DNA from: an uncultured Ruminococcus sp.
GTDB lineage: Bacteria; Bacillota; Clostridia; Oscillospirales; Acutalibacteraceae
NCBI GenBank assembly: GCA_902786345.1
Contig: CADACB010000005.1
Span: 502-64,501, forward strand
Reading direction: 5' to 3'
Length of the DNA stretch: 64,000 bases
Position 1 is the stretch's first letter. Every line of letters starts with the position of its first letter. The translations under genes and the position numbers were made by a program. Shown here piece after piece: positions 1 through 64,000 of this stretch. A model generated the notes under the pieces. The model made no database searches. It was not told the origin of the DNA and saw only the letters and a program-made list of their open reading frames with translations.

Positions 1-137
1 TAATAGTACGGCTCTATTTCTTTTACGAATGTTTCCCACGGAATAACGCTATCCATTTTATTCAGAAATTCTTTTTTGTTGGTTCTGGCTGCACCAAACC
101 CATCATTCATTTCTGCCAGTGTCATCTGTCTGTTCAT
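1..137 (-). mobile_element. IS5-family-like transposase, N-terminal part, runs off the left edge
   Basis: Reading the minus strand from an ATG at 137 gives an open frame of about 45 codons to the window edge. It begins MNRQMTLAEMND and contains the segment MDSVIPWETFVKEIEPYY. A methionine-aspartate, then VIPW, then an acidic-proline-tyrosine end is typical of the N-terminus of IS5-group DDE transposases, which cut and paste a short insertion sequence. The gene starts only 8 bases beyond the stop of the broken nitronate monooxygenase reading frame, so the end of the element probably lies between about 137 and 190. The exact inverted repeat and target duplication cannot be fixed because the other end is outside the window. 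Family level is likely; the IS name is unknown. Confidence 0.72.
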
Positions 138-144
138 GTTTTTA

Positions 145-783
145 TTATATCATATTTTCAATGACTTCGCAATTATGAGGTGTTGCCTTAAAGGAACGCG
201 CGCTGTAAATACCGCCTGCCGCCATAACAGGAACGTGCTCAACAGCGTCAACAATCAGCGGAACAATTGAGAAAGTGCCGAGCGTCATATTGGGCAGTGT
301 ACCGCCCTCGTCAAAACCTGTCGCAACGATGATATCCGCACCGCAGCGCTCCGCTTCTCTCGCTTCATCGGGGGATGGGTTTAGAGAACGGTAAATGATT
401 TTGATATCGTGCTCTTTCAGCTCCCTAATCAGGACTTCACGGATACCGCCGACATAGGTGACTACGGGAACCTTTTCCTCGTAGATTACCTTCAGCATAG
501 GCGGTGTAAAAATATCCTCCGCGTTCTCATCATAAGGCGGCAGAATATTGACAGAGAAAGGCTTGTCGGTAAGTTCACGAACCTTGCGGATTTCCGCGCG
601 CATACGCTCTGCTGTTTCAACAGGATCACGCGTGACGGTTGTTTGTCCTGCGTTCGGACCGAGACAGCCAAGACCGCCTGCGTTGCTAACCGCAGCAACA
701 AGCTTTGCGTCTGTAAGCCATACCATAGGACCTTGCACAACAGGCTTTTCAATTCCGAGTATTTCACAAATTCGATTTTTCAT
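145..783 (-). pseudogene. Nitronate monooxygenase (FabK/2-nitropropane dioxygenase family), C-terminus lost to an IS insertion
   Basis: The 212-residue frame starts at an ATG with a good GGAGGTAG ribosome binding site. It follows the FMN-dependent TIM-barrel family that oxidises nitronates or acts as FabK enoyl reductase. Visible marks are the N-terminal VVQGPMVWLTDAKLVAAVSNAGGLG segment (read in two parts: VVQGPM and SNAGGLG), GADIIVATGFDEGG, and the phosphate-binding VPVMAAGGI near residue 190. Family members are usually 310-350 residues. Here homology ends just after AAGGIYSARSF and the last dozen residues come from the insertion-sequence end. The protein lacks the last strands and helices of the barrel and part of the flavin site, so it is probably inactive. 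Its promoter region (784-881) shares short sequence elements with the HxlR/OYE intergenic region. Confidence 0.85.
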
Positions 784-842
784 TACAACTACCTCCGTTG
801 GTTTATTTCACTTATAGTATACCAACGGAAAATGAAAAATAA

Positions 843-880
843 CAGTACGCAGAATTAAATGAGTAAGGCAGAAAAACTGT
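843..880. promoter_or_regulatory. Candidate HxlR operator cluster upstream of the nitronate monooxygenase gene
   Basis: AGTACGCAG (844-852) is followed by AGTAAGGCAGAAAAACTG (862-879). The same words recur at 1262-1286 in the divergent HxlR/OYE gap, where AGTAAGGAAG and CTGCGTACT form an imperfect inverted repeat. Matching words on both sides of an HxlR gene, each upstream of a flavin oxidoreductase gene, suggest a shared operator. This is inference from pattern only. Confidence 0.4.
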
Positions 881-881
881 C

Positions 882-1244
882 CTACTGCCTGCTCATGTGT
901 GATTCGCCCCATTTATATAGCTCGTTGAGCGTGGGCAGTAGTGCAAGTCCTTCCTCTGTCAGGGAGTATTCCACCTTTGGCGGAATGGTGTCGTACTGAA
1001 CGCGTTTTACTAAACCGTCTTCCTCCAACTCTCTCAGGGACTTAGTCAACATCATATTTGTAATACCCGGTATGCGGCGTTTTAGTTCGTTATATCGGGT
1101 GTTTTCTTTTTCGTGAAGATACCATAGAATCGGCAGCTTCCACTTTTGTCCGATAATCTCCAGCGCGTGAAGAATCGGGCATTTTTTCTCGGTTACATCG
1201 GTCATTGTTTCGTCAATGGAATATGTGGTTTCTTTTTTTGCCAT
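882..1244 (-). CDS. HxlR-family winged-helix transcriptional regulator
   Basis: This 120-residue protein has the HxlR/MarR-like winged helix. A cysteine sits just before the domain (KKCPILHALEIIGQKWKLPIL, C at about residue 22). The recognition region is ITNMMLTKSLRELEEDGLV, and the wing is VQYDTIPPKVEYSLTEEG. HxlR regulators are small dimers that often sense electrophiles, quinones or disulfide stress through that N-terminal cysteine. They usually control a neighbouring reductase. Here an old-yellow-enzyme gene is divergent 109 bases away and a nitronate monooxygenase gene lies downstream, so redox or electrophile detoxification is a reasonable role. The length is normal for the family. Confidence 0.9.
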   Translation of the reverse strand: MAKKETTYSIDETMTDVTEKKCPILHALEIIGQKWKLPILWYLHEKENTRYNELKRRIPGITNMMLTKSLRELEEDGLVKRVQYDTIPPKVEYSLTEEGLALLPTLNELYKWGESHMSRQ

Positions 1245-1261
1245 AGTTATTACCTCTCAAA

Positions 1262-1286
1262 AGTAAGGAAGAAAAAACTGCGTACT
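1262..1286. promoter_or_regulatory. Candidate HxlR operator in the divergent HxlR/OYE promoter region
   Basis: AGTAAGGAAG and CTGCGTACT form an imperfect inverted repeat around an A-run. It lies upstream of both the HxlR gene (minus) and the oxidoreductase gene (plus). The same words occur at 844-879. Confidence 0.4.
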
Positions 1287-1353
1287 TGTATTTTTATTAC
1301 CTAAGTTCTATGATAAGTATAGCAACAGAAATCCGAAAGGTCAAGGTGATTGT

Positions 1354-2361
1354 ATGAAAAAGTTATTTGATGAAATTAAGATGAATAATTTAACGGTTAA
1401 AAACAGGCTTGTCCGTTCCGCGACTTGGGAAGGAATTGCCGCTCTTGACGGCAGTATTGACGAACAAAGCTATAAAATATACGAGAAGCTTGCCAAGGGC
1501 GGTGTTGGGCTAATTATCGACGGCTTTACGAGCGTCTCGAGTAATGACTTTTACTTTGACGGTATGATGCGCCTGTCAAGTGACAGCTTGATTACACAAT
1601 ATAAAAAGCTGACGGATTTGGTTCATCAGGAAAATTGCAAAATCATCGCACAGCTCGCGCTCGGCGCGTTTTACCGCAGCGGCGCGCAGATTGAGCCCGA
1701 TTATATGACGGTTGACGAAATCAAGTCGGTTATTCAGCAGTTTGTTGAAGCCGCCAAACGAGCTGAGAAAGCAGGCTTTGACGGCGTGCAGATTCACGCG
1801 GCTCATTTCTTCTTCCTCAGCCGTTTTATCAGCCCGAGGGTGAACCACAGAACGGACATTTACGGCAGCAGTACTGACAACCGTATGCGGATTTTACTTG
1901 AAATACTATTTGGAATTCGCGCTGCCTGCCCGACAATGCACATCACGATTAAGATTAATTCAAGCGACTTTACCTACGGCGGCTTGGAGCAGGACGAGAG
2001 CCTGTATATCTGCAAAAAGCTTGCGAAAAACGGTATTGATTCAATAGAAGTCAGCGGCAACGGAACGTCGGTTGCGGGAATAAAGGCGCACGTAAATGAA
2101 GCATACTTTATTGACTTTGCCGCAAAGCTCGCCGACGAGGTTGATGTTCCTGTTATTCTTGTCGGCGGTTTTAGAGCGAAGGATACAATGGAGGAAGTGC
2201 TGAACAAGACAAATATTGAACTGTTATCCTTGTCCCGTCCGTTGCTCTGTGAACCTGATTTTCCGAACAGATTACATAACAAAAACAACGCGGTTTCCAA
2301 GTGTATTTCCTGCAACCGCTGTTATTCGTCAGACTGCCACAAGTGCGTTTTCAGGAGGTAA
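1354..2361 (+). CDS. Old-yellow-enzyme family NADH:flavin oxidoreductase
   Basis: This 335-residue FMN-dependent TIM barrel belongs to the OYE family, whose members reduce activated alkenes such as enones. It shows the N-terminal KNRLVRSATWEG segment and the substrate-binding HAAHFFFLSRFISPRVNHRTD segment (read as HAAH then SRFISP), with the usual YGxS turn after it. The phosphate-binding strand is VPVILVGGF, and the C-terminal SRPLLCEPDFPNR precedes a cysteine cluster (CISCNRCYSSDCHKC). The protein is slightly short but complete as a single-domain OYE; it lacks the C-terminal NAD domain of 2,4-dienoyl-CoA reductases. The HxlR gene is divergent, and both probably answer to the same electrophile signal. 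The ribosome binding site AAGGTG lies close before the ATG. Confidence 0.88.
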   Translation: MKKLFDEIKMNNLTVKNRLVRSATWEGIAALDGSIDEQSYKIYEKLAKGGVGLIIDGFTSVSSNDFYFDGMMRLSSDSLITQYKKLTDLVHQENCKIIAQLALGAFYRSGAQIEPDYMTVDEIKSVIQQFVEAAKRAEKAGFDGVQIHAAHFFFLSRFISPRVNHRTDIYGSSTDNRMRILLEILFGIRAACPTMHITIKINSSDFTYGGLEQDESLYICKKLAKNGIDSIEVSGNGTSVAGIKAHVNEAYFIDFAAKLADEVDVPVILVGGFRAKDTMEEVLNKTNIELLSLSRPLLCEPDFPNRLHNKNNAVSKCISCNRCYSSDCHKCVFRR

Positions 2362-2363
2362 CT

Positions 2364-2432
2364 ATGCGTAAAGAAATTCAAGTTCCGACCGGGCGCGGCG
2401 TCTTTTCGGCTGAGGTCTGCCGCATAGACTGA
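2364..2432 (+). pseudogene. Start of an unidentified gene, cut off by a deletion junction
   Basis: An AGGAGG site lies inside the end of the oxidoreductase gene, and an ATG two bases after that gene's stop opens a frame beginning MRKEIQVPTG. After about ten codons the frame enters sequence that is antisense to the SDR fragment and soon meets a stop. A strong ribosome binding site with a tiny frame points to the 5' end of a real downstream gene whose body has been deleted. The original product cannot be recognised. Confidence 0.5.
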
Positions 2433-2603
2433 TACCTCAATTTGATATTGTTCTTCAAGCTCATTTTGCAGGGCGTTGAGCTTTGCCTCGTTCCTTGCTA
2501 CCAGAATAAGGTCATAATGCTTTTCCGCGCAGAGCTTAGCGAATTCCAACCCCAAACCGCCTGAAGCGCCGGTAATCAATGCTGTTTTCCGTTTCAATTT
2601 CAT
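2394..2603 (-). pseudogene. Short-chain dehydrogenase/reductase, N-terminal fragment
   Basis: The frame starts MKLKRKTALITGASGGLG, with the Rossmann TGxxxGxG motif at residues 11-18. It continues through LILVARNEAKL to VSVYAADLSRKDAA, the usual NAD(P)-binding half of an SDR. Similarity stops at about residue 70. The remaining 20 or so residues (DAAPGRNLNFF onward) are antisense read-through into the end of the oxidoreductase gene. The catalytic Ser, YxxxK and C-terminal half are absent, so the fragment cannot be an active enzyme. Its start overlaps the stop of the upstream membrane-protein gene by four bases, so it was once the last gene of that operon. Confidence 0.85.
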
Positions 2604-3085
2604 TCACCTCTGAGATATTCGATATCCGCTTTCATCAGCATTTGCAGCAGCCGTTCTCGCTTTCTGAGCACAGGAATCGTTTCAATCCATACAGCGGAGG
2701 CTTCCCATACGGAAAACGAACCGATTGTAGAAATAATGGCAGCGATGACCTCGTTCAGAAAAGCGGAGAAGATGATTCCGATCAGAATAAAAGCTATTCC
2801 GATCAAGAGCAGCCGCAGGGCGTTCACTCTGCTTTTTGCCATTTCTTTTTTATTGCGCTCCTGCTGTTTCTTGAGATACAGCAGGTAAGCGTTTTTGAAG
2901 CGTTCCGTATCCGGCGGATACGCCGCTGAAAGCTCAATAGAAACGCTCTCGCCGAGCCTTCTGTCCTCGATGGAATCGCTCAAATAGTCTGTCAGCTCAC
3001 TGCTGAACGAAAGACCGGATGGGGCAAGCCGTGAATATAATTCTTGTTCATTCTTTACTTGAATTGGGATGATGAATTTGCCCAT
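2600..3085 (-). CDS. Hypothetical membrane protein (161 aa)
   Basis: No family is recognised with confidence. The first 85 residues are hydrophilic, with the segment DRRLGESVSIELSAAYPPD. A hydrophobic stretch at about residues 92-135 (LRLLLIGIAFILIGIIFSAF then EVIAAIISTIGSFSVW) looks like a two-helix membrane hairpin, followed by a basic tail. It is the third gene of a minus-strand run after the metallo-hydrolase and the DUF1269-like gene, 20 bases after the latter. Its stop overlaps the SDR fragment start by four bases. It appears intact although its neighbours are broken. Confidence 0.7.
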   Translation of the reverse strand: MGKFIIPIQVKNEQELYSRLAPSGLSFSSELTDYLSDSIEDRRLGESVSIELSAAYPPDTERFKNAYLLYLKKQQERNKKEMAKSRVNALRLLLIGIAFILIGIIFSAFLNEVIAAIISTIGSFSVWEASAVWIETIPVLRKRERLLQMLMKADIEYLRGE

Positions 3086-3105
3086 AGCTTGACCCGCTCC
3101 TTATT

Positions 3106-3728
3106 TTATTCGCCCTTATGCTTTTTGCCAATGTTGCTGAAATGCGATTTGATTTTTTCTCTGCGTTCTTCGATCTTCTGCTTGCAATCCTGCTTCTTCG
3201 CTTCACGGAGCTGCTTTTTCGCCTGACGTGCCATTTCTTCCTGAACGCGTTGTGCTTCGGCAACCTCCTCGGCAACCTCAGCCGCGTCAAAGCGCGCAAT
3301 ATCGGCGTCGAACTTCTCAAAGTTCTTGTCAAAGTTGGCTTCATCCTTTTCCTGTATCACCGCAATCAGCACAGGCTCGTCCTCGCCTACACAGCCGAGG
3401 ACATGCTCGATCAAAGAAGCGTTCGTCACCGCGTCGCTCCAATCGATCGCGCTGCCGACCAAAGCACCGTAGCCGCCCATCAGCACCATACCGAGAGGAC
3501 CGCCCGCAATACCATCAATGCACCGATTAAGCCACCCAAACGGGTATCGTCCATTGTTTCCGCGCCGGTGTCAAATCCGTCGATTGAATCGAGCTTGCCG
3601 TCCTTGTTCTTTGCGAGCATTGCCTGAGAAACCACATAGCTGTCGCAGACGGTGTTCTGCTTCAATTCCAAAAGTGCCTGATATGCTTCGCTTTCAACCT
3701 CAAAGCGGATTATAATGATATTTTCCAT
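3106..3728 (-). pseudogene. DUF1269-like glycine-rich membrane-hairpin protein, split by a frameshift
   Basis: Two minus-strand frames, 3480-3728 and 3106-3489, together make one protein of about 207 residues. The first ends properly in family sequence at DDTRLGGLIGALM and then goes out of frame. The second frame supplies the expected continuation GGPLGMVLMGGYGALVGSAI. One base appears to be missing at about 3506-3520. The intact protein would have an N-terminal ferredoxin-like domain, a Gly-rich membrane hairpin typical of DUF1269-type proteins, and a charged coiled-coil tail rich in Lys, Arg and Glu. Neighbouring genes are also broken, which favours a real mutation over a sequencing error, but an error cannot be excluded. 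Confidence 0.75.
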
Positions 3729-3739
3729 AATTTTCTCCT

Positions 3740-4582
3740 TTACAGCTCAATCACATGGGGTTTGATGTCGGGGTCGTGGTTTGCGAGAGATTCGACGCAG
3801 TTTTCGTCAAGGCTCTGCTCTCTAATCCACGCGAGGGAATTTTTCTGTTGTGCCTTATCCGCCGCAATACGGGAGGTAATCATCTCTTCCCAGCTCTTTT
3901 TCGCATAGCCGCCGTCGGAGAACAGGAGGACGAACTTGCCATCGTCATTCTTCACCTTGACAGCAAAAAGACCGTCTGCATGACCGGGAATGTTAATCAA
4001 TTCGATAGAGCCGTCGCCGAGAAGGTCATAGGACTTGCCGACAGGACCCTGAGTGTCGTTCCACTCGAACTCGGTCAGGGGCGTTTCCTTCCACCACTTT
4101 TTGTAGTAGCGCACCCTGTTCGTCGCCTTGGAAGCGAAGCGCACTTCATCAGCGGCGACAAGGAACTTTTTAGCACTCTTGACCTGCTTCAAGCCGTTGG
4201 CGTGGTCGCAGTCGAGGTGGGTCAGCAATACGGCGTCAATATCACTGTCCTTGATCCCCATTTCCGCAAGCTGCTCGTCGATACATTCACCGAGCGGGAT
4301 TCTGCCCTGATTGACTTCGTAGAGGATCACGCTGCCGAGGGACTTGATCTGCGCTTTTTTGTCGAACTCACCGTTGGGGCTCATATCTCTTGCCCAGCCG
4401 GTATCGACAAGAAACTTGCCCTTGGGGTGCTCGATCAAATAAGCAGAAACAGGCAGCCAAAGCCTGTCCTCTTTCTTGCCGAATACGCCGGAAGCCTTGA
4501 CCGCGTTTCAGTCGTCACCGCCAAAGGGCAGGTCGGGCGCTACACAAACCTCGCCTGTGTGGAATACATGGATTTTAATCAT
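3740..4582 (-). pseudogene. Metallo-beta-lactamase fold hydrolase (AHL-lactonase-like) with an in-frame TGA
   Basis: The full frame starts at an ATG at 4582 with an AGGAGG-type site and reads MIKIHVFHTGEVCVAPDLPFGGDD before a TGA at 4508-4510. It then continues in the same frame with NAVKASGVFGKKEDRLW and IEHPKGKFLVDTGW to the end, 281 codons in all. The metal-binding motif THLDCDHANGL (HxDxDH), the later INIPGHADG and the ANHDPD end belong to the N-acyl-homoserine-lactonase-type branch of the MBL fold. From memory, relatives have a cysteine where the TGA sits, so either a nonsense mutation or, less likely, selenocysteine is possible. The downstream start at 4438 would lack the first beta strands. 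A TetR regulator is divergent. Confidence 0.8.
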
Positions 4583-4660
4583 TTTATTTTCCTCCTTATA
4601 GTTTTTTCTTTCTGCTTCTACTTTACAACACATTTAAAATATGTTATAGTACAAATAAGG

Positions 4661-4679
4661 ACAAAATGTAGTATTTTGT
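4661..4679. promoter_or_regulatory. Candidate TetR operator
   Basis: A perfect inverted repeat, ACAAAAT - five bases - ATTTTGT, lies in the gap between the metallo-hydrolase operon (minus) and the TetR gene (plus), 40 bases before the TetR start. The size and position are those of a TetR-dimer operator. Confidence 0.55.
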
Positions 4680-4718
4680 ACAGCGAGTGCAATTTTGTAG
4701 TTTTTAGGTGGTAAAAAT

Positions 4719-5291
4719 ATGCTCAAACAAATGCCGAAAAGCGAGCGGACAAAGCTCAAGCTGAAAGAAACCTTGATTGATTTATGCAATGAAAAAGGGT
4801 ACCATAACGTCACGATAGGCAATATCTGCGAACACGCCGAAACGTACCGCAGTACCTTTTACCGCTATTATGATACCAAGGATGATATGCTCAGAGAAAT
4901 TGAGCACGAATATATCGAGGCGACAAGAAATCTGACGCCCTCGTTTACAGAGTTGAGAAAAGATACCTCTGTAGAGGAACTCAAAAGGCTGAAAGAGGAA
5001 TTGACGGAGGATATGAAGTATCATCAAAAGCACCGGAAGCTGTGCCTGTTCCTTCTGTCACCCTACGGCGATCCGTATTTTTCCCGCAAAATGGCGGAAT
5101 CGCTTGCCGAGCGCGCGGAAAAATCTTTTCTTAAATATAATACCGCATACGGTTCAAATCTCAACTATGTGCTTCACTTTTTTTCAAGCGGCTTTATCAG
5201 CACCGTATACGAATGGCTGAAAAAGCAGGATCGCACGCCGGAAGAGATCGCCGGGGTACTGCTGCATTTGATAACGCAATTAAGGATATAA
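4719..5291 (+). CDS. TetR/AcrR-family transcriptional regulator
   Basis: This 190-residue protein has an N-terminal helix-turn-helix (residues about 8-55). It runs from SERTKLKLKETLIDLCNEKG through VTIGNICEHAETYRSTFYRYY to DTKDDML, the normal TetR signature. The C-terminal helical domain includes HQKHRKLCLFLLSPYGDPYF and a GFISTVYEWL segment of the kind that binds a small ligand. It is divergent from the decayed metallo-hydrolase operon, with a perfect inverted repeat between them, so it probably represses itself and that operon. Now that the operon is broken, the regulator may have lost its main target. The length is normal. Confidence 0.9.
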   Translation: MLKQMPKSERTKLKLKETLIDLCNEKGYHNVTIGNICEHAETYRSTFYRYYDTKDDMLREIEHEYIEATRNLTPSFTELRKDTSVEELKRLKEELTEDMKYHQKHRKLCLFLLSPYGDPYFSRKMAESLAERAEKSFLKYNTAYGSNLNYVLHFFSSGFISTVYEWLKKQDRTPEEIAGVLLHLITQLRI

Positions 5292-5306
5292 AAACAGTAT
5301 TCAATA

Positions 5307-5338
5307 AGCCTGATGACTTCAATCGAAATCATCAGGCT
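5307..5338. terminator. Stem-loop between convergent tetR and tnpV
   Basis: A ten-base perfect stem, AGCCTGATGA and TCATCAGGCT, lies around a 12-base loop between the TetR stop and the TnpV stop. There is no clear U-run on either side, so termination is likely but not certain. Confidence 0.5.
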
Positions 5339-5342
5339 GTGC

Positions 5343-5702
5343 TTATGTGTAAACCAATTCTGCGTTCACTATTTCCTGTGCTCTTTTGTGGATATTATTC
5401 ATCTTACGCACCCACAGCATTTGGTTATCTGCTTTGAGCTGTTCGGTAACGCCTTCTTTTTCGGCAAGTTGTTTTACTAACCGAAAGAACATATCTTCTG
5501 CCTGCTCATCTATATCGGCGAGATAGGCGGTGAGTTTACAGCTTGTCAGAAGGTTAATATAAATGATAGGGTGATGATTTTTAAGATATCTCAAATGTCG
5601 CTTGCCCCAAATACCGATTTCTACCTTTGGCTGTTTGGGTAATTTCAAATCCGGCAACAAGTAATCTCCCTGTTGAGTGTATGTAATCTTTGTCGCCATC
5701 AT
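5343..5702 (-). CDS. tnpV: TnpV-like transposon-encoded protein
   Basis: The 119-residue protein has the TnpV signature: an early YTQQGDYLLPDLKLP, then GIWGKRHLRYLKNH, LLTSCKLTAYLADIDEQAEDM, FRLVKQLAEKEGVTEQLKA, and the terminal MNNIHKRAQEIVNAEL. TnpV-type proteins are carried by Tn4451-like and other integrative elements of gut Clostridia. Their biochemical role is not established. It is preceded by a GGAGGT site and directly follows a 59-codon ORF and a DUF6809 gene, a typical passenger cluster. No recombinase or relaxase is present here, so this is a fragment of a mobile element. Confidence 0.8.
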   Translation of the reverse strand: MMATKITYTQQGDYLLPDLKLPKQPKVEIGIWGKRHLRYLKNHHPIIYINLLTSCKLTAYLADIDEQAEDMFFRLVKQLAEKEGVTEQLKADNQMLWVRKMNNIHKRAQEIVNAELVYT

Positions 5703-5882
5703 TCAGACCTCCTTGACTTTGATTCTTTTGGCTTTTGCTTTCGTAAGCTTTATTAGTAACTCATCAATGATGTCGGTGTATTTGCCTTGTAAAATAAGGT
5801 CGTTCCTTAAATCGATCAGGCTGTTGATAACAGTGCGCCGTTCATCAGGGGTTAGATACAGGTGGTATTTCGGACTTCTCAT
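5703..5882 (-). CDS. Small conserved-looking protein of the TnpV cluster (59 aa)
   Basis: An ATG at 5882 opens a 59-codon frame, MRSPKYHLYLTPDERRTVIN to KRIKVKEV, ending one base before the TnpV start. It overlaps the end of the DUF6809 gene by four bases. The sequence is charged, with a basic tail. The tight overlap on both sides supports it as a real gene in the same transcript. No function is recognised. Confidence 0.65.
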   Translation of the reverse strand: MRSPKYHLYLTPDERRTVINSLIDLRNDLILQGKYTDIIDELLIKLTKAKAKRIKVKEV

Positions 5883-6187
5883 TCGCTCTCCTCCTTTAGG
5901 AAATCTTCATACGGCGTATCATTGTTTATAAAGGTATCAAGGATAAGCCTTGCGCCTAATCTAAAACCAATAATGAAGCTATCAAGTTCCGATTCGCCTA
6001 AGATAATGTTGGAAGCCTTGACGAATGAAAGAAACGCTTTCTTTTCATCACCGTTTAGCTTTTGAGTCAGGAAAGCTTCGTTTTCTGAAAGAATTGTAAT
6101 CTGTTTCTTTAGATAACTTCCGCTCTTAAAACCTCGTGCTTGTGGATCAATGTTGCCGTAGTATAATTCCTTGATAAAGTTTTTCAT
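5879..6187 (-). CDS. DUF6809 family protein
   Basis: This 102-residue protein begins MKNFIKELYYGNIDPQARGF and ends with GFRLGARLILD, the start and end typical of DUF6809. These small proteins are found in mobilizable elements of intestinal Clostridia beside TnpV-like and short helical proteins. The function is unknown. It is the first gene of the three-gene minus-strand run that ends with tnpV, and its stop overlaps the next start. The gene is intact. Confidence 0.75.
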   Translation of the reverse strand: MKNFIKELYYGNIDPQARGFKSGSYLKKQITILSENEAFLTQKLNGDEKKAFLSFVKASNIILGESELDSFIIGFRLGARLILDTFINNDTPYEDFLKEESE

Positions 6188-6301
6188 TTGTAATTCCTCC
6201 GATTACACTATTATTGTACGGAGAAATTGAATAAATCACAAATGTGCGAGCGAGAAATGTGTGTAACTGCCGATAAAATCTGAACTTTTCATAAGTCCGT
6301 T

Positions 6302-6379
6302 ATGAACACTCGTACCAAAGAGAAAGTTCAAATTCAACATTTTTATACTCTGTTGCCACCTCAGGATAATTTGCTATGA
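6302..6379 (+). other. Possible 25-codon ORF in the mobile-element remnant
   Basis: An ATG at 6302 opens a short frame reading MNTRTKEKVQIQHFYTLLPP and ending in two stop codons just before a strong stem-loop. There is no convincing ribosome binding site. It could be a leader peptide or the beginning of a gene lost from the element. Nothing else is seen in the gap 6188-6539 apart from the stem-loop. Confidence 0.3.
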
Positions 6380-6390
6380 TGAAGATAACT

Positions 6391-6432
6391 AAAGTCGCCA
6401 AGCAGAGTTTTCTTCTGCTTGGCGACTTTTTT
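6391..6432 (+). terminator. Strong intrinsic terminator of the mobile-element remnant
   Basis: AAAGTCGCCAAGCAG is followed by a nine-base loop and its perfect complement CTGCTTGGCGACTTT, then more T. The stem has 15 base pairs. It faces the plus strand and directly follows the 25-codon ORF. Confidence 0.8.
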
Positions 6433-6539
6433 CTATTGATTTTAACAGATTTTTAAGAGGCTGTGAAGAATGATAATTGATCAATCATTTCTTCACAGCC
6501 TTTTTATAATGACTTATATAAGTTCATCTTAATGAAACA

Positions 6540-7730
6540 TCATTTTCTGGTAACATTATCTCCATAGATTGTCGTCCAGTCATTCTTCATTGAGATTGCA
6601 GTGTAACCATTTTCTTTACAGCTTTCACGCATTTTATCAGCTTTTTCTTTATTGCCGTTTTCACGTTCAAGGTCGTCACAGCAAAGCATATATGCACCAC
6701 TCTTATACTTATTGTTATTTATGGTGAAATTAGCCATAGCTGCATCGCCGGAGCTGTTTCCGAAACACAATACAGGCTGTTGACCAATTTCCTGCTCAAT
6801 AACACTTACCTTATTCATTTTGAGGTTTTTGATCAGAAATTCACCACCTGTTATAACCTTATCGTCTTTAGCGAAAGTATAATCCAAACCATCTTTATCA
6901 CCCTGGTTGCTGGCAACAAGTGACTCATCTGAGCCAATCATCTGACTCAAAGGAATGTTTACAGTGCCTTCAGCAAGTCCGCGTGTAATCAGACGGTCAG
7001 TACCACTGATTATATATACCTTAAAATCATTTGCCTGCAAATAATCAATAACCTGAAGCATAGGCTTATAGAATGCCTCACCATTAGTCATATTGTTGTA
7101 TCCCTCAGCAGGCTGATTTCTGTAGTTCTTGACATAAGTATCGAACTCATCCAATGTCATACCTTTGAATGCTGATGCCACTGCTTTACCGTGTGCAACA
7201 TCAAGCCCGCTTGGATACACACCTGTTTCAAAATAGGTTTTGATGATCTCTGCCGTAGCCTTTTCTTCATCACTTGCTTTATTCTTATAATCCGGATCTT
7301 CAGTCACACGATGATACAGAAGCTTGTGGTCAAAGTAACCAGGATCAGTCTCACAGCAAAGTGTGCCATCCATATCAAATACAGCAATACGGTTCTCAAC
7401 CGGAATAAAATCCTTGGAGTCCTTATCCGTAATAGTATTAATATACGCGGTAAGTTCGGCTTTCAGCGGAGCCTTATCCGTCCAGAGCGAAAGCACATCG
7501 GATTGTTTGACTTCTGACTGCTCAGGCGAAGAGACTTCTGAAGTTGATACTTTAGATGTATTGCCTGACTCCGTTGAGGTTGATACTTGAGATGTACCGC
7601 TTGATTCCGTTACTGTTTCAACGGTTCGCGGAACAAAAAAGTACAAGCAGGAAACCGTAATCAGTGCAGCCGCCAGAACACCTGAAATGATTTTCCAGCA
7701 AAGGTCAGCTTTTTTCTTCTTTTTTTCCAT
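6540..7730 (-). CDS. Membrane-anchored HAD-superfamily phosphatase
   Basis: The 396-residue protein starts with a basic stretch and one hydrophobic helix (about residues 12-33), then a Ser/Thr-rich linker to about residue 75. The rest is a haloacid-dehalogenase domain. Motif I is FDMDGTL at about residues 118-124, where the first Asp is the nucleophile. Motif II is the VYIISGTD stretch, and the acidic motif IV is CFGNSSGDAAM. The linker and signal anchor place the catalytic domain outside the membrane. It most resembles phosphoserine-phosphatase-like secreted hydrolases; the substrate is unknown. It stands alone, with its own promoter at 7760-7788 and an AGGAGG site. Confidence 0.85.
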   Translation of the reverse strand: MEKKKKKADLCWKIISGVLAAALITVSCLYFFVPRTVETVTESSGTSQVSTSTESGNTSKVSTSEVSSPEQSEVKQSDVLSLWTDKAPLKAELTAYINTITDKDSKDFIPVENRIAVFDMDGTLCCETDPGYFDHKLLYHRVTEDPDYKNKASDEEKATAEIIKTYFETGVYPSGLDVAHGKAVASAFKGMTLDEFDTYVKNYRNQPAEGYNNMTNGEAFYKPMLQVIDYLQANDFKVYIISGTDRLITRGLAEGTVNIPLSQMIGSDESLVASNQGDKDGLDYTFAKDDKVITGGEFLIKNLKMNKVSVIEQEIGQQPVLCFGNSSGDAAMANFTINNNKYKSGAYMLCCDDLERENGNKEKADKMRESCKENGYTAISMKNDWTTIYGDNVTRK

Positions 7731-7759
7731 ATATTTACCTCCTTAAAAATTTCCACTCA

Positions 7760-7788
7760 ATTATATATCAAAAAAATCCATTTGTCAC
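7760..7788 (-). promoter_or_regulatory. Sigma-A type promoter of the HAD phosphatase gene
   Basis: On the minus strand GTGACA, a 17-base spacer and TATAAT lie about 30 bases before the ribosome binding site. The rest of the gap 7731-8039 holds only the dapL terminator. Confidence 0.65.
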
Positions 7789-7961
7789 TATTTTTTCTTA
7801 TTAAATATTCGGCAGACCATATAAGACTTTTATTGATAATATACAGTATCACAAGCTTATTGACAGCTACCGGAACTCAATTCAGTCTGATATACGCATT
7901 CTATATAAATACGTGCAAAAAAACATCCGACTGCACAGTATAGATCTGACAAAAAACCTTA

Positions 7962-7989
7962 ACCGAACAGCCCCTTAGGACTGTCCGGT
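7962..7989 (-). terminator. Intrinsic terminator of dapL
   Basis: On the minus strand ACCGGACAG pairs with CTGTTCGGT around a ten-base loop, followed a few bases later by a run of six T. It lies about 50 bases after the dapL stop. Confidence 0.7.
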
Positions 7990-8039
7990 ATATACTGGTT
8001 CAAGCTTATTCAAACATATTTTTGACTATATGATATATA

Positions 8040-9221
8040 TTATTTTGCAAGAAGCTTTTTTATTCTTTCTACAGCCTCAATTGTCTTATCTCTGTCACCA
8101 AATGATGTCAGTCTAAAGAAACCTTCTCCATTCTTTCCAAAACCGGAACCGGGAGTTCCTACAACATTGATCTCGTTAAGAAGATAATCAAAAAACTCCC
8201 ACGAATCCATACCATTAGGGCATTCAAGCCAGATATACGGTGAGTTTTTACCGCCTGTGTAATAAATGCCAAGTTCATCAAGAGCAGAAGCAATAATTCT
8301 TGCATTTTCCTTGTAATACTCAAGATTTTCCTTTATCTGCTTCTGACCTTCCTCAGAAAAAACAGCGGCAGCAGCACACTGAACAGGCCACGAAACACCA
8401 TTGAACTTTGTTGCCTGGCGTCTGTACCACAGCTTATATATGTTATGTCCGTCACGCTCAAGTTCTTTAGGTACAACTGTATATCCGCAGCGTGTACCGG
8501 TAAAGCCTGCTGTTTTTGAAAGAGAACAAAATTCAATAGCACATTTTTTTGCATCCTCAATAAGATAAATGCTTCTAGGAAGATCTTCTGATATGAATGC
8601 TTCATATGCTGAATCATAAAGAATAACCGCGTCATTTTTTATTGCATAGTCAACCCATCTCTTAAGCTCCTCTTTTGTATAAGCTGAACCTGTAGGATTA
8701 TTGGGTGAACAAAGATATATAATATCTGCATGAACGTTCTCATCAGGCATAGCCTTGAAATTATTTTCTTTTGTACAATTGGCGTAGATAATGCTTCTTC
8801 CGGACATTATATTTGAATCAACATAAACCGGATAAACAGGATCTGTAACCAATACAACATTGTCACTGCCGAAAATATCTCCTATATTTCCGCAATCTGA
8901 TTTAGCTCCGTCTGAAATGAGGATCTCATCAGAAGAAACCTCTGCTCCGAAGGATTTATAATAATCTGATATTGCCTCTCTTACAAACGCATAGCCTTCA
9001 TAGTCAGGATAACCCTTGAAGGTCTCCTTTTTGCCAAGATCATCCGCACCCTTCTTCATTGCATCAATAACAACAGGCGCCAGCGGAAGTGTAACATCAC
9101 CTATTCCAAGACGTATAATGTCCTTTTCGGGATGGGCTGCCTGATAATCGTTTACTCTTTTTGCAATTTCAGCAAACAAATAATTCGGAACAAGATTATC
9201 GTAATTCTTATTGATCTTCAT
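8040..9221 (-). CDS. dapL: LL-diaminopimelate aminotransferase
   Basis: This 393-residue class-I aminotransferase converts tetrahydrodipicolinate directly to LL-diaminopimelate with glutamate as amino donor. It is the short lysine/peptidoglycan route found in Clostridia, chlamydiae and plants. Family marks include the start MKINKNYDNLVPNYLFAEI, GIGDVTLPL, YPDYEGY, the cofactor-binding SPNNPTGSAY, and SLSKTAGFTGTRCGY with the PLP lysine near residue 236. The length matches the family. It stands alone, divergent from a cysteine synthase gene, with a terminator downstream. Its presence suggests that the cell makes meso-DAP through the aminotransferase branch. Confidence 0.95.
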   Translation of the reverse strand: MKINKNYDNLVPNYLFAEIAKRVNDYQAAHPEKDIIRLGIGDVTLPLAPVVIDAMKKGADDLGKKETFKGYPDYEGYAFVREAISDYYKSFGAEVSSDEILISDGAKSDCGNIGDIFGSDNVVLVTDPVYPVYVDSNIMSGRSIIYANCTKENNFKAMPDENVHADIIYLCSPNNPTGSAYTKEELKRWVDYAIKNDAVILYDSAYEAFISEDLPRSIYLIEDAKKCAIEFCSLSKTAGFTGTRCGYTVVPKELERDGHNIYKLWYRRQATKFNGVSWPVQCAAAAVFSEEGQKQIKENLEYYKENARIIASALDELGIYYTGGKNSPYIWLECPNGMDSWEFFDYLLNEINVVGTPGSGFGKNGEGFFRLTSFGDRDKTIEAVERIKKLLAK

Positions 9222-9331
9222 TTCAATCTTCCTTTTCTTTAAATTTGTATCCCGTTCAACATATGCTCAGTTATCATAATGAACTAACGAAATATACAAT
9301 ATATATTTTATTATATTTTTGCATTTTTAGC

Positions 9332-9360
9332 AAGACAAAACTGCAAATTTATGTTATAAT
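9332..9360 (+). promoter_or_regulatory. Likely promoter of cysK
   Basis: A perfect TATAAT at 9355-9360 has AAGACA 17 bases upstream as a moderate -35. It lies 38 bases before the cysK start. Confidence 0.5.
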
Positions 9361-9397
9361 TCTTTTCGTAATTATTTTATGGAGATGAAATATTATT

Positions 9398-10327
9398 ATG
9401 ATTTACAACAATATTCTTGAAGCCATAGGTCATACCCCTATGATAAAACTTAATAAGCTCAACAAACCCGGTAATGCTGACATACTTGTAAAATTTGAAG
9501 GACTTAATGTCGGCGGATCTATAAAAACCCGTACTGCACTTAATATGATCAGCATTGCTGAGAAACAAGGAAGAATAAACAAGGATACAATAATAGTAGA
9601 ACCCACCAGCGGAAACCAAGGGATAGGTCTTGCATTGGTGGGTGCTGTAAAGGGCTACAAAACAATTATAATTATGCCCGATTCCGTAAGCGAGGAGCGC
9701 AGAAAGCTTGTTCGTCACTATGGTGCAGAAGTAATACTGATACACGATGAGGGTGATATAGGCAAATGTATTCAGAAATGTCTTGACACTGCATCTGAAA
9801 TGGCAGCAAATGATCCGAGAGTATATGTTCCTCAGCAGTTTGAAAACGAAAATAACACCAACGCCCACAAGTATTATACTGCTCTTGAAATACTTGAGCA
9901 AACCGCCTGCAAGATAGACGGCTTCTGTTCAGGCATAGGAACAGGCGGTACGATCACGGGCATTGGTGAAACCTTAAAAAAACAGTATCCTGATATTGAA
10001 ATATGGGCTGTTGAACCCGAACACGCTGCAATACTGGCAGGAGGTACTGTGGGAACTCATTTACAAATGGGTATCGGCGATGGTATTATACCGTCAATCC
10101 TTAACACCTCAATCTATGATCATATTCATATTGTAACAGACGAAGACGCCATCAATACAGCAAAACAACTCGCCTCCGTAGAGGGCATTATGTGCGGTAT
10201 ATCCGCAGGCACTAATGTTGCAGCAGCACTTAAGCTTGCAGAAAAGCTCGGAGAAGGAAAAACAGTTGTAACTATACTGCCTGACACAGCAGAACGATAT
10301 TTTTCTACACCGTTATTTGATCAGTAA
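9398..10327 (+). CDS. cysK: Cysteine synthase (O-acetylserine sulfhydrylase family)
   Basis: This 309-residue fold-type II PLP enzyme joins sulfide to O-acetylserine to give cysteine. The PLP lysine is K43 in NVGGSIKTRTA, the substrate loop is TSGNQG at 70-75, the phosphate-binding loop is GTGGT at 181-185, and a late ISAGTNVAAA segment completes the site. The motif round the lysine is usually GGSVKDR; here it is GGSIKTR, a variant that replaces the conserved Asp. The overall length and order fit CysK rather than the longer cystathionine beta-synthase. The gene converges on mreB and the two frames overlap by seven bases at their ends. Confidence 0.85.
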   Translation: MIYNNILEAIGHTPMIKLNKLNKPGNADILVKFEGLNVGGSIKTRTALNMISIAEKQGRINKDTIIVEPTSGNQGIGLALVGAVKGYKTIIIMPDSVSEERRKLVRHYGAEVILIHDEGDIGKCIQKCLDTASEMAANDPRVYVPQQFENENNTNAHKYYTALEILEQTACKIDGFCSGIGTGGTITGIGETLKKQYPDIEIWAVEPEHAAILAGGTVGTHLQMGIGDGIIPSILNTSIYDHIHIVTDEDAINTAKQLASVEGIMCGISAGTNVAAALKLAEKLGEGKTVVTILPDTAERYFSTPLFDQ

Positions 10328-11343
10328 TGGTCTGTTATCGGGTTTATTCCTCCCCTGTCGGGCTTGTTAAGAAGATCTATATACTTTATAGCCTGACCAC
10401 ATCCCAGCACAACACAGTCTGACGGATTTTCGGCTATTGTCACCTTAAGCTCCGTTGCTATTCTTATAAGCGTATCTATTCCTGCAACCTGTGAACCGCC
10501 TCCCGTAAGAACAATACCATCTGTGTATATATCACCTATAAGTTCCGGCGGTGTTTCTTCAAGTATGTCCTGTATATTTGATACTATAGTTTCAGCAGTT
10601 TCCCTCAGCGGTTCAACCATTTCACTTGCATCAAGGTCTACCCACATAGGCATTCCCGTGATAAGGTTTCTGCCCTTTATCCTGTGTCTGCCGGTTATGA
10701 TTCCGGGAACAACACAGCCAATTTTCATTTTTGCTTCCTCGGCAGTTCTTTTTCCAATCAGCATATTATATTGTCTTTTTACGTATTTGATTATTTCTTC
10801 ATCCATTACATTTCCTGCCTGCTTGATAGAACGAGAAACGGCTATTCCGCTGAGAGATATAACAGCCATATCAGTCGTACCTCCGCCAATATCAGCAACA
10901 AACGAACCGTGAGGACTGCTTATATCAATTCCTGCGCCCATTGCTGCAGCAACAGGCTCTTCTATAAGGCAAACCTTTCTTATTCCTGCTCCGCTTATTG
11001 CATTTACAACAGCACGTTTTTCAACCTCAGTTATATCACTAGGCACGCACGCCACCGCACGTGGCATTCCTATTTTTGAGGACACTACTCTTTTCATCAT
11101 TGTAGAGATCATTGCTTCTACCAGACCGAAGTCGGAAATTACTCCTCCGTTAAGAGGGAACACTGCATCCATTCTTGACGACGTTCTTCCAAGCATCATA
11201 TACGCTTCTTTTCCTACCGCCATTATATTGTTATTTTCAAGATTTACCGTTATAACTGACGGTTCATCTATAACTATCCCTTTATTCGGCAGAAAGATCC
11301 TTGTTCTTGATGTTCCCAAATCTATTGCAACATCCAATCCCAT
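10321..11343 (-). CDS. mreB: Rod shape-determining protein MreB/Mbl
   Basis: This bacterial actin polymerises under the membrane and guides lateral cell-wall synthesis. The start chosen is the ATG at 11343 (MGLDVAIDLGTSRTRIFLPN), because GGAAAGGGTG sits just before it and falls inside the longer reading frame. Actin-family nucleotide motifs are visible: DLGTSRTRI near the N-terminus, IEEPVAAAMGAGI, ADIGGGTTDMAVI and VLTGGGSQVAGID. The length of 340 residues is normal. It stands alone here, not beside mreC and mreD, which suggests a second paralogue elsewhere. It converges with cysK. Confidence 0.92.
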   Translation of the reverse strand: MGLDVAIDLGTSRTRIFLPNKGIVIDEPSVITVNLENNNIMAVGKEAYMMLGRTSSRMDAVFPLNGGVISDFGLVEAMISTMMKRVVSSKIGMPRAVACVPSDITEVEKRAVVNAISGAGIRKVCLIEEPVAAAMGAGIDISSPHGSFVADIGGGTTDMAVISLSGIAVSRSIKQAGNVMDEEIIKYVKRQYNMLIGKRTAEEAKMKIGCVVPGIITGRHRIKGRNLITGMPMWVDLDASEMVEPLRETAETIVSNIQDILEETPPELIGDIYTDGIVLTGGGSQVAGIDTLIRIATELKVTIAENPSDCVVLGCGQAIKYIDLLNKPDRGGINPITDHY

Positions 11344-11518
11344 TTTATACACCCTTTCCACATAACTTCTTTAAACACAACAATTTCAGTTCAGCATATC
11401 ATAATCTTTTTAAAACAGATCATACTATTCATTTACTGACACACTGCCATCCTTTTATCTAAGTAAATTTTTTCTTACAACGGAATTATAGCACAGTATT
11501 CCTCTTTTCGCAACCAGC

Positions 11519-11744
11519 GGCCCGCGTGATCAAGGCGGCAAGCTGCCGCGCCCATATTCGCGTTTGCGTTCGGCGGCAAGCTGCCGCGCCCATATTCGCG
11601 TTTGCGTTCGGCGGCAAGCTGCCGCGCCCATATTCGCGTTTGCGTTCGCTTACGCTCACTCTGACTTTCTGACGATTCAGTTCGGTATCCGCGGTTCTCC
11701 GCCCAACACACCCCTTACGGTGCGCTTATGGGCGGTTTTGTTTT
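11519..11744 (+). repeat. Dispersed repeat element, copy A
   Basis: This is one member of a family also seen at 14872, 16110, 31344 (reverse) and 49634. Shared parts are a TTCGCGTTTGCGTTC core, CGCTTACGCTCACT, and a terminal hairpin. In this copy the first part is expanded into three 38-base tandem repeats, and the hairpin has the stem CCGCCC/GGGCGG at 11699-11735. The remainder of the gap (11344-11518 and 11745-11947) is AT-rich, with no gene seen. Confidence 0.75.
11534..11647. repeat. Three perfect 38-bp tandem repeats
   Basis: Copies start at 11534, 11572 and 11610 and are identical. Each begins with the palindrome GCGGCAAGCTGCCGC and ends with the family core CGCGTTTGCGTTC. There are no spacers between copies. 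Confidence 0.95.
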
Positions 11745-11947
11745 GAAGGAAAGCTATAGGTAGCTGTGTTAACTATTTTTTCTGATTTAATTTACAAACA
11801 CCAACCGCACAAAACATATGTCAACAAAATATTGATTACTTAAAATCAGCTGATCTCCACGCTATTTTTGTTGCTTGAACAGCTTCAGTTAACAAAAAAC
11901 ATAAGTATTTTATGTTGGAGAAATTTCATAAATTTCCAATATCAAAA

Positions 11948-12592
11948 TTATACACTATTAAAATGAGAAGAATTCGCTGCAGCAACACAAAACACCTCTT
12001 CTGCACCACCCTTTAAAAGAACCCTGCAGCATTCCGCAAGCGTATTACCTGTTGTACATATATCGTCAACAACAAGTATCCTCTTATGTTTTATCATTTG
12101 CACATTGCTTAAGGAATATACACCTATGACATTTGTCTTTCGCTGTTCTCTGTCAAGCTCGTGCTGAACCAAATTTATTTTTGTTTTTATTAAAAGCTCC
12201 TCACATGGTATATCCATCATTCGGGCTATTTGCTCAGCAAGAACCTGAGATTGGTTAAAGCCCCTCTGCCTTTTCTGCTTCTTCATCATCGGAACAGCAC
12301 ACACAACCTCTATTCTCTCATCTGCATAAAACTGACATATAACTCTGTACATCTGCTTTGCAAGACTTTTCGAGCAGTATTTATCATTCCTGAATTTATA
12401 TCTTAAAAGTGCATATCGTTTGTCGCTGTCATAAACAAAAGGGGATATACATAAATTACCGGAAGGAATTATTCTCATATAGCCCTCATCCGGAAATTTA
12501 CTTCTGCACTCACTGCATTCCGTTTCTCCATTCGGTATTGCATCTCCGCAATAAGGACATCTGGGCGGAAAAAACAATGACAGTATATCCAT
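11948..12592 (-). CDS. comF: ComF family protein (phosphoribosyltransferase-like, competence)
   Basis: The 214-residue protein has the N-terminal zinc-binding region CPYCGDAIPN...CSECRSKFP (four cysteines). It is followed by a type-I phosphoribosyltransferase domain ending in the PRPP loop ILVVDDICTTGNTLAEC. ComF-type proteins help single-stranded DNA uptake or processing during natural transformation and are also kept in many non-competent species. It follows recD2 by only eight bases on the same strand, so the two are cotranscribed. RecD2 also acts on incoming or broken DNA, which fits a shared DNA-processing role. The length is normal. Confidence 0.88.
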   Translation of the reverse strand: MDILSLFFPPRCPYCGDAIPNGETECSECRSKFPDEGYMRIIPSGNLCISPFVYDSDKRYALLRYKFRNDKYCSKSLAKQMYRVICQFYADERIEVVCAVPMMKKQKRQRGFNQSQVLAEQIARMMDIPCEELLIKTKINLVQHELDREQRKTNVIGVYSLSNVQMIKHKRILVVDDICTTGNTLAECCRVLLKGGAEEVFCVAAANSSHFNSV

Positions 12593-12600
12593 AATCTACA

Positions 12601-14802
12601 TCAAGTCCTTTCAAGAAATTCCTTTAAACCTGAATACCTCATTGTCTTTTTATTATTATCAACCATTCTTTTCAAAGTAGATACATTGCCAACAAGTATA
12701 AGTATTTTCTTTGCTCTGGTTACCGCTGTATACAAAAGGTTTCTATAATAAAGCTGGGGCGGTCCGTAATACATGGGAATGATGACTGCATTGAATTCAT
12801 TGCCTTGACTTTTGTGAACTGTAGTCGCGTATGCAAGTTCAAGATCAAGAAGATCATCTCCGCTGTATATAACTACCCTGTCATCAAATCTTACACAAGC
12901 ACTTTTCGATGACTTATTTATGTCTTCTATAATTCCAATATCACCGTTAAAAATACCTGATCCTTCTGAGCCGTCACTTTTTGTCCATAAAAGATCATAA
13001 TTGTTTTTTGTCTGCATAACCTTATCTCCAAGCCGCAAGGTATATACCGGCATCTGTATTTCATATTTAGGACTTTTAGACGGATTTAGTATATGCTGAA
13101 GCCTTTTATTCATATCTGTAACACCAAGCTCACCCTTTCTTCCGGGACATAAAACCTGTATATCCTCAAATGACGAGAAACCATACGTTCTCGGAAGACG
13201 CGATGAACAAAGGTCTACTATCGTTCCTGCAATTTTTTCCTTTTCTGAGCTTGCAATAAAGAAAAAATCACCGTCAGCACGGCTTATTTCAGGCATCTCT
13301 CCGTGAACTATCTTATGTGCATTGGTAACTATCAGACTCTGCATTGACTGTCTGAATATTTCCGTCAGCTGGACCACCGGTATCCTGCCCGAAGCAATAA
13401 GATCTCCAAGAACATTCCCTGCTCCAACAGACGGAAGCTGATCACTGTCGCCAACCATAACAAGTCTGCATCCAAGCGGCAAGGCTCTCATAACTCCCTC
13501 AAAAAGTGACACATCAACCATCGAAAGCTCATCAATTATAAGTGCATCACAGTCAAGCATATTTCTTTCATTTCTTTTAAACACTGGCTTATCATTTTTA
13601 TCCCACTCAACCTCAAGCAGCCTGTGTATAGTTTTAGCATCACAGCCTGTAACCTCTGACATTCGCTGTGCCGCTCTGCCTGTAGGCGCACAAAGGGCAA
13701 CCTTTATCCCGCATTGCTTATATAATTCTATTATAGCATTAAGAGTTGTAGTCTTACCTGTTCCAGGACCTCCTGTAAGTATAAGAAGACCGCCGGACAT
13801 TGCTTCGATTATTGCCTTTCTCTGTAATGATGCATAGCTTATATTATTTTTTTTTTCAAATGTATCAAGTGCAAGCTCTACTCCCGTAATTTTTTCAGGC
13901 GGAAACTTAAGCATCATTGAAAGTCTTGAAGCCGAATAGCTTTCACTTCTGTAAAGTAAAGGCAAAAAAACAAAATCCCGTTCTTCTATCTGAGTTAAAA
14001 TAAGCTCTCCGCTCATTATCATCTCATCCAACATATTATCTATGAGTTTATCATCCAGTTTGAGAAATTTTGCAGTAACCGCGGTCAGACGTTCATACGG
14101 CAGACACGTGTGTCCATTCCCGGAATTATAGGTGATTATGTATATTATCCCTGCACGTATTCTGCACTTGTCATCACACGGCTTATCAAGCGACGCCGCT
14201 ATATTATCCGCACGTTCAAAGGAAACATTTACATTATTTTCACACAAAATATAAGGATCAGATTCAATCAGACTTATAGCTTCAGAACCAAATGCCTTCC
14301 ATATCTTAACAGCCTCCTGTGCGGATATTCTGTATTTCTCAAGATAAGCCATCACCTCTCTCATACCAAATGCTTTTCTTATTTCCGTACACAAAGCCAA
14401 TGCTTTTTCGTGAGATATACCCCTTATTTCCTCCAGACGTACAGGTTCATTCTGCATTACATCCAACGTATTTTCACCAAAAGCATCCACCAGTCTTTTG
14501 GCTGTTGCCCTGCCTATTCCCTTAACAGCACCCGATGAAAGATATTTTAAAATACTGTCGCTTGTTGACGGCATAAACTGCTCATAGTATTCAAAAGAAA
14601 ATTGTTCTCCATAGCTTGAATGATTTTTCCAGTTGCCAACAAGCTTCAATTCATCGCCTATATTCACATCTGACAGCATACCGACCGCTGTTGCAGTTGC
14701 TCCATCACTCATCACAGTCATTACTGTATATCCGTTACTTTCATTTCTATAGATAATTTCTTCAACAGAACCGCAAAGCTGCAGCAATTGTTTTTCAGCC
14801 AT
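12601..14802 (-). CDS. recD2: ATP-dependent RecD2-type DNA helicase
   Basis: This 733-residue superfamily-1 helicase unwinds DNA 5' to 3' and works apart from RecBC. The N-terminal OB-like and helix-hairpin-helix regions (to about residue 200) are typical of RecD2; a GAVKGIGRATAKRLV motif is visible near residue 90. Walker A GGPGTGKTTT lies around residue 345. It is followed by LCAPTGRAAQRM, the DEAD-box equivalent LIIDELSMVD, VGDSDQLPSVGAG, and the C-terminal UvrD-like ATTVHKSQGNEF and YTAVTRAKK motifs. The length fits the family. It is the first gene of a recD2-comF pair. Confidence 0.95.
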   Translation of the reverse strand: MAEKQLLQLCGSVEEIIYRNESNGYTVMTVMSDGATATAVGMLSDVNIGDELKLVGNWKNHSSYGEQFSFEYYEQFMPSTSDSILKYLSSGAVKGIGRATAKRLVDAFGENTLDVMQNEPVRLEEIRGISHEKALALCTEIRKAFGMREVMAYLEKYRISAQEAVKIWKAFGSEAISLIESDPYILCENNVNVSFERADNIAASLDKPCDDKCRIRAGIIYIITYNSGNGHTCLPYERLTAVTAKFLKLDDKLIDNMLDEMIMSGELILTQIEERDFVFLPLLYRSESYSASRLSMMLKFPPEKITGVELALDTFEKKNNISYASLQRKAIIEAMSGGLLILTGGPGTGKTTTLNAIIELYKQCGIKVALCAPTGRAAQRMSEVTGCDAKTIHRLLEVEWDKNDKPVFKRNERNMLDCDALIIDELSMVDVSLFEGVMRALPLGCRLVMVGDSDQLPSVGAGNVLGDLIASGRIPVVQLTEIFRQSMQSLIVTNAHKIVHGEMPEISRADGDFFFIASSEKEKIAGTIVDLCSSRLPRTYGFSSFEDIQVLCPGRKGELGVTDMNKRLQHILNPSKSPKYEIQMPVYTLRLGDKVMQTKNNYDLLWTKSDGSEGSGIFNGDIGIIEDINKSSKSACVRFDDRVVIYSGDDLLDLELAYATTVHKSQGNEFNAVIIPMYYGPPQLYYRNLLYTAVTRAKKILILVGNVSTLKRMVDNNKKTMRYSGLKEFLERT

Positions 14803-14871
14803 ATAAATTCACCCAAACATAATACTTTCATATACAGTTTACAGTTTTATTAAACTTATGTCAAGCATCAA

Positions 14872-15025
14872 ACCACGTGATCCCGGTGAATAACCGCACG
14901 GGACAATTCGCGTTTGCGTTCACTGACGCTCATTCTGTTCAACCAACCAAACCATACGCTGATCGCAGCGGATGATAACTACCGGTTCTCAACATCCGTC
15001 CCCGCAACTACATAACAGAAAAACA
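14872..15025 (+). repeat. Dispersed repeat element, copy B
   Basis: Contains CACGTGATC, CCGCACGGGACAATTCGCG, TTTGCGTTCACTGACGCTCA, and CCAAACCATACGCTGATCGC, matching copies A and C in order. The terminal hairpin is degraded. The rest of the gap 14803-15218 is AT-rich, apart from the terminator at 15180. Confidence 0.7.
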
Positions 15026-15179
15026 GGTAATTCATTCGAGCAAAAGAAACCGTGTCTATTTTTACAATCTACAAAAAATAGTTTTTCAGTTATAGATGTT
15101 GTTTGCACTGCTTATCTTTAGCATATACATTCAGACATCACCTTACTATCAGATTTAACCATCACACTAAAAATAACAA

Positions 15180-15214
15180 AAACGGTCTGTACACAACAAA
15201 TGAACAGACCGTTT
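15180..15214 (-). terminator. Intrinsic terminator of folT
   Basis: AAACGGTCTGT pairs with ACAGACCGTTT around a 13-base loop. On the minus strand it is followed by a T-rich tract. It begins right after the folT stop. Confidence 0.85.
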
Positions 15215-15218
15215 GAAA

Positions 15219-15896
15219 TCAATTATCCTCTTTTATATTCTGATTTTTTTCTGACATTCTGATCGAACCCGTTTTTACATTTCTTAACATTTTAACAATT
15301 CCTATGCTATCAATAGATTTTATCATAATCGGTATGAAAATTAATTGTATCGCTGTCATAACAGCAATTTGAGGCAGACGTGTAATAAAAAATGTCATAT
15401 AACTTGTTTTATACAGAATATTCAGCCATAAGGGAGTAACAAAAGCACTTATCAAAAGCTGTGAGATCACAACAGAAATCACTGCACTCAGCTTTTCTCT
15501 GACAGTCTGAAGACTGTTATCCTTAAGAAGAATACCAAAAACAATACCTGTAATTATTGCAGTTACCGTAATTGGCGGAAACCAAGGTCCTGTAGGATGA
15601 CATATATACCCTATAATATCTCCAAGACCTGCAACCAGACCTGCTCCCCGGATACCATAAAGCTTTGCAGCTATCATAACCGGAATGAAATCCAGCGTAA
15701 TTTTCAAGGCATCTGTCTTTATCGTACAAAACAACGACAGTACTACAAGCAAGGCTGTAAGCATTGCTATAATCGTAAGATTCATTGTTGAGCTTTTAAT
15801 GCTTCCTCTTGTAGCAGCTGATATTTTCTCTTTGCCTTTCTGTGCCACGTTTAAACTTTGCTTGCCATCTAAATTTGTTTTTTTCTTTTCTAACAT
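15219..15896 (-). CDS. folT: ECF transporter S component, FolT family (folate uptake)
   Basis: The 225-residue protein has a hydrophilic N-terminal tail of about 40 residues, then about six membrane helices. The pattern IIAMLTALLVVLSLF, ITLDFIPVMIAAKLYG and GLVAGLGDIIGYICHPTGPWFP is typical of FolT-type substrate-binding subunits. S components bind a vitamin and dock on a shared EcfA1-EcfA2-EcfT engine; one such module lies at 25814-28385. A tetrahydrofolate riboswitch sits in the leader, which independently points to folate as the substrate. The ribosome binding site is AAGGAGG. The gene stands alone, with its own terminator. Confidence 0.92.
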   Translation of the reverse strand: MLEKKKTNLDGKQSLNVAQKGKEKISAATRGSIKSSTMNLTIIAMLTALLVVLSLFCTIKTDALKITLDFIPVMIAAKLYGIRGAGLVAGLGDIIGYICHPTGPWFPPITVTAIITGIVFGILLKDNSLQTVREKLSAVISVVISQLLISAFVTPLWLNILYKTSYMTFFITRLPQIAVMTAIQLIFIPIMIKSIDSIGIVKMLRNVKTGSIRMSEKNQNIKEDN

Positions 15897-15963
15897 AAAA
15901 AAACCTCCTTATTTTACAGAAATCGCTGCAATAATAAGAAGTTGCTTTAGCTTAGTATTATTA

Positions 15964-16060
15964 TACAGCGGGATGCAATTCGTGTACCGCAAGAATACTT
16001 TTCGTTCGTACGACAACTCCCCGTTCGCACGACACTTAACGCACACAAATTTACTCTGCA
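15964..16060 (-). ncRNA. Tetrahydrofolate (THF) riboswitch
   Basis: On the minus strand the leader shows the THF-I signature in order: GCAGAGTAAATTTGTGTGCG, TTAAGTGT, GAACGGG, GAGTTGTCG, ACGAACGAAAAG, GCGGTACACGAATTGCATCC, and CGCTGT. The two ends pair (CAGAG-type with CGCTG), and the conserved GCATCC block is present. The riboswitch lies about 70 bases before the folT start, so folate levels probably control translation or transcription of folT. Confidence 0.9.
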
Positions 16061-16109
16061 AAAATAATATATCATCTCACGCGTTTTTTGTCAATACTCC
16101 AATTTTTTT

Positions 16110-16285
16110 ACCAGCTGCCGGTGCGTACCCGCACAAGACAACTCGGTGCGTGACCGCACAAGACAACTCGCGATTGCGTTCGCTTACGCTCACTTTGATT
16201 ATCCAAACCAAACACATACGCTCATCGCGGTTTTCCCTTCTCCACACTCCTTGCGTAGTGCTTTAGGAAGGGGTTCTGTGTAAAC
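16110..16285 (+). repeat. Dispersed repeat element, copy C (most complete)
   Basis: Contains two tandem 25-base units starting at 16120 and 16145 (GGTGCGT...CAAGACAACTC). These are followed by GCGATTGCGTTCGCTTACGC, TCACTTTGATTATCCAAACC, ACATACGCTCATCGCGG, and the hairpin with CCCTTC (16235-16240) and GAAGGG (16267-16272). It ends TTCTGTGTAAAC, as in copy D. Confidence 0.8.
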
Positions 16286-16321
16286 TGACAGATAAATGCA
16301 AAAAAGTAGATATTTTAAATT

Positions 16322-16366
16322 AAAACCTCGAAGAAATGCTCATCTTGAAGCAAGCTTCGAGGTTTT
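16322..16366 (-). terminator. Intrinsic terminator of clpE
   Basis: A perfect 12-base stem, AAAACCTCGAAG and CTTCGAGGTTTT, has a 21-base loop. It lies about 70 bases downstream of the clpE stop, with T-rich sequence on the minus side. Confidence 0.75.
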
Positions 16367-16434
16367 GATTTATAAACTATTCTTTTTTCTTTTTTGACGA
16401 TTACAGCAAGCTAAATTATACCGACTGTTTTCTC

Positions 16435-18759
16435 TTACAAAATTTCCAGCTTTATTGAGTCTTCATCAGCTGTAACATTTATAGCTGCAATTTCACCTGT
16501 ACGGCTATTAACTATTGCAGAAGCTATTTTGTCCTCAACCTCACGTCTTATAAGGTTACGCAGATCTCTTGCACCGCTCTTTCCACCGTATGCTTTACCC
16601 GCAAGATACTTCTGTGCCTTCTCATCAAAGGTAAAGTTAATTCCCTTTTCTTTAAGCGAGCCAACATATTCGTTAAGCATAAGAGCTGATATTGCAACAA
16701 AATCAGCCTCAGTAAGATGTCTGAATATTATTACTTCATCAAGTCTGCTGAGGAATTCCGGACGAAGAAATTCAGAAAGTGCAGCTCTCACTTTTTCATT
16801 TGTCGCCTCAGTCTCTGTCTTTGCAAAGCCGAGTGCATTTTCCTTACGTTCACTTCCTGCATTTGACGTCATAACAATAACGGTATTACTGAAATTCACC
16901 TTTCTGCCCTGGGCATCTGTAAGCACACCTTCATCAAGTATCTGAAGAAGAATATTAAGAACATCCGGATGTGCCTTTTCTATCTCATCAAACAGCAATA
17001 CTGAATATGGACGGCGTCTTACCTTTTCTGTTACCTGTCCTGCTTCCTCATAACCAACATAGCCCGGAGGTGAACCGATGATTTTTGACACCGAATGCTT
17101 CTCCATAAACTCAGACATATCAAGTCTTATAAGCGTTTCGGGCGTATTGAAAAGCTCCTCAGAAAGCACCTTTACAAGCTCTGTTTTTCCGACGCCTGTA
17201 GGTCCTACAAAAATAAATGATGCAGGTCTGCGGCGAGGACTTATCTGCACTCTGCTGCGTTTTACAGCCGCTGCAAGAGCTTCAACAGCCTCATCCTGAC
17301 CTATAACCTTGCTTTTCAGATGATCCTCAAGATCAGCAAGCTTATTAAGCTCATTTTCCTGTACCTTAGATGCAGGAATGCCTGTCCAAAGCTCTATAAC
17401 GTGAGCTATATCCTCTTCCGTAACGTAAGCCGTAAGCTTTTCCTTATCTATTTCATTAAGCTTTTTTTCAAGCCTTGCAATGTCATATCTCACTGTAGCA
17501 AGATTTTCATAATCAATCTCGCTCTGTCCGGCAAGCTCTTCCTCGGTTTTCTTAAGTTCCTCAAGCTTGGCATTGTCACGGTCATAGCTTTCAAGCTCCT
17601 TATTTCTCAGTGCTGCGTGAGTGCATGATTCATCCAGCAGATCTATTGCCTTATCCGGCAGAAAGCGGTCTGTGATATATCTTTCAGACAGTACAACAGT
17701 TTTTCTTACTATCTCATCAGACATTCTGACTCTGTGATATTCCTCATAATAGGATTTTATACCCATTATCACATCTATGGTTTCACCGATTGACGGTTCT
17801 GCAACAGTAACCGGTTGAAAACGTCTTTCAAGTGCAGCATCCTTTTCAATATATTTTCTGTATTCATTGAAGGTAGTAGCACCTATAACCTGTATCTCGC
17901 CTCTTGAGAGTGCAGGTTTCATAATATTTGCCGCATTCATTGCACCCTCAGACTCACCTGTACCGACAAGGCTATGTACCTCGTCAATGAAAAGTATGAT
18001 ATTGCCGTCTGCCTTGACCTCCTCGATCAAGCCTTTTATACGGCTTTCAAACTGACCTCTGAACTGTGTACCAGCAACAAGTGCTGTAAGATCAAGAAGA
18101 TGTATTTCCTTTTTTTGAAGTCTGAGCGGCACATCTCCCGAAACAATTTTCAATGCAAGACCTTCTGCTATTGCAGTTTTTCCGACACCAGGCTCACCAA
18201 TCAGACAAGGGTTGTTCTTAGTTCTTCTGCTGAGTATCTGTATTACTCTGTCAAGCTCCTTATCTCTTCCGACTATTTTGTCAAGCTGACCGTTTGCAGC
18301 TCTTCCGGTAAGATCAGTGCAATATGCTTCAAGATGCTTACGCTTGCGTTTTTTTGCTGCTTTATCGTCCTTTTTATTTTTTTCTTCTTTTTCTGATTTT
18401 TGTTTAGAATCCCCTCTTGAAGCACCTGAGAAAAGATTCTTGAAAAAAGGCGGAAACGCAGGTGCACCTCCACGGCTGAAATCCTCATCCTCATTTTCTT
18501 CCATACCATCCTCGGTATCCGCCATCATTTCGTCAAAATTCTCGGGTATCATTCCCGATTCCATAAGCTCCCCCATCTGGTTCTGCATCATATCAATATC
18601 TTCCTCAGATATTCCCATCTTATCCATTATATCCGTAACAGGCTTTATACCTGCTTCTCTTGCACATGTAAGGCAGTAACCTACAGAATCTGAGGTATCC
18701 GCTGAATTTGACACGAACACCACCGCAGGTCTTTTATTGCATCTGCTGCAAAGCATCAT
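16435..18759 (-). CDS. clpE: ClpE-type AAA+ chaperone, ATPase subunit of the Clp protease
   Basis: This 774-residue Clp/Hsp100 unfoldase feeds substrates to ClpP. The N-terminus is a short zinc finger ([11 protein letters not shown]...[10 protein letters not shown]), not the double-helical N-domain of ClpC; that distinguishes ClpE. A long acidic then Lys-rich linker (residues about 60-145) leads into AAA-1 with Walker [14 protein letters not shown] near 190 and [11 protein letters not shown] middle coiled coil follows at about 400-450. AAA-2 has [13 protein letters not shown] and [12 protein letters not shown]. The linker is longer than in Bacillus ClpE. No CtsR or CIRCE site is evident upstream. 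It probably handles misfolded protein under stress. Confidence 0.9.
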
Positions 18760-18957
18760 ATTATTTGCTCCTTCCCTTTTCCTATACTGAAACAGTCAGT
18801 CCGAAGATAACAGTATACAAAGCCGCACACTATTATTTTGAATATCATAACATATTCAACCTCAATTGTCCACTAAAAAACTGACTGAAAGCTTCACTTA
18901 TTAAAACAATAACAATTATTATTAACACCAATATCAAAAATTATATCGAATAACTCT

Positions 18958-19563
18958 CTACTTTTCACTGCTGTTTTTATTATCAGAGCCTGCTTTATTT
19001 TTAACAAGTTTTTCCCTTATTAGCTTCATGAATAAACGAGAATACATAACAAGTGAAAAAAGCATAAACACCGTTGTAACCGCAAGCAAAGTGATTGTCA
19101 GAGTACGGTTAGTATATGACCACACCGCCTTCAGGACCACAAGCGTGATTATCGACACATAAAAAAACACTGTCGATACCTTGCCATACCATTTAGCAGC
19201 AGGCGGTCTAATGTTTATATTCAGCAGCAATGCTCCTCCGCACAGCATAAGTATTTCCTTAACAAACAAAAACAAAACAAACAGCAATATATCCGGATAT
19301 AAAATGTTTATACAAACTACAACCGCAATCAGCGTCAGTTTATCAGCTATAGGATCAAGTATCTTGCCAAGCTGTGTAACCTGATTAAATTTTCTTGCTA
19401 TGAAGCCATCAAGTGCATCACTAACAGCAGAAATCAGAAGCATAATACCCGCAACTATATAATTCTGCTTTAAAAGATATTTCGCCATAGGTATTATTAT
19501 TACGATCCTGAGCAGCGACAAAAAATTTGGGATCGTCAGATTCTCTCTTAGATACTGTTTCAT
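18958..19563 (-). CDS. pgsA: CDP-diacylglycerol--glycerol-3-phosphate 3-phosphatidyltransferase
   Basis: This 201-residue integral membrane enzyme makes phosphatidylglycerol phosphate, the first step to phosphatidylglycerol. The CDP-alcohol phosphotransferase motif is perfect: D49, D52-G53, A56-R57, G66, D70 and D74, in the order DxxDGxxAR-eight residues-GxxxDxxxD. The start MKQYLRENLTIPNFLSLLRI is typical of PgsA. About five to six membrane helices follow. A charged C-terminal tail of about 15 residues (KNKAGSDNKNSSEK) is unremarkable. It lies between clpE and cvpA on the same strand, but with gaps that suggest separate control. Confidence 0.92.
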   Translation of the reverse strand: MKQYLRENLTIPNFLSLLRIVIIIPMAKYLLKQNYIVAGIMLLISAVSDALDGFIARKFNQVTQLGKILDPIADKLTLIAVVVCINILYPDILLFVLFLFVKEILMLCGGALLLNINIRPPAAKWYGKVSTVFFYVSIITLVVLKAVWSYTNRTLTITLLAVTTVFMLFSLVMYSRLFMKLIREKLVKNKAGSDNKNSSEK

Positions 19564-19649
19564 AAACTTTAGATAATGCTCCTTTCATAATATACTAAGC
19601 GGTGATACATTAAAATCATCAATATCTGTATAGCTAAATTGCTGAGACT

Positions 19650-20363
19650 TTATTTCATCACAATCTGTGAGATAATCGCATCCGGTATACTTATTGAAGA
19701 AATCGGCTTATATAACCATGTCTTGTCAATTGACTCCTGCATCGCACTGCAATTTTCAGGAGATGTAAACATTGTAACAAAGCTTATTATCATTGAAATG
19801 ATCATAATGATCAGTAATGCCTGAGCAACTCCAATGAGTGCACCGAATATTCTGTTAGGAACTCCCAGTGCTGTTCTATCTATTGTCTTGGTAAACTTAT
19901 TTGCCAAAAAGCTTACAACAGCCATAAAGAGGATAAAAAATATGAGTGTAAGTATAACTGATACCATTTTTACTGCCACAGGTCTTATCATTCCTTCAAT
20001 AATATCCGGAATGCTGAGTCCTGTAAATTTAAGTTCCTTCGCAATTGAATCGGCATTAATTCCCGTATATGAAAATACATTAAGCGAAAAGTTGGATAAC
20101 TTCTCTATAATACTATCGGCAGCAGCCGAAGGATCTGTTTCGGTAATATTCTTGGTTGCTTCACTGATTCCATTAATTATGTTTAGCTTTACGAACCTGT
20201 TATATACGTTAAAAGCCAACAAGGATGCAACAAACGAGGATAAAAGTGAAGCACACACAGTTCCTGCTATATTAATGACCATATAAATCAATCCGCGTTT
20301 AACACCTGAATATATAAACAATGAAAAAAGTGCTGCCACTCCAAAATCGAGCAAAACATTCAT
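19650..20363 (-). CDS. cvpA: CvpA family membrane protein
   Basis: The start used is the second methionine (MNVLLDFGVAALFSLFIYSG), because AAGGTG lies just before it and the first ten residues of the longer frame resemble leader sequence. The protein has an N-terminal helix pair with the family GVKRGLIYMVIN turn and a central soluble part of about 80 residues. A C-terminal membrane region follows, with FTKTIDRTALGVPNRIFGAL and then IGVAQALLIIMIISMII. CvpA-type proteins are linked to colicin V production and membrane or envelope integrity; the mechanism is unclear. The length of 237 residues is normal for Firmicutes. It appears monocistronic. Confidence 0.82.
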   Translation of the reverse strand: MNVLLDFGVAALFSLFIYSGVKRGLIYMVINIAGTVCASLLSSFVASLLAFNVYNRFVKLNIINGISEATKNITETDPSAAADSIIEKLSNFSLNVFSYTGINADSIAKELKFTGLSIPDIIEGMIRPVAVKMVSVILTLIFFILFMAVVSFLANKFTKTIDRTALGVPNRIFGALIGVAQALLIIMIISMIISFVTMFTSPENCSAMQESIDKTWLYKPISSISIPDAIISQIVMK

Positions 20364-20537
20364 ATTTATCACCTTTTCGCTGAGATACAGCATTTTCCCT
20401 TATATTTTACTTTAATACTATAACATATTTTTTTTGCAACTACAAGCCATTTTTACTTTCAATTTCAAACAGACCTATTTTCTTTACTTAAAGCAAGCCT
20501 TCACAGCTGTTATTATTTTATGCAGAAATATAAAAAA

Positions 20538-20560
20538 GGCTCAGACAATTTGTCCGAGCC
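20538..20560 (-). terminator. Intrinsic terminator of the der-plsY operon
   Basis: On the minus strand GGCTCGGACA pairs with TGTCTGAGCC around a short loop, followed by TTTTTTAT. It lies nine bases after the plsY stop. Confidence 0.9.
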
Positions 20561-20568
20561 CAATATAA

Positions 20569-21288
20569 TTAATTTGTCTTCGCCTTGATCTTTTTTTCTG
20601 TACCGTTAAGAAGACGCTTTATGTTATCCTTGTGTCTGAAAACTATAAGCAACCCGATCAGGAATGAAACAACAACAACATAGATCACAAAAGGCAGGGT
20701 TGGGTTGTCAAGAGGTGATATTGCTGAAGTTATTCCCTTATAATCAAGGAATCTCCATAAGAAAGCTGAGACCGGATAGAATGTAAAGTTAATAACAGCA
20801 CATAGGGATATTATTTTTGAGATCATAAAGAATATTGCAAATATCAGCAGTGCACAGACAAGCGTACGCCAGTCTGTCATCAGCATTACGGCAAACGTTG
20901 TTACAACACCCTTGCCGCCCTTGAATTTGTAATATATTGGGAATGTGTGTCCTACAACAGCAAACAAACCTGCAAGATACATCAAATACCCCCGATATAT
21001 TTCCTCCTGATGTCCCTGAACCGAAAACATAAGAAAATACGCTATCGCAACAGAGATCATGCCTTTAAGGAAATCACCTATAAATGTCACCGCCGCAGGT
21101 ACCTTACCGACACACCGTAGTACATTTGTAAATCCTGCGTTTCCGCTTCCCATAGTTCTTATGTCCTTATGCAGCACGATCTGTGTTACTATTATCGAAG
21201 TATTTACACTGCTTATAAGGTACGCCGCAAGAACAGCAATTATCGACTGAAGCCAATATGCGGAAAAAAAGCTTACCAATTCATTCAA
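20569..21288 (-). CDS. plsY: Glycerol-3-phosphate acyltransferase PlsY
   Basis: This 239-residue integral membrane enzyme transfers the acyl group from acyl-phosphate to glycerol-3-phosphate, the first committed step of phospholipid synthesis. Family motifs are MGSGNAGFTNVLR at 46-58 and the KFKGGKGVVTTF loop. A late region normally contains a conserved Asn-Pro turn. The first motif usually reads GSGNxGATN, and here the Ala is Phe. The C-terminal tail is basic (KRLLNGTEKKIKAKTN). It follows der by 13 bases, so the two are cotranscribed, a pairing common in Firmicutes. A terminator closes the operon. Confidence 0.93.
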   Translation of the reverse strand: MNELVSFFSAYWLQSIIAVLAAYLISSVNTSIIVTQIVLHKDIRTMGSGNAGFTNVLRCVGKVPAAVTFIGDFLKGMISVAIAYFLMFSVQGHQEEIYRGYLMYLAGLFAVVGHTFPIYYKFKGGKGVVTTFAVMLMTDWRTLVCALLIFAIFFMISKIISLCAVINFTFYPVSAFLWRFLDYKGITSAISPLDNPTLPFVIYVVVVSFLIGLLIVFRHKDNIKRLLNGTEKKIKAKTN

Positions 21289-21301
21289 AACTTAACACCT
21301 C

Positions 21302-22627
21302 TTATTTTTTATCTCCACGTTCACGAATTATGAACCTTATCGGAGTACCTTGCATTCCGAAGGTTTCTCTTATTCGGTTCTCAAGATAACGCTGATAAGA
21401 AAAATGAAACAGCTCAGCAGAGTTTACAAAACACACAAATGTGGGCGGCTTCACACCGGACTGAGTCATATAAAGTATTTTCAGTCTTCTTCCCTTATCT
21501 GTGGGCGGCTGTACTCTTGCAACAGCCTCCGCCAAAAGATCGTTAAGCATTCCTGTTGAGATTCTCATTGCGGCGGAATTCACAACCGTTACAATAAGCT
21601 CAAACAGTCGGTCTATACGCTGCCCTGTCTTTGCAGAAATAAAAACCATCGGAGCATACGACATAAAGGAAAAATCCACCTCAAGCTTCTTACGATACTC
21701 ATTCATTGTTTTATCGCTTTTTTCCACAGCATCCCACTTATTAACTACAATAATACAAGCCTTTCCGGATTCGTGTGCAAGACCTGCAATTTTTGAATCC
21801 TGCTCCGTAAAGCCCACGGTAGCGTCTATCATTATAAGACAAACATCACTTCTTTCGATTGCCATTTTTGCACGTATAATACTGTATTTTTCAATCATAT
21901 CATCAACACGGCTGCTGCGTCTTAAGCCGGCGGTATCCGTAAGCTTAAAACATCCGTATTTATTTTCTATAACCGTATCTATGCTGTCCCTTGTCGTTCC
22001 GGCAATATTTGATACTATACATCTGTCTTCACCGGTAATCTTATTTACAAGTGAAGACTTTCCTGCATTAGGTCTGCCTATTATCGCAACGCTGACTGTT
22101 TCGTCATCATCATCGTTATCAGTATTTTCCGGAAGATATTCAAAAACGGCATCAAGAAGATCACCCGTACCGTGTCCGTGAACAGAAGAAACTCTTATAG
22201 GATCGCCAAGTCCGAGGTTATAAAATTCATAGAATGCCGGATCAGGCTCACCAACCTTATCGCATTTATTTACACACAGCACAACCGGTCTTCCGCTTTT
22301 CTGAAGCATCATAGCAACATCGTGATCAGTTGCAACCACACCACCTGTAAGATCAGTCACAAGAATTATAACATCGGCAGCCTCAATTGCAAGCTGTGCC
22401 TGTCTTCTCATTTGCTTTAATATTATATCATCGGAATAAGGCTCTATACCTCCCGTATCAACAAGTGATATTTTACGGCCTCTCCACTCACAATCACCGA
22501 AAATCCTGTCACGGGTAACTCCCGGTGTATCATTGACAATAGCAACCCTCTGTCCTACCAGCTTATTAAAAAGTGTTGACTTGCCTACATTAGGTCTTCC
22601 GACTATTGCCACCACAGGCTTAGACAT
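21302..22627 (-). CDS. der: GTPase Der (EngA), ribosome assembly factor
   Basis: This protein of 441 residues has two tandem GTPase domains and a KH-like C-terminal domain and acts in maturation of the 50S subunit. The start chosen is the ATG at 22627 (MSKPVVAIVGRPNVGKSTLF), preceded by AAGGAGGGAAGG; the longer frame adds 38 residues with no family similarity. Domain 1 has GRPNVGKST, DTPGVTRDR, DTGG and NKCD. Domain 2 has GRPNAGKSS, AGTTRDS, DTAGLRR and NKWD. The C-terminus contains the RVQPPTDKGRRLKILYMTQ type segment. It is the first gene of der-plsY. Confidence 0.96.
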   Translation of the reverse strand: MSKPVVAIVGRPNVGKSTLFNKLVGQRVAIVNDTPGVTRDRIFGDCEWRGRKISLVDTGGIEPYSDDIILKQMRRQAQLAIEAADVIILVTDLTGGVVATDHDVAMMLQKSGRPVVLCVNKCDKVGEPDPAFYEFYNLGLGDPIRVSSVHGHGTGDLLDAVFEYLPENTDNDDDDETVSVAIIGRPNAGKSSLVNKITGEDRCIVSNIAGTTRDSIDTVIENKYGCFKLTDTAGLRRSSRVDDMIEKYSIIRAKMAIERSDVCLIMIDATVGFTEQDSKIAGLAHESGKACIIVVNKWDAVEKSDKTMNEYRKKLEVDFSFMSYAPMVFISAKTGQRIDRLFELIVTVVNSAAMRISTGMLNDLLAEAVARVQPPTDKGRRLKILYMTQSGVKPPTFVCFVNSAELFHFSYQRYLENRIRETFGMQGTPIRFIIRERGDKK

Positions 22628-22679
22628 CCTTCTTCCCTCCTTATTTATCCGGTATTTATTCCAATTCACCTTTACTAAA

Positions 22680-22727
22680 AAAATACTCTTCATAACATTA
22701 CCTGTCAAGGCACAAAAAGAGTATTTT
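22680..22727 (-). terminator. Intrinsic terminator after rpmF
   Basis: AAAATACTCTT and AAGAGTATTTT form an 11-base perfect stem with a 26-base loop. On the minus strand it is followed by a run of T. It separates yceD-rpmF from der-plsY. Confidence 0.75.
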
Positions 22728-22864
22728 CTTACAATACACATTTTTCTCGTTTGTTTAAAAATATAAGATCGTCAGTCAATACCTCTGCCGAGCATATTCC
22801 ATCACAGTAAAAAAGAGAAGGATCGCTCCTCCTCTGTTTTCGTGTGAAATCCTTGAAGGCCGAA

Positions 22865-23047
22865 TCAAGCCTCTGTTTTAATTACTTCTCTGCCGTTATA
22901 GATACCACAGTTTGAGCAAGCTCTGTGAGCAAGCTTGAATTCACCGCAGTTAGGACATCTTGAAAGAGCAGGAGCATCAAGCTTCCATACTGCCGAACGT
23001 CTTTTGTCTCTTCTTGCCTTAGAAGTTTTTCTCTTTGGTACTGCCAT
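22865..23047 (-). CDS. rpmF: 50S ribosomal protein L32
   Basis: The 60-residue protein starts [20 protein letters not shown], the standard L32 start. It has the zinc-ribbon cysteines in [23 protein letters not shown]32 sits near the peptidyl-transferase centre of the large subunit. It follows the DUF177/YceD gene by 34 bases, the conserved yceD-rpmF pair in many bacteria. Length and sequence are ordinary; the Cys4 form is the zinc-containing type. Confidence 0.97.
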
Positions 23048-23081
23048 TGTAATTGACCTCCTTGAATAAAAGTACTGAAAA

Positions 23082-23579
23082 TCATTCTTCTGACAGAAGC
23101 TGTCTTAGAACTGCCAGTCTCGGATCCATTTCCTGCATATTACAGGTACAGAACCCTTCATTAAGATTTTTTCCGCACTTTGGACACAAGCCCTTACAGG
23201 ATTCCTTACAAAGGAACTTTGACGGAAGTTCCAAAAGAATATCATCTCTGAGCAGAGCGTCAGTATCGAGCTTATAGTCAGGTGCTTCAATATAATCGTC
23301 GCCGCTTTCGTCAGAAAGCTTGTCAACGAGAATATGACGGAATTTATAGGCATAGTTTCTGTCGGTGATTTTTGCACATCTGTCGCATTCAGACCGATAG
23401 ACAAAGCTTACGTCAGCCTCAAGCTGTACAACACCTGCCCTGTTTATCACGGAAACATCCGCTTTCACAGGCGGTACAAAGCACACAAAGGCATCATCCG
23501 CCTTTGAAATATCGACCTCTGTTTGCAGTACAACCCTTTCATTCTCACCCAAAAAAACCTTTTTCAGATCAAGAATCAT
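23082..23579 (-). CDS. yceD: DUF177/YceD family protein, 23S rRNA accumulation
   Basis: The 165-residue protein has a soluble beta-rich N-terminal half. A double cysteine pair (C-D-R-C at about residue 72) is followed by the family C-terminal zinc motif [13 protein letters not shown]...CTC. YceD proteins are needed for normal levels of 23S rRNA in several bacteria and plants and are nearly always next to rpmF, as here. The gene is preceded by a strong promoter at 23618-23646. Length is normal. Confidence 0.88.
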
Positions 23580-23617
23580 ACACTCACCTCAACAGAATCT
23601 TTAAAACGCCATATTCT

Positions 23618-23646
23618 ATTATAATAATCCCGGACATTTTTGTCAA
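23618..23646 (-). promoter_or_regulatory. Strong promoter of yceD-rpmF
   Basis: On the minus strand TTGACA, a 17-base spacer and TATAAT, both boxes perfect, lie about 40 bases before the yceD start. This fits a highly expressed ribosomal operon. Confidence 0.85.
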
Positions 23647-23767
23647 TAGCTTTTTTTAATTATTACATCATCATAAATCGAAAAAATATCCCTGAAAAGA
23701 TATATTTATGTACTGCTTGAACAAACTGCTGCACAATTGTTTCTCACACAACAGTATATCACTGTTA

Positions 23768-25012
23768 TTACGCATTCACCTTAGAAATACGACTTTTTCC
23801 GAGAACATAGAATGTATTATTTTCTGAACAGCAGATCTTTCTTGAGTCCGACTCAACCGCTGCCTCAGACTGCTTGCTGCCGTCAAAACCATATACAGCT
23901 ATCTTATCTGTCTGAAGTGCTGCCGCTTTGCCATCCTTTATATCCAACGAAACTATTCTATCTCCGGTGCTGATCTGACCTGACGCATCACCGTTTTCAC
24001 TTACTGCTAATATATCACAGTCACGTCCGTCCGGGTTTGCAGAGAGCGACAGAGCCATTCCTCCGCTTCTGTTCAAAGCATATGCTGTGAGTGTTTTTGA
24101 CGAGTAGGTTATATCATTCTTCTGCCCATCACCTACATTAATAAAGAAAGACATATTATCACCTACAGCGGCAACATTTCCATTGCTCAGATATTTAACA
24201 TCATATATATATGTATCATCCGCCTCATATTTCTGCATATAAGAGCTCTGAGTGAAGTCCAGAATGTAAATAACTGATATAAGTCCGCCATTACGTGCAG
24301 ACACTCCCGACAGCACAGCCCTTGTTCCGTCACTGTTCAGCGAAACAGTATTCATATAGTAATCCGCAAAGGAATACTCATATTTTTCAAGATTATCGTT
24401 TCTGTATACCGTAAGCTTTGCAAGATAATCATCACCCTGTGTAAGAAGTGCATATACGCCATTTGCCGCAACATCGGCAGCATATATCTTTTTCTTAGAG
24501 GACGAGCTGTATATCTGTGAATCCCGCTTTATCACTGTAAAGCCGGTAGCGTCAGTATTATATACTATACCATAGCCTGAATTGACGCTGAGCGAAGGGC
24601 TGGCATAAGAATGCTGATTTTCCTGATATTTTCCGGCATTCTGATTCAGCACAGCTATTGTAGTATCACTGCAATATGCCGGAACACCACTGATAAGATC
24701 GAAATTTCCGGTATCTACGCTTGTTCCGGTAAATGCAACCGGATAACCATCGCCATCGGTTTTTCCCAGAAGGTCATATTGAAACCAGTGACCGATATTG
24801 TCCGGCGTCAGCTTTTCAATATTCATAACAGCAAGCACTGCTGCAACAGACAAAAACAATATCAGAAACATCTTCAGGAATTTACTTGTTATATTTTTAG
24901 GCTCTGCCTCTTCAACATCATTTTCCTCAAGCGGTACATCCTCATAGCTCATATACTTTCTTTTTGAAGTCTTTCTTTCCTCACTCTCATAACGTCCTCG
25001 GCCCTTCGCCAT
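23768..25012 (-). CDS. DUF5711 family membrane-anchored beta-propeller protein
   Basis: The 414-residue protein starts with a basic, hydrophilic segment of about 45 residues. One membrane helix follows (FLKMFLILFLSVAAVLAVM, about 46-66), then a long outer domain made of repeated short blades such as VDTGNFDLISGVPAYC, YGIVYNTDATGFTVIKR and RIVSLDIKDGKAAALQTD. This is the pattern of DUF5711, a Firmicutes family predicted to fold as a propeller; its function is unknown. It follows truA on the same strand with a 50-base gap. Homologues of this type often lie beside envelope genes, so a surface role is plausible. The sequence is intact. Confidence 0.8.
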   Translation of the reverse strand: MAKGRGRYESEERKTSKRKYMSYEDVPLEENDVEEAEPKNITSKFLKMFLILFLSVAAVLAVMNIEKLTPDNIGHWFQYDLLGKTDGDGYPVAFTGTSVDTGNFDLISGVPAYCSDTTIAVLNQNAGKYQENQHSYASPSLSVNSGYGIVYNTDATGFTVIKRDSQIYSSSSKKKIYAADVAANGVYALLTQGDDYLAKLTVYRNDNLEKYEYSFADYYMNTVSLNSDGTRAVLSGVSARNGGLISVIYILDFTQSSYMQKYEADDTYIYDVKYLSNGNVAAVGDNMSFFINVGDGQKNDITYSSKTLTAYALNRSGGMALSLSANPDGRDCDILAVSENGDASGQISTGDRIVSLDIKDGKAAALQTDKIAVYGFDGSKQSEAAVESDSRKICCSENNTFYVLGKSRISKVNA

Positions 25013-25062
25013 TTTCTTCCTCTCCCTGTTTTATTTATTTTCCGGAATTCCTTTATTATTTA

Positions 25063-25803
25063 TCAATAAAAAACACGGTTAAGATACAGTCCCTCGGGCG
25101 GTGCCGTTGGTCCTGCCTGTTTTCTGTCAAGTGCATTTATAATTCCGTGTATGTCATCAGGAACAAGCTTTCCCTGTGCAGTATAAAGAAGTGTCCCTGT
25201 GATTATTCTTACCATATTATACAAAAAACCATCGGCTTCAATAGTCAAAGTAACCATTTCACCGCTGCGTGTAACGGAAATATTTTTTACGGTACGGTGA
25301 AAATCTCCCTTTTTTCTTCCCGGATCAACAGTACAGAACGAAGTAAAGTCGTGTGTTCCGAGAAAATGCTTTGCCGCCTCATTCATAATTCCGTCATCAA
25401 GACGCTGCCAGTAGTGGAGTGCAAAACCGTCAAGAAACGGATCTCTTACAGTCGCATTATATATCCTGTAAATATATTCCTTGCCTTTACAGGAATATCT
25501 TGCGTGAAAATCCAAATCAACCTCATATGCTTCAAAAGCGGCAACACTTTTAGGAAGAAACCTGTTAAGCGCCGCAGGCAGTCTGTCGGCAGGTATTGTA
25601 TGCTCTGTTTTGAAGCTGATACAATACATATTTGCGTGTACACCGGCATCAGTGCGGCTGCATCCCTTTATATCCGGATATTCTCCTATAACTCTGAACA
25701 GTGCATCCTGAAACACCGACTGTACGGTTACTACATTGTTCTGCACCTGCCAGCCGTGAAAATTTCTTCCGTCATATTTAATTTTTACAAGTATGTTTCT
25801 CAT
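25063..25803 (-). CDS. truA: tRNA pseudouridine(38-40) synthase TruA
   Basis: This 246-residue enzyme converts uridines 38-40 of the tRNA anticodon arm to pseudouridine. The catalytic motif is GCSRTDAGVHA with Asp52. Other marks are the N-terminal KYDGRNFHGWQVQ, FHARYSCKGKEYIYRI and the C-terminal FLYNMVRIITGTL segment. The length is that of the family. It follows ecfT by ten bases. The ecfA1-ecfA2-ecfT-truA order is widely conserved in Firmicutes, where the cluster often sits beside ribosomal genes. Confidence 0.96.
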   Translation of the reverse strand: MRNILVKIKYDGRNFHGWQVQNNVVTVQSVFQDALFRVIGEYPDIKGCSRTDAGVHANMYCISFKTEHTIPADRLPAALNRFLPKSVAAFEAYEVDLDFHARYSCKGKEYIYRIYNATVRDPFLDGFALHYWQRLDDGIMNEAAKHFLGTHDFTSFCTVDPGRKKGDFHRTVKNISVTRSGEMVTLTIEADGFLYNMVRIITGTLLYTAQGKLVPDDIHGIINALDRKQAGPTAPPEGLYLNRVFY

Positions 25804-25813
25804 TATTACATTC

Positions 25814-26629
25814 CTATCTTGTAAGCGGGGAAAAATATATATTGCATAATATCACTCCCGAAAATATTACAAGCGAAAATATCAGTGCAAACAGATCCAC
25901 TCCTGAAAAACGCAGTATCCTCATACGCGTTCTGCCCTTGCCTCCGTTATAGCACCGACATTCCATCGCCATTGCCAGATCATTCGCTCGTCTGAACGAC
26001 GAGACAAACAACGGTATCAATACAGGAATCAATGCCTTTACACGTTTGAACACGTTCCCGCTTTCCATATCCGCTCCTCTTGCCTTTTGTGCATTCATAA
26101 TTTTATCCGTTTCCTCAAGCAGAACAGGAATAAATCTCAGAGCTATCGTCATCATCATTGCAATCTCGTGCACCTTGATATGAAAAACCGTTAAAGGCTT
26201 TAAAAGACGCTCGATGGCATCGGTAAGATCAGAGGGTGATGTAGTAAAGGTGAGTACAGAGCTTATCATAACAAGCGTTGCTATTCTTACCGTAACAAAT
26301 ATCGCATTATTGATACCGCCCTGTGTGATTTTTATTATCCACCATTCCCACAGCACCTCGCCAGAGCCGTAAAAAATATTAAGTATACCTGTAAAAAGTA
26401 CAACAAACAATATTACCCTCATACTTTTAAGGTACATCTTAAAGCTTATTCTTGTTGACAGAACAACAAGAAGCGACGCCATAGTGATAAGCAACAGCGA
26501 CATATAATTTCCCGCAATAAAAATGAAAACTATATAGCTTATCAGAAGCAATATTTTTGAACGTGCGTCAAGGCGGTGAATGACCGAATGTCCCGGCATA
26601 AACTGTCCGAGAGTTATATCTCTTCCCAT
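25814..26629 (-). CDS. ecfT: Energy-coupling factor transporter transmembrane protein EcfT
   Basis: This 271-residue scaffold protein links the two ATPases to vitamin-binding S components. It has about five to six membrane helices. The cytosolic coupling segment carries the conserved motif ARGAD (at AQKARGADMES) and a second one at AMAMECRCY. The start MGRDITLGQFMPGHSVIHRLD is typical of the family. It follows ecfA2 by 16 bases. FolT at 15219 would be one of the S components that use it. Confidence 0.94.
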   Translation of the reverse strand: MGRDITLGQFMPGHSVIHRLDARSKILLLISYIVFIFIAGNYMSLLLITMASLLVVLSTRISFKMYLKSMRVILFVVLFTGILNIFYGSGEVLWEWWIIKITQGGINNAIFVTVRIATLVMISSVLTFTTSPSDLTDAIERLLKPLTVFHIKVHEIAMMMTIALRFIPVLLEETDKIMNAQKARGADMESGNVFKRVKALIPVLIPLFVSSFRRANDLAMAMECRCYNGGKGRTRMRILRFSGVDLFALIFSLVIFSGVILCNIYFSPLTR

Positions 26630-26645
26630 AGGTCCTCCCCCTTTC

Positions 26646-27494
26646 CTATACGCTTAAATTTACAATTTCGTTAAAAGCCTGCTCCACTGTAAGTATGTTT
26701 GTGTTAACAGGTATACCGCTTTCCCTGAGAAGCATCATAATCCTTGTTATCTGCGGAACTCTAAGTCCAAGTTCTTCAAGCTCTGAACCTCGTGAAAAAA
26801 CATTTTCCGCTGTATCAAGCATAACCTTTTCACCGTGACTCAGAACAAGTATGCGGTCAGCAATTCTGGCAATATCCTCCATACTGTGAGAAACCAACAA
26901 AACAGTGTTTTTCCTCACTGAATGATAAGAACTTATCTGTGACAGCAAAGCGTCTCTGCCAAGAGGATCAAGTCCTGCTGTAGGCTCATCAAGTATCAGA
27001 ACATCAGGATCCATCGCTATAACTCCGGCAATAGCAGCACGTCTTTTCTCGCCGCCGGAAAGATCAAATGGAGATTTTGTCAGCAGTTCATCTTTCAATC
27101 CAACAAAGCCTGCGGCTTCCCTGACTCTTTTGTCAATTTCTTCCTCTGACAAACCCATATTAACAGGTCCGAACGAAATATCTTTATAAACCGTTTCTTC
27201 AAAAAGCTGATACTCAGGATATTGAAATACCATTCCTACTTTAAAACGAACCTCTCTTATTTTTTTAGGCTCGTGCCAGATGTCCTTACCGTTAAGATAT
27301 ATCTTTCCGTATGTAGGCCTGAGCAGTCCGTTAAGAAGCTGAACAAGAGTGGATTTTCCCGAACCTGTATGTCCGATAATCCCTATAAATTCGCCTTTTT
27401 CTATTTCAAAGCTCAGATCCTTAAGTGCTGTTTTTTCAAACGCTGTACCTGCACCATAGACCAGCCTGATATTTTCTGCTTTCAATACAGCCAT
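26646..27494 (-). CDS. ecfA2: Energy-coupling factor transporter ATPase EcfA2
   Basis: This ABC ATPase of about 282 residues is one of two that power vitamin uptake by the shared ECF module. The ATG at 27494 (MAVLKAENIRLVYGAG) is preferred over a GTG five codons upstream. Walker A is GHTGSGKST, the Q-loop region is QYPEYQLFEETVYKDI, the signature is LSGGEKRR, and Walker B is VLILDEPTAGLDP. The EcfA2-type GAGTAFEKTALKDL insertion before Walker A is present. It follows ecfA1 on the same strand with a 33-base gap. Confidence 0.92.
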   Translation of the reverse strand: MAVLKAENIRLVYGAGTAFEKTALKDLSFEIEKGEFIGIIGHTGSGKSTLVQLLNGLLRPTYGKIYLNGKDIWHEPKKIREVRFKVGMVFQYPEYQLFEETVYKDISFGPVNMGLSEEEIDKRVREAAGFVGLKDELLTKSPFDLSGGEKRRAAIAGVIAMDPDVLILDEPTAGLDPLGRDALLSQISSYHSVRKNTVLLVSHSMEDIARIADRILVLSHGEKVMLDTAENVFSRGSELEELGLRVPQITRIMMLLRESGIPVNTNILTVEQAFNEIVNLSV

Positions 27495-27527
27495 AACCTT
27501 CAACTCCACCCGGATCTTACTAAACGA

Positions 27528-28385
27528 TCATTTTTTTAAAATTTTTTTCAGTGCCTCTGCACATTCCTCTTCATCAAGAACACAATCAGGAAGATCAAAT
27601 CCACAGCCCCTGAGCCTGTGATTAAGCTCTGTTGCCTGGGGAACATCAAGCCTGTGCCTTTTCAGCAGCTCATTTTGTGCAAAAACCTCTCTGGGAGTAC
27701 CGTCAAGAAGAAGCGTGCCTGAATCGACGATAACTACTCTGTCGGCAAGAACAGCCTCCTCCATATAATGGGTGATAAGAATGATAGTGATACCGCGTTC
27801 CTTGTTCAGTCTGAGAACCGTTGATATTACCTCATCACGGCCCTGAGGATCAAGCATTGCCGTGGGCTCATCAAGTACTATACACTCAGGCTCCATTGCA
27901 ATTATACCCGCAATTGCAACTCTCTGTTTCTGACCTCCTGAAAGCTTATCAGGAGAATGCTTTCTGTATTCATACATATCAACAGCCTTAAGTGCATTAT
28001 CAACTCTTGTGCGTATTTCATCCGGAGGCACTCCAAGATTTTCACATCCGAATGCAACATCCTCCTCTACTATTCCGGCAACTATCTGATTGTCGGGGTT
28101 CTGAAGCACAAGTCCAACAGTCTTTCTTATATCAAACAGATGATCATCATCCTTTGTATTCATACCACTGACAAATACATCGCCTGTTGTCGGTATAAAT
28201 ATCGAATTAAAGTGTTTTGCAAGAGTTGATTTTCCCGAACCATTATGACCTACAACAGCAACAAACTCTCCCTTGTTTATTTTAAGATTTATTCCTCTCA
28301 ATGCATATGAATTATCGGAAGCATCTGTCCCCTCACCAATATCATACCGGAAATATACATTTCTTACTTCTATAAATTCTTCCAC
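27528..28385 (-). CDS. ecfA1: Energy-coupling factor transporter ATPase EcfA1
   Basis: This is the second ABC ATPase of the ECF module. A GTG start at 28385 (VEEFIEVRNVYFRYD) is preferred because AGGGGG lies eight bases before it. The longer frame runs back into the methyltransferase gene. Walker A is GHNGSGKST, the Q-loop is QNPDNQIVAGIVEEDVAFG, the signature is LSGGQKQR, and Walker B is CIVLDEPTAMLDP. The length of 286 residues is normal. It is the first ECF gene and lies 41 bases downstream of the methyltransferase gene. Confidence 0.92.
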   Translation of the reverse strand: MEEFIEVRNVYFRYDIGEGTDASDNSYALRGINLKINKGEFVAVVGHNGSGKSTLAKHFNSIFIPTTGDVFVSGMNTKDDDHLFDIRKTVGLVLQNPDNQIVAGIVEEDVAFGCENLGVPPDEIRTRVDNALKAVDMYEYRKHSPDKLSGGQKQRVAIAGIIAMEPECIVLDEPTAMLDPQGRDEVISTVLRLNKERGITIILITHYMEEAVLADRVVIVDSGTLLLDGTPREVFAQNELLKRHRLDVPQATELNHRLRGCGFDLPDCVLDEEECAEALKKILKK

Positions 28386-28426
28386 ACAACGTTCCCCCTG
28401 CTGTCCTATAAAATAAGCAAAGCCTT

Positions 28427-29287
28427 TTATGACTGCCACACAGCAGTGCTGCCGCAAGGCAATGTCAGACCGCTATCGGTAACGTGCAGTCCTATCTCTG
28501 AACTTGAAACATTTCCTCCGAAACGCTTTTTAAGCATAACACCTAAAAGATATTCCATAACAGACGGCGACAAACCTGTAGTATATGAATTAAGTATGAA
28601 AAACAGAGCATTATCTGAAAGTATAGGAACACACAGCTCTACAAGTGAAAAAAGCTGTTCTTCAAGCTTCCATACCTCGCCTCCGGGTCCTCTGCCATAT
28701 GACGGAGGGTCCATAATAATTCCATCATATTTATTGCCCCTTCGCTGTTCACGCTGCACAAATTTTACACAATCATCTACAAGCCAGCGTACAGACTTAT
28801 CTGAAAGGCCGCTAAGAACAGCGTTTTCCTTTGCCCACTGTACCATACCCTTAGAAGCGTCAACGTGACACACAGATGCGCCTGCATTCAGGCAGGCAAG
28901 CGTTGCCGCTCCTGTATATGCAAACATATTCAGTACCTTTACAGGACGGTTTGCACTTTTTATCTTCTCAGATGCAAAATCCCAGTTGACTGCCTGCTCA
29001 GGAAACACTCCTGTATGCTTAAATCCCATAGGCTTGATGCCAAAGGTAAGGTCATTATATGTAATTTTCCACTGTGAAGGAAGCGTTTTATAATACTGCC
29101 ATGCACCGCCTCCGCTTGATGAACGGTTATAACGGGCATGTGCCCGCTTCCACAGCGGATTTTTCTTAGGTGTACTCCAGATTATCTGAGGATCGGGACG
29201 AATAAGCACAAAATCTCCCCACCGCTCAAGACGTTCTCCGTCTGAGCAGTCTATAAGCTCATAATCCTTCCACTGTGCCTCACGCAT
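28427..29287 (-). CDS. Class I SAM-dependent rRNA methyltransferase (RlmI-like)
   Basis: The 286-residue protein has a Rossmann methyltransferase fold. The SAM-binding strand is VLNMFAYTGAATLACLNAGA, the acidic end is CHVDASKGMVQWAKEN, and the catalytic region is IIMDPPSYGRGPGGE. The DPPSYG motif and the GAWQYYKTLP-type N-terminal part resemble the RlmI/RlmK group that methylates 23S rRNA cytosine or guanine. It lacks the N-terminal PUA domain of full RlmI, so the RNA site it modifies cannot be assigned. It begins the transcript that continues into ecfA1. Confidence 0.82.
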   Translation of the reverse strand: MREAQWKDYELIDCSDGERLERWGDFVLIRPDPQIIWSTPKKNPLWKRAHARYNRSSSGGGAWQYYKTLPSQWKITYNDLTFGIKPMGFKHTGVFPEQAVNWDFASEKIKSANRPVKVLNMFAYTGAATLACLNAGASVCHVDASKGMVQWAKENAVLSGLSDKSVRWLVDDCVKFVQREQRRGNKYDGIIMDPPSYGRGPGGEVWKLEEQLFSLVELCVPILSDNALFFILNSYTTGLSPSVMEYLLGVMLKKRFGGNVSSSEIGLHVTDSGLTLPCGSTAVWQS

Positions 29288-29383
29288 TTTCCGTTCCTCC
29301 GTTTTTTCTTGAAATACATTGTGCAGAGCAGCTCATTTCCGCTCTGCACAAGAGAATATTTTTTTATTTTTCAGCAGCAACAA

Positions 29384-31051
29384 TCACTTCTTAACCTCAA
29401 GAACAGCGCCTCTGTTTCCTGAGGTTACAAGCGAAGCATATCTTGCAAGATAGCCTGTTGTTATCTTAGGCTCTCTGGGCTTCCACTGTGCACGCCTTTC
29501 AGCAAGCTCTTCATCACTGAGTCTTACGTTTATAGTATTTGCATTTATATCAATATCAATTATATCTCCGTCTTTAACAAGCGCAATAGGACCGCCTACT
29601 GCTGCCTCAGGCGATACGTGACCGATAGAGGCACCTCTTGTTGCACCTGAGAATCGTCCGTCTGTTATAAGTGCAACAGTTCCGCCCTGTCCTCTGCCCA
29701 TAATAGCAGATGTCGGATTAAGCATCTCTCTCATACCCGGGCCGCCCTTAGGACCTTCATAGCGTATAACAACAACATCGCCGTCATTTATGCTGCCGCT
29801 GTTTATAGCGTCCATTGCATCCTCTTCGCAGTCAAATACCCTTGCAGGTCCTGAATGCTTGAGCATTTCAGGAGCAACAGCAGAACGCTTTACAACACAG
29901 GAATCAGGGGCAAGATTTCCTCTGAGAACTGCTATACCGCCTGTTGTGCTGTATGGATTGTCAACGGTTCTGATAACATCAGGGTTCTTGTTTACACAGC
30001 CTGCAATGTTCTCGGCAATAGTTTTGCCTGTAACCGTAATGAGGTCGGTTTTGAGAAGTCCGAGCTTATTTATCTCGTTCATAACAGCATAGATACCGCC
30101 TGCTTCATTCAGGTCTTCCATATATGTTCTGCCTGCCGGAGCAAGGTGGCACAGATTTGGTGTATGTGAACTTATTTCGTTTGCAATATCAAGGTTAAGA
30201 TCTATACCACACTCATGTGCAATTGCAGGAAGATGAAGCATACTGTTTGTGCTGCATCCAAGTGCCATATCCATTGTGAGCGCATTGCGGAAAGCATCCT
30301 CTGTCATAATATCACGAGGTCTGATATTCTTTTCAAGCAGTTCCATTATTTTCATACCTGCGTGCTTTGCAAGCTGTATCCTGTCTGAATATACTGCCGG
30401 AATAGTGCCGTTGCCCTTAAGTGCCATACCAAGAACCTCTGTAAGACAGTTCATAGAGTTTGCAGTATACATTCCCGAACATGAGCCGCAGGTAGGACAT
30501 GCCCTATTCTCATACTCACTAAGTTCCTCGGCAGTTATCTTGCCTGAGTTATAAGAACCAACTGCCTCAAACATACTTGAAAGGCTTGTTTTACAACCTC
30601 CCACTCTGCCTGCAAGCATAGGTCCGCCGCTTACAAATATTGTCGGAATATTCAGCCTGGCCGCAGCCATAAGCAGCCCCGGAACGTTTTTATCACAGTT
30701 GGGGATCATTACAAGTGCGTCAAATGCATGAGCGATCGCCATGGCTTCAGTAGAATCAGCAATAAGATCACGTGTAACAAGAGAATACTTCATTCCCTGA
30801 TGTCCCATTGCAATACCGTCACATACAGCTATAGCAGGAAAAACTACAGGATTTCCGCCTGCAAGTGCAACACCTGTCTTTACCGCATTAGTTATCTTAT
30901 CAATATTCATATGGCCGGGAACTATTTCATTATAGGAGCTTACTATACCGATCATAGGTTTTGCTATTTCTTCATCCGTCATACCCAGTGCGTGAAGAAG
31001 AGAGCGCTGAGGAGCACTTTTCACTCCTACACTTATTGCATCACTGTTCAT
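29384..31051 (-). CDS. ilvD: Dihydroxy-acid dehydratase
   Basis: This 555-residue iron-sulfur enzyme dehydrates 2,3-dihydroxy-isovalerate and -methylvalerate to the keto acids that become valine, leucine and isoleucine. Family marks are [17 protein letters not shown], the cluster cysteines in [10 protein letters not shown] and [17 protein letters not shown], and the C-terminal [21 protein letters not shown]. The length is normal. No other ilv or leu gene is beside it. The leader has a strong promoter (31140-31168) and a short perfect hairpin, but no T-box was recognised. Confidence 0.96.
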
Positions 31052-31084
31052 AATTATAACCTGCCTTTTTATTCTGCACTCTTT

Positions 31085-31109
31085 GCTGAATCTTTCAAGC
31101 AGATTCAGC
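31085..31109 (-). promoter_or_regulatory. Leader hairpin before ilvD
   Basis: GCTGAATC and GATTCAGC form a perfect eight-base stem with a nine-base loop in the ilvD leader. There is no U-run, so it is more likely an mRNA-stability or translation element than a terminator. Confidence 0.5.
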
Positions 31110-31139
31110 GAGGTGCGTTATTTATACTTTGACATATAT

Positions 31140-31168
31140 ATTATAAGTTTTCGAGGTTATAATGTCAA
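31140..31168 (-). promoter_or_regulatory. Promoter of ilvD
   Basis: On the minus strand TTGACA, 17 bases and TATAAT, both consensus, lie about 90 bases before the ilvD start. Confidence 0.85.
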
Positions 31169-31343
31169 TCATTTAATTTGCAAAATATATGAACGAAAAA
31201 CAAATACATCTTACACGCATTGATTTCCCCTGCATATACCATTATCCTGAATTTAGCAGAAATGCTTCCCTCAACTTCCTTTTACGAGTAATGTTTGTGT
31301 AAAATAATTATGGAAATGATTATGGAAATTTTTCCGTATGTAA

Positions 31344-31515
31344 CCGGACGTTTACACAGAAATCCTTCCTAAAATGCGACGCAAGGCGTGTGTGTAAGGG
31401 TAACCCGCAATCGGCGTATGTTTAGTTTGGATAATCCGAGCGTAACGCAGTAAAGCGAAAACGCAAATTGTCTCGTGTAATCACGCACCGCGAACGCGGG
31501 AGCAAAAGCACTCCG
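31344..31515 (-). repeat. Dispersed repeat element, copy D (reverse orientation)
   Basis: Read on the minus strand it contains GGTGCGTGATTACACGAGAC, AATTTGCGTTTTCGC, TTACGCTCGGATTATCCAAA, ACATACGCCGATTGCGGG, and an end GGAAGGATTTCTGTGTAAAC that closely matches copy C. The 31170-31343 stretch is AT-rich with no gene. Confidence 0.75.
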
Positions 31516-31532
31516 TTCGAGTAATTTTTCAT

Positions 31533-31561
31533 TTGACGGAAGGTATAATATAAGCTATAAT
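31533..31561 (+). promoter_or_regulatory. Promoter of the ftsEX operon
   Basis: TTGACG, 17 bases and TATAAT lie just after repeat copy D and 150 bases before ftsE. Confidence 0.8.
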
Positions 31562-31569
31562 TGATATGT

Positions 31570-31700
31570 ATAATTAATGTCGATTCCGCTGATGATCAGC
31601 GGAGGTAAGTTGTAAGCTTTGTCAGTTGTCCGCTTTGAGATATATTACAGCTATGCAGACAGAGCTTTAAATAAACGATGCACAAAAATGCATCCTGCGA
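31570..31700 (+). promoter_or_regulatory. Structured leader of the ftsE transcript
   Basis: Three stems follow the promoter. CCGCTGA-TGA-TCAGCGG is at 31586-31602. AAGCTTTGTC pairs with GACAGAGCTT at 31614-31667. GATGCA pairs with TGCATC at 31677-31694. The last ends just before the AAAGGTG ribosome binding site. No known riboswitch is recognised. Confidence 0.5.
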
Positions 31701-31713
31701 AAGGTGATATAAA

Positions 31714-32460
31714 ATGATACATCTTGAAAATGTTTCAAAGGTGTACCCGAACGGAACAGAAGCCCTAAAAAATATCAGCCTTGATATAAAGCAAGGCGAA
31801 TTCGTTTTTATTGTAGGTCCTTCGGGTGCAGGAAAAAGCACATTTCTCAAGCTTCTTATCAGAGAGGAAAAAGCAACATTCGGAAAAATCATAGTAAACG
31901 GACGGGATCTTATGAAAATCAGAAAGCGTAAGATACCTTATCTCAGAAGAACTATGGGAATTGTATTTCAGGATTTCAGACTTATTGACAAAATGAATAT
32001 ATATGATAATGTTGCCTTTGCAATGAGAGCGATCGGAACTCCCGAAAAGGCTGTAAAAAAACGTGTTAAATATGTTCTTAAGCTTGTTGGACTTAACGGC
32101 ACTGAAAAGCGCAGACCCAACGAGATCTCCGGCGGCGAACAGCAGCGCGTCAGCCTTGCAAGAGCTCTTGTCAACAATCCTGAAATACTTATTGCTGACG
32201 AACCAACAGGTAATATAGATCCGGAGCGTTCGTTTGAAATAATGAAAATGCTTGTTGAGATAAATAAAAGAGGCACTACCGTAATTATCGTCACTCATGA
32301 ACACGATCTTGTAAAAAAATTCGGAGGACGAATAATAAGGATTGCAGACGGAGAAATAACTCACGATGAATTTATTCACACAAAATATCAGCCCGACAAA
32401 CTGTCAGACTCTCCCGAAAATACAGAAACAGATAACAGTGAGGAGGCTGAAAACATATGA
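31714..32460 (+). CDS. ftsE: Cell division ATP-binding protein FtsE
   Basis: This 248-residue ABC ATPase pairs with FtsX to activate a peptidoglycan hydrolase at the division site. Walker A GPSGAGKST is at 35-43, the signature is ISGGEQQRVSLARAL, and Walker B is ILIADEPTGNIDP. FtsE is normally about 220-230 residues; here a C-terminal tail of about 20 residues (PDKLSDSPENTETDN...) is acidic and probably disordered. The stop overlaps the ftsX start by four bases. A coiled-coil M23 hydrolase follows ftsX, matching the FtsEX-PcsB arrangement of streptococci. Confidence 0.95.
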   Translation: MIHLENVSKVYPNGTEALKNISLDIKQGEFVFIVGPSGAGKSTFLKLLIREEKATFGKIIVNGRDLMKIRKRKIPYLRRTMGIVFQDFRLIDKMNIYDNVAFAMRAIGTPEKAVKKRVKYVLKLVGLNGTEKRRPNEISGGEQQRVSLARALVNNPEILIADEPTGNIDPERSFEIMKMLVEINKRGTTVIIVTHEHDLVKKFGGRIIRIADGEITHDEFIHTKYQPDKLSDSPENTETDNSEEAENI

Positions 32461-33371
32461 AGCTGTCAAGCATAGGATACCTGTTTAAAGAAGGCTTTAA
32501 GAATATATGGAATAACCGAATGATGTCGCTTGCATCGGTTGTTGTATTGGTTTCCTGTCTTATAATCACGGGAGCTGCCGCACTTATATCCGTGAATATG
32601 AGCACGCTTATCTCTAAAGTCGGTGATGACAATCAGATAACCGTATTTTTAGAAAAGGAATTATCAGATCTTGATTCCGTCAGACTCGGCAGCGAGATCG
32701 GAAAAATAAAGAACGTTGAAAGCTACCGATTCAACTCACGCAGTGACGTGCTCAAGGAATATCGGAAGTCACTTGGTGATGATATATATGAGAGTATGCA
32801 GGGTGACGGAAATCCCTTTGGAAATGAATATAAAGTTCGTCTTAAAGATCTTTCAAAATATAATGATACAGTAACACAGATCCAAAAAATAGAAGGCATT
32901 GAAAAGGTAAGCGACAGAAGCGACGTTGCCGGAAAGCTTACAAAGCTGAATTATTTTGTTACAATTGTCGGTTCGTGGGTAGTGCTTATACTGGCAGTGG
33001 TAACGCTGTTTATTATTTCAAACACGATCAAAATGACTATGTATTCCAGGCGGTTTGAGATAAGCATAATGAAATCCGTTGGCGCTACAAATTCCTTTGT
33101 CAGAATACCGTTTATAATTGAAGCAATGATAATAGGGCTGCTTTCAGGGTTGCTCGCTTCGGCTGCACTTCTCGGAATGTATAATCCGGTAAGAAATGCA
33201 GCTTCCGGTATAATAGGTATGATTGCAGACTCAACCTTGACATTTGACCAGATATGGCTGCCGGCTCTTACTGTTATGTCAGTAATAGGTATAATGATAG
33301 GTCTTATAGGCAGTATTATTTCAATATCGCGTTATCTCAACAAGGAGGGAGGCTCTATCATTGGCAAATAA
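32457..33371 (+). CDS. ftsX: Cell division protein FtsX (permease-like)
   Basis: The 304-residue membrane protein has an N-terminal cytosolic helix and TM1 (MMSLASVVVLVSCLIITGAA). A large outer loop follows, with NQITVFLEKELSDLD and RFNSRSDVLKEYRKSLGDD, the region that contacts the hydrolase. Three C-terminal helices include the MTMYSRRFEISIMKSVGAT turn of the FtsX/MacB fold. The length is normal. The reading frame overlaps ftsE by four bases and the following hydrolase by 11, so the three proteins are translationally coupled. Confidence 0.94.
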   Translation: MKLSSIGYLFKEGFKNIWNNRMMSLASVVVLVSCLIITGAAALISVNMSTLISKVGDDNQITVFLEKELSDLDSVRLGSEIGKIKNVESYRFNSRSDVLKEYRKSLGDDIYESMQGDGNPFGNEYKVRLKDLSKYNDTVTQIQKIEGIEKVSDRSDVAGKLTKLNYFVTIVGSWVVLILAVVTLFIISNTIKMTMYSRRFEISIMKSVGATNSFVRIPFIIEAMIIGLLSGLLASAALLGMYNPVRNAASGIIGMIADSTLTFDQIWLPALTVMSVIGIMIGLIGSIISISRYLNKEGGSIIGK

Positions 33372-34593
33372 AAAAATAAAATTGTTTTCTGTTTTGTTAT
33401 CAATAGCAGCAGTGCTTGCATTATGTTCATCAAGCAGCTCTGCCGAATTTGATGAAGAGGAAAATTCAATACAGCGTTCACAGCTTCAACAGGAAAATTC
33501 TGAGCTTCAGGAAAAACGTAAACAGACGAACAGTCAAATAAAAGAAAAACAAAAATACAGCAAGGAGCTTCAACAGAAGATTTCCGAGCTAAGCAAAAAA
33601 ATCAAAGAAAGCAACGAAAGCATTAAGAACCTTAACTCGGAAATCAATAAAAAACAAAGCAAAATAGACAGTATGCTGCTGCAAATCGACGACATACTGG
33701 AGCTTCTTCGCAAAAGACTCAGAACTGTCCATATGGCAGGAGATACTTCATCGCTCGAGATCATTCTTGGAGCCAAAAGCTTTTCGGATTTCATAGACAA
33801 ATCCGAAATGATGAAAAGTATGTCAGAATATGACAAAAGCCTTATTGACTCCATAAAAGGAGAAATGAGCATTATATCAAAGGAACAAAAGGAACTTAAG
33901 ACAAAAAAGAAGGCTGTTGAGAATGAAAAAAACAGTCTTGAACAAGACAAGAAAGAAATAAACAGGCTTTCGGAAGAAAATACTAAGATAATTGAGGAGT
34001 TGAAAAAAACAAGCGAAGAGCTTGACTCAGAACTCAAAAACAATGAAGCAATGCAAAAGGAGCTTGAGGCCGCACTTGAAGCATACAACAAAGAAAAAGC
34101 CGCTCAAGCAAGGCGTGAACGGCTGAAACAGCAAAGCGGCGGTTCTGAGATAGTTGTACCTCAGAGCGGAGACGAATACGTATGGCCGTGTCCCGGTTAT
34201 ACCTACCTCACATCAACATTTGACGAATGGAGAGGTGTAAACAATCACGGAGCACTTGACATAGCCGAAGGCGGAATATACGGTGCCAAAGTAGTGGCAT
34301 GCTATGACGGAGTTGTCTTTTCAACAAACGATACTTGCCCACACGACTATGGAAAGGATTCCAGCTGCGGATGCGGCGGAGGCTATGGCAACTATGTTAT
34401 GATAGATCATGGAAACGGAAAAATCTCAATTTACGGTCATCTTTCCGGAGTAACCGTTTCTGCCGGTCAGAACGTAAAAGCAGGACAGCTGATAGGTTAT
34501 GTGGGATCAACAGGATATTCAACCGGACCGCATCTCCATTTTGAAATGAAATACAATGGTGTCAGATATGATCCGCTGACTGAATATAACTAA
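33361..34593 (+). CDS. FtsEX-linked murein hydrolase, coiled coil plus M23 (LytM) domain
   Basis: The 410-residue exported protein starts at a TTG (33361), with AAGGAGGGAGG shortly before it, and overlaps ftsX. A signal peptide at about 1-28 is followed by a long Lys/Glu coiled coil (about 35-255) and an M23 domain. The first zinc motif is NHGALD (H296, D300) and the second is HLHFE (H391, H393), so the active site appears complete. A cysteine-rich insertion, CPHDYGKDSSCGCGGGYG, sits between the motifs near residues 326-344. This layout is that of PcsB/EnvC-type activators or hydrolases whose coiled coil docks on FtsX. It probably cuts septal peptidoglycan. Confidence 0.9.
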   Translation: MANKKIKLFSVLLSIAAVLALCSSSSSAEFDEEENSIQRSQLQQENSELQEKRKQTNSQIKEKQKYSKELQQKISELSKKIKESNESIKNLNSEINKKQSKIDSMLLQIDDILELLRKRLRTVHMAGDTSSLEIILGAKSFSDFIDKSEMMKSMSEYDKSLIDSIKGEMSIISKEQKELKTKKKAVENEKNSLEQDKKEINRLSEENTKIIEELKKTSEELDSELKNNEAMQKELEAALEAYNKEKAAQARRERLKQQSGGSEIVVPQSGDEYVWPCPGYTYLTSTFDEWRGVNNHGALDIAEGGIYGAKVVACYDGVVFSTNDTCPHDYGKDSSCGCGGGYGNYVMIDHGNGKISIYGHLSGVTVSAGQNVKAGQLIGYVGSTGYSTGPHLHFEMKYNGVRYDPLTEYN

Positions 34594-34599
34594 AACAAA

Positions 34600-34643
34600 A
34601 ATCAGACGCATCCCTGAAAATGAGATTCGTCTGATTTTTTTAT
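34600..34643. terminator. Bidirectional terminator between the ftsEX operon and the DUF368 gene
   Basis: AAAATCAGACG pairs with CGTCTGATTTT around a loop and is flanked by A and T runs on both sides. The convergent genes end on either side of it. Confidence 0.85.
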
Positions 34644-35578
34644 TATGAGATTTTCTTTGTTTTATTGTCATTATTTTTATTTTCCAGTTTTGCCTTAATC
34701 TTTTCACTTCCGAATGCAAGTGCAATAAGCAAACCGACCGCAAACACAACTGCCGATATTGCAATATTGAGAGGATCAAACGAAAAACTATCCGGGCGCC
34801 GAGATTGGAACTTCATATAAATAACAAGCGGTGAACCGAGCATAAGTCCGATTATTGCAAAAAACGTTTGTTGAGGCAGCTTTTTAATGCATATATCAAT
34901 AAGCTTTGCACCGAAAACAATTCCCAGTATCACACCTATTCCCACCGGAAGAAGAAGCATGCAGCTGTTTATGAAATTATGTAAAATATCTGATATTGCA
35001 CCCAGAACCGTTGCATACAGTCCCAGTATCATAAGAATCATAGAACCGCTTACTCCGGGAATTATCATACACATTGCTGCAAAAGCCGAGCCAAAAAGAA
35101 GATAAAACCAATTGAATACATCAAGCGTTATTTCAATTGAAGCCGTATCCTTTCCCTCTGTGTTTATAAATGCAAGTGCTGTCATTGCTCCCAGAAAGAC
35201 AACAAGCGGAATCAATGAAGCCGGACGAAAACTTGTTTCCAACGACTTTCTGAACACCAGCGGAAGGCTGCCGAGTATAAGTCCTATAAAGAAAAAACAC
35301 AGCGGCATAGGACACACTTCTATCAGATATTTGATAAGCTTGGAAAAAGCGAACACACCTATAACCGCTCCGATAAGGACAGGAACAAGGAATTTCAGAC
35401 TCTCTTTAAAATGCCTTCTTATACCCGTAAATGAGTCGATAAGCTTATCATAGATATTGAGCATAACTGCCATAGTTCCCCCGCTCACTCCGGGAATAAT
35501 GTTTGCAACACCTATAATACAGCCGTAAATAATGTTAACGATAAAGCTTGTATATTTTTTTAATATACTCATATACAT
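34643..35578 (-). CDS. DUF368 membrane protein, probable polyprenyl-phosphate translocase
   Basis: The 311-residue protein has about eight to nine membrane helices and the family repeats ANIIPGVSGGTMAVML near the N-terminus and MCMIIPGVSGSMILMIL near the middle. These are inverted halves of the DUF368 fold. Members of this family have been shown to return undecaprenyl phosphate, the wall-precursor carrier, across the membrane (PopT). A charged C-terminal tail rich in Lys and Asn ends the protein. It follows the small DUF6472 gene by nine bases. Confidence 0.9.
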   Translation of the reverse strand: MYMSILKKYTSFIVNIIYGCIIGVANIIPGVSGGTMAVMLNIYDKLIDSFTGIRRHFKESLKFLVPVLIGAVIGVFAFSKLIKYLIEVCPMPLCFFFIGLILGSLPLVFRKSLETSFRPASLIPLVVFLGAMTALAFINTEGKDTASIEITLDVFNWFYLLFGSAFAAMCMIIPGVSGSMILMILGLYATVLGAISDILHNFINSCMLLLPVGIGVILGIVFGAKLIDICIKKLPQQTFFAIIGLMLGSPLVIYMKFQSRRPDSFSFDPLNIAISAVVFAVGLLIALAFGSEKIKAKLENKNNDNKTKKIS

Positions 35579-35587
35579 CTCTCCTTT

Positions 35588-35770
35588 TCAGTTTTGCTTT
35601 CTGACAATTTTATATTCATCGTCATTATTGTAAAACGGACAGGAGTTCATTGTTCCCGTAAGAAATTTTGCAAATTCGTCTTCATCAAGATTGACAAGAC
35701 ACTCAAAACAATCATAATATTCATTATATACATAGTTGCTACAGCTTTCACAGCCGTTATATCCGGACAT
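35588..35770 (-). CDS. DUF6472 family small cysteine-rich protein
   Basis: The 60-residue protein reads MSGYNGCESCSNYVYNEYYD, with two further cysteines (C-F-E-C region and NSCPFYNNDDEY) and an end KIVRKQN. The cysteine pairs suggest a small metal-binding or iron-sulfur protein. DUF6472 is found in Clostridia; its function is unknown. It is upstream of and probably cotranscribed with the DUF368 gene. Confidence 0.75.
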   Translation of the reverse strand: MSGYNGCESCSNYVYNEYYDCFECLVNLDEDEFAKFLTGTMNSCPFYNNDDEYKIVRKQN

Positions 35771-35953
35771 TCTCCCACCGCCCTTTCCATTCTTTTATAT
35801 AATAACATATATTTCTATAAAATTCCATAAGAGTTTTATGCCAATCATACATCAACGTATACACTGATGTTTATACGTTTTCATTAAAAAATTCAAGGTC
35901 TGAAACAAGAAAATATAAAGTCTGTGTTTTTTTAAAAAATTTTCAAAAAACTC

Positions 35954-35982
35954 TTGCAATTTCTAAAAAATAATGATATTAT
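35954..35982 (+). promoter_or_regulatory. Promoter of rpsT
   Basis: TTGCAA, 17 bases and TATTAT lie 37 bases before the rpsT start. Confidence 0.7.
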
Positions 35983-36019
35983 AAGCTGTACGCAAGTGTA
36001 AGTAAAGGGAGGTGTCGAT

Positions 36020-36280
36020 ATGCCTAACATTAAATCAGCAAAAAAGCGTGTAAAGGTTGCTGCTGCTAAAACAGCTGCTAACAAAATCGTTAAGAGCACA
36101 CTTAAAACAACTCTTAAAAAGGCTAATGCTGCTATCGAAACTAACGCTGCCGATAAGGAGCAGAGCGTTCGTGTTGCTATTAAAAAGATCGATCAGGCTG
36201 CAGCTAAGGGTATTCTTAAAAAGAATACAGCTTCAAGAAGAAAGTCATCTCTTGCTCGCAAGCTTAATGCTTCTGCATAA
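36020..36280 (+). CDS. rpsT: 30S ribosomal protein S20
   Basis: This 86-residue basic helical protein starts MPNIKSAKKRVKV, the standard S20 start. It is rich in Lys and Ala throughout and ends with NTASRRKSSLARKLNA. S20 binds the 16S rRNA 5' domain early in 30S assembly. It is monocistronic, with a strong AGGGAGGTG site and a terminator 40 bases after the stop. Confidence 0.97.
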   Translation: MPNIKSAKKRVKVAAAKTAANKIVKSTLKTTLKKANAAIETNAADKEQSVRVAIKKIDQAAAKGILKKNTASRRKSSLARKLNASA

Positions 36281-36321
36281 TAAGAGAAACGCTCTACAGC
36301 TTATTATGTAATATGATAACA

Positions 36322-36348
36322 AAGCAGAACTGCTGTTCTGCTTTTTTA
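36322..36348 (+). terminator. Intrinsic terminator of rpsT
   Basis: AAGCAGAAC, a four-base loop and GTTCTGCTT are followed by TTTTT. A textbook terminator. Confidence 0.92.
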
Positions 36349-36514
36349 TTTTGTAATTCATTATTGTGATCGTCTGAACTCAAAACGACTATTCAGGCAG
36401 AAAATGTATTATCGAATTTTTATATTATATTTACTCATTTTAACACAAAATGTAATTTATATAAAATATATGTGATAATTCTAAAAAAAATATAAATTAT
36501 TTACATTTTCCCAC

Positions 36515-36543
36515 TTTACACAGACAACAAAAAGTGTTAGAAT
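36515..36543 (+). promoter_or_regulatory. Promoter of nifJ
   Basis: TTTACA, 17 bases and TAGAAT lie 120 bases before the nifJ start. The remaining gap 36345-36510 is AT-rich and shows no gene. Confidence 0.6.
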
Positions 36544-36663
36544 TAGTATCTGAACAGTGCGTTTGTGCTGTTTTTCATTAATGATCTTCTTATGATCCAA
36601 TTTAAGATATACCGCCGGGGTTGTCGGATATGTCTTAAAAAAATAAAAAGGAGGACAATTCCT

Positions 36664-39600
36664 ATGGCAAGAAAAATGAAAACCATGGACGGTAATAATG
36701 CCGCTGCTCACGTAGCCTATGCGTTTACCGAGGTTGCAGGTATTTATCCTATCACACCGTCCAGCCCTATGGCAGACTATGTTGATCAGTGGTCGGCTCA
36801 GGGACTAAAAAACATCTTCGGTACAACAGTAAAAGTTTCCGAAATGCAGTCTGAAGCAGGTGCGGCAGGTACTGTTCACGGTTCACTCAACGCAGGTGCT
36901 CTTACAACTACCTTCACAGCTTCTCAGGGACTTCTGCTTATGATCCCGAATATGTACAAGATCGCCGGCGAACTTCTTCCGGGCGTATTCCACGTTTCAG
37001 CTCGATGCGTAGCTTCTCATGCACTAAACATCTTCGGTGACCACTCAGACGTTTACGCCTGTCGTCAGACCGGTTTTGCAATGCTTGCAGAAACCAATAC
37101 TCAGGAAGTTATGGACCTTGCTCCGGTTGCTCATCTGGCAGCAATTGAAGGCAGAGTCCCATTTATAAACTTCTTCGACGGCTTCAGAACATCTCACGAA
37201 ATTCAGAAGATTGAGATATGGGACTATGATGATCTTAAAGAAATGTGCGATATGGATGCTGTTCAGGCATTCAGAAAGAGAGCACTTAATCCTGAGCATC
37301 CCGTTATGAGAGGCTCACACGAGAATGGTGATATATTCTTCCAGCACAGAGAAGCATGTAATAAATATTATGATGCTATTCCTGAAATCGTTGAAAAATA
37401 TATGGGCAAAGTCAACGATAAGCTCGGAACTGACTATAAACTCTTTAACTACTACGGCGCAGAGGATGCTGAGCGCGTTATCATTGCTATGGGCTCTATA
37501 TGCGACGTTGCAGAAGAGGTTATCGACTATATGAATGCTCACGGCGAAAAGGTTGGTCTTGTTAAGGTAAGACTTTACCGTCCGTTCAGAGCAGACAAGC
37601 TTGTTGAAGCAATTCCTGCATCCTGCAAAAAGATTGCTGTTCTTGACAGAACAAAAGAACCCGGTTCACTCGGTGAGCCTCTGTTCCTTGATGTTATAGC
37701 AGCTCTTGCAGCTCAGGGCAGAACCGGTATTCAGGTTATCGGCGGCAGATATGGTCTTGGTTCAAAGGATACTCCTCCTTCAAGCGTATTCGCAGTATAT
37801 GAGGAGCTTGCTAAGGATGCTCCTAAGGCTCAGTTCACAATAGGTATCAACGATGACGTTACACACCTCTCACTTGAAGAAAAGCCTGCTCCGAATACTG
37901 CAGCTGAGGGTACAATAGAATGTAAGTTCTGGGGACTTGGCGGCGACGGTACTGTTGGTGCTAATAAGAACTCAATTAAGATAATCGGTGACTATACTCA
38001 GAAATATGTTCAGGCTTATTTCCAGTATGACTCCAAAAAAACAGGCGGTGTTACAATATCTCACCTGCGTTTCGGTGACAAGCCAATAAAGAGTCCTTAC
38101 TATATCAACAAGGCTGACTTCGTTGCATGTCATAACCCGTCATACATCCTTAAGGGATATAAGATGGTTCAGGATGTTAAGCCCGGCGGTGTATTCCTTA
38201 TTAACTGTCAGTGGAATGCAGAAGAGCTTGATAAACACCTCAATGCTGAAACAAAACAGTATATCGCTAAAAATAATATTCAGCTCTATACCGTTAACGC
38301 TATTGATCTTGCAGAGCAGATAGGTATGGGCAAGCGTACAAATACAATTCTTCAGGCTGCTTTCTTTGCTCTTGCAAAGGTTATGCCTATCGACGAGGCA
38401 GTTCAGCATATGAAGGATGCTGCAACAAAGTCTTACCTTAAGAAAGGTCAGGATATTGTTGATATGAACCACAAGGCAATTGACGCCGGTGTAACAGCAT
38501 TCGTTAAGGTAGATGTTCCTGCAGCATGGGCAGATGCAACAGCTGAAACTACCGAAAGCAAACTTTCAGGCAAAGATAAAACAGTCAAGATGGTTGAGAG
38601 CATTCTTGAGCCTGTTGATAAGATGGACGGTGACGCTCTTCCTGTATCAGCCTTCGTTGATCACGTTGACGGTACATTCGAGCTTGGTGCATCAGCTTAT
38701 GAGAAGCGCGGCGTTGCAGTTATGGTTCCTGAATGGAATGAAGCAACATGTGCTAAGTGTAACAAGTGTGCATTTGTTTGTCCTCACGCTACAATCAGAC
38801 CGTTTGCTATGTCTGAGGAAGAAGCAGCTGCTGCTCCTGAAAATACCAAGATTGCTCCGAAGCCAGTTGTTAAGACAGATTATAAATATACTCTTGCAAT
38901 TTCACCTATGGACTGTATGGGCTGCAGTGTTTGCGTTGGTGTTTGCCCTACAAAATCACTCAAGATGGTTCCGGCAGAAACTCAGCTTGATCAGCAGAAA
39001 GTATTTGACTACTGTGTTGCTAACGTAACAGAGAAGCCTGAAACAACGGCTAATCTTACAGTTATCAGCAGCCAGTTTAAACAGCCGCTCCTTGAGTTCT
39101 CCGGCTCATGTGCTGGATGTGCCGAAACCTCTTATGCACGTCTTATAACTCAGCTCTTCGGTGACAGAATGTACATTTCAAACGCAACAGGCTGTTCTTC
39201 TATCTGGGGCGGACCTGCTGCAACATCTCCGTATACAGTTAACAAAGACGGACACGGTCCTGCGTGGGCTAACTCCCTCTTTGAAGACAATGCTGAACAC
39301 GGTTATGGTATGTACCTCGGTCAGAAGGCTATCCGTGAAAGACTTATTGCAGATCTTGAGGAGATCGCAGCAGGCGAAAAAACTCCGGAATCTGTAAAGG
39401 CTGCTATTGCTGAGTTTATGGCAACAAAGGATAACGGCGAGAAGAATACAGCTGCTGCAAATGCTGTTATAGCTGAACTTGAAAAGCTTGACTGTGACTG
39501 CAAGACCAGACTTGATGTTCTTGAAAATAAAGAATTCCTTGCTAAGAAGTCCGTATGGATCTTCGGCGGCGACGGCTGGGCATATGACATCGGCTTCGGC

Positions 39601-40194
39601 GGCGTTGATCACGTACTTGCTGCCGGTGAGGATGTTAACATTATGGTATTTGATACCGAGGTTTATTCCAACACAGGCGGTCAGGCTTCAAAGGCTTCAC
39701 AAATTGGTCAGGTTGCACAGTTTGCTGCCGCAGGTAAGGCAATCGCTAAGAAGAGCCTTGCTGATATTGCAATGTCCTATGGCTATATCTATGTTGCACA
39801 GATTGCTATGGGTGCAGACCAGAATCAGACACTTAAGGCTATCAAAGAGGCTGAGGCTTATCCGGGTCCGTCACTTATTATCGGCTATGCTCCTTGTGAG
39901 ATGCATTCCATCAAGGGCGGTATGAAAAACTGTCAGGCTGAGATGAAGAAGGCTGTTGAATGCGGTTACTGGAATATGTTCAGATATAATCCAACACTCA
40001 AGGCTGAGGGCAAAAACCCGTTCATCCTCGACAGCAAAGCTCCAAAGACATCCTACCGTGACTTTATTCTCGGTGAGGCTCGTTACAGTGCTCTTACACG
40101 TTCCTTCCCTGAGAGAGCTGAAGAACTCTTCAAGAAGGCAGAAGATAAATCTGTTGACAGATATGAGGAACTTAAGCTTCGTGCTGAAGGCTGA
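36664..40194 (+). CDS. nifJ: Pyruvate:ferredoxin (flavodoxin) oxidoreductase
   Basis: This 1176-residue one-piece enzyme oxidises pyruvate to acetyl-CoA and CO2 and reduces ferredoxin. It is central to anaerobic energy metabolism. The ATG at 36664 follows GGAGG; the longer frame adds 33 unrelated residues. The N-terminal domain shows AFTEVAGIYPITPSSPMADY. Two 4Fe-4S motifs, CAKCNKCAFVCPHA near residue 697 and CMGCSVCVGVCPTK near 752, form a ferredoxin-like insert. The C-terminal thiamine-binding domain has CAGCAETSYARL and CGGDGWAYD-like GGDGWAYDIG, plus the final cluster cysteines. The length fits the family. It is monocistronic, and codon use suggests high expression. Confidence 0.97.
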   Translation: MARKMKTMDGNNAAAHVAYAFTEVAGIYPITPSSPMADYVDQWSAQGLKNIFGTTVKVSEMQSEAGAAGTVHGSLNAGALTTTFTASQGLLLMIPNMYKIAGELLPGVFHVSARCVASHALNIFGDHSDVYACRQTGFAMLAETNTQEVMDLAPVAHLAAIEGRVPFINFFDGFRTSHEIQKIEIWDYDDLKEMCDMDAVQAFRKRALNPEHPVMRGSHENGDIFFQHREACNKYYDAIPEIVEKYMGKVNDKLGTDYKLFNYYGAEDAERVIIAMGSICDVAEEVIDYMNAHGEKVGLVKVRLYRPFRADKLVEAIPASCKKIAVLDRTKEPGSLGEPLFLDVIAALAAQGRTGIQVIGGRYGLGSKDTPPSSVFAVYEELAKDAPKAQFTIGINDDVTHLSLEEKPAPNTAAEGTIECKFWGLGGDGTVGANKNSIKIIGDYTQKYVQAYFQYDSKKTGGVTISHLRFGDKPIKSPYYINKADFVACHNPSYILKGYKMVQDVKPGGVFLINCQWNAEELDKHLNAETKQYIAKNNIQLYTVNAIDLAEQIGMGKRTNTILQAAFFALAKVMPIDEAVQHMKDAATKSYLKKGQDIVDMNHKAIDAGVTAFVKVDVPAAWADATAETTESKLSGKDKTVKMVESILEPVDKMDGDALPVSAFVDHVDGTFELGASAYEKRGVAVMVPEWNEATCAKCNKCAFVCPHATIRPFAMSEEEAAAAPENTKIAPKPVVKTDYKYTLAISPMDCMGCSVCVGVCPTKSLKMVPAETQLDQQKVFDYCVANVTEKPETTANLTVISSQFKQPLLEFSGSCAGCAETSYARLITQLFGDRMYISNATGCSSIWGGPAATSPYTVNKDGHGPAWANSLFEDNAEHGYGMYLGQKAIRERLIADLEEIAAGEKTPESVKAAIAEFMATKDNGEKNTAAANAVIAELEKLDCDCKTRLDVLENKEFLAKKSVWIFGGDGWAYDIGFGGVDHVLAAGEDVNIMVFDTEVYSNTGGQASKASQIGQVAQFAAAGKAIAKKSLADIAMSYGYIYVAQIAMGADQNQTLKAIKEAEAYPGPSLIIGYAPCEMHSIKGGMKNCQAEMKKAVECGYWNMFRYNPTLKAEGKNPFILDSKAPKTSYRDFILGEARYSALTRSFPERAEELFKKAEDKSVDRYEELKLRAEG

Positions 40195-40224
40195 TCCATA
40201 TAATAACTAACCATTTTGCTTACA

Positions 40225-40267
40225 AAACCGATACACTGACTTTATGTTGGTGTACCGGTTTACTTTT
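40225..40267 (+). terminator. Intrinsic terminator of nifJ
   Basis: AAACCGATACAC pairs with GTGTACCGGTTT (one mismatch) around a short loop and is followed by CTTTTTTT. Confidence 0.88.
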
Positions 40268-40323
40268 TTTCCTGAATATGGTATTATATTAATGTATTTT
40301 CAGAAAAAGGATCGTGTTTTGTT

Positions 40324-41595
40324 ATGAACAAAATAAGAGTTTATCCCGGCAGTTTGAACGGTACACTCTCAATGCCGCCGTCTAAAAGTGCAGCACACCG
40401 CGCTATTATATGCGCTTCACTCGCTAAAGGAAAAAGTATTATTCAGCCGGTGGAGCTTTCAAACGACATAAAAGCCACTATAGATTGTATGAAACAGCTT
40501 GGTGCAAAGATTGATATTGAAAAAAATGTTCTTAAAATTAGCGGAACAGAGATTTTCTCTGCCAAAAATATATTACTTGACTGCGGTGAAAGTGGATCTA
40601 CTCTGAGGTTTCTTATTCCTGTTGCAGCAGCAGGCGGTATAAGCGTTCAATTTACAGGACACGGAAAGTTGCCCGAACGACCGATAGGTGTATTTACTGA
40701 CTGCCTTCCAAAACACGGAACAGAATGTATTACACAGGGAGGTCTGCCGCTGCAGATAAACGGTAAATTAAAAAGCGGTGTTTTTGAAATTCCCGGAAAT
40801 ATAAGCTCACAGTTCATAACAGGACTTCTTCTTGCACTGCCTTTGCTTGACGGAGACAGTGAAATAGTGCTCACCTCCCCTGCTCAATCTATAGGTTACA
40901 TAGATATGACAACAAACATTATGAAGGACTTTGGTGTCGATATACTCAAAACCAAAAACGGATGGTTCATAAAGGGCGGTCAACATTACAAACCAAAAAG
41001 CTTTACTGTTGAGGGAGACTGGTCACAGGCTGCATTTTTTATGGCTGCGGCCGCTCTCGGCGGAAAAATAACTATAGATAATCTTGACATTAACTCTGCT
41101 CAGGGAGATAAAGAATGTTTTGAAATATACTCCCGATTCGGTGCAGATGTCATTCTCGAGGATGACGGAAGAATAACAGTAATTCACAACAAGCTTAGAG
41201 GAATTGAGATAAATGCTGAAAACATCCCTGATATGGTTCCTGCATTGGCAGTGACTGCTGCACTGTGTGAGGGTACAACAACCATTAAAGGTGCGGCAAG
41301 GCTGAGGATCAAGGAATGTGATCGTCTTGCAGCTATGGCTGACGGACTTTCAAGACTGGGGGCAGATGTTACTGAACTTGAAGACGGTCTTATAATAAAA
41401 GGTATCAGCTCGCTTAACGGAGGAGAAGTAAAGGGATTTAATGATCATAGGATCGTTATGTCTATGGCTGTTGCAGCTGTTATGTCAAAGGAAGCCATAA
41501 TAATATCTGAGCCTGAAAGTATAAATAAATCATATCCGACATTTTTTGAGGATCATAAAAAATTAGGAGGTCATACAGATGTCATCCTGGGGTAA
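40324..41595 (+). CDS. aroA: 3-phosphoshikimate 1-carboxyvinyltransferase (EPSP synthase)
   Basis: This 423-residue enzyme of the shikimate pathway joins phosphoenolpyruvate to shikimate-3-phosphate. The two-domain repeated fold shows PPSKSAAHRAI near the N-terminus, DCGESGSTLRFL, GHGKLPERPIG, and the late LRIKECDRLAAMADGL, the standard substrate-contact segments. The length is normal. Its stop overlaps the aroC start by 17 bases, so the two are translationally coupled. The three genes aroA-aroC-pheA carry the flow from shikimate-3-phosphate to prephenate and phenylpyruvate. Confidence 0.96.
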   Translation: MNKIRVYPGSLNGTLSMPPSKSAAHRAIICASLAKGKSIIQPVELSNDIKATIDCMKQLGAKIDIEKNVLKISGTEIFSAKNILLDCGESGSTLRFLIPVAAAGGISVQFTGHGKLPERPIGVFTDCLPKHGTECITQGGLPLQINGKLKSGVFEIPGNISSQFITGLLLALPLLDGDSEIVLTSPAQSIGYIDMTTNIMKDFGVDILKTKNGWFIKGGQHYKPKSFTVEGDWSQAAFFMAAAALGGKITIDNLDINSAQGDKECFEIYSRFGADVILEDDGRITVIHNKLRGIEINAENIPDMVPALAVTAALCEGTTTIKGAARLRIKECDRLAAMADGLSRLGADVTELEDGLIIKGISSLNGGEVKGFNDHRIVMSMAVAAVMSKEAIIISEPESINKSYPTFFEDHKKLGGHTDVILG

Positions 41596-42664
41596 TGCTG
41601 TTAAAATATCAATATTCGGAGAAAGTCACGGAAAAGGTACAGGCGTAGTCATAGACGGTCTTCCGGCAGGTGAGAAATTAGATATTGAAGAAATATATCT
41701 TCAAATGAGCCGAAGAGCACCTGGCAAAGATAAGGCGGCTACTCCCCGTCTTGAAAAGGACATACCTGAAATTATATCAGGTACATTGAATGATACGACC
41801 ACCGGTGCACCGCTTTGCGCTTTTATAAAAAACACCAATACACGCTCGCAGGATTACGGCGATATGCTTTCAAAGCCCCGTCCTTCACATGCCGATTATA
41901 CCGGATATATCCGTTATAACGGATATAATGATATAAGAGGCGGTGGCCATTTTTCTGCAAGGCTGACAGCTCCTCTTGTATTTGCCGGTGCAGTATGCCG
42001 TCAGATATTAAGCCGCCGGGGAATAAATATAGCTGCACACATTGCTTCAATAGGCAACATTTGCGATGAGCGCTTTGATCCTGTAGATGTTCCTGATGAG
42101 CTTATATACAGACTTTCAACTACAACATTTGGTCTGATAAACACTGAAAAGGAAAAACAAATGCGTGAGCTTATAGAACAATGCCGTATTGAACAGGACA
42201 GCGTTGGCGGTACGGTTGAATGTGTAATAAAAGGTATGCCGGCAGGAGCAGGATCTCCTATGTTTTACGGTATAGAAAATGTTATTTCTTCTATAATATT
42301 CGGCATCCCTGCTGTAAAGGGTATAGAGTTTGGGTCAGGGTTCGACGGTTCTGCACAAAGGGGCAGCCGGAACAATGATGAATTCTATTTTGACGGAAAA
42401 ACTGTAAAAACCCGCACAAATAACCACGGCGGAATCCTTGGAGGCATAAGCTCCGGTATGCCTATAATATTCAGAACTGCAATGAAGCCTACTCCATCAA
42501 TATCTCAGCTTCAGAAAACGGTTGATCTTAAAAAACATAAGGATTCTGAAATTGAGATCAAGGGCAGACACGACCCATGTATTGTTGTAAGAGCCGTACC
42601 TGTAATAGAAGCCGCTGCTGCTGTAGCAGTAATAAATATACTTTCGGAGGTGCATAAGCTGTGA
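41579..42664 (+). CDS. aroC: Chorismate synthase
   Basis: This 361-residue FMN-dependent enzyme eliminates phosphate from EPSP to give chorismate. Signatures are FGESHGKGTGVVIDG near the start, RPSHADYTGYIRYNGYNDIRGGGHFSARLTAP (read as RPSHADYT then GGGHFSAR), and the C-terminal RHDPCIVVRAVPVIEA. The length is normal for a monofunctional enzyme. It overlaps aroA at its start and pheA at its end by four bases, fitting one coupled operon. Confidence 0.96.
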   Translation: MSSWGNAVKISIFGESHGKGTGVVIDGLPAGEKLDIEEIYLQMSRRAPGKDKAATPRLEKDIPEIISGTLNDTTTGAPLCAFIKNTNTRSQDYGDMLSKPRPSHADYTGYIRYNGYNDIRGGGHFSARLTAPLVFAGAVCRQILSRRGINIAAHIASIGNICDERFDPVDVPDELIYRLSTTTFGLINTEKEKQMRELIEQCRIEQDSVGGTVECVIKGMPAGAGSPMFYGIENVISSIIFGIPAVKGIEFGSGFDGSAQRGSRNNDEFYFDGKTVKTRTNNHGGILGGISSGMPIIFRTAMKPTPSISQLQKTVDLKKHKDSEIEIKGRHDPCIVVRAVPVIEAAAAVAVINILSEVHKL

Positions 42665-43791
42665 ATCTGAAGGATATAAGAAATGAAATAGATCAGATAG
42701 ATGATCAGCTGATAAATTTGTTTACAAAAAGAATGGACTGCTCCAGACGTGTTGCAGAATATAAGCTTGAAAACGGAATTCCGGTGTTCAATGCCGAAAG
42801 AGAAAACGCTATACTTGATTCGGTTGAAACCAAAGCAGGCGAATATGGTGCTTCAGCAAGACAGCTTTATGCAACAATAATGGAGCTCAGCCGTGCACTT
42901 CAGCACAATATGCTTGACAGCGGTGAAGAACTCAGAAGCCGTATTTTATGTGCAGAGCCCCATATACCGTTTGATGACAAAAACCTGAAAATTGCCTGCT
43001 TCGGTGTTCCCGGTACATATGCCAACCGAGCATCAGATAAAATATTTCCAAATTCAGCTCCGTCATTTTATCCGACATTTCAGGATGTTTTTTCAGCTAT
43101 ACAAAGCGGTGAAGCAGATTTCGGTGTTGTACCTATTGAAAATAGTTCAGCAGGCTCAGTTTCCGATGTGTATGATCTTATGCTTGATTACCGTTTTTAT
43201 ATAGCTGCATCAACAGAAATAGCTGTAAATCACTGTCTTGCGGCTATCCCCGGTACAAAGCTTGAGAACATAAAAAAGGTATACTCTCATCCGCAGGCAC
43301 TATCTCAGTGCTCTGATTTCTTAAGAGCCAAAAATTTCGCTCACGAAGAATATATAAGCACAGCAGCAGCAGCAAAAATGGTATCAGAAAGCCAGAGCCA
43401 CACAATTGCATCTATCTGCTCTGAAGAAGCTGCTCAAAAATATGGGCTTGAAATAATCGGCAGAGGCTTTCAAAATACACCTAACAACACCACCCGTTTC
43501 ATTGTGATTTCCAAAAAGCTGTATATAGGCAAAAATGCCGATAAAATAAGTCTTTGTTTTTCTCTTCCTCATACCACCGGATCATTATACAGAGTTCTTT
43601 GCCGTTTTGCAGCGAACGGTCTTAATCTCACAAAAATCGAATCACGTCCTATGCACAATACATCATTTGAATATCTTTTTTATCTTGATTTTACAGGCAC
43701 AATAAAAAACCTAAGCACACTTTCACTGTTATGTGCTCTCTCTGATGAGCTTACTGAATTTTCATTTTTAGGAAACAGTGAAACAATATGA
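42661..43791 (+). CDS. pheA: Bifunctional chorismate mutase/prephenate dehydratase
   Basis: The 376-residue P-protein of phenylalanine synthesis starts at a GTG that overlaps the aroC stop. Residues 1-85 form the AroQ chorismate mutase helix bundle (LKDIRNEIDQIDDQLINLFT). Residues about 105-285 form the prephenate dehydratase with GVPGTYANRAS, FGVVPIENSSAGSV and the catalytic NNTTRF motif. The last 90 residues form an ACT domain with the phenylalanine-sensing ESRP motif (at KIESRPMHN), so feedback control by Phe is expected. It is the last gene of the operon, followed by a strong terminator. Confidence 0.95.
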   Translation: MNLKDIRNEIDQIDDQLINLFTKRMDCSRRVAEYKLENGIPVFNAERENAILDSVETKAGEYGASARQLYATIMELSRALQHNMLDSGEELRSRILCAEPHIPFDDKNLKIACFGVPGTYANRASDKIFPNSAPSFYPTFQDVFSAIQSGEADFGVVPIENSSAGSVSDVYDLMLDYRFYIAASTEIAVNHCLAAIPGTKLENIKKVYSHPQALSQCSDFLRAKNFAHEEYISTAAAAKMVSESQSHTIASICSEEAAQKYGLEIIGRGFQNTPNNTTRFIVISKKLYIGKNADKISLCFSLPHTTGSLYRVLCRFAANGLNLTKIESRPMHNTSFEYLFYLDFTGTIKNLSTLSLLCALSDELTEFSFLGNSETI

Positions 43792-43870
43792 AGCATCAAT
43801 ATTGAATCAGTAATACGTTTAAATAAAGATCCGGACATTTTCTATCGCTTAAAGTAATGATAGCATAAAA

Positions 43871-43915
43871 GCAAGCAGACGCGGAGTTTTTAGCTCCGTA
43901 TCTGCTTGTTTTTTG
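43871..43915 (+). terminator. Terminator of the aroA-aroC-pheA operon
   Basis: CAAGCAGAC and GCGGAG pair with CTCCG and TCTGCTTG in a long stem and are followed by TTTTTT. It may also serve the convergent spoIVA. Confidence 0.85.
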
Positions 43916-43925
43916 ATTATCCACA

Positions 43926-45404
43926 CTACAGAATTATGCAGATAAGTCCGTTGCAGCCATCATTTATTATTCTTTCTATGGTTTCCTTCACTTTATTTCG
44001 TGCATCGGCAGGCATCCGATAAAGCTTGTTATGAAGTCCTTCATTGACAAGCTCGTGCAGTGATTTTCCGAAAATATTTGATTCCCAGATTTTTGAAGGC
44101 TCTTCTCTGAACTCACGAAGAAGGTAATTTACAAGCTCCTCAGACTGCTGCTCCGAACCGACAATAGGCGTTATCTCTGTTTTGATAGTGGTTTTCATCA
44201 TATGAACAGAAGGTGCATTTGCCTTCAACCTGACGCCGTAACGTCCGCCCTGTTTTATTATTTCAGGCTCTTCAAGAGTAAGCTCCTCCATTGAAGGCAT
44301 TACTATACCGTAACCGGTTTCATTTACATCCTCATACGCCTGACGAAGCTTTTCGTATTGCTTCCTTATTCCCGAAAGCTCTGACATTGCATCCAGCAAG
44401 CCGCCTTCATCCTCAATTTCAAGCCCTGTTTTTTCTCCTAAAACCTTATAAAACAAGGATTCGTCAAGCTCTACACGCAGTCTTGCTTTTCCTGCACCAA
44501 GATCTGCCGAACTGGTTTCTGCATATCGGATATAATCACACTCTGATATACGATCGGCTATATTGCTTACTTCTCTTATCTTCTCGGCATTCCTTGCACT
44601 TTTTTGTATTGATGAGAATATGCTGCTTCTGAGCCAATGTTCTTTTTCAAGCGATGATACCCACTTAGGCATATCAACCTTGATCTCCTTTATCGGAAAT
44701 TCAAACAGTACCCTTGCAAGTATCCTCTTTATCTCATTCTCGTCAAGATCCATACAGCTTACCGATTCAACCGGCACACCGTATTTTTCGCTAAGGTCAG
44801 CCGCAAGCTGCATTGATTCCGCAGAATCAGGCTCTGTTGAATTGAGAAGTACAATAAACGGCTTATTTATCTCTTTAAGCTCGTTTATAACACGTTCCTC
44901 TGCCTCCTCATATTCAGCTCTGTCAATATCACTTATAGAACCATCAGTTGTAACCACCAGTCCTATAGTAGAATGATCGGTTATTACTTTTTTTGTACCG
45001 ATCTCCGCAGCCATATCAAACGGGATTGCTTCATCAAACCACGGTGTTTTTACCATACGCGGTGCTCCGTCCTCTATGTAGCCCAGAGCACCCGGTACTA
45101 TATAGCCTACACAATCTATCATTCTCACACGAAAACCGGTGTTTCCTTCAAGCATTATATTTACTGAATTTTCGGGAATAAATTTCGGTTCTGTCGTCAT
45201 AATTGTCCTTCCTGCTGACGACTGAGGAAGCTCGTCCGTTGCCCTTTCCTTCTCATCCTCACTGCCCATATTCGGAATAACAAGCGTATCCATAAAACGC
45301 TTGATAAATGTAGACTTACCCGTTCTTACAGGTCCTACAATACCAAGATATATATCTCCGTTTGTTCTTCGGGAAATATCTCTGTAAATGTTTCTTTCCT
45401 CCAT
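43926..45404 (-). CDS. spoIVA: Stage IV sporulation protein A, spore-coat ATPase
   Basis: This 492-residue ATPase polymerises on the forespore outer membrane and forms the base of the spore coat. The start MEERNIYRDISRRTNGDIYLG and the Walker A GPVRTGKST at 24-32 are standard. A Walker B-like DCVGYIVPGALGYIEDGAPRM (read as DCVGYIVPG) and the late GICICIL-like hydrophobic tail GLICIIL anchor the family. The length matches Bacillus and Clostridium SpoIVA. The gene just upstream encodes its likely partner, a SipL/SpoVID-type protein, 24 bases away. Strong evidence that the organism forms endospores. Confidence 0.97.
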   Translation of the reverse strand: MEERNIYRDISRRTNGDIYLGIVGPVRTGKSTFIKRFMDTLVIPNMGSEDEKERATDELPQSSAGRTIMTTEPKFIPENSVNIMLEGNTGFRVRMIDCVGYIVPGALGYIEDGAPRMVKTPWFDEAIPFDMAAEIGTKKVITDHSTIGLVVTTDGSISDIDRAEYEEAEERVINELKEINKPFIVLLNSTEPDSAESMQLAADLSEKYGVPVESVSCMDLDENEIKRILARVLFEFPIKEIKVDMPKWVSSLEKEHWLRSSIFSSIQKSARNAEKIREVSNIADRISECDYIRYAETSSADLGAGKARLRVELDESLFYKVLGEKTGLEIEDEGGLLDAMSELSGIRKQYEKLRQAYEDVNETGYGIVMPSMEELTLEEPEIIKQGGRYGVRLKANAPSVHMMKTTIKTEITPIVGSEQQSEELVNYLLREFREEPSKIWESNIFGKSLHELVNEGLHNKLYRMPADARNKVKETIERIINDGCNGLICIIL

Positions 45405-45427
45405 TAATGCCTGCTCCTTTCTATGCT

Positions 45428-46966
45428 TTACATCGGTATGAGTATCATATCTCTTGCCTGAATGACCTCATCTGTAATATCATTTTCAAGCTTGACTGCC
45501 TCAACCGAAGTGCAGTACTGTCTTGCAATGCTCCACAGCTTTTCACCTTCATCAGCATAATACAATGTCAGGGCAGCATTCTTATCCTTGCTGCGCATTT
45601 TATCCTCACTGTATTGTGCACCTGATATAGCCTTGCAGCTTGTATTCTCAAAAATTGCACTGCAAAGTCTTATATCGGCTTTGAGCTCAACAGTATTATC
45701 ACCAGTTATCCTAAAGCCCGGAGCCATTGGTTCAACATTGAGCCTTACGTTTATATTTGAAACATCACCGTTAATTTCAGGCTTATATGAAAATTCCACA
45801 GGCCGCTCAACATAAAACGGAACTCCCTCTTTGTCAAGTGCAAAAATACAGCAAACAAGCTTACCCTTTATAATAAGTCCTTCATTTTCTACAGATGACA
45901 TACTGCTTACAGAATCACACCATACATCAATTATCTGCGTTATACCGTTATCTCCGGTAGACACTTCACTTTTGACGGTAATGTCTTTTTCATCAAGCGA
46001 TAAAAGCCGTGTAAAACGACACTGCTTATCTGTTGTTTCAAGCTCATAGTCTGTTGAATAGGCGTCATCTATAATTTCAACACCTGAATCCTCAACACCT
46101 ATGACTGTTGCACATATCCGTGCATCAAGTGTTACAAGTGTACTGCTCTCGTCATATTCGGATTTGAGCGATGCATCAAAGCTCATAACTTCAAGCATAA
46201 TCTCATTGACACTTTCTCCGCTTATTCCCTGCACATCTATCACCTGTGTAAAAGGAATATTGAATGTCATTGTATCAACAGCACCCGTTTCAATATCCGT
46301 AACATAAAGCAGCCTTAAAACAGCTTCACCATTCAGCATCAGCTTATCGGAAAGTGCCTTGCAACTCTCTTTTCTCACTGACAGCTCAGATCTTAATATA
46401 CTCTCCGGCAGTCCCTTACCTTGTCCTATATCAAGCGTTTCTGCAACAGAGAATATCTGTTGTCCGGTTCCGCAAAGTCTGCTGTAACCTTCGGTATGAG
46501 TCCTCTGCTGAATATCATTGCCATCAATGCTGCTGAAATACTCACGGTCCGTTCTTGCATATACAACGGCATTGACTGTGAATGCTCCGTGAATATCAGC
46601 CCTTCTGGGGCTTACTGCCCTGCAATTAAGATAATCTGTTCTGAGCTTCACAACAGAAATAGGATCTATCAGATCAGGCTTTATTTTGAAGCTGCACGAA
46701 AACGGACTGCTGTGCTCACATGATCTTATAGCCTGTTTCTTTGAATCGAGATAATAAAGTGTGATAAGTGCAGTTCCTTCAATTTCAAGTCTGTCTCCTG
46801 CAATACTCTTGCTGATAACTGAGGGACATATCCTGCATTTGAGAATCCTTTCGATGTCCGGACAGTAATCAGGCAAACTAAGGTCAAGATCAACGGGCTG
46901 CTCAGAACTGCCCTCAAATGCTGCCTCACAAACGGGGCAAATTTCCTTTTTAAGCTGATATTCCAT
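45428..46966 (-). CDS. sipL: SipL/SpoVID-like spore-coat morphogenetic protein (SPOCS/DUF3794 domain plus LysM)
   Basis: The 512-residue protein carries SPOCS (DUF3794) domain sequence, visible as GSSEQPVDLDLSLPDYCPDI and IEGTALITLYYLD, repeated in later segments (ISVVKLRTDYLNCRAVS, MLNGEAVLRLLYV). A C-terminal LysM domain follows: LTLYYADEGEKLWSIARQYC and VIQARDMILIPM. In C. difficile SipL and B. subtilis SpoVID the same layout lets the LysM end bind SpoIVA during coat assembly. The gene is directly upstream of spoIVA on the same strand, which strengthens that role. A candidate sigma-E promoter lies upstream. Confidence 0.88.
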   Translation of the reverse strand: MEYQLKKEICPVCEAAFEGSSEQPVDLDLSLPDYCPDIERILKCRICPSVISKSIAGDRLEIEGTALITLYYLDSKKQAIRSCEHSSPFSCSFKIKPDLIDPISVVKLRTDYLNCRAVSPRRADIHGAFTVNAVVYARTDREYFSSIDGNDIQQRTHTEGYSRLCGTGQQIFSVAETLDIGQGKGLPESILRSELSVRKESCKALSDKLMLNGEAVLRLLYVTDIETGAVDTMTFNIPFTQVIDVQGISGESVNEIMLEVMSFDASLKSEYDESSTLVTLDARICATVIGVEDSGVEIIDDAYSTDYELETTDKQCRFTRLLSLDEKDITVKSEVSTGDNGITQIIDVWCDSVSSMSSVENEGLIIKGKLVCCIFALDKEGVPFYVERPVEFSYKPEINGDVSNINVRLNVEPMAPGFRITGDNTVELKADIRLCSAIFENTSCKAISGAQYSEDKMRSKDKNAALTLYYADEGEKLWSIARQYCTSVEAVKLENDITDEVIQARDMILIPM

Positions 46967-47020
46967 TATATAAATCCTCTCCCATTATTTTTTCTATGAA
47001 TTTATATTCCGGAACTACAT

Positions 47021-47047
47021 TGATTATGCCATTGCATTTCAATATCC
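47021..47047 (-). promoter_or_regulatory. Candidate sigma-E-type promoter of sipL-spoIVA
   Basis: On the minus strand GGATATT is followed by 12 bases and CATAATCA, close to the mother-cell sigma-E pattern, though the spacer is one to two bases short. It lies about 55 bases before sipL. Confidence 0.35.
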
Positions 47048-47100
47048 GCACAGCAGTTTTCACACCGTCAGCAAAGAAATCATACTTTATCAGCTGAATA

Positions 47101-47149
47101 AAAAAAGCAGGTACGTAAACTCAATTTCAAGAGACGTACCTGCTTTTTT
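47101..47149 (-). terminator. Terminator of the panB-panC-panD operon
   Basis: A 16-base perfect stem, AAAAAAGCAGGTACGT and its complement, has a 17-base loop and ends in T on both strands. It lies 205 bases after panD; 47150-47354 holds nothing recognisable. Confidence 0.8.
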
Positions 47150-47354
47150 ATTATACAACCATTAGAACAGTCATCGACGGCTGCAAAGGCATATGTAAGA
47201 AAACCGTGCTTCAGCTTTTCCGAATCTGATTATGCAAAAGCAATAAAATATTGTTCGGATAAACTATAAAGAAGAAAAGTCTTCTTTAAAATTAATAACA
47301 AAAACACTCTGTCACAGAAAGCATACAACAGCTTGCCACAAATACAAAGCCGCT

Positions 47355-47732
47355 TCACTGACCGTGTTTTTCTAAGGAAGATATAGTAGATATTCTATTA
47401 TTTTCACCGATAAATACTACCTTCGGATTATGAGCTTCAATTTCCTCGGGTGTTATGTCGGCATATGACATAATAATAACAACATCACCCTTTTGTCCTG
47501 AACGTGCCGCTGCCCCGTTAAGACAAATAACACCGCTGCCACGTTCACCTTCAATTACATAAGTTTCGATCCTACTGCCATTATTTACATTTACAATGTG
47601 TACATGCTCATATTCGTATAGTCCTGCTGCATCCATAAGATCGCGGTCTATAGTTACACTGCCTATATAATTAAGCTCGGCTTGTGTTATAACTGCACGG
47701 TGTATCTTGCTTTTAAGTACAGAAATGTACAT
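47355..47732 (-). CDS. panD: Aspartate 1-decarboxylase
   Basis: This 125-residue pyruvoyl enzyme makes beta-alanine from aspartate for pantothenate. The self-cleavage site is the Gly24-Ser25 bond in YIGSVTID, where the serine becomes the pyruvoyl group. Other family segments are [20 protein letters not shown] and [19 protein letters not shown]. The length is normal. It follows panC by 63 bases as the last gene of panB-panC-panD. Confidence 0.96.
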
Positions 47733-47795
47733 ATTTCTTCCCCCTAAATTTACCGCTGATTCACAGCTTTGTTTGAGATTAACATTATTTACGGA

Positions 47796-48644
47796 TTATA
47801 CGTCCTCTGTAAAAAAATTGTCAATAAGTCTTGTTTTTCCTATAAATACTGCTATAGCACAAAGTGCAGGACGGTCAATTGACTCTATCTGCTGCATTGT
47901 TGCGCAATCCACGATTTTTACATAATCCGCTTTTGCAAGCGGTTCAGCTTCGATCAGTTCTTTCATACTGCCGGTGATTACATCACAGCTTTTTTCACCT
48001 TTTCTTACAAGGTTCATTCCAAGGAAAATTGCTTTTGATAAAACAAGTGCAGCCTTTCTTTCATCATCATTAAGATATGTATTTCGTGAGCTTTTGGCAA
48101 GTCCATCATCTTCACGAATTATCGGACATCCTATAATATCAATATCCATATTCAGATCATCCACCATATGACGTATAACTGCCAGCTGTTGAGCGTCTTT
48201 TTTGCCGAAATACGCACGGTCCGGCTTTACTATATTGAACAGCTTGGAAACTACAGTACACACTCCTCTGAAATGAACAGGACGACTCAGACCGCAAAGC
48301 TCTTGTGTGAGCACAGTCATATCAACGAATGAGGAAAATCCCTTGTGATACATTTCTTCAGGCTCAGGATTGAATATAATATCTCCGCCGTGTTCTTCAA
48401 CAAGCCTTGCATCGTGCTCAATATCACGGGGATAGCTTTCAAGGTCCTCAGCAGGACCGAATTGCATAGGATTTACAAAATCCGAAACAACAGTTCTGTC
48501 ATTGTCACGATGTGAAGCGTCAATAAGACTTGCGTGACCCTCGTGAAGATAGCCCATTGTAGGCACAAGACCTACTGACAAGCCCTGAGCTCTCCACTGT
48601 CTGACCTGACTGCGTACTTCATCTATCGTTTTAACTATTTTCAA
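47796..48644 (-). CDS. panC: Pantothenate synthetase (pantoate--beta-alanine ligase)
   Basis: This 282-residue enzyme activates pantoate with ATP and joins it to beta-alanine. The TTG at 48644 is preferred: AAGGAG lies ten bases before it, but only one base before the alternative ATG at 48653. Family motifs are [17 protein letters not shown] with the HIGH-like [32 protein letters not shown] and [10 protein letters not shown]. The start overlaps the end of panB, showing coupled translation. Confidence 0.95.
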
Positions 48645-49545
48645 CTTGATCATACTCCTTAATAAGCTGGTTTATAATATCATCATCAATTGCATAGGTA
48701 TGTTCCGCTGCCGGAAAATCTCCCGACTTTGTTTCGTTTATATAGTCATTTATTCCCTGACGCATAACCTCTCCGACATTTGCAAATCGTTTAACAAATT
48801 TAGCGGTATGCCCTGTTGTAAGTCCAAGCATATCCTGATAAACAAGAACCTGACCATCACAGCCGTTTCCTGCTCCTATACCAATTGTAGGAATACTCAG
48901 CTTATTCGTTATTATTTTTGCAAGCTCAGCCGGAATACCTTCAAGAACAACTGCACACGCACCTGCCTGCTGTATACTCAAAGCATCCTCTATAAGCTGT
49001 TTAGCCTTATCAAAACTTTTACCCTGTACCTTAAATCCGCCGAAAACGTTTACAGACTGTGGCGTAAGTCCAAGGTGAGCCACAACCGGGACAGCAGCGT
49101 TCACAATTGCTCTTATACGGTCACATACCTGTGCACCGCCCTCAAGCTTTACAGCATGAGCACCACCCTCTTTAACAAGACGTCCGGCATTAAAAACAGC
49201 CTCCTCAACACTGACCTGATAAGACATAAACGGCATATCTGCAACGATAAATGCGTGTTCTGCAGCTCTTGAAACAGCGGCAGTATGGTGTATCATATCC
49301 TCCATAGTAACAGGGAGAGTATTTTCATAGCCCATCATAACCATCCCAAGCGAATCACCTATCAATATAGAATTAACTCCGCATTCATCAATTATTTTTG
49401 CCGTAGTGTAATCATAGGCAGTAAGCATCGTTATTTTATCCCCAGATTGCTTCTGCTGCATAAGTGTCGTTGCGGTATTTTTTCGCAGTCCCTTTCCACC
49501 CTGTTTATTTTCAGGCTGTACTGTTAATTTTGTTTGGTTTTCCAT
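48631..49545 (-). CDS. panB: 3-methyl-2-oxobutanoate hydroxymethyltransferase
   Basis: This enzyme of about 304 residues adds a one-carbon unit from methylene-THF to ketoisovalerate, giving ketopantoate. The ATG at 49545 ([13 protein letters not shown]) follows AAAAGGAG; the longer frame adds 17 unrelated residues. The core shows [34 protein letters not shown], and [19 protein letters not shown], the TIM-barrel phosphate and metal region. It starts the pan operon, whose substrate links to IlvD through ketoisovalerate. An additional N-terminal stretch of about 25 residues is not conserved. Confidence 0.95.
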
Positions 49546-49602
49546 AACAGATCTCCTTTTAATAATGTTGTCTTTCCCATAATCAGGATAAGGCACAATC
49601 CT

Positions 49603-49632
49603 ATTATATCAGTATTACAATTATAATGTCAA
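49603..49632 (-). promoter_or_regulatory. Promoter of the pan operon
   Basis: On the minus strand TTGACA, 18 bases and TATAAT, both consensus, lie about 60 bases before panB. Confidence 0.8.
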
Positions 49633-49633
49633 C

Positions 49634-49745
49634 ACCAACCGGCAGCTAGTTAGCGGTGCATGACCACACGGAACAATCCACAATTGCATTCGCTAATGTT
49701 CACTCTTTTTATCCAAACAAAGCTGTATGTCGCCATTTCATTGAT
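49634..49745 (+). repeat. Dispersed repeat element, copy E (degraded)
   Basis: Contains GCGGTGCATGACCACACGGA, ACAATTGCATTCGCTAATGT and TATCCAAACAAAGCTGTATG, clear matches in order to copy C. The terminal hairpin is lost. Nothing else is seen up to 49875. Confidence 0.6.
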
Positions 49746-49875
49746 AGTTACACCTGACGTTTTACATAAAACCATCCAAAAGCACAACATAAGAAGTATG
49801 CGGAAGAAAGAATTGCGATCAGCTACAGGCGGGATTCAGGCTCTGACTGACGTTTTCTCACAACCGGTTAAAGAT

Positions 49876-51906
49876 TCATTGTAAGATACTGCCAAAATAG
49901 GTATCTCCAAAATACATATCCGTATATTTTTTCATATATTCATATTTATTCTTCATATGCTTAAAGCTCATAGCATAGTCAAAACAAGTATTATACATCC
50001 TTGCCTTTGAATCGTTGCTGTAATAATCAGGATCAAATTCACTTCCTAAAATAAATTCTGCAAGAGTTGCCCTGTCTTCAGTAGAAGCCACTGTTGAATA
50101 ATCATATATCATACAGACCTTTTCTCTTACAGTGCTGTGTGACATAATATATTGATCATTTGATCCATCAGAAAAGTAATCCTCAAAATCTTCTTTATAT
50201 TCAAAACCTTCTTCATTAAACTTCATCCAGTCTTCCTCGTTAAACGCGCCTTCAACGTTATCACAAACTCTCTTTTCCGCCGCATGCCAGATCTCATGAT
50301 CAAGATTACTCTTTGCGTTTTGAAGCTCCTCAAGCGATTGAGAATCCACTACAATATTGTACCACGCACCAATACGAGAGAATATTCCTGAAGGCAAAAA
50401 ATTTCCCTCATCGTTTACAAACCTGTCTATAATAGCAATCCTGATTCCGCCCTCTCCTTTGAAGTCACGGAATTTTTCAAAGAAATCCTTGCTGTATCCG
50501 CTCAAAACAACATCAAGATGTTCAAGCATTTTGTCCACACTCTCACCATCTGCACCGTGTTCAAATGTGTAACTTGAATCCTCAGTTGATACCATCCTGA
50601 AACCGTTACAGCAATTACAGTTCTTTATTTCATTACCCAATAAAATTTTTATCGAATATTTTTTTTCAAGCTCATCGGCTTTTTTTCTCAGCCCGGCAAG
50701 CTGCTCTCCAAGCCCGATTGTGCTCGTTCTTTCTTTCTCATCTTTATTTCCATTCTTTGTATTATGCTTGAGAAAATGTATGGAATAATCAGCTCGCTGA
50801 GGATCAACTATATATATAACAGAAGTTTCACCCTCATTTTTCTTGCCGCTTAATGCTACAAACTTACAGCTGTCAAGATAATATGCCTGATAATCATAAG
50901 ACTTGTCAAGATCGTTAAAATATGATCCTAATCCTTTGTCAGCATTTATAAGAACAACTCTTATCTTATCATTTGAAGTATCTTCAATGTGATTGATACC
51001 AACATAAAGTCCATTATCATTCAGCTTTTGAAGAACATAATCCGACGCCACCTCATATTCATTTAAAAGCTTACAACCGTTAATACTATATGACGAAAGC
51101 ACATTCTGCTTGGAGTAATTTCCGGAAGCAAGCTCCTCATAAAAGTCTGACTGTGCTATTATCTCATCACCGCAGAATTCATACCTTTCTACATCTTCAT
51201 TAACAGGCATATAACTTGTTATTTTTTTATCCTTATATGAATACAAAACCGTCTGATACTGTTCATTAAAGCAATCTCCGGAACTTTGACAGGAAATTAA
51301 TGCTAACCCTGACTCCGGCTGAACTGCAAGAACCTCATCATTGTTTGTCATAGAAATAAGAGTCTGATGCTTGCCGGAAAATTCATAGCATTCAAGCTTA
51401 CTTCCAATACAATAGATCTTATCTTCCGCCTTATCGAAAACAAAATGATCCGATGGTATATTCGTTACCTTCGCTAGAGTACCCTTATTATCATATAGCA
51501 CAAGGTTATTATCAGTCACGTTATTCATCAATAACTGACCATTATTTCTTACACCGACTAAAAGCAGATCAGAAGGGATTTTCACTTCGTCGAGTATCTT
51601 ATCATTTTTAATATCAATGTAAGACACAATATATTCATAAGAATTATCATTCTTATAACATACATAAAGTACAGCAAGCTGTCCGTCATTAACATCAGTT
51701 ATTGATAAAATATTGCAGTTCTTTTCAAAACAGTTCAGTTTTTTGACAACAGGTATTTCTTCTTCCTCTGACTCCTCAGCTGAAACCTCACTGTATTCAA
51801 CTGCCGAAATTATCTGCACTGCTTCAGAGGAATTTTCATTTTCATTACATCCGGAAATAACTGCCGTAAGCAATATGCTGATCAATACACAGATCGTTTT
51901 TCTCAA
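49876..51906 (-). CDS. Putative lipoprotein with a zincin-type HEIWH motif
   Basis: The start is a TTG at 51906 with AGGGGG before it. It gives the signal LRKTICVLISILLTAVISGC, with the lipidated cysteine at 20. The upstream extension is terminator sequence. The protein has 676 residues. The first 400 contain repeated short strand-turn units such as NNGQLLMNNVTDNNLVLYD, suggesting a propeller-like domain. The C-terminal third has HEIWH at about residue 537 (50284-50298), a zinc-metalloprotease HExxH motif, and about 60 residues later a STEDRATLAEF helix that could give the third ligand. No named family is recognised. It is downstream of the secreted repeat protein, which could be its partner or substrate. 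Confidence 0.7.
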   Translation of the reverse strand: MRKTICVLISILLTAVISGCNENENSSEAVQIISAVEYSEVSAEESEEEEIPVVKKLNCFEKNCNILSITDVNDGQLAVLYVCYKNDNSYEYIVSYIDIKNDKILDEVKIPSDLLLVGVRNNGQLLMNNVTDNNLVLYDNKGTLAKVTNIPSDHFVFDKAEDKIYCIGSKLECYEFSGKHQTLISMTNNDEVLAVQPESGLALISCQSSGDCFNEQYQTVLYSYKDKKITSYMPVNEDVERYEFCGDEIIAQSDFYEELASGNYSKQNVLSSYSINGCKLLNEYEVASDYVLQKLNDNGLYVGINHIEDTSNDKIRVVLINADKGLGSYFNDLDKSYDYQAYYLDSCKFVALSGKKNEGETSVIYIVDPQRADYSIHFLKHNTKNGNKDEKERTSTIGLGEQLAGLRKKADELEKKYSIKILLGNEIKNCNCCNGFRMVSTEDSSYTFEHGADGESVDKMLEHLDVVLSGYSKDFFEKFRDFKGEGGIRIAIIDRFVNDEGNFLPSGIFSRIGAWYNIVVDSQSLEELQNAKSNLDHEIWHAAEKRVCDNVEGAFNEEDWMKFNEEGFEYKEDFEDYFSDGSNDQYIMSHSTVREKVCMIYDYSTVASTEDRATLAEFILGSEFDPDYYSNDSKARMYNTCFDYAMSFKHMKNKYEYMKKYTDMYFGDTYFGSILQ

Positions 51907-51958
51907 ATTAATCCCCCTATCTTCATCAAATCCAGCCAAAAGCCTTAAATATGAATAT

Positions 51959-51981
51959 CCCCGACTGAAACTCAATCGGGG
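51959..51981 (-). terminator. Stem-loop after the secreted repeat-protein gene
   Basis: CCCCGATTGAG and CTCAATCGGGG-type halves form a nine-base near-perfect stem right after the stop at 51997. There is a weak T tract on the minus side, so some read-through into the lipoprotein gene is possible. Confidence 0.6.
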
Positions 51982-51996
51982 ATAAAATTAATTAAA

Positions 51997-54921
51997 TTAC
52001 TTTCCTATAGTAACAGAGAAATATTTCTTTGTTACATTGCCTTCGGCATCCTTTACCTTGATACAGTAATCATAAGAAACTCCCTTTGACGGAGCTATCG
52101 TTAATGCATTGTTTGCATTGAAGCTCTGCTTGTTGATCCACTTTTTATCAGCGGTCTTCTTATAGCAGAAAGCATATGTGCACGCACCTGTATATCCTGT
52201 TGCAGAGCCCTTGAGAGTTACCTTGTCACCAACCGTAATCGTTGAGGTATTTACCAAGCCCTTTGTAACTTCAACATCAAAATACTTCTTAGCTATAGTT
52301 CCTGTGCTGTCTTTAACCTTAACGCATACCTGATATTTTGTTGCCACTTTAGGTGTTATAGCAACCGACGCATTAGTCTTGAAGCTCTGCTTTGTAGTCC
52401 ACTTCTTATCTGTAGTCTTTTTGTAGAACACAGCATAGGTATACTCGCCCATACCGCCTGTTGCAGATGCCTTAACGTTCAAGTTCTTGCCTAATACAAT
52501 CTTTGAGGCAGATACTGTTGATGTATTTACAAGCTTCTTGTTGACTTTTACATCAAAGTATTTCTTTGCGACATTGCCCTCTCCGTCCTTAACCTTAACA
52601 CAAACCTGATATGTTGTTGCCGCCTTAGGTGTTATAGTAACCTTTGTGTTTGTTTTAAAGCTTTGTGCAGTTGTCCACTTTTTATCTGAGGACTTTTTAT
52701 AAAATACAGCATAAGTATATTCGCCCATACCGTCTGTTGCAGATGCCTTAACATCAACACTGCCGCCAAGAACTATATTTTCTGCCGATATGGTTGATGT
52801 GTTGGCAAGCGGCTTGTTTACAATAACCTTAAGATACTTCTTATCTATTGTACCCTCGCTGTCTTTCACCTTGACACAGATGTCATATTTTGTTGCTGCC
52901 TTAGGTGTGATAACGACCTTTGTATTTGCCTTGAAGCTCTGGGCTGTTGTCCATTTTTTATCTGTTGTTTTCTTGTAGAATACAGCATATGTATAGCCGC
53001 CCTTGCCGCCCTTTGCAGATGCAGTCACTGTCACGCTGTTACCCTTTACTATTGCACGTGCAGAAGCTGTTGAAGTGTTCTTGAGCGGATCTTTTACATT
53101 GAGTGTAAAATCAAGTGATGCTGTCTTGCCTGTCTTTACATCCTTGACTGTAACACGCATATCATAGCCCTTAGCAAACTGAGGCTTAAGAGAAGCTGTT
53201 GCATTAGGAGTATAATCCTGCTTTGTCACCCATTTATCTGAATCACCCTGCTTATAGTAGTAAGCATATCTGTATTCACCTGAACCGCCTTCTGCTGCTC
53301 CATTAAATGTAACGGTGCTGCCAAGATTGATCTCGTTTGCAGAAATTGTTGATTTGTTTACAAGCTTTTCATATACATTTACATTTATGATCTTATCCGC
53401 AACAGAACCGTTACCGTCCTTTACCTTTATCATAACCTGATAAGGAACTGCTTTCTGAGGTTTTACAGAAGCTGATACATTTGTGCTGTAGTCCTGTATT
53501 TTTGTCCAGCCTGAATTAGCTGACTGCTTATAATACATAGCATAAAGATATGTACCATAACCGCCCTCTGCTGCTGCCTTTATATTGATCTTCTCACCGA
53601 TTGTAAGCTCTGTTGAAGTAAGCTTGGAATTATTCTTGAGAACTGCCGGAACAGTGATCTTTCTTTCAACAGACTTTTCTGTTGTTTCGTCACAGCCTGT
53701 AAGAACCTTAAAGTTATATTCACCTGCTGAAATTGTTCCGGCAACCTTAACGGTCCATGTTATCTGCTGAATCTTATTCTTTTCAATAGTACCTATAGTT
53801 TTAACTGCCGTGCCGCCCACTACAGACATACCTTTTGGGAGAACAAGTCTTGCATATGAGTTATGAGCATCTGTGCTTCCAACGTTTTCAACATATGCAG
53901 TTACAGTAACATTATTATAGATAGGATTGCCGGTTGTCTGATCAACAGCCTTTGACGTTACAATTGAATCGCCGTATACGCTGAGAGAAAGCGGCGGTGC
54001 AACATCCTGTGTAAGCTCGCTGAGTCCGTAATATGTTGAATATGTACGTGTTTCGCCCGCACCAAGCTCTTTTTCATACCATGTAATACCGACAGCACTG
54101 TCACCGTTATCGCTGTCCTCACTGATTTTGTAATCCCAGCTTTTTGATCTTATAGAGCTCCAGTTACAAAACTGAACCTTATCGGGATTATTTGAAGAAT
54201 CACCGTCACGAAGGAATGAACCCTGTGAAATAACCTTTGGTGAAGTAAGGCTGTCAAATGCCTGCCAGTACTGAGGAATATTGTCTCCCTCAAACTCTGT
54301 TTCTGTTGTAACATCTCCATAGCCTGCAACTCTGAAAGGTGCATGGTCATTAGAACCAAGCTTTGTGTCAAACATAATTCTCAGACCGGTTGTGTGTGCA
54401 ACCGTATCAGTGTTTGTAAGAATATACTTAATCTCAAGAACGTCCTCTCTGCCGGTAGAAACATTCTTTACAAAAGAGAGCTGCTGTGTTGCCTTTATTT
54501 TTCCGTAGTCGGCTGTTTCTGTATGCTTCTTTTCAGCTGCGGAATATTCAGGATCTACGGAAAATCCGTCAGCGCCATATTCGTAATTCTCGCCGTCAAC
54601 TACTATTGTATCATAAGCAGACCATATATTATCGGGAAAACCGTAAAGAAGCATTGCATCGTCATCAGTGTCTATATCGGGATTTCCGCCTGTTGTACCG
54701 AGAACATATTTGCCGTTACTTTTAACATCGACCTCAATATACGCATTACGCATACTTGCACCATCCACAGTAACTGCATTAGGATCGGTTACAGCAGCCC
54801 GTGAACTTTCAGCACCTGTTTCGGCCGCACTTACCAACGTGCTGCCAAGTCCTACGCCTGTACCTGCTACCATAGTCATGGTAAGTGCCGTAGATGTAAA
54901 AACCTTCAGAAGCTTTTTCAA
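51997..54921 (-). CDS. Secreted protein with six triple-tyrosine (Y_Y_Y-like) Ig-type repeats
   Basis: The TTG at 54921 is preferred because AGGAGG lies nine bases before it and falls inside the longer ATG frame. A signal peptide of about 30 residues ends near STLVSAAETGA. Residues about 40-330 form a unique beta-rich domain, followed by an Ig-like stretch to about 425. Then come six tandem repeats of about 92 residues (the last 86). Each shows NTSTIS..., a Gly-rich GMGEYTYAVFYKK turn, KWTTAQSF, ITPKAATKYQVCVKVKDSEG and KKYFDV. Repeats three to five are very alike, which points to recent duplication. There is no sortase or dockerin signal, so it is freely secreted or held by partners. The function is unknown; adhesion is possible. 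Confidence 0.82.
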   Translation of the reverse strand: MKKLLKVFTSTALTMTMVAGTGVGLGSTLVSAAETGAESSRAAVTDPNAVTVDGASMRNAYIEVDVKSNGKYVLGTTGGNPDIDTDDDAMLLYGFPDNIWSAYDTIVVDGENYEYGADGFSVDPEYSAAEKKHTETADYGKIKATQQLSFVKNVSTGREDVLEIKYILTNTDTVAHTTGLRIMFDTKLGSNDHAPFRVAGYGDVTTETEFEGDNIPQYWQAFDSLTSPKVISQGSFLRDGDSSNNPDKVQFCNWSSIRSKSWDYKISEDSDNGDSAVGITWYEKELGAGETRTYSTYYGLSELTQDVAPPLSLSVYGDSIVTSKAVDQTTGNPIYNNVTVTAYVENVGSTDAHNSYARLVLPKGMSVVGGTAVKTIGTIEKNKIQQITWTVKVAGTISAGEYNFKVLTGCDETTEKSVERKITVPAVLKNNSKLTSTELTIGEKINIKAAAEGGYGTYLYAMYYKQSANSGWTKIQDYSTNVSASVKPQKAVPYQVMIKVKDGNGSVADKIINVNVYEKLVNKSTISANEINLGSTVTFNGAAEGGSGEYRYAYYYKQGDSDKWVTKQDYTPNATASLKPQFAKGYDMRVTVKDVKTGKTASLDFTLNVKDPLKNTSTASARAIVKGNSVTVTASAKGGKGGYTYAVFYKKTTDKKWTTAQSFKANTKVVITPKAATKYDICVKVKDSEGTIDKKYLKVIVNKPLANTSTISAENIVLGGSVDVKASATDGMGEYTYAVFYKKSSDKKWTTAQSFKTNTKVTITPKAATTYQVCVKVKDGEGNVAKKYFDVKVNKKLVNTSTVSASKIVLGKNLNVKASATGGMGEYTYAVFYKKTTDKKWTTKQSFKTNASVAITPKVATKYQVCVKVKDSTGTIAKKYFDVEVTKGLVNTSTITVGDKVTLKGSATGYTGACTYAFCYKKTADKKWINKQSFNANNALTIAPSKGVSYDYCIKVKDAEGNVTKKYFSVTIGK

Positions 54922-55237
54922 TTCAGAATTCCTCCTCATTTATATAACTGTCATACTGACACAAACGTTTGAAAAGCAGCCTGTCTGCCTCTCTTTGTTC
55001 ATTATATATTCATATTTTTTAAATGTCAATTATATATTTTTCGCTGTCCTCACCTATTGAAATCCTTATATTTATACCTACAGAAAAAATTATAGAATAT
55101 ATACAAAAGACTGTTATTATCACCTTAAACATATGAAAAAATATATTATATATTTTGATCACATTTTACAAAAACAACATATTTAATTTCTATTTTTAAA
55201 TATCCATTAGTTTATCTGATGAAAATATTTTTTTATC

Positions 55238-55267
55238 TTGACAGAAATATTTTTATGATGTTATAAT
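55238..55267 (+). promoter_or_regulatory. Promoter of the DUF2798 gene
   Basis: TTGACA, 18 bases and TATAAT lie about 150 bases before the gene. The part 54940-55237 is very AT-rich, with no gene seen; it should also hold the promoter of the secreted repeat protein. Confidence 0.8.
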
Positions 55268-55304
55268 CACACATATCAAAAATGATAAATAAAAACAAGC
55301 ATAA

Positions 55305-55395
55305 CGACACAAGTAGTACGGGATAGTACGTAAATCTGATCACGGAACATTGCTTTCACGATTAGTTAACATTACCCGTATACCTGTGTTTTTTT
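55305..55395 (+). promoter_or_regulatory. Possible attenuator or orphan riboswitch in the DUF2798 leader
   Basis: ACACA-A-GTA-G-TACGGG near the 5' end can pair with CCCGTATACCTGTGT near 55373-55388, giving about 14 pairs with one mismatch and one bulge. Seven T follow directly. The roughly 50 bases in the loop hold a TAGTACG direct repeat and a smaller imperfect hairpin. The T-run ends a few bases before the AAAAGGAG ribosome binding site. No known riboswitch class is recognised. Confidence 0.5.
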
Positions 55396-55418
55396 ATGCC
55401 CAAAAGGAGCTTTGATCT

Positions 55419-55997
55419 ATGCCAAAAAATCAATTTCAGAGAATGATATTCGCATTCATAACTGTAGTAATAACAGTGCATGCATTTGTTTTCTACAACA
55501 TCTATGTACTTAACGGTTCGCTGCTTATGAGCATAACAGGCGAATCAAGCGTATCAGGCGCTATCAGCAAGCAGGGTGGAATTTACATTTTCGGAACTAT
55601 GGCACCCATTTGGCTTGTAGTGATTGCGGAATTTATATGTGCATATACTCTTGAAATAACTGTCGGAAGCCCTGTGTCATTCAGAATAGCCTCAAAAATG
55701 TTTGATGTACGCAAAACCAATCCAATAATATTTGAAACAGCCATAATCACGGTGACAGTTGCCATTATGTGTCCGTCAATGAGCTTTATTGCAGCCATCA
55801 TCTACTATCCGTTTTACGAGGGCTTTGACATTATCACACTTCTTGCACACTGGTTCAAGCTTGTGTGCTATAACCTCCCGTTTGCATTCTTCTCACAGAT
55901 TATGTTCATACAGCCTATTGTACGCAGAATATTCAGACTTATTTTTGTTCCACACAAAAAGGCTGTAAGGGTTTCCTCTGAATCCGTTGCAGAATAA
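55419..55997 (+). CDS. DUF2798 family membrane protein
   Basis: The 192-residue protein has four predicted helices arranged as two DUF2798-like halves. The first begins FQRMIFAFITVVITVHAFVF and the second IFETAIITVTVAIMCPSMSF. The tail is basic (PHKKAVRVSS). DUF2798 proteins are small membrane proteins of unknown function in Firmicutes and Proteobacteria. The gene has its own promoter, a structured leader and a terminator. It lies between the secreted protein and the phage-like cluster and faces the latter. Confidence 0.82.
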   Translation: MPKNQFQRMIFAFITVVITVHAFVFYNIYVLNGSLLMSITGESSVSGAISKQGGIYIFGTMAPIWLVVIAEFICAYTLEITVGSPVSFRIASKMFDVRKTNPIIFETAIITVTVAIMCPSMSFIAAIIYYPFYEGFDIITLLAHWFKLVCYNLPFAFFSQIMFIQPIVRRIFRLIFVPHKKAVRVSSESVAE

Positions 55998-56046
55998 AAG
56001 AAAATGACCTTCTGTAACAAAATACGTAAATACAGCAGAAAACAAC

Positions 56047-56083
56047 AAAAAGCCGGTGAAGCTTATTGCTCCATCGGCTTTTT
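56047..56083. terminator. Bidirectional terminator ending the DUF2798 gene and the phage-like cluster
   Basis: AAAAAGCCGGTG pairs with CATCGGCTTTTT (one G-T pair) around a 13-base loop, with A and T runs on both sides. It marks the 3' end of both convergent units. Confidence 0.88.
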
Positions 56084-56106
56084 ATAACGCTGAAATTCAT
56101 AAGTTA

Positions 56107-56580
56107 TTACAATGTTAATACAACTTCAAAGTCTGTCCACGCAGGCATAAGCTCCCTCATACTTTCTTCAAACTCTTTACGACGACTTTCAGACATAAGT
56201 TCAAAGCAATTGAAGGTAATTTTAAGATCAGTTGGTGAAAAAACAAATTCACCAGTAATATTGAAGCTGTCTCTTAGTTTTTCCATTCCTTCATAGTTAA
56301 AATCATTGCAGCCGATAGAAAGAGCCTTGAGCAGACGTCTGCGTCTGCCATCAATACTGCTGTTAAAATTAACTCTTCTGAGCATATTTTCTCTGAGGGT
56401 TAAACCATATGAATCTGCTGTAGCTGCAAAACATTCTCTTTCAAGCTCGGCAAGCTCCTCAAAAAAAATATCAAGTCCTTCGGCATACGCCATAAGCTCG
56501 GCATATAATACAGTTTCCTCTTCAACTTTGTATATACCTGTCTTTTCCAGTATTCCTTTCATAATATCAAATTCAGACAT
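56107..56580 (-). CDS. Phage tail/baseplate protein, DUF2313 (YmfQ, Mu gp48-like)
   Basis: The 157-residue protein fits the DUF2313 group of baseplate proteins that follow gpJ in contractile-tail phages. Visible features are an early ELAELERECFAATADSYGLT segment, DGRRRRLLKALS, and a C-terminal PTDLKITFNCFELM and MRELMPAWTDFEV. In phage Mu and PBSX-like elements it helps attach tail fibres. Here it is the last gene of the cluster, with no fibre gene after it. It is nine bases from the baseplate J gene. Confidence 0.75.
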   Translation of the reverse strand: MSEFDIMKGILEKTGIYKVEEETVLYAELMAYAEGLDIFFEELAELERECFAATADSYGLTLRENMLRRVNFNSSIDGRRRRLLKALSIGCNDFNYEGMEKLRDSFNITGEFVFSPTDLKITFNCFELMSESRRKEFEESMRELMPAWTDFEVVLTL

Positions 56581-56589
56581 ACATCCTCC

Positions 56590-57648
56590 TCAGCTTATCA
56601 GCCCTATGTTTAAAGTACCTAAAACTGCCATAAATGCATTTGGAATCTCTGTATCCTCCATATTTTCAAAGGAATAATCGCTGACACCCTCTGTTTCAAG
56701 CAGAGCCTTTCCAAGTGCAGATAAACGTACATTCTCGCCAACAGAAATATCAAGAAAGAACTTTCTTATACATTCCTCGGCATTTGCTCTTACATTACTC
56801 CAGTTATAGCCCTTTTCAGGTGCAATATTGACACTCACGTTAACTAATAATGTACTTGTATTTTCAACAAGTATGTCTATTCCTAACGGCTTTGCATTTT
56901 CAAGTGCTTCACTTGCTGCAGCAAAGCTTTCAGAAGACGGCGCCTCACCTCTGCCTCCTAATATCACAACAATTCTTCCGGGTTCGGCAGAGGGCCTGTA
57001 TACATTAGCTGATTGTATACCATCTATTCCTTCAGCAACTGACTCAAAAAAAGCAGCATTAGCACCATTCGGCGTCAACCTGTAGCTTTCCTCTATTCTT
57101 TTTCTTAAAGCTTCGTCATCCTCATCATCCGTTCCTCCTGTAAATGAGGACGAATTATTTATGCTGATACCTACAGAAAAATATGTAACTATTGTTTTTA
57201 TCTTTCCCATACCGATATTATATTTTTTTCCGCTGTGCTCAGCTTCACAGTTTGCCATAAGAACCGTACTTCCTCTTCTTATCGTATATTCTTCGGTCGT
57301 AACATAATTCAATGTTCCATCAGCAGTAGTGCATATAGTTCCTGCCGGTACAATGACGTTATATTCAACAGGCATATCAAGCATAAACGCTACGCTTCCC
57401 TTTGCCTTTTTTCCTGTCTGTCTTTTCAGTCCCCTCTGCTGTGCATGAAGATCAAGCTGTTTACCAGAAGCAGTGTTCGGAAACATTTGTTTCTTTATCC
57501 AATCAATATTTGTACTAAGGGAATAAAGTTCCCCTGCCAGAAGTCTTAACCTTATACCTATATCGCTTGCCTTTTCAGGTGCATAGCCTGAAAGCTCGGT
57601 AAATTTATTATTCATTCGTTCAACAAGCTCATCATATGTAATATTCAA
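56590..57648 (-). CDS. Baseplate J/gp47-family protein
   Basis: This 352-residue baseplate wedge protein of contractile tails matches the family in length and order. It starts MNITYDELVERMNNKF and has GTICTTADGTLNYVTTEEY, a VPAGT turn, SFTGGTDDEDDEALRKRI and the PNGANAAFFESVAEGIDGI stretch. A late VNIAPEKGYNWSNVRAN segment is also typical. The start overlaps the gp25 gene stop by four bases. It is intact, as expected for a working baseplate. Confidence 0.9.
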   Translation of the reverse strand: MNITYDELVERMNNKFTELSGYAPEKASDIGIRLRLLAGELYSLSTNIDWIKKQMFPNTASGKQLDLHAQQRGLKRQTGKKAKGSVAFMLDMPVEYNVIVPAGTICTTADGTLNYVTTEEYTIRRGSTVLMANCEAEHSGKKYNIGMGKIKTIVTYFSVGISINNSSSFTGGTDDEDDEALRKRIEESYRLTPNGANAAFFESVAEGIDGIQSANVYRPSAEPGRIVVILGGRGEAPSSESFAAASEALENAKPLGIDILVENTSTLLVNVSVNIAPEKGYNWSNVRANAEECIRKFFLDISVGENVRLSALGKALLETEGVSDYSFENMEDTEIPNAFMAVLGTLNIGLIS

Positions 57649-57980
57649 TTACTCATCCCCCTGATATTAATATCGTAATTTTCTCCATTATACATAACTG
57701 AAACACATATCATTCCGTCCTGAGCAGATACCCCCGTCACCTCTGCCTCAGGAAATCGGCTCAATGCTTTTCTTGCCTCTGCTTCAATCTGCTGCATATC
57801 ATCAACACACTTATAAAGTCCGCTTCCAAGCTCTCTGTCATAAATAAAACTTCCCTTTTTCATTGACAGCATAATATACAGCTTTTGTTTTACTTCTTCA
57901 TTTCCCGATATAAAGAAGATATTATTGTTTTCATCCTTATCAAAATCACCATTTATACAAAGTGCTGTATCCAACATCAT
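57645..57980 (-). CDS. gp25-like baseplate wedge protein
   Basis: The 111-residue protein shows SGNEEVKQKLYIMLSMKKGS followed by YDRELGSGLY, the usual gp25/XkdS-type lysozyme-like wedge core, and a short beta-strand C-terminus (VMYNGENYDINIRG). It precedes the J protein in transcription order, as in most contractile-tail phages. It overlaps the spike gene stop and the J start by four bases each. Confidence 0.75.
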   Translation of the reverse strand: MMLDTALCINGDFDKDENNNIFFISGNEEVKQKLYIMLSMKKGSFIYDRELGSGLYKCVDDMQQIEAEARKALSRFPEAEVTGVSAQDGMICVSVMYNGENYDINIRGMSN

Positions 57981-58348
57981 TCCCCCAGTCTGACTCCGTT
58001 TACATACACATCACCGACAATATCTATTTTACCGTCTTCCTTAAGATGAATATACGTACTCATGCCGGAATAGATCACAATTTCTCCCGGCTTCAATCCA
58101 TAATAATTATATATCTGTTTGACACCTATACACATCCGTTCACTATCACCCGAAATAACTACCGCATCGGTTTCTGTTTTAGGAATAGATTCAATTCCCC
58201 ACGGTGCAACTATAGAAAACTGTCCTGTACCGTTTATTGCCGAGGCAGATATTCTTCTGTCGGCACTGTTATGTATTCTTCCGGCAGTACAGGATTTAGT
58301 GATCTGTTTTTTACCCACAAGCTTTTCTGAAAGCTTCATTTCATTCAT
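57977..58348 (-). CDS. Putative baseplate spike/assembly protein
   Basis: This 123-residue protein has a beta-rich sequence with an early SAINGTGQFSIVAPWGIESI, a central GLKPGEIVIYS and an end HLKEDGKIDIVGDVYVNGV. The end is like the repeated-strand tip of gpV/gp45 spike proteins. The position between hub and gp25 supports this. Sequence similarity alone is not decisive. It overlaps both neighbours by a few bases. Confidence 0.6.
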   Translation of the reverse strand: MNEMKLSEKLVGKKQITKSCTAGRIHNSADRRISASAINGTGQFSIVAPWGIESIPKTETDAVVISGDSERMCIGVKQIYNYYGLKPGEIVIYSGMSTYIHLKEDGKIDIVGDVYVNGVRLGE

Positions 58349-59261
58349 CCTCCCTTTTCAATCTTGCATATATTTTAGTATGCTCTCCTGACGAATCAAA
58401 CGAATAATTTATTTCTTTGACAATATAATGCTTTTTATCCCTGCCTATTATAAGTTGTGCACCTATACTGCATAATATACGGCCGCAGCAGTCAGCCGTT
58501 ATTTGTTCATATTCAGAAAAGCTTTTTTTCATAAGTCTTTTTGCTGTAAGAACAGTTCTGCTTTTACTGTCAATTGAATTGATATATCTTCTGCGCTTTA
58601 TTCCGAGCTTTTTTGCAGAATTATTTTCTATCTGCATCTCATAACCTCCGCCGGTATAGGTCCTTGCAATCATCTGTGAAATAAGATTTTTGTTTTTCAG
58701 GCTTCTTTTTATTGATATTATTCTCTCCGGCTGTAAATAAACAGTTTCATTTATATTGCCTGTTATATCAATTGTTCCGTCGGTATGGATTCTTGGAACT
58801 GTACCGATAAATGCATCGCAAAAGCTTTTAAGAACCGTCCATTCGCTCATTCCTTTGCTTACTGTCATTTCTCCGTTAAAAGCTTCATCCGACCCGATAA
58901 AATGCTCAAATCCCAAAGGCGAAAAATGTCTTTTCATAAGCAGCGGCATAGACGGTATACAATAGGTCTGAGGCATAGCTTCGTTATCAAGAAGTATGCA
59001 GGCAAGGCTTCTTGCATAAACCGTCAGCAGCATACCTTCTGCTGTTTCTTCTGTTACCTGCTCATCAACAAGACCGTAAAAAAGTCTTTCAATTCCATCA
59101 AGCATTTCAACACTTTCAATAACCGGTATATTTCCATCAACAGCAAATACGGCCGTAAGTCTGTCGGCAGGCGCTTCTTCAGAGGATACAAAGCTAACCT
59201 TAAGAGGCTTTTTCAATTCAGTTATTTTCCCGTTCGTATCCTTAAGAATAAATTTCAGCAT
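58341..59261 (-). CDS. Baseplate hub protein (XkdQ/gp44-like)
   Basis: The 306-residue protein has the beta-barrel layout of phage tail hubs: an early VSFVSSEEAPADRLTAVF, RLFYGLVDEQ, a central GSDEAFNGEMTVSKGMSEWT and a late CCGRILCSIGAQLIIGRDKK. XkdQ and gpD-type hubs hold the spike at the base of the tail tube. It lies between the LysM protein and the spike, the order of PBSX-type phages. It overlaps the LysM gene by seven bases. Confidence 0.75.
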   Translation of the reverse strand: MLKFILKDTNGKITELKKPLKVSFVSSEEAPADRLTAVFAVDGNIPVIESVEMLDGIERLFYGLVDEQVTEETAEGMLLTVYARSLACILLDNEAMPQTYCIPSMPLLMKRHFSPLGFEHFIGSDEAFNGEMTVSKGMSEWTVLKSFCDAFIGTVPRIHTDGTIDITGNINETVYLQPERIISIKRSLKNKNLISQMIARTYTGGGYEMQIENNSAKKLGIKRRRYINSIDSKSRTVLTAKRLMKKSFSEYEQITADCCGRILCSIGAQLIIGRDKKHYIVKEINYSFDSSGEHTKIYARLKREDE

Positions 59262-59776
59262 AGCACTATTCTCCTTCCGGCTTCAAGCGGTATATCAGGG
59301 CGCATAATATCCGGGTTAAGCTCTCTCAGAAGCTCAATATTTTCTCCGCTCATACAAGCATAATCCCACAACGAATGCACACCGTCCGCAAGCACATATG
59401 CAAGCTCCTCAGGATCATTATTTTCTCTGCTTTCTGTAAAGCTGAAGCTGTATTTTATCACACCCTCAAGATCACTGCCAAGCATTTCCAGTTCCGTAAA
59501 ATATGCGAATACAGGTTTTTGAGACGGAACATAAAGTATTTCCCGATTATTTCTTTCAAGCATTGTTCTGAGTTTTTCAAAATCACTTAATGCATTTTCT
59601 CCGTAGAATTCTCCCTCTCCGCTTATAAGTCTGACATTTTTTCCCGTGTCACATACAAAGTCTTCACCATATGGAACGCTTCTTTTCGATACCTTTCTTT
59701 TATGGCTGATTTTTATAAGATAAGGATTCACAGGGAAAATAAAATTTCCAAAGCTCATTTTTCCATTACAATTCAT
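59255..59776 (-). CDS. LysM-containing tail protein (XkdP-like)
   Basis: The ATG at 59776 follows GGAGGAGGAG. The 173-residue protein begins with a beta-rich part (GNFIFPVNPYLIKISHKRKV and FYGENALSDFEKLRTML). It ends in a LysM domain (SLWDYACMSGENIELLRELN and IPLEAGRRIVLC). In PBSX-like phages XkdP lies between the tape measure and the hub. Here the tape measure expected upstream is missing. The start overlaps the 51-aa ORF by 11 bases. Confidence 0.75.
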   Translation of the reverse strand: MNCNGKMSFGNFIFPVNPYLIKISHKRKVSKRSVPYGEDFVCDTGKNVRLISGEGEFYGENALSDFEKLRTMLERNNREILYVPSQKPVFAYFTELEMLGSDLEGVIKYSFSFTESRENNDPEELAYVLADGVHSLWDYACMSGENIELLRELNPDIMRPDIPLEAGRRIVLC

Positions 59777-59921
59777 TGATCTCCTCCTCCGCCTCAAGAA
59801 TCCTTTCATATCTTAATGCGTCATAACTTATGATCTCCGAAATATCTGTAAGCTCCTGCATTTCAGTTGCATAAAAGTTTTTTTGTTTTCTTATTTTCTC
59901 AACATCTTCAAGCTCCCTCAT
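59766..59921 (-). CDS. Small helical protein in the tape-measure position (51 aa)
   Basis: An ATG at 59921 opens MRELEDVEKIRKQKNFYATE and continues MQELTDISEIISYDALRYER to INEL, then stops. It is charged and predicted helical. It overlaps the tube-like gene before it by 14 bases and the LysM gene after it by 11, which favours a real coupled gene. In relatives this place holds the tail-assembly chaperone and a long tape measure; this ORF might be a chaperone relic or a very small replacement. Confidence 0.6.
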   Translation of the reverse strand: MRELEDVEKIRKQKNFYATEMQELTDISEIISYDALRYERILEAEEEINEL

Positions 59922-60300
59922 TAACTTCCTCCGTCCTCATTTTCAGTGCAGTTATGCTTATATGTTCACGAAAACTTTCCCTGTCGGCAACAGCCTTAAA
60001 ATCATCCCACAAGCAGCCCTCAAGTATAATTTTCATACCATCAATTTCCACCTCTGCACTAAAATAATCAAGATCATAATAATTACAGTTTTCAAACGGC
60101 TGTCTGAATCTTACTCCCACCAGATTGAGCTTATATTCTCTTCTGCCCTCAATATGTGCCACATCACCGCTGCAAAAACAAGTTCTTACCCTGTGAATAT
60201 CAGAGATTCTGTGCAGTATGGCACTTTCGGCTTGAAGCAGCCTTCTGCCGTTTATTGATATACACACATCTCTTCCGCTGACCAATATCTTCTTATCCAC
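59908..60300 (-). CDS. Putative tail tube-like protein (130 aa)
   Basis: The sequence alternates short strands: VSGRDVCISINGRRLLQAES, REYKLNLVGVRF, then YFSAEVEIDGMKIILEGCLW and a late HISITALKM. Length, position after the tail terminator and the strand pattern resemble the tube proteins of contractile tails (XkdM/gp19 type). The identity is inferred, not shown by a strong motif. The usual sheath gene, which would precede it, is absent. It starts three bases after the stop of the 139-aa gene. Confidence 0.5.
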   Translation of the reverse strand: MDKKILVSGRDVCISINGRRLLQAESAILHRISDIHRVRTCFCSGDVAHIEGRREYKLNLVGVRFRQPFENCNYYDLDYFSAEVEIDGMKIILEGCLWDDFKAVADRESFREHISITALKMRTEEVNEGA

Positions 60301-60303
60301 ACT

Positions 60304-60723
60304 TCACACTCCGCTTCCGATCTCAATACTCTGTTCTCCCAACGAAAACCTCATTATTACTTTATATGCAAAATTCAGTTTATCGTACATAAATTTCTCA
60401 ATGCTTACCGTACTTATCAATTTTCCGACATCAGCATCAAGTACGGCCGAGCATATTTTTGCAGCACATTTTTCTGCAAAAGACCCTCCCTTTTTTTCAT
60501 CAACAGAAACACTGACAATAATTCTCTCGCTGCCCGTTATCTCATTATCATAACCAAGCAAAAACGAAAGCTTTTCAGTTTTTTCAACGCCTATACAAAC
60601 CAGAGGCTTTTCTATAGGATAGCTGATCTCTCCTGAATCATAGCTTTTAACTATCTCAAAGTTATCAAGCTCACTGTTGTTTTTCAGTTCGGTTATAATT
60701 TCATCCACAAAATCACCTGTCAC
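60304..60723 (-). CDS. Putative tail terminator/completion protein (139 aa)
   Basis: The protein begins MTGDFVDEIITELKNNSELD and has RIIVSVSVDEKKGGSF and FAYKVIMRFSLGEQSIEIG. A small alpha-beta protein of this size in this place, after two connector genes, is usually the tail terminator or completion protein. No signature motif is seen, so the name rests mainly on position. It is four bases after the 108-aa gene. Confidence 0.5.
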   Translation of the reverse strand: MTGDFVDEIITELKNNSELDNFEIVKSYDSGEISYPIEKPLVCIGVEKTEKLSFLLGYDNEITGSERIIVSVSVDEKKGGSFAEKCAAKICSAVLDADVGKLISTVSIEKFMYDKLNFAYKVIMRFSLGEQSIEIGSGV

Positions 60724-60727
60724 AGCC

Positions 60728-61054
60728 TCAATCTCCTTTCACCCTTCTTACACACACTCTTGCATAATCACCAAGTCTACAGCAATAATTATCCTTCCAG
60801 ATAATCACATACTTGTTTTTTCCCTCAAAAACCAGATCACCATATTTTGAATTTTCAACAAGACTTACGGCACAGAACATTATGTATCTTTCAGGATCGC
60901 TTCTTCCGTTGGCAGCAGTTTCCACATTACCCCATTGCTTATGTCTGTATCTTATCGGATACAATACTGCAATGCCTTTAACAAGTCCTTCACTTCCCTC
61001 AACCAATACCTTTGTACCTATTCTTTCAATAGCCTTTTCAAATCCTCTGCTCAT
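60728..61054 (-). CDS. Putative head-closure protein (108 aa)
   Basis: This 108-residue protein has a beta-rich sequence with KAIERIGTKVLVEGSEGLVKG, KYGDLVFEGKNKYVIIW and a cysteine-rich end DNYCCRLGDYARVCVRRVKGD. Its size and position after a gp6-like connector suggest a head-closure or stopper protein of a siphovirus or myovirus neck. The call is by context. It is four bases after the 118-aa gene. Confidence 0.5.
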   Translation of the reverse strand: MSRGFEKAIERIGTKVLVEGSEGLVKGIAVLYPIRYRHKQWGNVETAANGRSDPERYIMFCAVSLVENSKYGDLVFEGKNKYVIIWKDNYCCRLGDYARVCVRRVKGD

Positions 61055-61057
61055 TTC

Positions 61058-61414
61058 TCATATCCTTTCAAACACAAAATCCTTATCCTCCGCAATATCA
61101 CTTATATCAGCAAGTGCTTCTTTAAGAATTTTTTCAGCATATTCAAGCTTTTTTTCAGGACTTTTAAGCGAGATTTCACCTATTGTAATATTTCCTCCGC
61201 CCTCATCCGTAAACGATAAAAGCACATATCTGTAATAAGCCAGAGCCGCAGCCGCATATTCAGTTCTGCTGTTGTCATTTTCCTTTGCTGTTTCTCTGAG
61301 CCTTGACGAAATATTCTCTTCAGCCATCTCGCATAAAAAACGATATTCCGTAACTGAATCCTCGTCTATTCCTGCAAAGCTGCCAAACAACCGCATTATA
61401 TTTTCAATATTCAA
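61058..61414 (-). CDS. Putative head-tail connector (gp6-like)
   Basis: The 118-residue, mostly helical protein begins MNIENIMRLFGSFAGIDEDS. It has a central YRFLCEMAEENISSRLRETA and AYYRYVLLSF, and an end YAEKILKEALADISDIAED. It fits the helical gp6-type connector in size and place, following the capsid gene. It is separated from the capsid by 173 bases holding a hairpin at 61505-61538. Confidence 0.55.
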   Translation of the reverse strand: MNIENIMRLFGSFAGIDEDSVTEYRFLCEMAEENISSRLRETAKENDNSRTEYAAAALAYYRYVLLSFTDEGGGNITIGEISLKSPEKKLEYAEKILKEALADISDIAEDKDFVFERI

Positions 61415-61504
61415 ATATTAAGCCTCCTTTTTAAGGTTTTATAACAGGCGTAAATTTTTTTACATTTCCTGAACTCATTTTCCCTGTTTATGCTTTCGGA
61501 ATCA

Positions 61505-61538
61505 GGCACGGCAGTACACAAACATTTTCCGCCGTGCC
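61505..61538. terminator. Hairpin between the capsid and connector genes
   Basis: GGCACGGC and GCCGTGCC form a perfect eight-base stem with an 18-base loop and no U-run. It may limit read-through so that capsid exceeds tail proteins. Confidence 0.45.
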
Positions 61539-61587
61539 GGTCAACCGAATTAAATATTATTCATATAAAAATGAATGTCACACCACA

Positions 61588-62595
61588 TCAGCAGGCAAGA
61601 ACCTTTGAAGCACCATTAAAGATTTTTGCAAAACCTGCCGTACAGCTTATAGAAGCACGTTCAAGCTGACGGTCAATAAGCTTATCAGAATCCATTGTGA
61701 TACCGCCTGACTGTACCATTTCAAGTGCACAGCCCTTGTCAAGACCGATGATCTTTGAAGAAACCATTGAAGGTATATGCAGAAGCTTTGCTCCCATAGG
61801 TGTTATCATTTTTCCTGTACCCTGGAACGTAAGTCCTGCCTGTGCATCCTTCATTTCAGTAAGTGCAAGAAGTTTTTTCATAACATCAGTAGGTGCAAGC
61901 ATAGTGTTAAGCTCATAAGGAGTAAGCTTACCCCAAAGATTCAAAAGATCGTCATATGTAACAGTACCGCTTGAAGCAACATTTACAGTTTCCGCAGCAT
62001 TGTTATTGCCGTCACCGCTGATGAGTACATTTACCGCATCCTTAAGCTGCTCTCTGGCTATATATGCACCTATCTGTCTGAGAGTAACGGTAAACAGATC
62101 AAGTCTCTGATACTTTATTGCCTCATATGATGCAACAAGCATTCTGCCTCTTTTTATAAGCTTAACAAGATTTTCGTTTGTTCTTACACTTGTCTGAGGA
62201 AGTACAGCTCCCTCTGCTACAGGCTTAAGCGACTTCTCATCGTCTGTTGGGGATGATACCACCGAACGATAATCCATACCGTCTATCACAGTTTTTGAAG
62301 CTATAATATCCGAAAGATAATCGGCATTCTCCATTCCCTGTCTTACGGCTCTTGATACATATTCAGGAAACAGTGCGGCGGAGTTAGAGGTTTCAAAAAA
62401 CTTCTGAACGCTGTCTGAATATGCACCACCAACCTTAATATCATATCTTTTCAGCTGTCTCTGAAACGCATCCAGACCTTCAAGCACCGTACCCTTATAG
62501 TTTTCCGACGGATCAAGTCCCTCAAGAACCTCAGTAAGAGTTTTTCCTCCATTATACATACCCTTTTCCAGCTTAATTGAATCATAAAATGCCAT
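61588..62595 (-). CDS. HK97-type major capsid protein
   Basis: The 335-residue protein carries HK97-like features: an N-terminal arm (MAFYDSIKLEKGMYNGGK), SAALFPEYVSRAVRQGMENA, the E-loop-like region near DYRSVVSSPTD, VASYEAIKYQRLDLFTVTL, and a C-terminal GCALEMVQSGGITMDSDKLI. It follows a protease and a decoration gene, the standard head order. The length is normal for the mature type with no large delta domain. It is intact. Confidence 0.85.
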   Translation of the reverse strand: MAFYDSIKLEKGMYNGGKTLTEVLEGLDPSENYKGTVLEGLDAFQRQLKRYDIKVGGAYSDSVQKFFETSNSAALFPEYVSRAVRQGMENADYLSDIIASKTVIDGMDYRSVVSSPTDDEKSLKPVAEGAVLPQTSVRTNENLVKLIKRGRMLVASYEAIKYQRLDLFTVTLRQIGAYIAREQLKDAVNVLISGDGNNNAAETVNVASSGTVTYDDLLNLWGKLTPYELNTMLAPTDVMKKLLALTEMKDAQAGLTFQGTGKMITPMGAKLLHIPSMVSSKIIGLDKGCALEMVQSGGITMDSDKLIDRQLERASISCTAGFAKIFNGASKVLAC

Positions 62596-62618
62596 AGCTT
62601 AATTCCTCCTTGTTAAAA

Positions 62619-62957
62619 TCAAAGTATAAATCCCACTGTATTTGCCGTTGAATCAACATCAACTACAAGATACTCTCTGCCGTTTGTTGCGTCAGCCTTA
62701 ACCTTGCCGCCTGTTGCAGCCGCAAGCTTTGTATATCCGACTGAAATACTTCCTGTACTTGGAACAACCACATAGCCCTTGAGCTGAACTGCTGCATATC
62801 CATTCCTTACACTAGTGCATATACCGCAAAAGCTGCCGCTTGTCACCACACTCACCTTACCGTTTGCTGTAATAGAAACAGGTACACCTGCTGTCACTCC
62901 GCTTTCTGCTTCAAAAGTCATTACACCCTCATCATAACCATTAAAAGATACATTCAT
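62619..62957 (-). CDS. Putative capsid decoration protein (112 aa)
   Basis: A beta-rich, Gly/Ser/Thr-rich protein reads MNVSFNGYDEGVMTFEAESG, GVPVSITANGKVSVV, GYAAVQLKGYVVVP and DVDSTANTVGFIL. Decoration proteins and short head-fibre-like proteins of this kind lie between the protease and the capsid in many phages. The call rests on size, composition and place. Confidence 0.6.
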   Translation of the reverse strand: MNVSFNGYDEGVMTFEAESGVTAGVPVSITANGKVSVVTSGSFCGICTSVRNGYAAVQLKGYVVVPSTGSISVGYTKLAAATGGKVKADATNGREYLVVDVDSTANTVGFIL

Positions 62958-62970
62958 ATTAATTTCCTCC

Positions 62971-63936
62971 TTAAATATTTTTGTAAAGTGTATTATTATT
63001 GCTTATACCGCTCTGCTTAAAAAGCTGCGGCTTCATCGGCAAAATATCCTCTGCCTTTATTTCAAGAGCTTTTTTCAGCTCGTCAAGCTGTCTTACAGAA
63101 AGCTCCTCCGTAATGTGTGCAAGAGTTTCTCTTCCAAGCTGAGGCAGAGCAACTGCCGCAAGTCCTTTGACCTCCTTTATAAGCACATCACGGTAATACT
63201 CACCCTCAGCAGCTTTCTTTTCAAGCATACCGAATTTTTTTACAAGCTCCTGCATTTCCTCTGCAGTGAAACTTTGCTCCTGATTACTGAAAAGCTTCTT
63301 TTCAATATCCATAATATTTTCTCCTTTCTTCGCTGACATTTTAATATCATCTGTTCTGTAGTTTTTCACAACACCTGCTGCTCTCTGAGCAGGAATTGCA
63401 ACAAACGACCATTCATAAGCATCCGTAGGTTCATCAAGTGTTGCATAGCACATCTTACCGGAATATTTCCTGCCCTTGATATGTTCACACACGGATATAT
63501 CCTTTCCGCAAATCGAACATATTCTTTTTTTTACAGAACAGCCTACACTAACCTCTTTTTTTATACCGCTGTCAAGGGCAAGAATAAGTTCACTGCTTTT
63601 TTCTCCTCTCGGAATATAAGCTCTGGCATAAACCCTTTTATAAAGTCTTCCGTCAGCGGTTGTTTTACCCTCAACCGCCTCGGTTCTACACATAAAAATA
63701 CGTGCTGTCTGATTCCTGCTGCTCGGCTCGTGATCGGCAATTCCGGTTACACCAACAAAAAGCTCAGCAAGCTTTTCAAGTGCGTCATCCGAAAATTTCT
63801 CACCATCCCTGTCAATGTCGTTATCGCACAATACAACAGGAAAAACATAAACCTCATCTTCGTTCAGTTCTCTTCTTGTAAACTTATTGATCAGTTCAAG
63901 CTCACCGTCAAGCGGCTTTCCGCAGATTTCTTCCAT
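62971..63936 (-). CDS. Prohead protease/scaffold-like protein (XkdF-like)
   Basis: The ATG at 63936 (MEEICGKPLDGELELINKF) follows AAAGGAATGA. Of 321 residues, the first 190 resemble XkdF-type phage proteases: a VTGIADHEPSS segment, VYARAYIPRG and WSFVAIPAQRAAGV. An inserted Cys/His knot (CSICGKDISVCEH) near residues 135-155 is likely metal-binding. The last 110 residues are a helical scaffold with EKKAAEGEYYRDVLIKEVKG. The gene directly follows the end of an upstream gene off the edge. Confidence 0.7.
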   Translation of the reverse strand: MEEICGKPLDGELELINKFTRRELNEDEVYVFPVVLCDNDIDRDGEKFSDDALEKLAELFVGVTGIADHEPSSRNQTARIFMCRTEAVEGKTTADGRLYKRVYARAYIPRGEKSSELILALDSGIKKEVSVGCSVKKRICSICGKDISVCEHIKGRKYSGKMCYATLDEPTDAYEWSFVAIPAQRAAGVVKNYRTDDIKMSAKKGENIMDIEKKLFSNQEQSFTAEEMQELVKKFGMLEKKAAEGEYYRDVLIKEVKGLAAVALPQLGRETLAHITEELSVRQLDELKKALEIKAEDILPMKPQLFKQSGISNNNTLYKNI

Positions 63937-63940
63937 ATCT

Positions 63941-64000
63941 TCATTCCTTTCCGTCAATGCTTTTTTCCAGTGAAGCCGCCTGTGCATTTAAAAGTTTTGC
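63941..64000 (-). CDS. C-terminal end of an upstream gene, perhaps portal, runs off the right edge
   Basis: The open frame reads to NAQAASLEKSIDGKE with a TGA at 63941-63943, five bases before the protease start. In phages of this type the gene just before the protease is the portal, so that is the best guess. Only 19 codons are visible. Confidence 0.5.
   Translation of the reverse strand, partial: AKLLNAQAASLEKSIDGKE

What the first reader, a model, noticed from the sequence alone, without database searches (positions are those of the whole stretch)
56107..64000. Compact phage-like particle cluster with head and baseplate but no sheath or tape measure
In transcription order the cluster has (by motif or context) an upstream gene end, protease/scaffold, decoration, capsid, three neck or completion genes, a tube-like protein, a 51-aa ORF, then LysM protein, hub, spike, gp25, J and DUF2313. 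The sheath and the tape measure that always lie between completion and LysM genes in contractile phages are absent. Every frame is open, starts and stops overlap, and a bidirectional terminator closes the unit. That looks like a maintained minimal particle, perhaps a domesticated gene-transfer or injection device. A prophage with two deletions is the main alternative.
Basis: partly seen in the sequence, partly recalled or inferred. Interest (0 to 1): 0.82.

Follow-up and report, generated by a model that had tools for sequence, protein, structure and literature searches.

The report
Host-owned phage particle losing its tail
A block of phage head and tail genes, inherited like ordinary chromosomal genes in many gut bacteria, seems to make a DNA-packaging particle whose tail has been stripped down repeatedly, here to a tiny tube and baseplate.

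Summary
The cluster is real and larger than reported: past the window edge come portal, large and small terminase, then host genes (17 genes, about 10.8 kb; no integrase seen, no tRNA). It has no sheath gene. The capsid gene is in 36 of 37 genus genomes, all 17 genes have median dN/dS below 0.5, and over 57 genomes the head-gene tree largely matches host rpoB, so the unit is old and vertically inherited rather than a freshly deleted prophage. Relatives form a graded series: sheath with a 96-265 aa tape-position gene, sheath with a 54-aa one, neither, no tube, head only; sheath loss happened about 6-10 times. The 51-aa ORF resembles the C-terminal end of that tape-position gene in several other clusters, sheathed ones included, so it looks like the tape measure's last piece. 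Best reading: a gene-transfer-agent-like particle of contractile-phage origin with a sheathless, nearly tailless injection end. Packaging and delivery are inferred, not shown. Another gut GTA (FpGTA, Faecalibacterium) was published in 2026; I found no account of parallel tail dismantling. The same genome also holds a tape measure in an unrelated long-tailed prophage.

The parts
63941..64000 (-). 3' end of the portal gene (379 aa; whole gene L001:10443-11582). Beyond the window: TerL (415 aa, L001:11617-12864), TerS (178 aa, L001:12861-13397). Window coordinate = L001 coordinate + 53498
   Evidence: phrog_30703 1.6e-127, phrog_2 1.3e-44, Terminase_2 1.1e-9
62971..63987 (-). 338-aa gene between portal and decoration; globular N half, helical C half; protease/scaffold by position only
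   Evidence: phrog_16951 8.6e-97, function unknown; AF2 pLDDT 85; no PDB match at E<=0.001
62619..62957 (-). head decoration-like protein, 112 aa
   Evidence: phrog_4588 virion structural protein 2.7e-18
61588..62595 (-). major capsid protein, 335 aa
   Evidence: phrog_3922 6.6e-99, PF25209 1.6e-14; 36 of 37 genus genomes
61058..61414 (-). neck/connector protein, 118 aa
   Evidence: position; profile hit in 79 of 80 related loci; no PHROG hit
60728..61054 (-). neck/head-closure protein, 108 aa
   Evidence: position; 76 of 80 loci
60304..60723 (-). tail-completion/terminator-like protein, 139 aa
   Evidence: 69 of 80 loci; lies directly before the sheath gene in sheathed relatives
59908..60300 (-). 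tail tube protein, 130 aa
   Evidence: AF2 and Foldseek; follows the sheath in sheathed relatives
59766..59921 (-). 51-aa ORF: likely C-terminal remnant of the tape-measure-position gene
   Evidence: a profile of the genus ORFs ranks the tape-position ORFs of many other clusters next, including sheathed L062, L097, L098, L109
59255..59809 (-). tube-baseplate protein with LysM-like end, 184 aa
   Evidence: position; 50 of 80 loci; LysM by eye only, no Pfam hit over cut-off
58341..59261 (-). baseplate hub, 306 aa
   Evidence: phrog_177 4.1e-5; 53 of 80 loci
57977..58348 (-). spike-like protein, 123 aa
   Evidence: position; phrog_25991 8e-10, function unknown
57645..57980 (-). gp25/sheath-initiator-like wedge, 111 aa
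   Evidence: PF10934 1.2e-5, below Pfam's cut-off; phrog_120 6.2e-8
56590..57648 (-). Baseplate_J wedge, 352 aa
   Evidence: PF04865 1.3e-42
   Evidence: phrog_521 tail protein 1.1e-8; no Pfam hit over cut-off
56047..56084 (.). bidirectional terminator
   Evidence: inverted repeat with A and T runs; MFE -27.4 with flanks, z -3.78

Best explanation
A host-owned, vertically inherited particle gene cluster (a candidate gene-transfer-agent-like viriform) descended from a contractile-tailed phage. Shown by sequence: a packaging head (TerS, TerL, portal, capsid, neck), a tube-fold protein and a baseplate core, no sheath, and at the tape-measure position only a 51-aa ORF that resembles the C-terminal end of the longer gene of relatives. 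Inferred: TerL fills a small head with short pieces of host DNA; the 51-aa peptide sits in the hub and lets only about 0-2 tube rings form between neck and baseplate, giving a podovirus-like particle whose baseplate meets the recipient wall and lets DNA pass without contraction. Release would need lysis genes encoded elsewhere; none was identified.
For: Capsid gene in 36 of 37 genus genomes (35 single, 1 split over two contigs, 1 none). TerL at E<=1e-160 in 32 of the 43 genomes listed for the family. Head tree against rpoB tree, 57 genomes: 37 of 54 splits shared, shuffle mean 0.28, maximum 2; of 37 head splits with support >=0.95, 1 conflicts. Baseplate against head: 34 of 46 splits, 0 strong conflicts; sheath against head: 9 of 11, 0. 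Median dN/dS 0.087-0.477 in the 17 genes. TerL Walker and nuclease positions at least 97% invariant in 75 sequences (motif roles recalled). Tube fold. 51-aa ORF as tape end, with published support that TMP C-termini anchor at the tip and that about 127 aa extrapolates to zero tail in TP901-1 (PMC5099701, passages; PMC11329794, passages). No integrase seen by eye, no tRNA.
Against: No packaging, particle or transfer datum exists for this genus. TerS still matches Terminase_2 from near its start (profile 4-124 of 141), while the FpGTA TerS is reported to lack an obvious DNA-binding domain (PMC12946183), so packaging may be selective. No lysis gene or receptor fibre was identified; the fibre-like gene of relatives is missing in 17 of 17 genus genomes tested, 5 of 5 controls rang. 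The two genes left of the own cluster are found in 0 of 80 relatives' loci, so the unit has changed address. Baseplate against rpoB has 2 strong conflicts inside the genus (21 of 33 splits shared), so some recombination is likely. The 51-aa profile ranks the longest tape-position ORFs poorly. Several lineages lost the whole tail, so delivery may not be the selected function.
Confidence: 0.6

Rival explanations
1. PBSX-like killing particle: heads carry host DNA but the particle acts as a bacteriocin on kin through its baseplate and does not deliver DNA.
For: PBSX is the Gram-positive precedent and the FpGTA authors leave the same option open for theirs (PMC12946183 section 10). The baseplate genes are under constraint here.
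Against: Killing by PBSX and R-type tailocins uses a contractile tail (recalled); here the sheath is lost 8-10 times on a loss-only count, and the head genes, not the tail genes, are the shared core of the 80 loci.
Confidence: 0.18
2. The head alone is what is selected (for example packaging or shedding DNA from lysing cells); the tail is optional and drifting away, and here is half gone but not yet lost.
For: Head-only clusters with host genes directly after them; 4-5 independent baseplate losses; 18 of 26 genomes of head-only or contig-cut loci have no Baseplate_J match.
Against: In the window's genus the tail genes are constrained (median dN/dS: J 0.16, tube 0.24, hub 0.21), and baseplate and head trees agree.
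Confidence: 0.13
3. A defective prophage in which two deletions removed sheath and tape measure.
For: Gene order is that of a contractile phage with two parts missing (order recalled; sheathed relatives).
Against: The same state is shared across the genus, with host-congruent descent and purifying selection; an intermediate exists (54-aa tape-position ORF beside an intact sheath in L097).
Confidence: 0.04
4. The missing parts are supplied in trans by another prophage.
For: The own genome carries a PF10145 tape measure (849-aa frame) on contig C7 among other tail-like genes.
Against: No sheath-profile match in 61 genus genomes; no PF10145 match in 21 of 31 genus genomes; the C7 block looks siphovirus-like and self-sufficient (by eye).
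Confidence: 0.05

Closest known systems
FpGTA of Faecalibacterium (PMC12946183, Nat Commun 2026; outline, abstract, sections 9, 10, 26 and passages read)
   Same: Gut Clostridia; TerS-TerL-portal-scaffold-capsid operon of about 10 kb, in all twelve Faecalibacterium genomes they examined; about 40 nm particles without identifiable tails; baseplate proteins present; the words sheath and tape measure do not occur in the text.
   Different: FpGTA is split in two operons (head; then baseplate, fibre, receptor binding, holin, endolysin) and called podovirus-like. Here all is in one operon of contractile-phage order and no lysis gene was identified. Homology could not be tested: no named Faecalibacterium sequence was reachable.
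RcGTA of Rhodobacter capsulatus (PMC7296036, passages)
   Same: Head-tail gene cluster of a GTA; short tube of five discs and a short tape measure; its structure 6tba is among the tube fold matches (rank 48, E 7.3e-3).
   Different: Siphovirus-like, with a needle-like tape trimer; no contractile ancestry or stepwise tail loss that I know of.
PBSX of Bacillus subtilis
   Same: Same order of tail genes (xkd order recalled: sheath, tube, chaperone, tape, LysM, hub, gp25, J, DUF2313).
   Different: PBSX keeps sheath and tape measure and kills; recalled, not compared here.
Sheathed sister clusters in Flavonifractor and others (L078, L081, L083-L086, L098, L101, L109)
   Same: Same head, tube and baseplate genes in the same order.
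   Different: A sheath of about 340-357 aa (PF04984 and PF17482 over cut-off in L081 and L109), a chaperone-like gene and a longer tape-position ORF.

Membership tests
Gene transfer agent (six-point definition of PMC9662315, passages) | Caudoviricete-derived structural proteins | tested here: met
Gene transfer agent (six-point definition of PMC9662315, passages) | Genome fully endogenized in the host genome | tested here: met
   Inside a 129-kb contig with host genes on both sides, no tRNA in 20 kb; 36 of 37 genus genomes
Gene transfer agent (six-point definition of PMC9662315, passages) | Mostly vertical inheritance, co-diversification with hosts | tested here: met
   37 of 54 splits shared with rpoB, 1 strong conflict; baseplate genes 21 of 33, 2 strong conflicts. 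The own genome is not in the rpoB tree (no match held), only its sisters are
Gene transfer agent (six-point definition of PMC9662315, passages) | Cluster cannot be fully packaged because the head is too small | not testable with these tools
   Unit is about 10.8 kb; head size unknown
Gene transfer agent (six-point definition of PMC9662315, passages) | Packages mostly random host DNA | not testable with these tools
   needs sequencing of packaged DNA
Gene transfer agent (six-point definition of PMC9662315, passages) | Delivers DNA to other cells | not testable with these tools
   needs a transfer assay
Contractile phage or R-type particle | Contractile sheath | tested here: not met
   0 of 61 genus genomes with profile A1; 7 of 7 controls ring; PF04984 no match in own genome
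Contractile phage or R-type particle | Full tape measure and its chaperone between tube and LysM gene | tested here: not met
   Only a 51-aa ORF; the chaperone profile hits 9 of 14 sheathed loci and no sheathless tube-bearing one among the 80
FpGTA | Homology of head proteins to RCH50849.1 / RCH50851.1 | not testable with these tools
   sequences not held
Tailocin | Tail without head genes | tested here: not met
   TerS, TerL, portal and capsid present

The most novel reading that the evidence does not exclude
One old, contractile-phage-derived gene-transfer-like particle was fixed in an ancestor of several families of gut Clostridia and is being dismantled in parallel from the tail up: ruler shortened and chaperone dropped, then sheath, tube and baseplate lost, while the packaging head is kept. 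Members like the window's retain a working sheathless, near-tailless injector whose ruler is a 51-aa peptide, smaller than any tape measure I know of.
Probability: 0.45. Interest if true: 0.86.

Novelty: new variant of a known kind. Interest (0 to 1): 0.74.

Why it matters
It would show what a phage must keep once its host owns it, and give a natural deletion series in which the need for sheath, ruler, tube and baseplate in DNA delivery can be tested in related hosts. It also offers candidate loci for the DNA packaging reported in gut Oscillospiraceae and Ruminococcaceae for which that paper names no locus (R. callidus, Gemmiger, Onthomonas; PMC12946183, section 9).

Tried and rejected
Rejected: fresh prophage deletion. 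Sheath in trans. Tailocin (head genes present). Satellite or mobile element: no integrase seen by eye (flanks not scanned with integrase models), no tRNA, host-congruent tree.

Led nowhere: PF04586 protease, no match in the own genome; fold search with the 338-aa 'protease' model, 0 matches at E<=0.001; lysis genes in the cluster (none named by the family scans; a weak endolysin-family hit at E 0.035 on the LysM protein was not counted); fibre-like gene of relatives, 0 of 17 genus genomes; homology to FpGTA (no named sequence reachable). PF20155 tape measure: 1 match below cut-off in 31 genus genomes, none in the own one. Promoter-like sites are no more frequent than in shuffles (40 against 34.5) and terminator-like sites likewise (8 against 7.3).

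Rows dropped: genome contigs gave 112 relatives and the tool kept the best 80, chosen by likeness to the own capsid. The head tree used 76 of 81 taxa. 63 of 70 genomes had an rpoB match (not the own one); 60 loci were returned and 57 used. Five loci were undetermined for the sheath and ten for the baseplate because contigs end. dN/dS uses only pairs with dS<1.5 (4-87 pairs per gene, up to 25 sequences; single-pair maximum 1.31 for the 51-aa ORF). A first rpoB extraction was wrong and was redone; the 7-taxon result is not used. In one search the profile ranked 4 of 11 sheathed tape-position ORFs at 32-43, L091 at 59, and L081, L083-L086 and L101 at 227-10285; L078, L087, L088 and L092 have no usable row there.
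Full report
What is there. The finding's genes are real and open. The window is C5:502-64501 of a 2.35-Mb genome in 75 contigs. To the right the contig continues with portal, TerL and TerS, then genes read as O-acetylhomoserine sulfhydrylase and thymidylate kinase. In transcription order: TerS, TerL, portal, 338-aa protein, decoration, capsid, connector, head closure, tail completion, tube, 51-aa ORF, LysM protein, hub, spike, gp25, J, last tail protein ('DUF2313'): 17 genes, about 10.8 kb, closed by a bidirectional terminator. No tRNA lies in the 20-kb stretch around it; no integrase was seen by eye in the translated frames.

Missing parts. Relatives carry a sheath exactly between tail completion and tube (L081: PF04984 1.8e-11, PF17482 3.5e-15). 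A profile of ten such sheaths finds nothing in 61 genus genomes. The same profile rings in 7 of 7 sheathed genomes and in 2 of 34 others: G488, which is the L087 fragment, and G061, on a contig that also holds a Baseplate_J gene and so looks like a separate prophage. L087 keeps a 117-aa ORF in the sheath's place that matches only the C-terminal part of the profile (positions 260-346, E 3.9e-6). Pfam does not recognise it, so it is a likely, not proven, fossil.

The 51-aa ORF. A profile built from 26 genus copies was scored against the ORFs of the 80 loci (16,026 of 23,299 got a score). Of places 26-43, 15 of 18 are the ORF just before the LysM gene in clusters outside the genus, among them the sheathed L062, L097, L098 and L109 (ranks 32, 33, 38, 43). 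The shared end reads D/E-x-x-R-Y/F. The other sheathed ORFs in the table rank lower: L091 59, L086 227, L085 341, L101 593, L084 994, L081 8973, L083 10285; most of their ends look alike by eye, but the profile does not show it. Lengths of the tape-position ORF are 265, 255, 252, 215, 202, 195, 164, 162, 124, 100, 96 and 54 aa in 12 of the 14 sheathed clusters (two are cut by contig ends), about 47-55 aa in the genus and 37-74 aa in other sheathless clusters (the 252-aa ORF of L098 also matches the chaperone profile, and the start of the 100-aa ORF of L062 is uncertain). The chaperone-like gene before it is found in 9 of 14 sheathed loci, in no sheathless tube-bearing one, and, oddly, in the head-only group L108/L111-L115. 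Published work puts the TMP C-terminus at the tip: in TP901-1 deletion of the last 30 residues leaves only heads and tail length extrapolates to zero at 127 residues (PMC5099701, passages); in diffocin the C-termini are anchored on the spike (PMC11329794, passages). RcGTA has five tube discs around a short tape trimer (PMC7296036, passages). From these I infer no more than about two tube rings here.

Maintained and vertical. The capsid gene is in 36 of 37 genus genomes. In a sample of 394 genomes of the order TerL matches in 134, and at E<=1e-160 in 32 of the 43 listed for the own family (family counts made by hand from the table). Of 24 genus-level loci, 12 hold all 17 genes at 80% length or more; the other 12 lack or shorten one or more, some because a contig ends. 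Median dN/dS runs from 0.087 (TerL) to 0.477 (51-aa ORF). Over 57 genomes the tree of five head genes shares 37 of 54 splits with rpoB (shuffle mean 0.28, maximum 2), Mantel Spearman 0.756 with 0 of 999 permutations as high; 1 of 37 strong head splits conflicts. Baseplate and head trees share 34 of 46 splits with no strong conflict; sheath and head 9 of 11 with none; sheath and rpoB 6 of 7 with none; baseplate and rpoB 21 of 33 with 2 strong conflicts, both inside the window's group. Flanks are shared within some clades (an ilvB/ilvN-like right flank in 7 loci; both flanks in four Flavonifractor-like loci; a rimP-nusA-like flank in the L108 group; names by eye), and one large secreted-protein family lies beside the cluster in the own genome and 16 loci at either end. 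The two genes left of the own cluster occur in 0 of 80 loci, so the unit has moved between addresses while staying in its lineages. Caveat: loci were chosen by likeness to the own capsid (80 best of 112).

Stepwise loss. Among 80 loci plus own, 14 have an intact sheath, 62 do not, 5 are undetermined. Counting losses only, the sheath went 8 times on the rpoB tree and 10 on the head tree; equal-cost parsimony gives 6 changes on either (shuffled labels: mean 9.4-9.5, minimum 7). The baseplate went 4-5 times. Head-only clusters are followed at once by host genes (cotJ-like genes in L065; a nusA-type operon in L108 and L114; names by eye). Of 26 genomes with head-only or contig-cut loci, 18 hold no Baseplate_J match; the 8 that do include L092, whose cluster is cut, G061 with other prophage loci, and the six genomes of the L108 group with long Baseplate_J ORFs elsewhere. 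L070, L073 (Anaeromassilibacillus) and L074 (a Clostridium sp.) lack detectable tail completion and tube but keep the baseplate.

Phage relatives. Among 50,697 phage records the capsid has 13 matches: five unannotated faecal scaffolds at 58-69% identity and eight named-phage records at 23-30%. Of 28 IMG/VR matches, 27 show further genes of the unit beside the capsid and look like the same islands, whole or in part, called as viruses; one differs. No replicating phage with the whole unit was seen in these.

How it most likely works. Head genes and terminase make a DNA-filled head (TerL motif residues invariant in 75 sequences). The neck leads to a very short tube (fold) capped by LysM protein, hub, spike, gp25 and J. 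The 51-aa peptide anchors in the hub. DNA then enters the recipient without contraction. Steps from packaging onward are inferred. Lysis and receptor-binding genes were not found.

Compared with what is known. FpGTA (PMC12946183) shows that Faecalibacterium releases GTA-like particles with about 8.4-8.9 kb DNA and no identifiable tail, and reports 4.6 kb packaging in R. callidus without naming a locus. The present family meets three of the six GTA criteria of PMC9662315; the other three need experiments, so it is a candidate GTA, not a proven one. My literature searches (listings only, apart from the papers named) showed no description of this family or of parallel tail loss; preprints are largely not held, so this is weak evidence of absence.

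Noticed in passing
L201:10001-10981 (IMGVR_UViG_3300032038_000365): A phage-like contig with its own portal-, protease- and capsid-like genes (15160-18330, by eye) also carries a lone extra copy of this family's capsid gene (60% identical to the window's) among early-type genes; possibly a hijacking or interference capsid. A scan with it found no second case.
   Followed up: partly
L118-L123, L125-L129 (genomes of L108, L111-L115): Genomes with head-only clusters beside a nusA-type operon hold elsewhere a 720-722 aa ORF with a Baseplate_J match and, in five of six, a second one nearby (frames of 440-1034 aa): a possible second operon or a separate injection system.
   Followed up: no
L105:11784-12605, L110:11729-12559, L079:8316-9134, also L076, L077, L080: In some head-only clusters the tail-completion gene is about twice its usual length (about 264-277 aa); the three scanned have no Pfam family over its cut-off. 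The extension may replace the tail.
   Followed up: partly
L232:8598-17528 (G000:C7:41000-60999): The window's genome has a separate prophage-like tail block with an 848-aa tape-measure ORF and a 1675-aa ORF; a 348-aa ORF beside them looks like a site-specific recombinase by eye.
   Followed up: partly
L081:13567-14300, L084:12314-12951: Sheathed clusters have two overlapping ORFs after the tube that recall the frameshifted tape-measure chaperone pair (G/GT, recalled) of other phages; the second carries two CxxC motifs.
   Followed up: no
window 51997-54939: Large secreted repeat protein (980 aa, minus strand) just left of the cluster, by reading a host gene.
   Followed up: no
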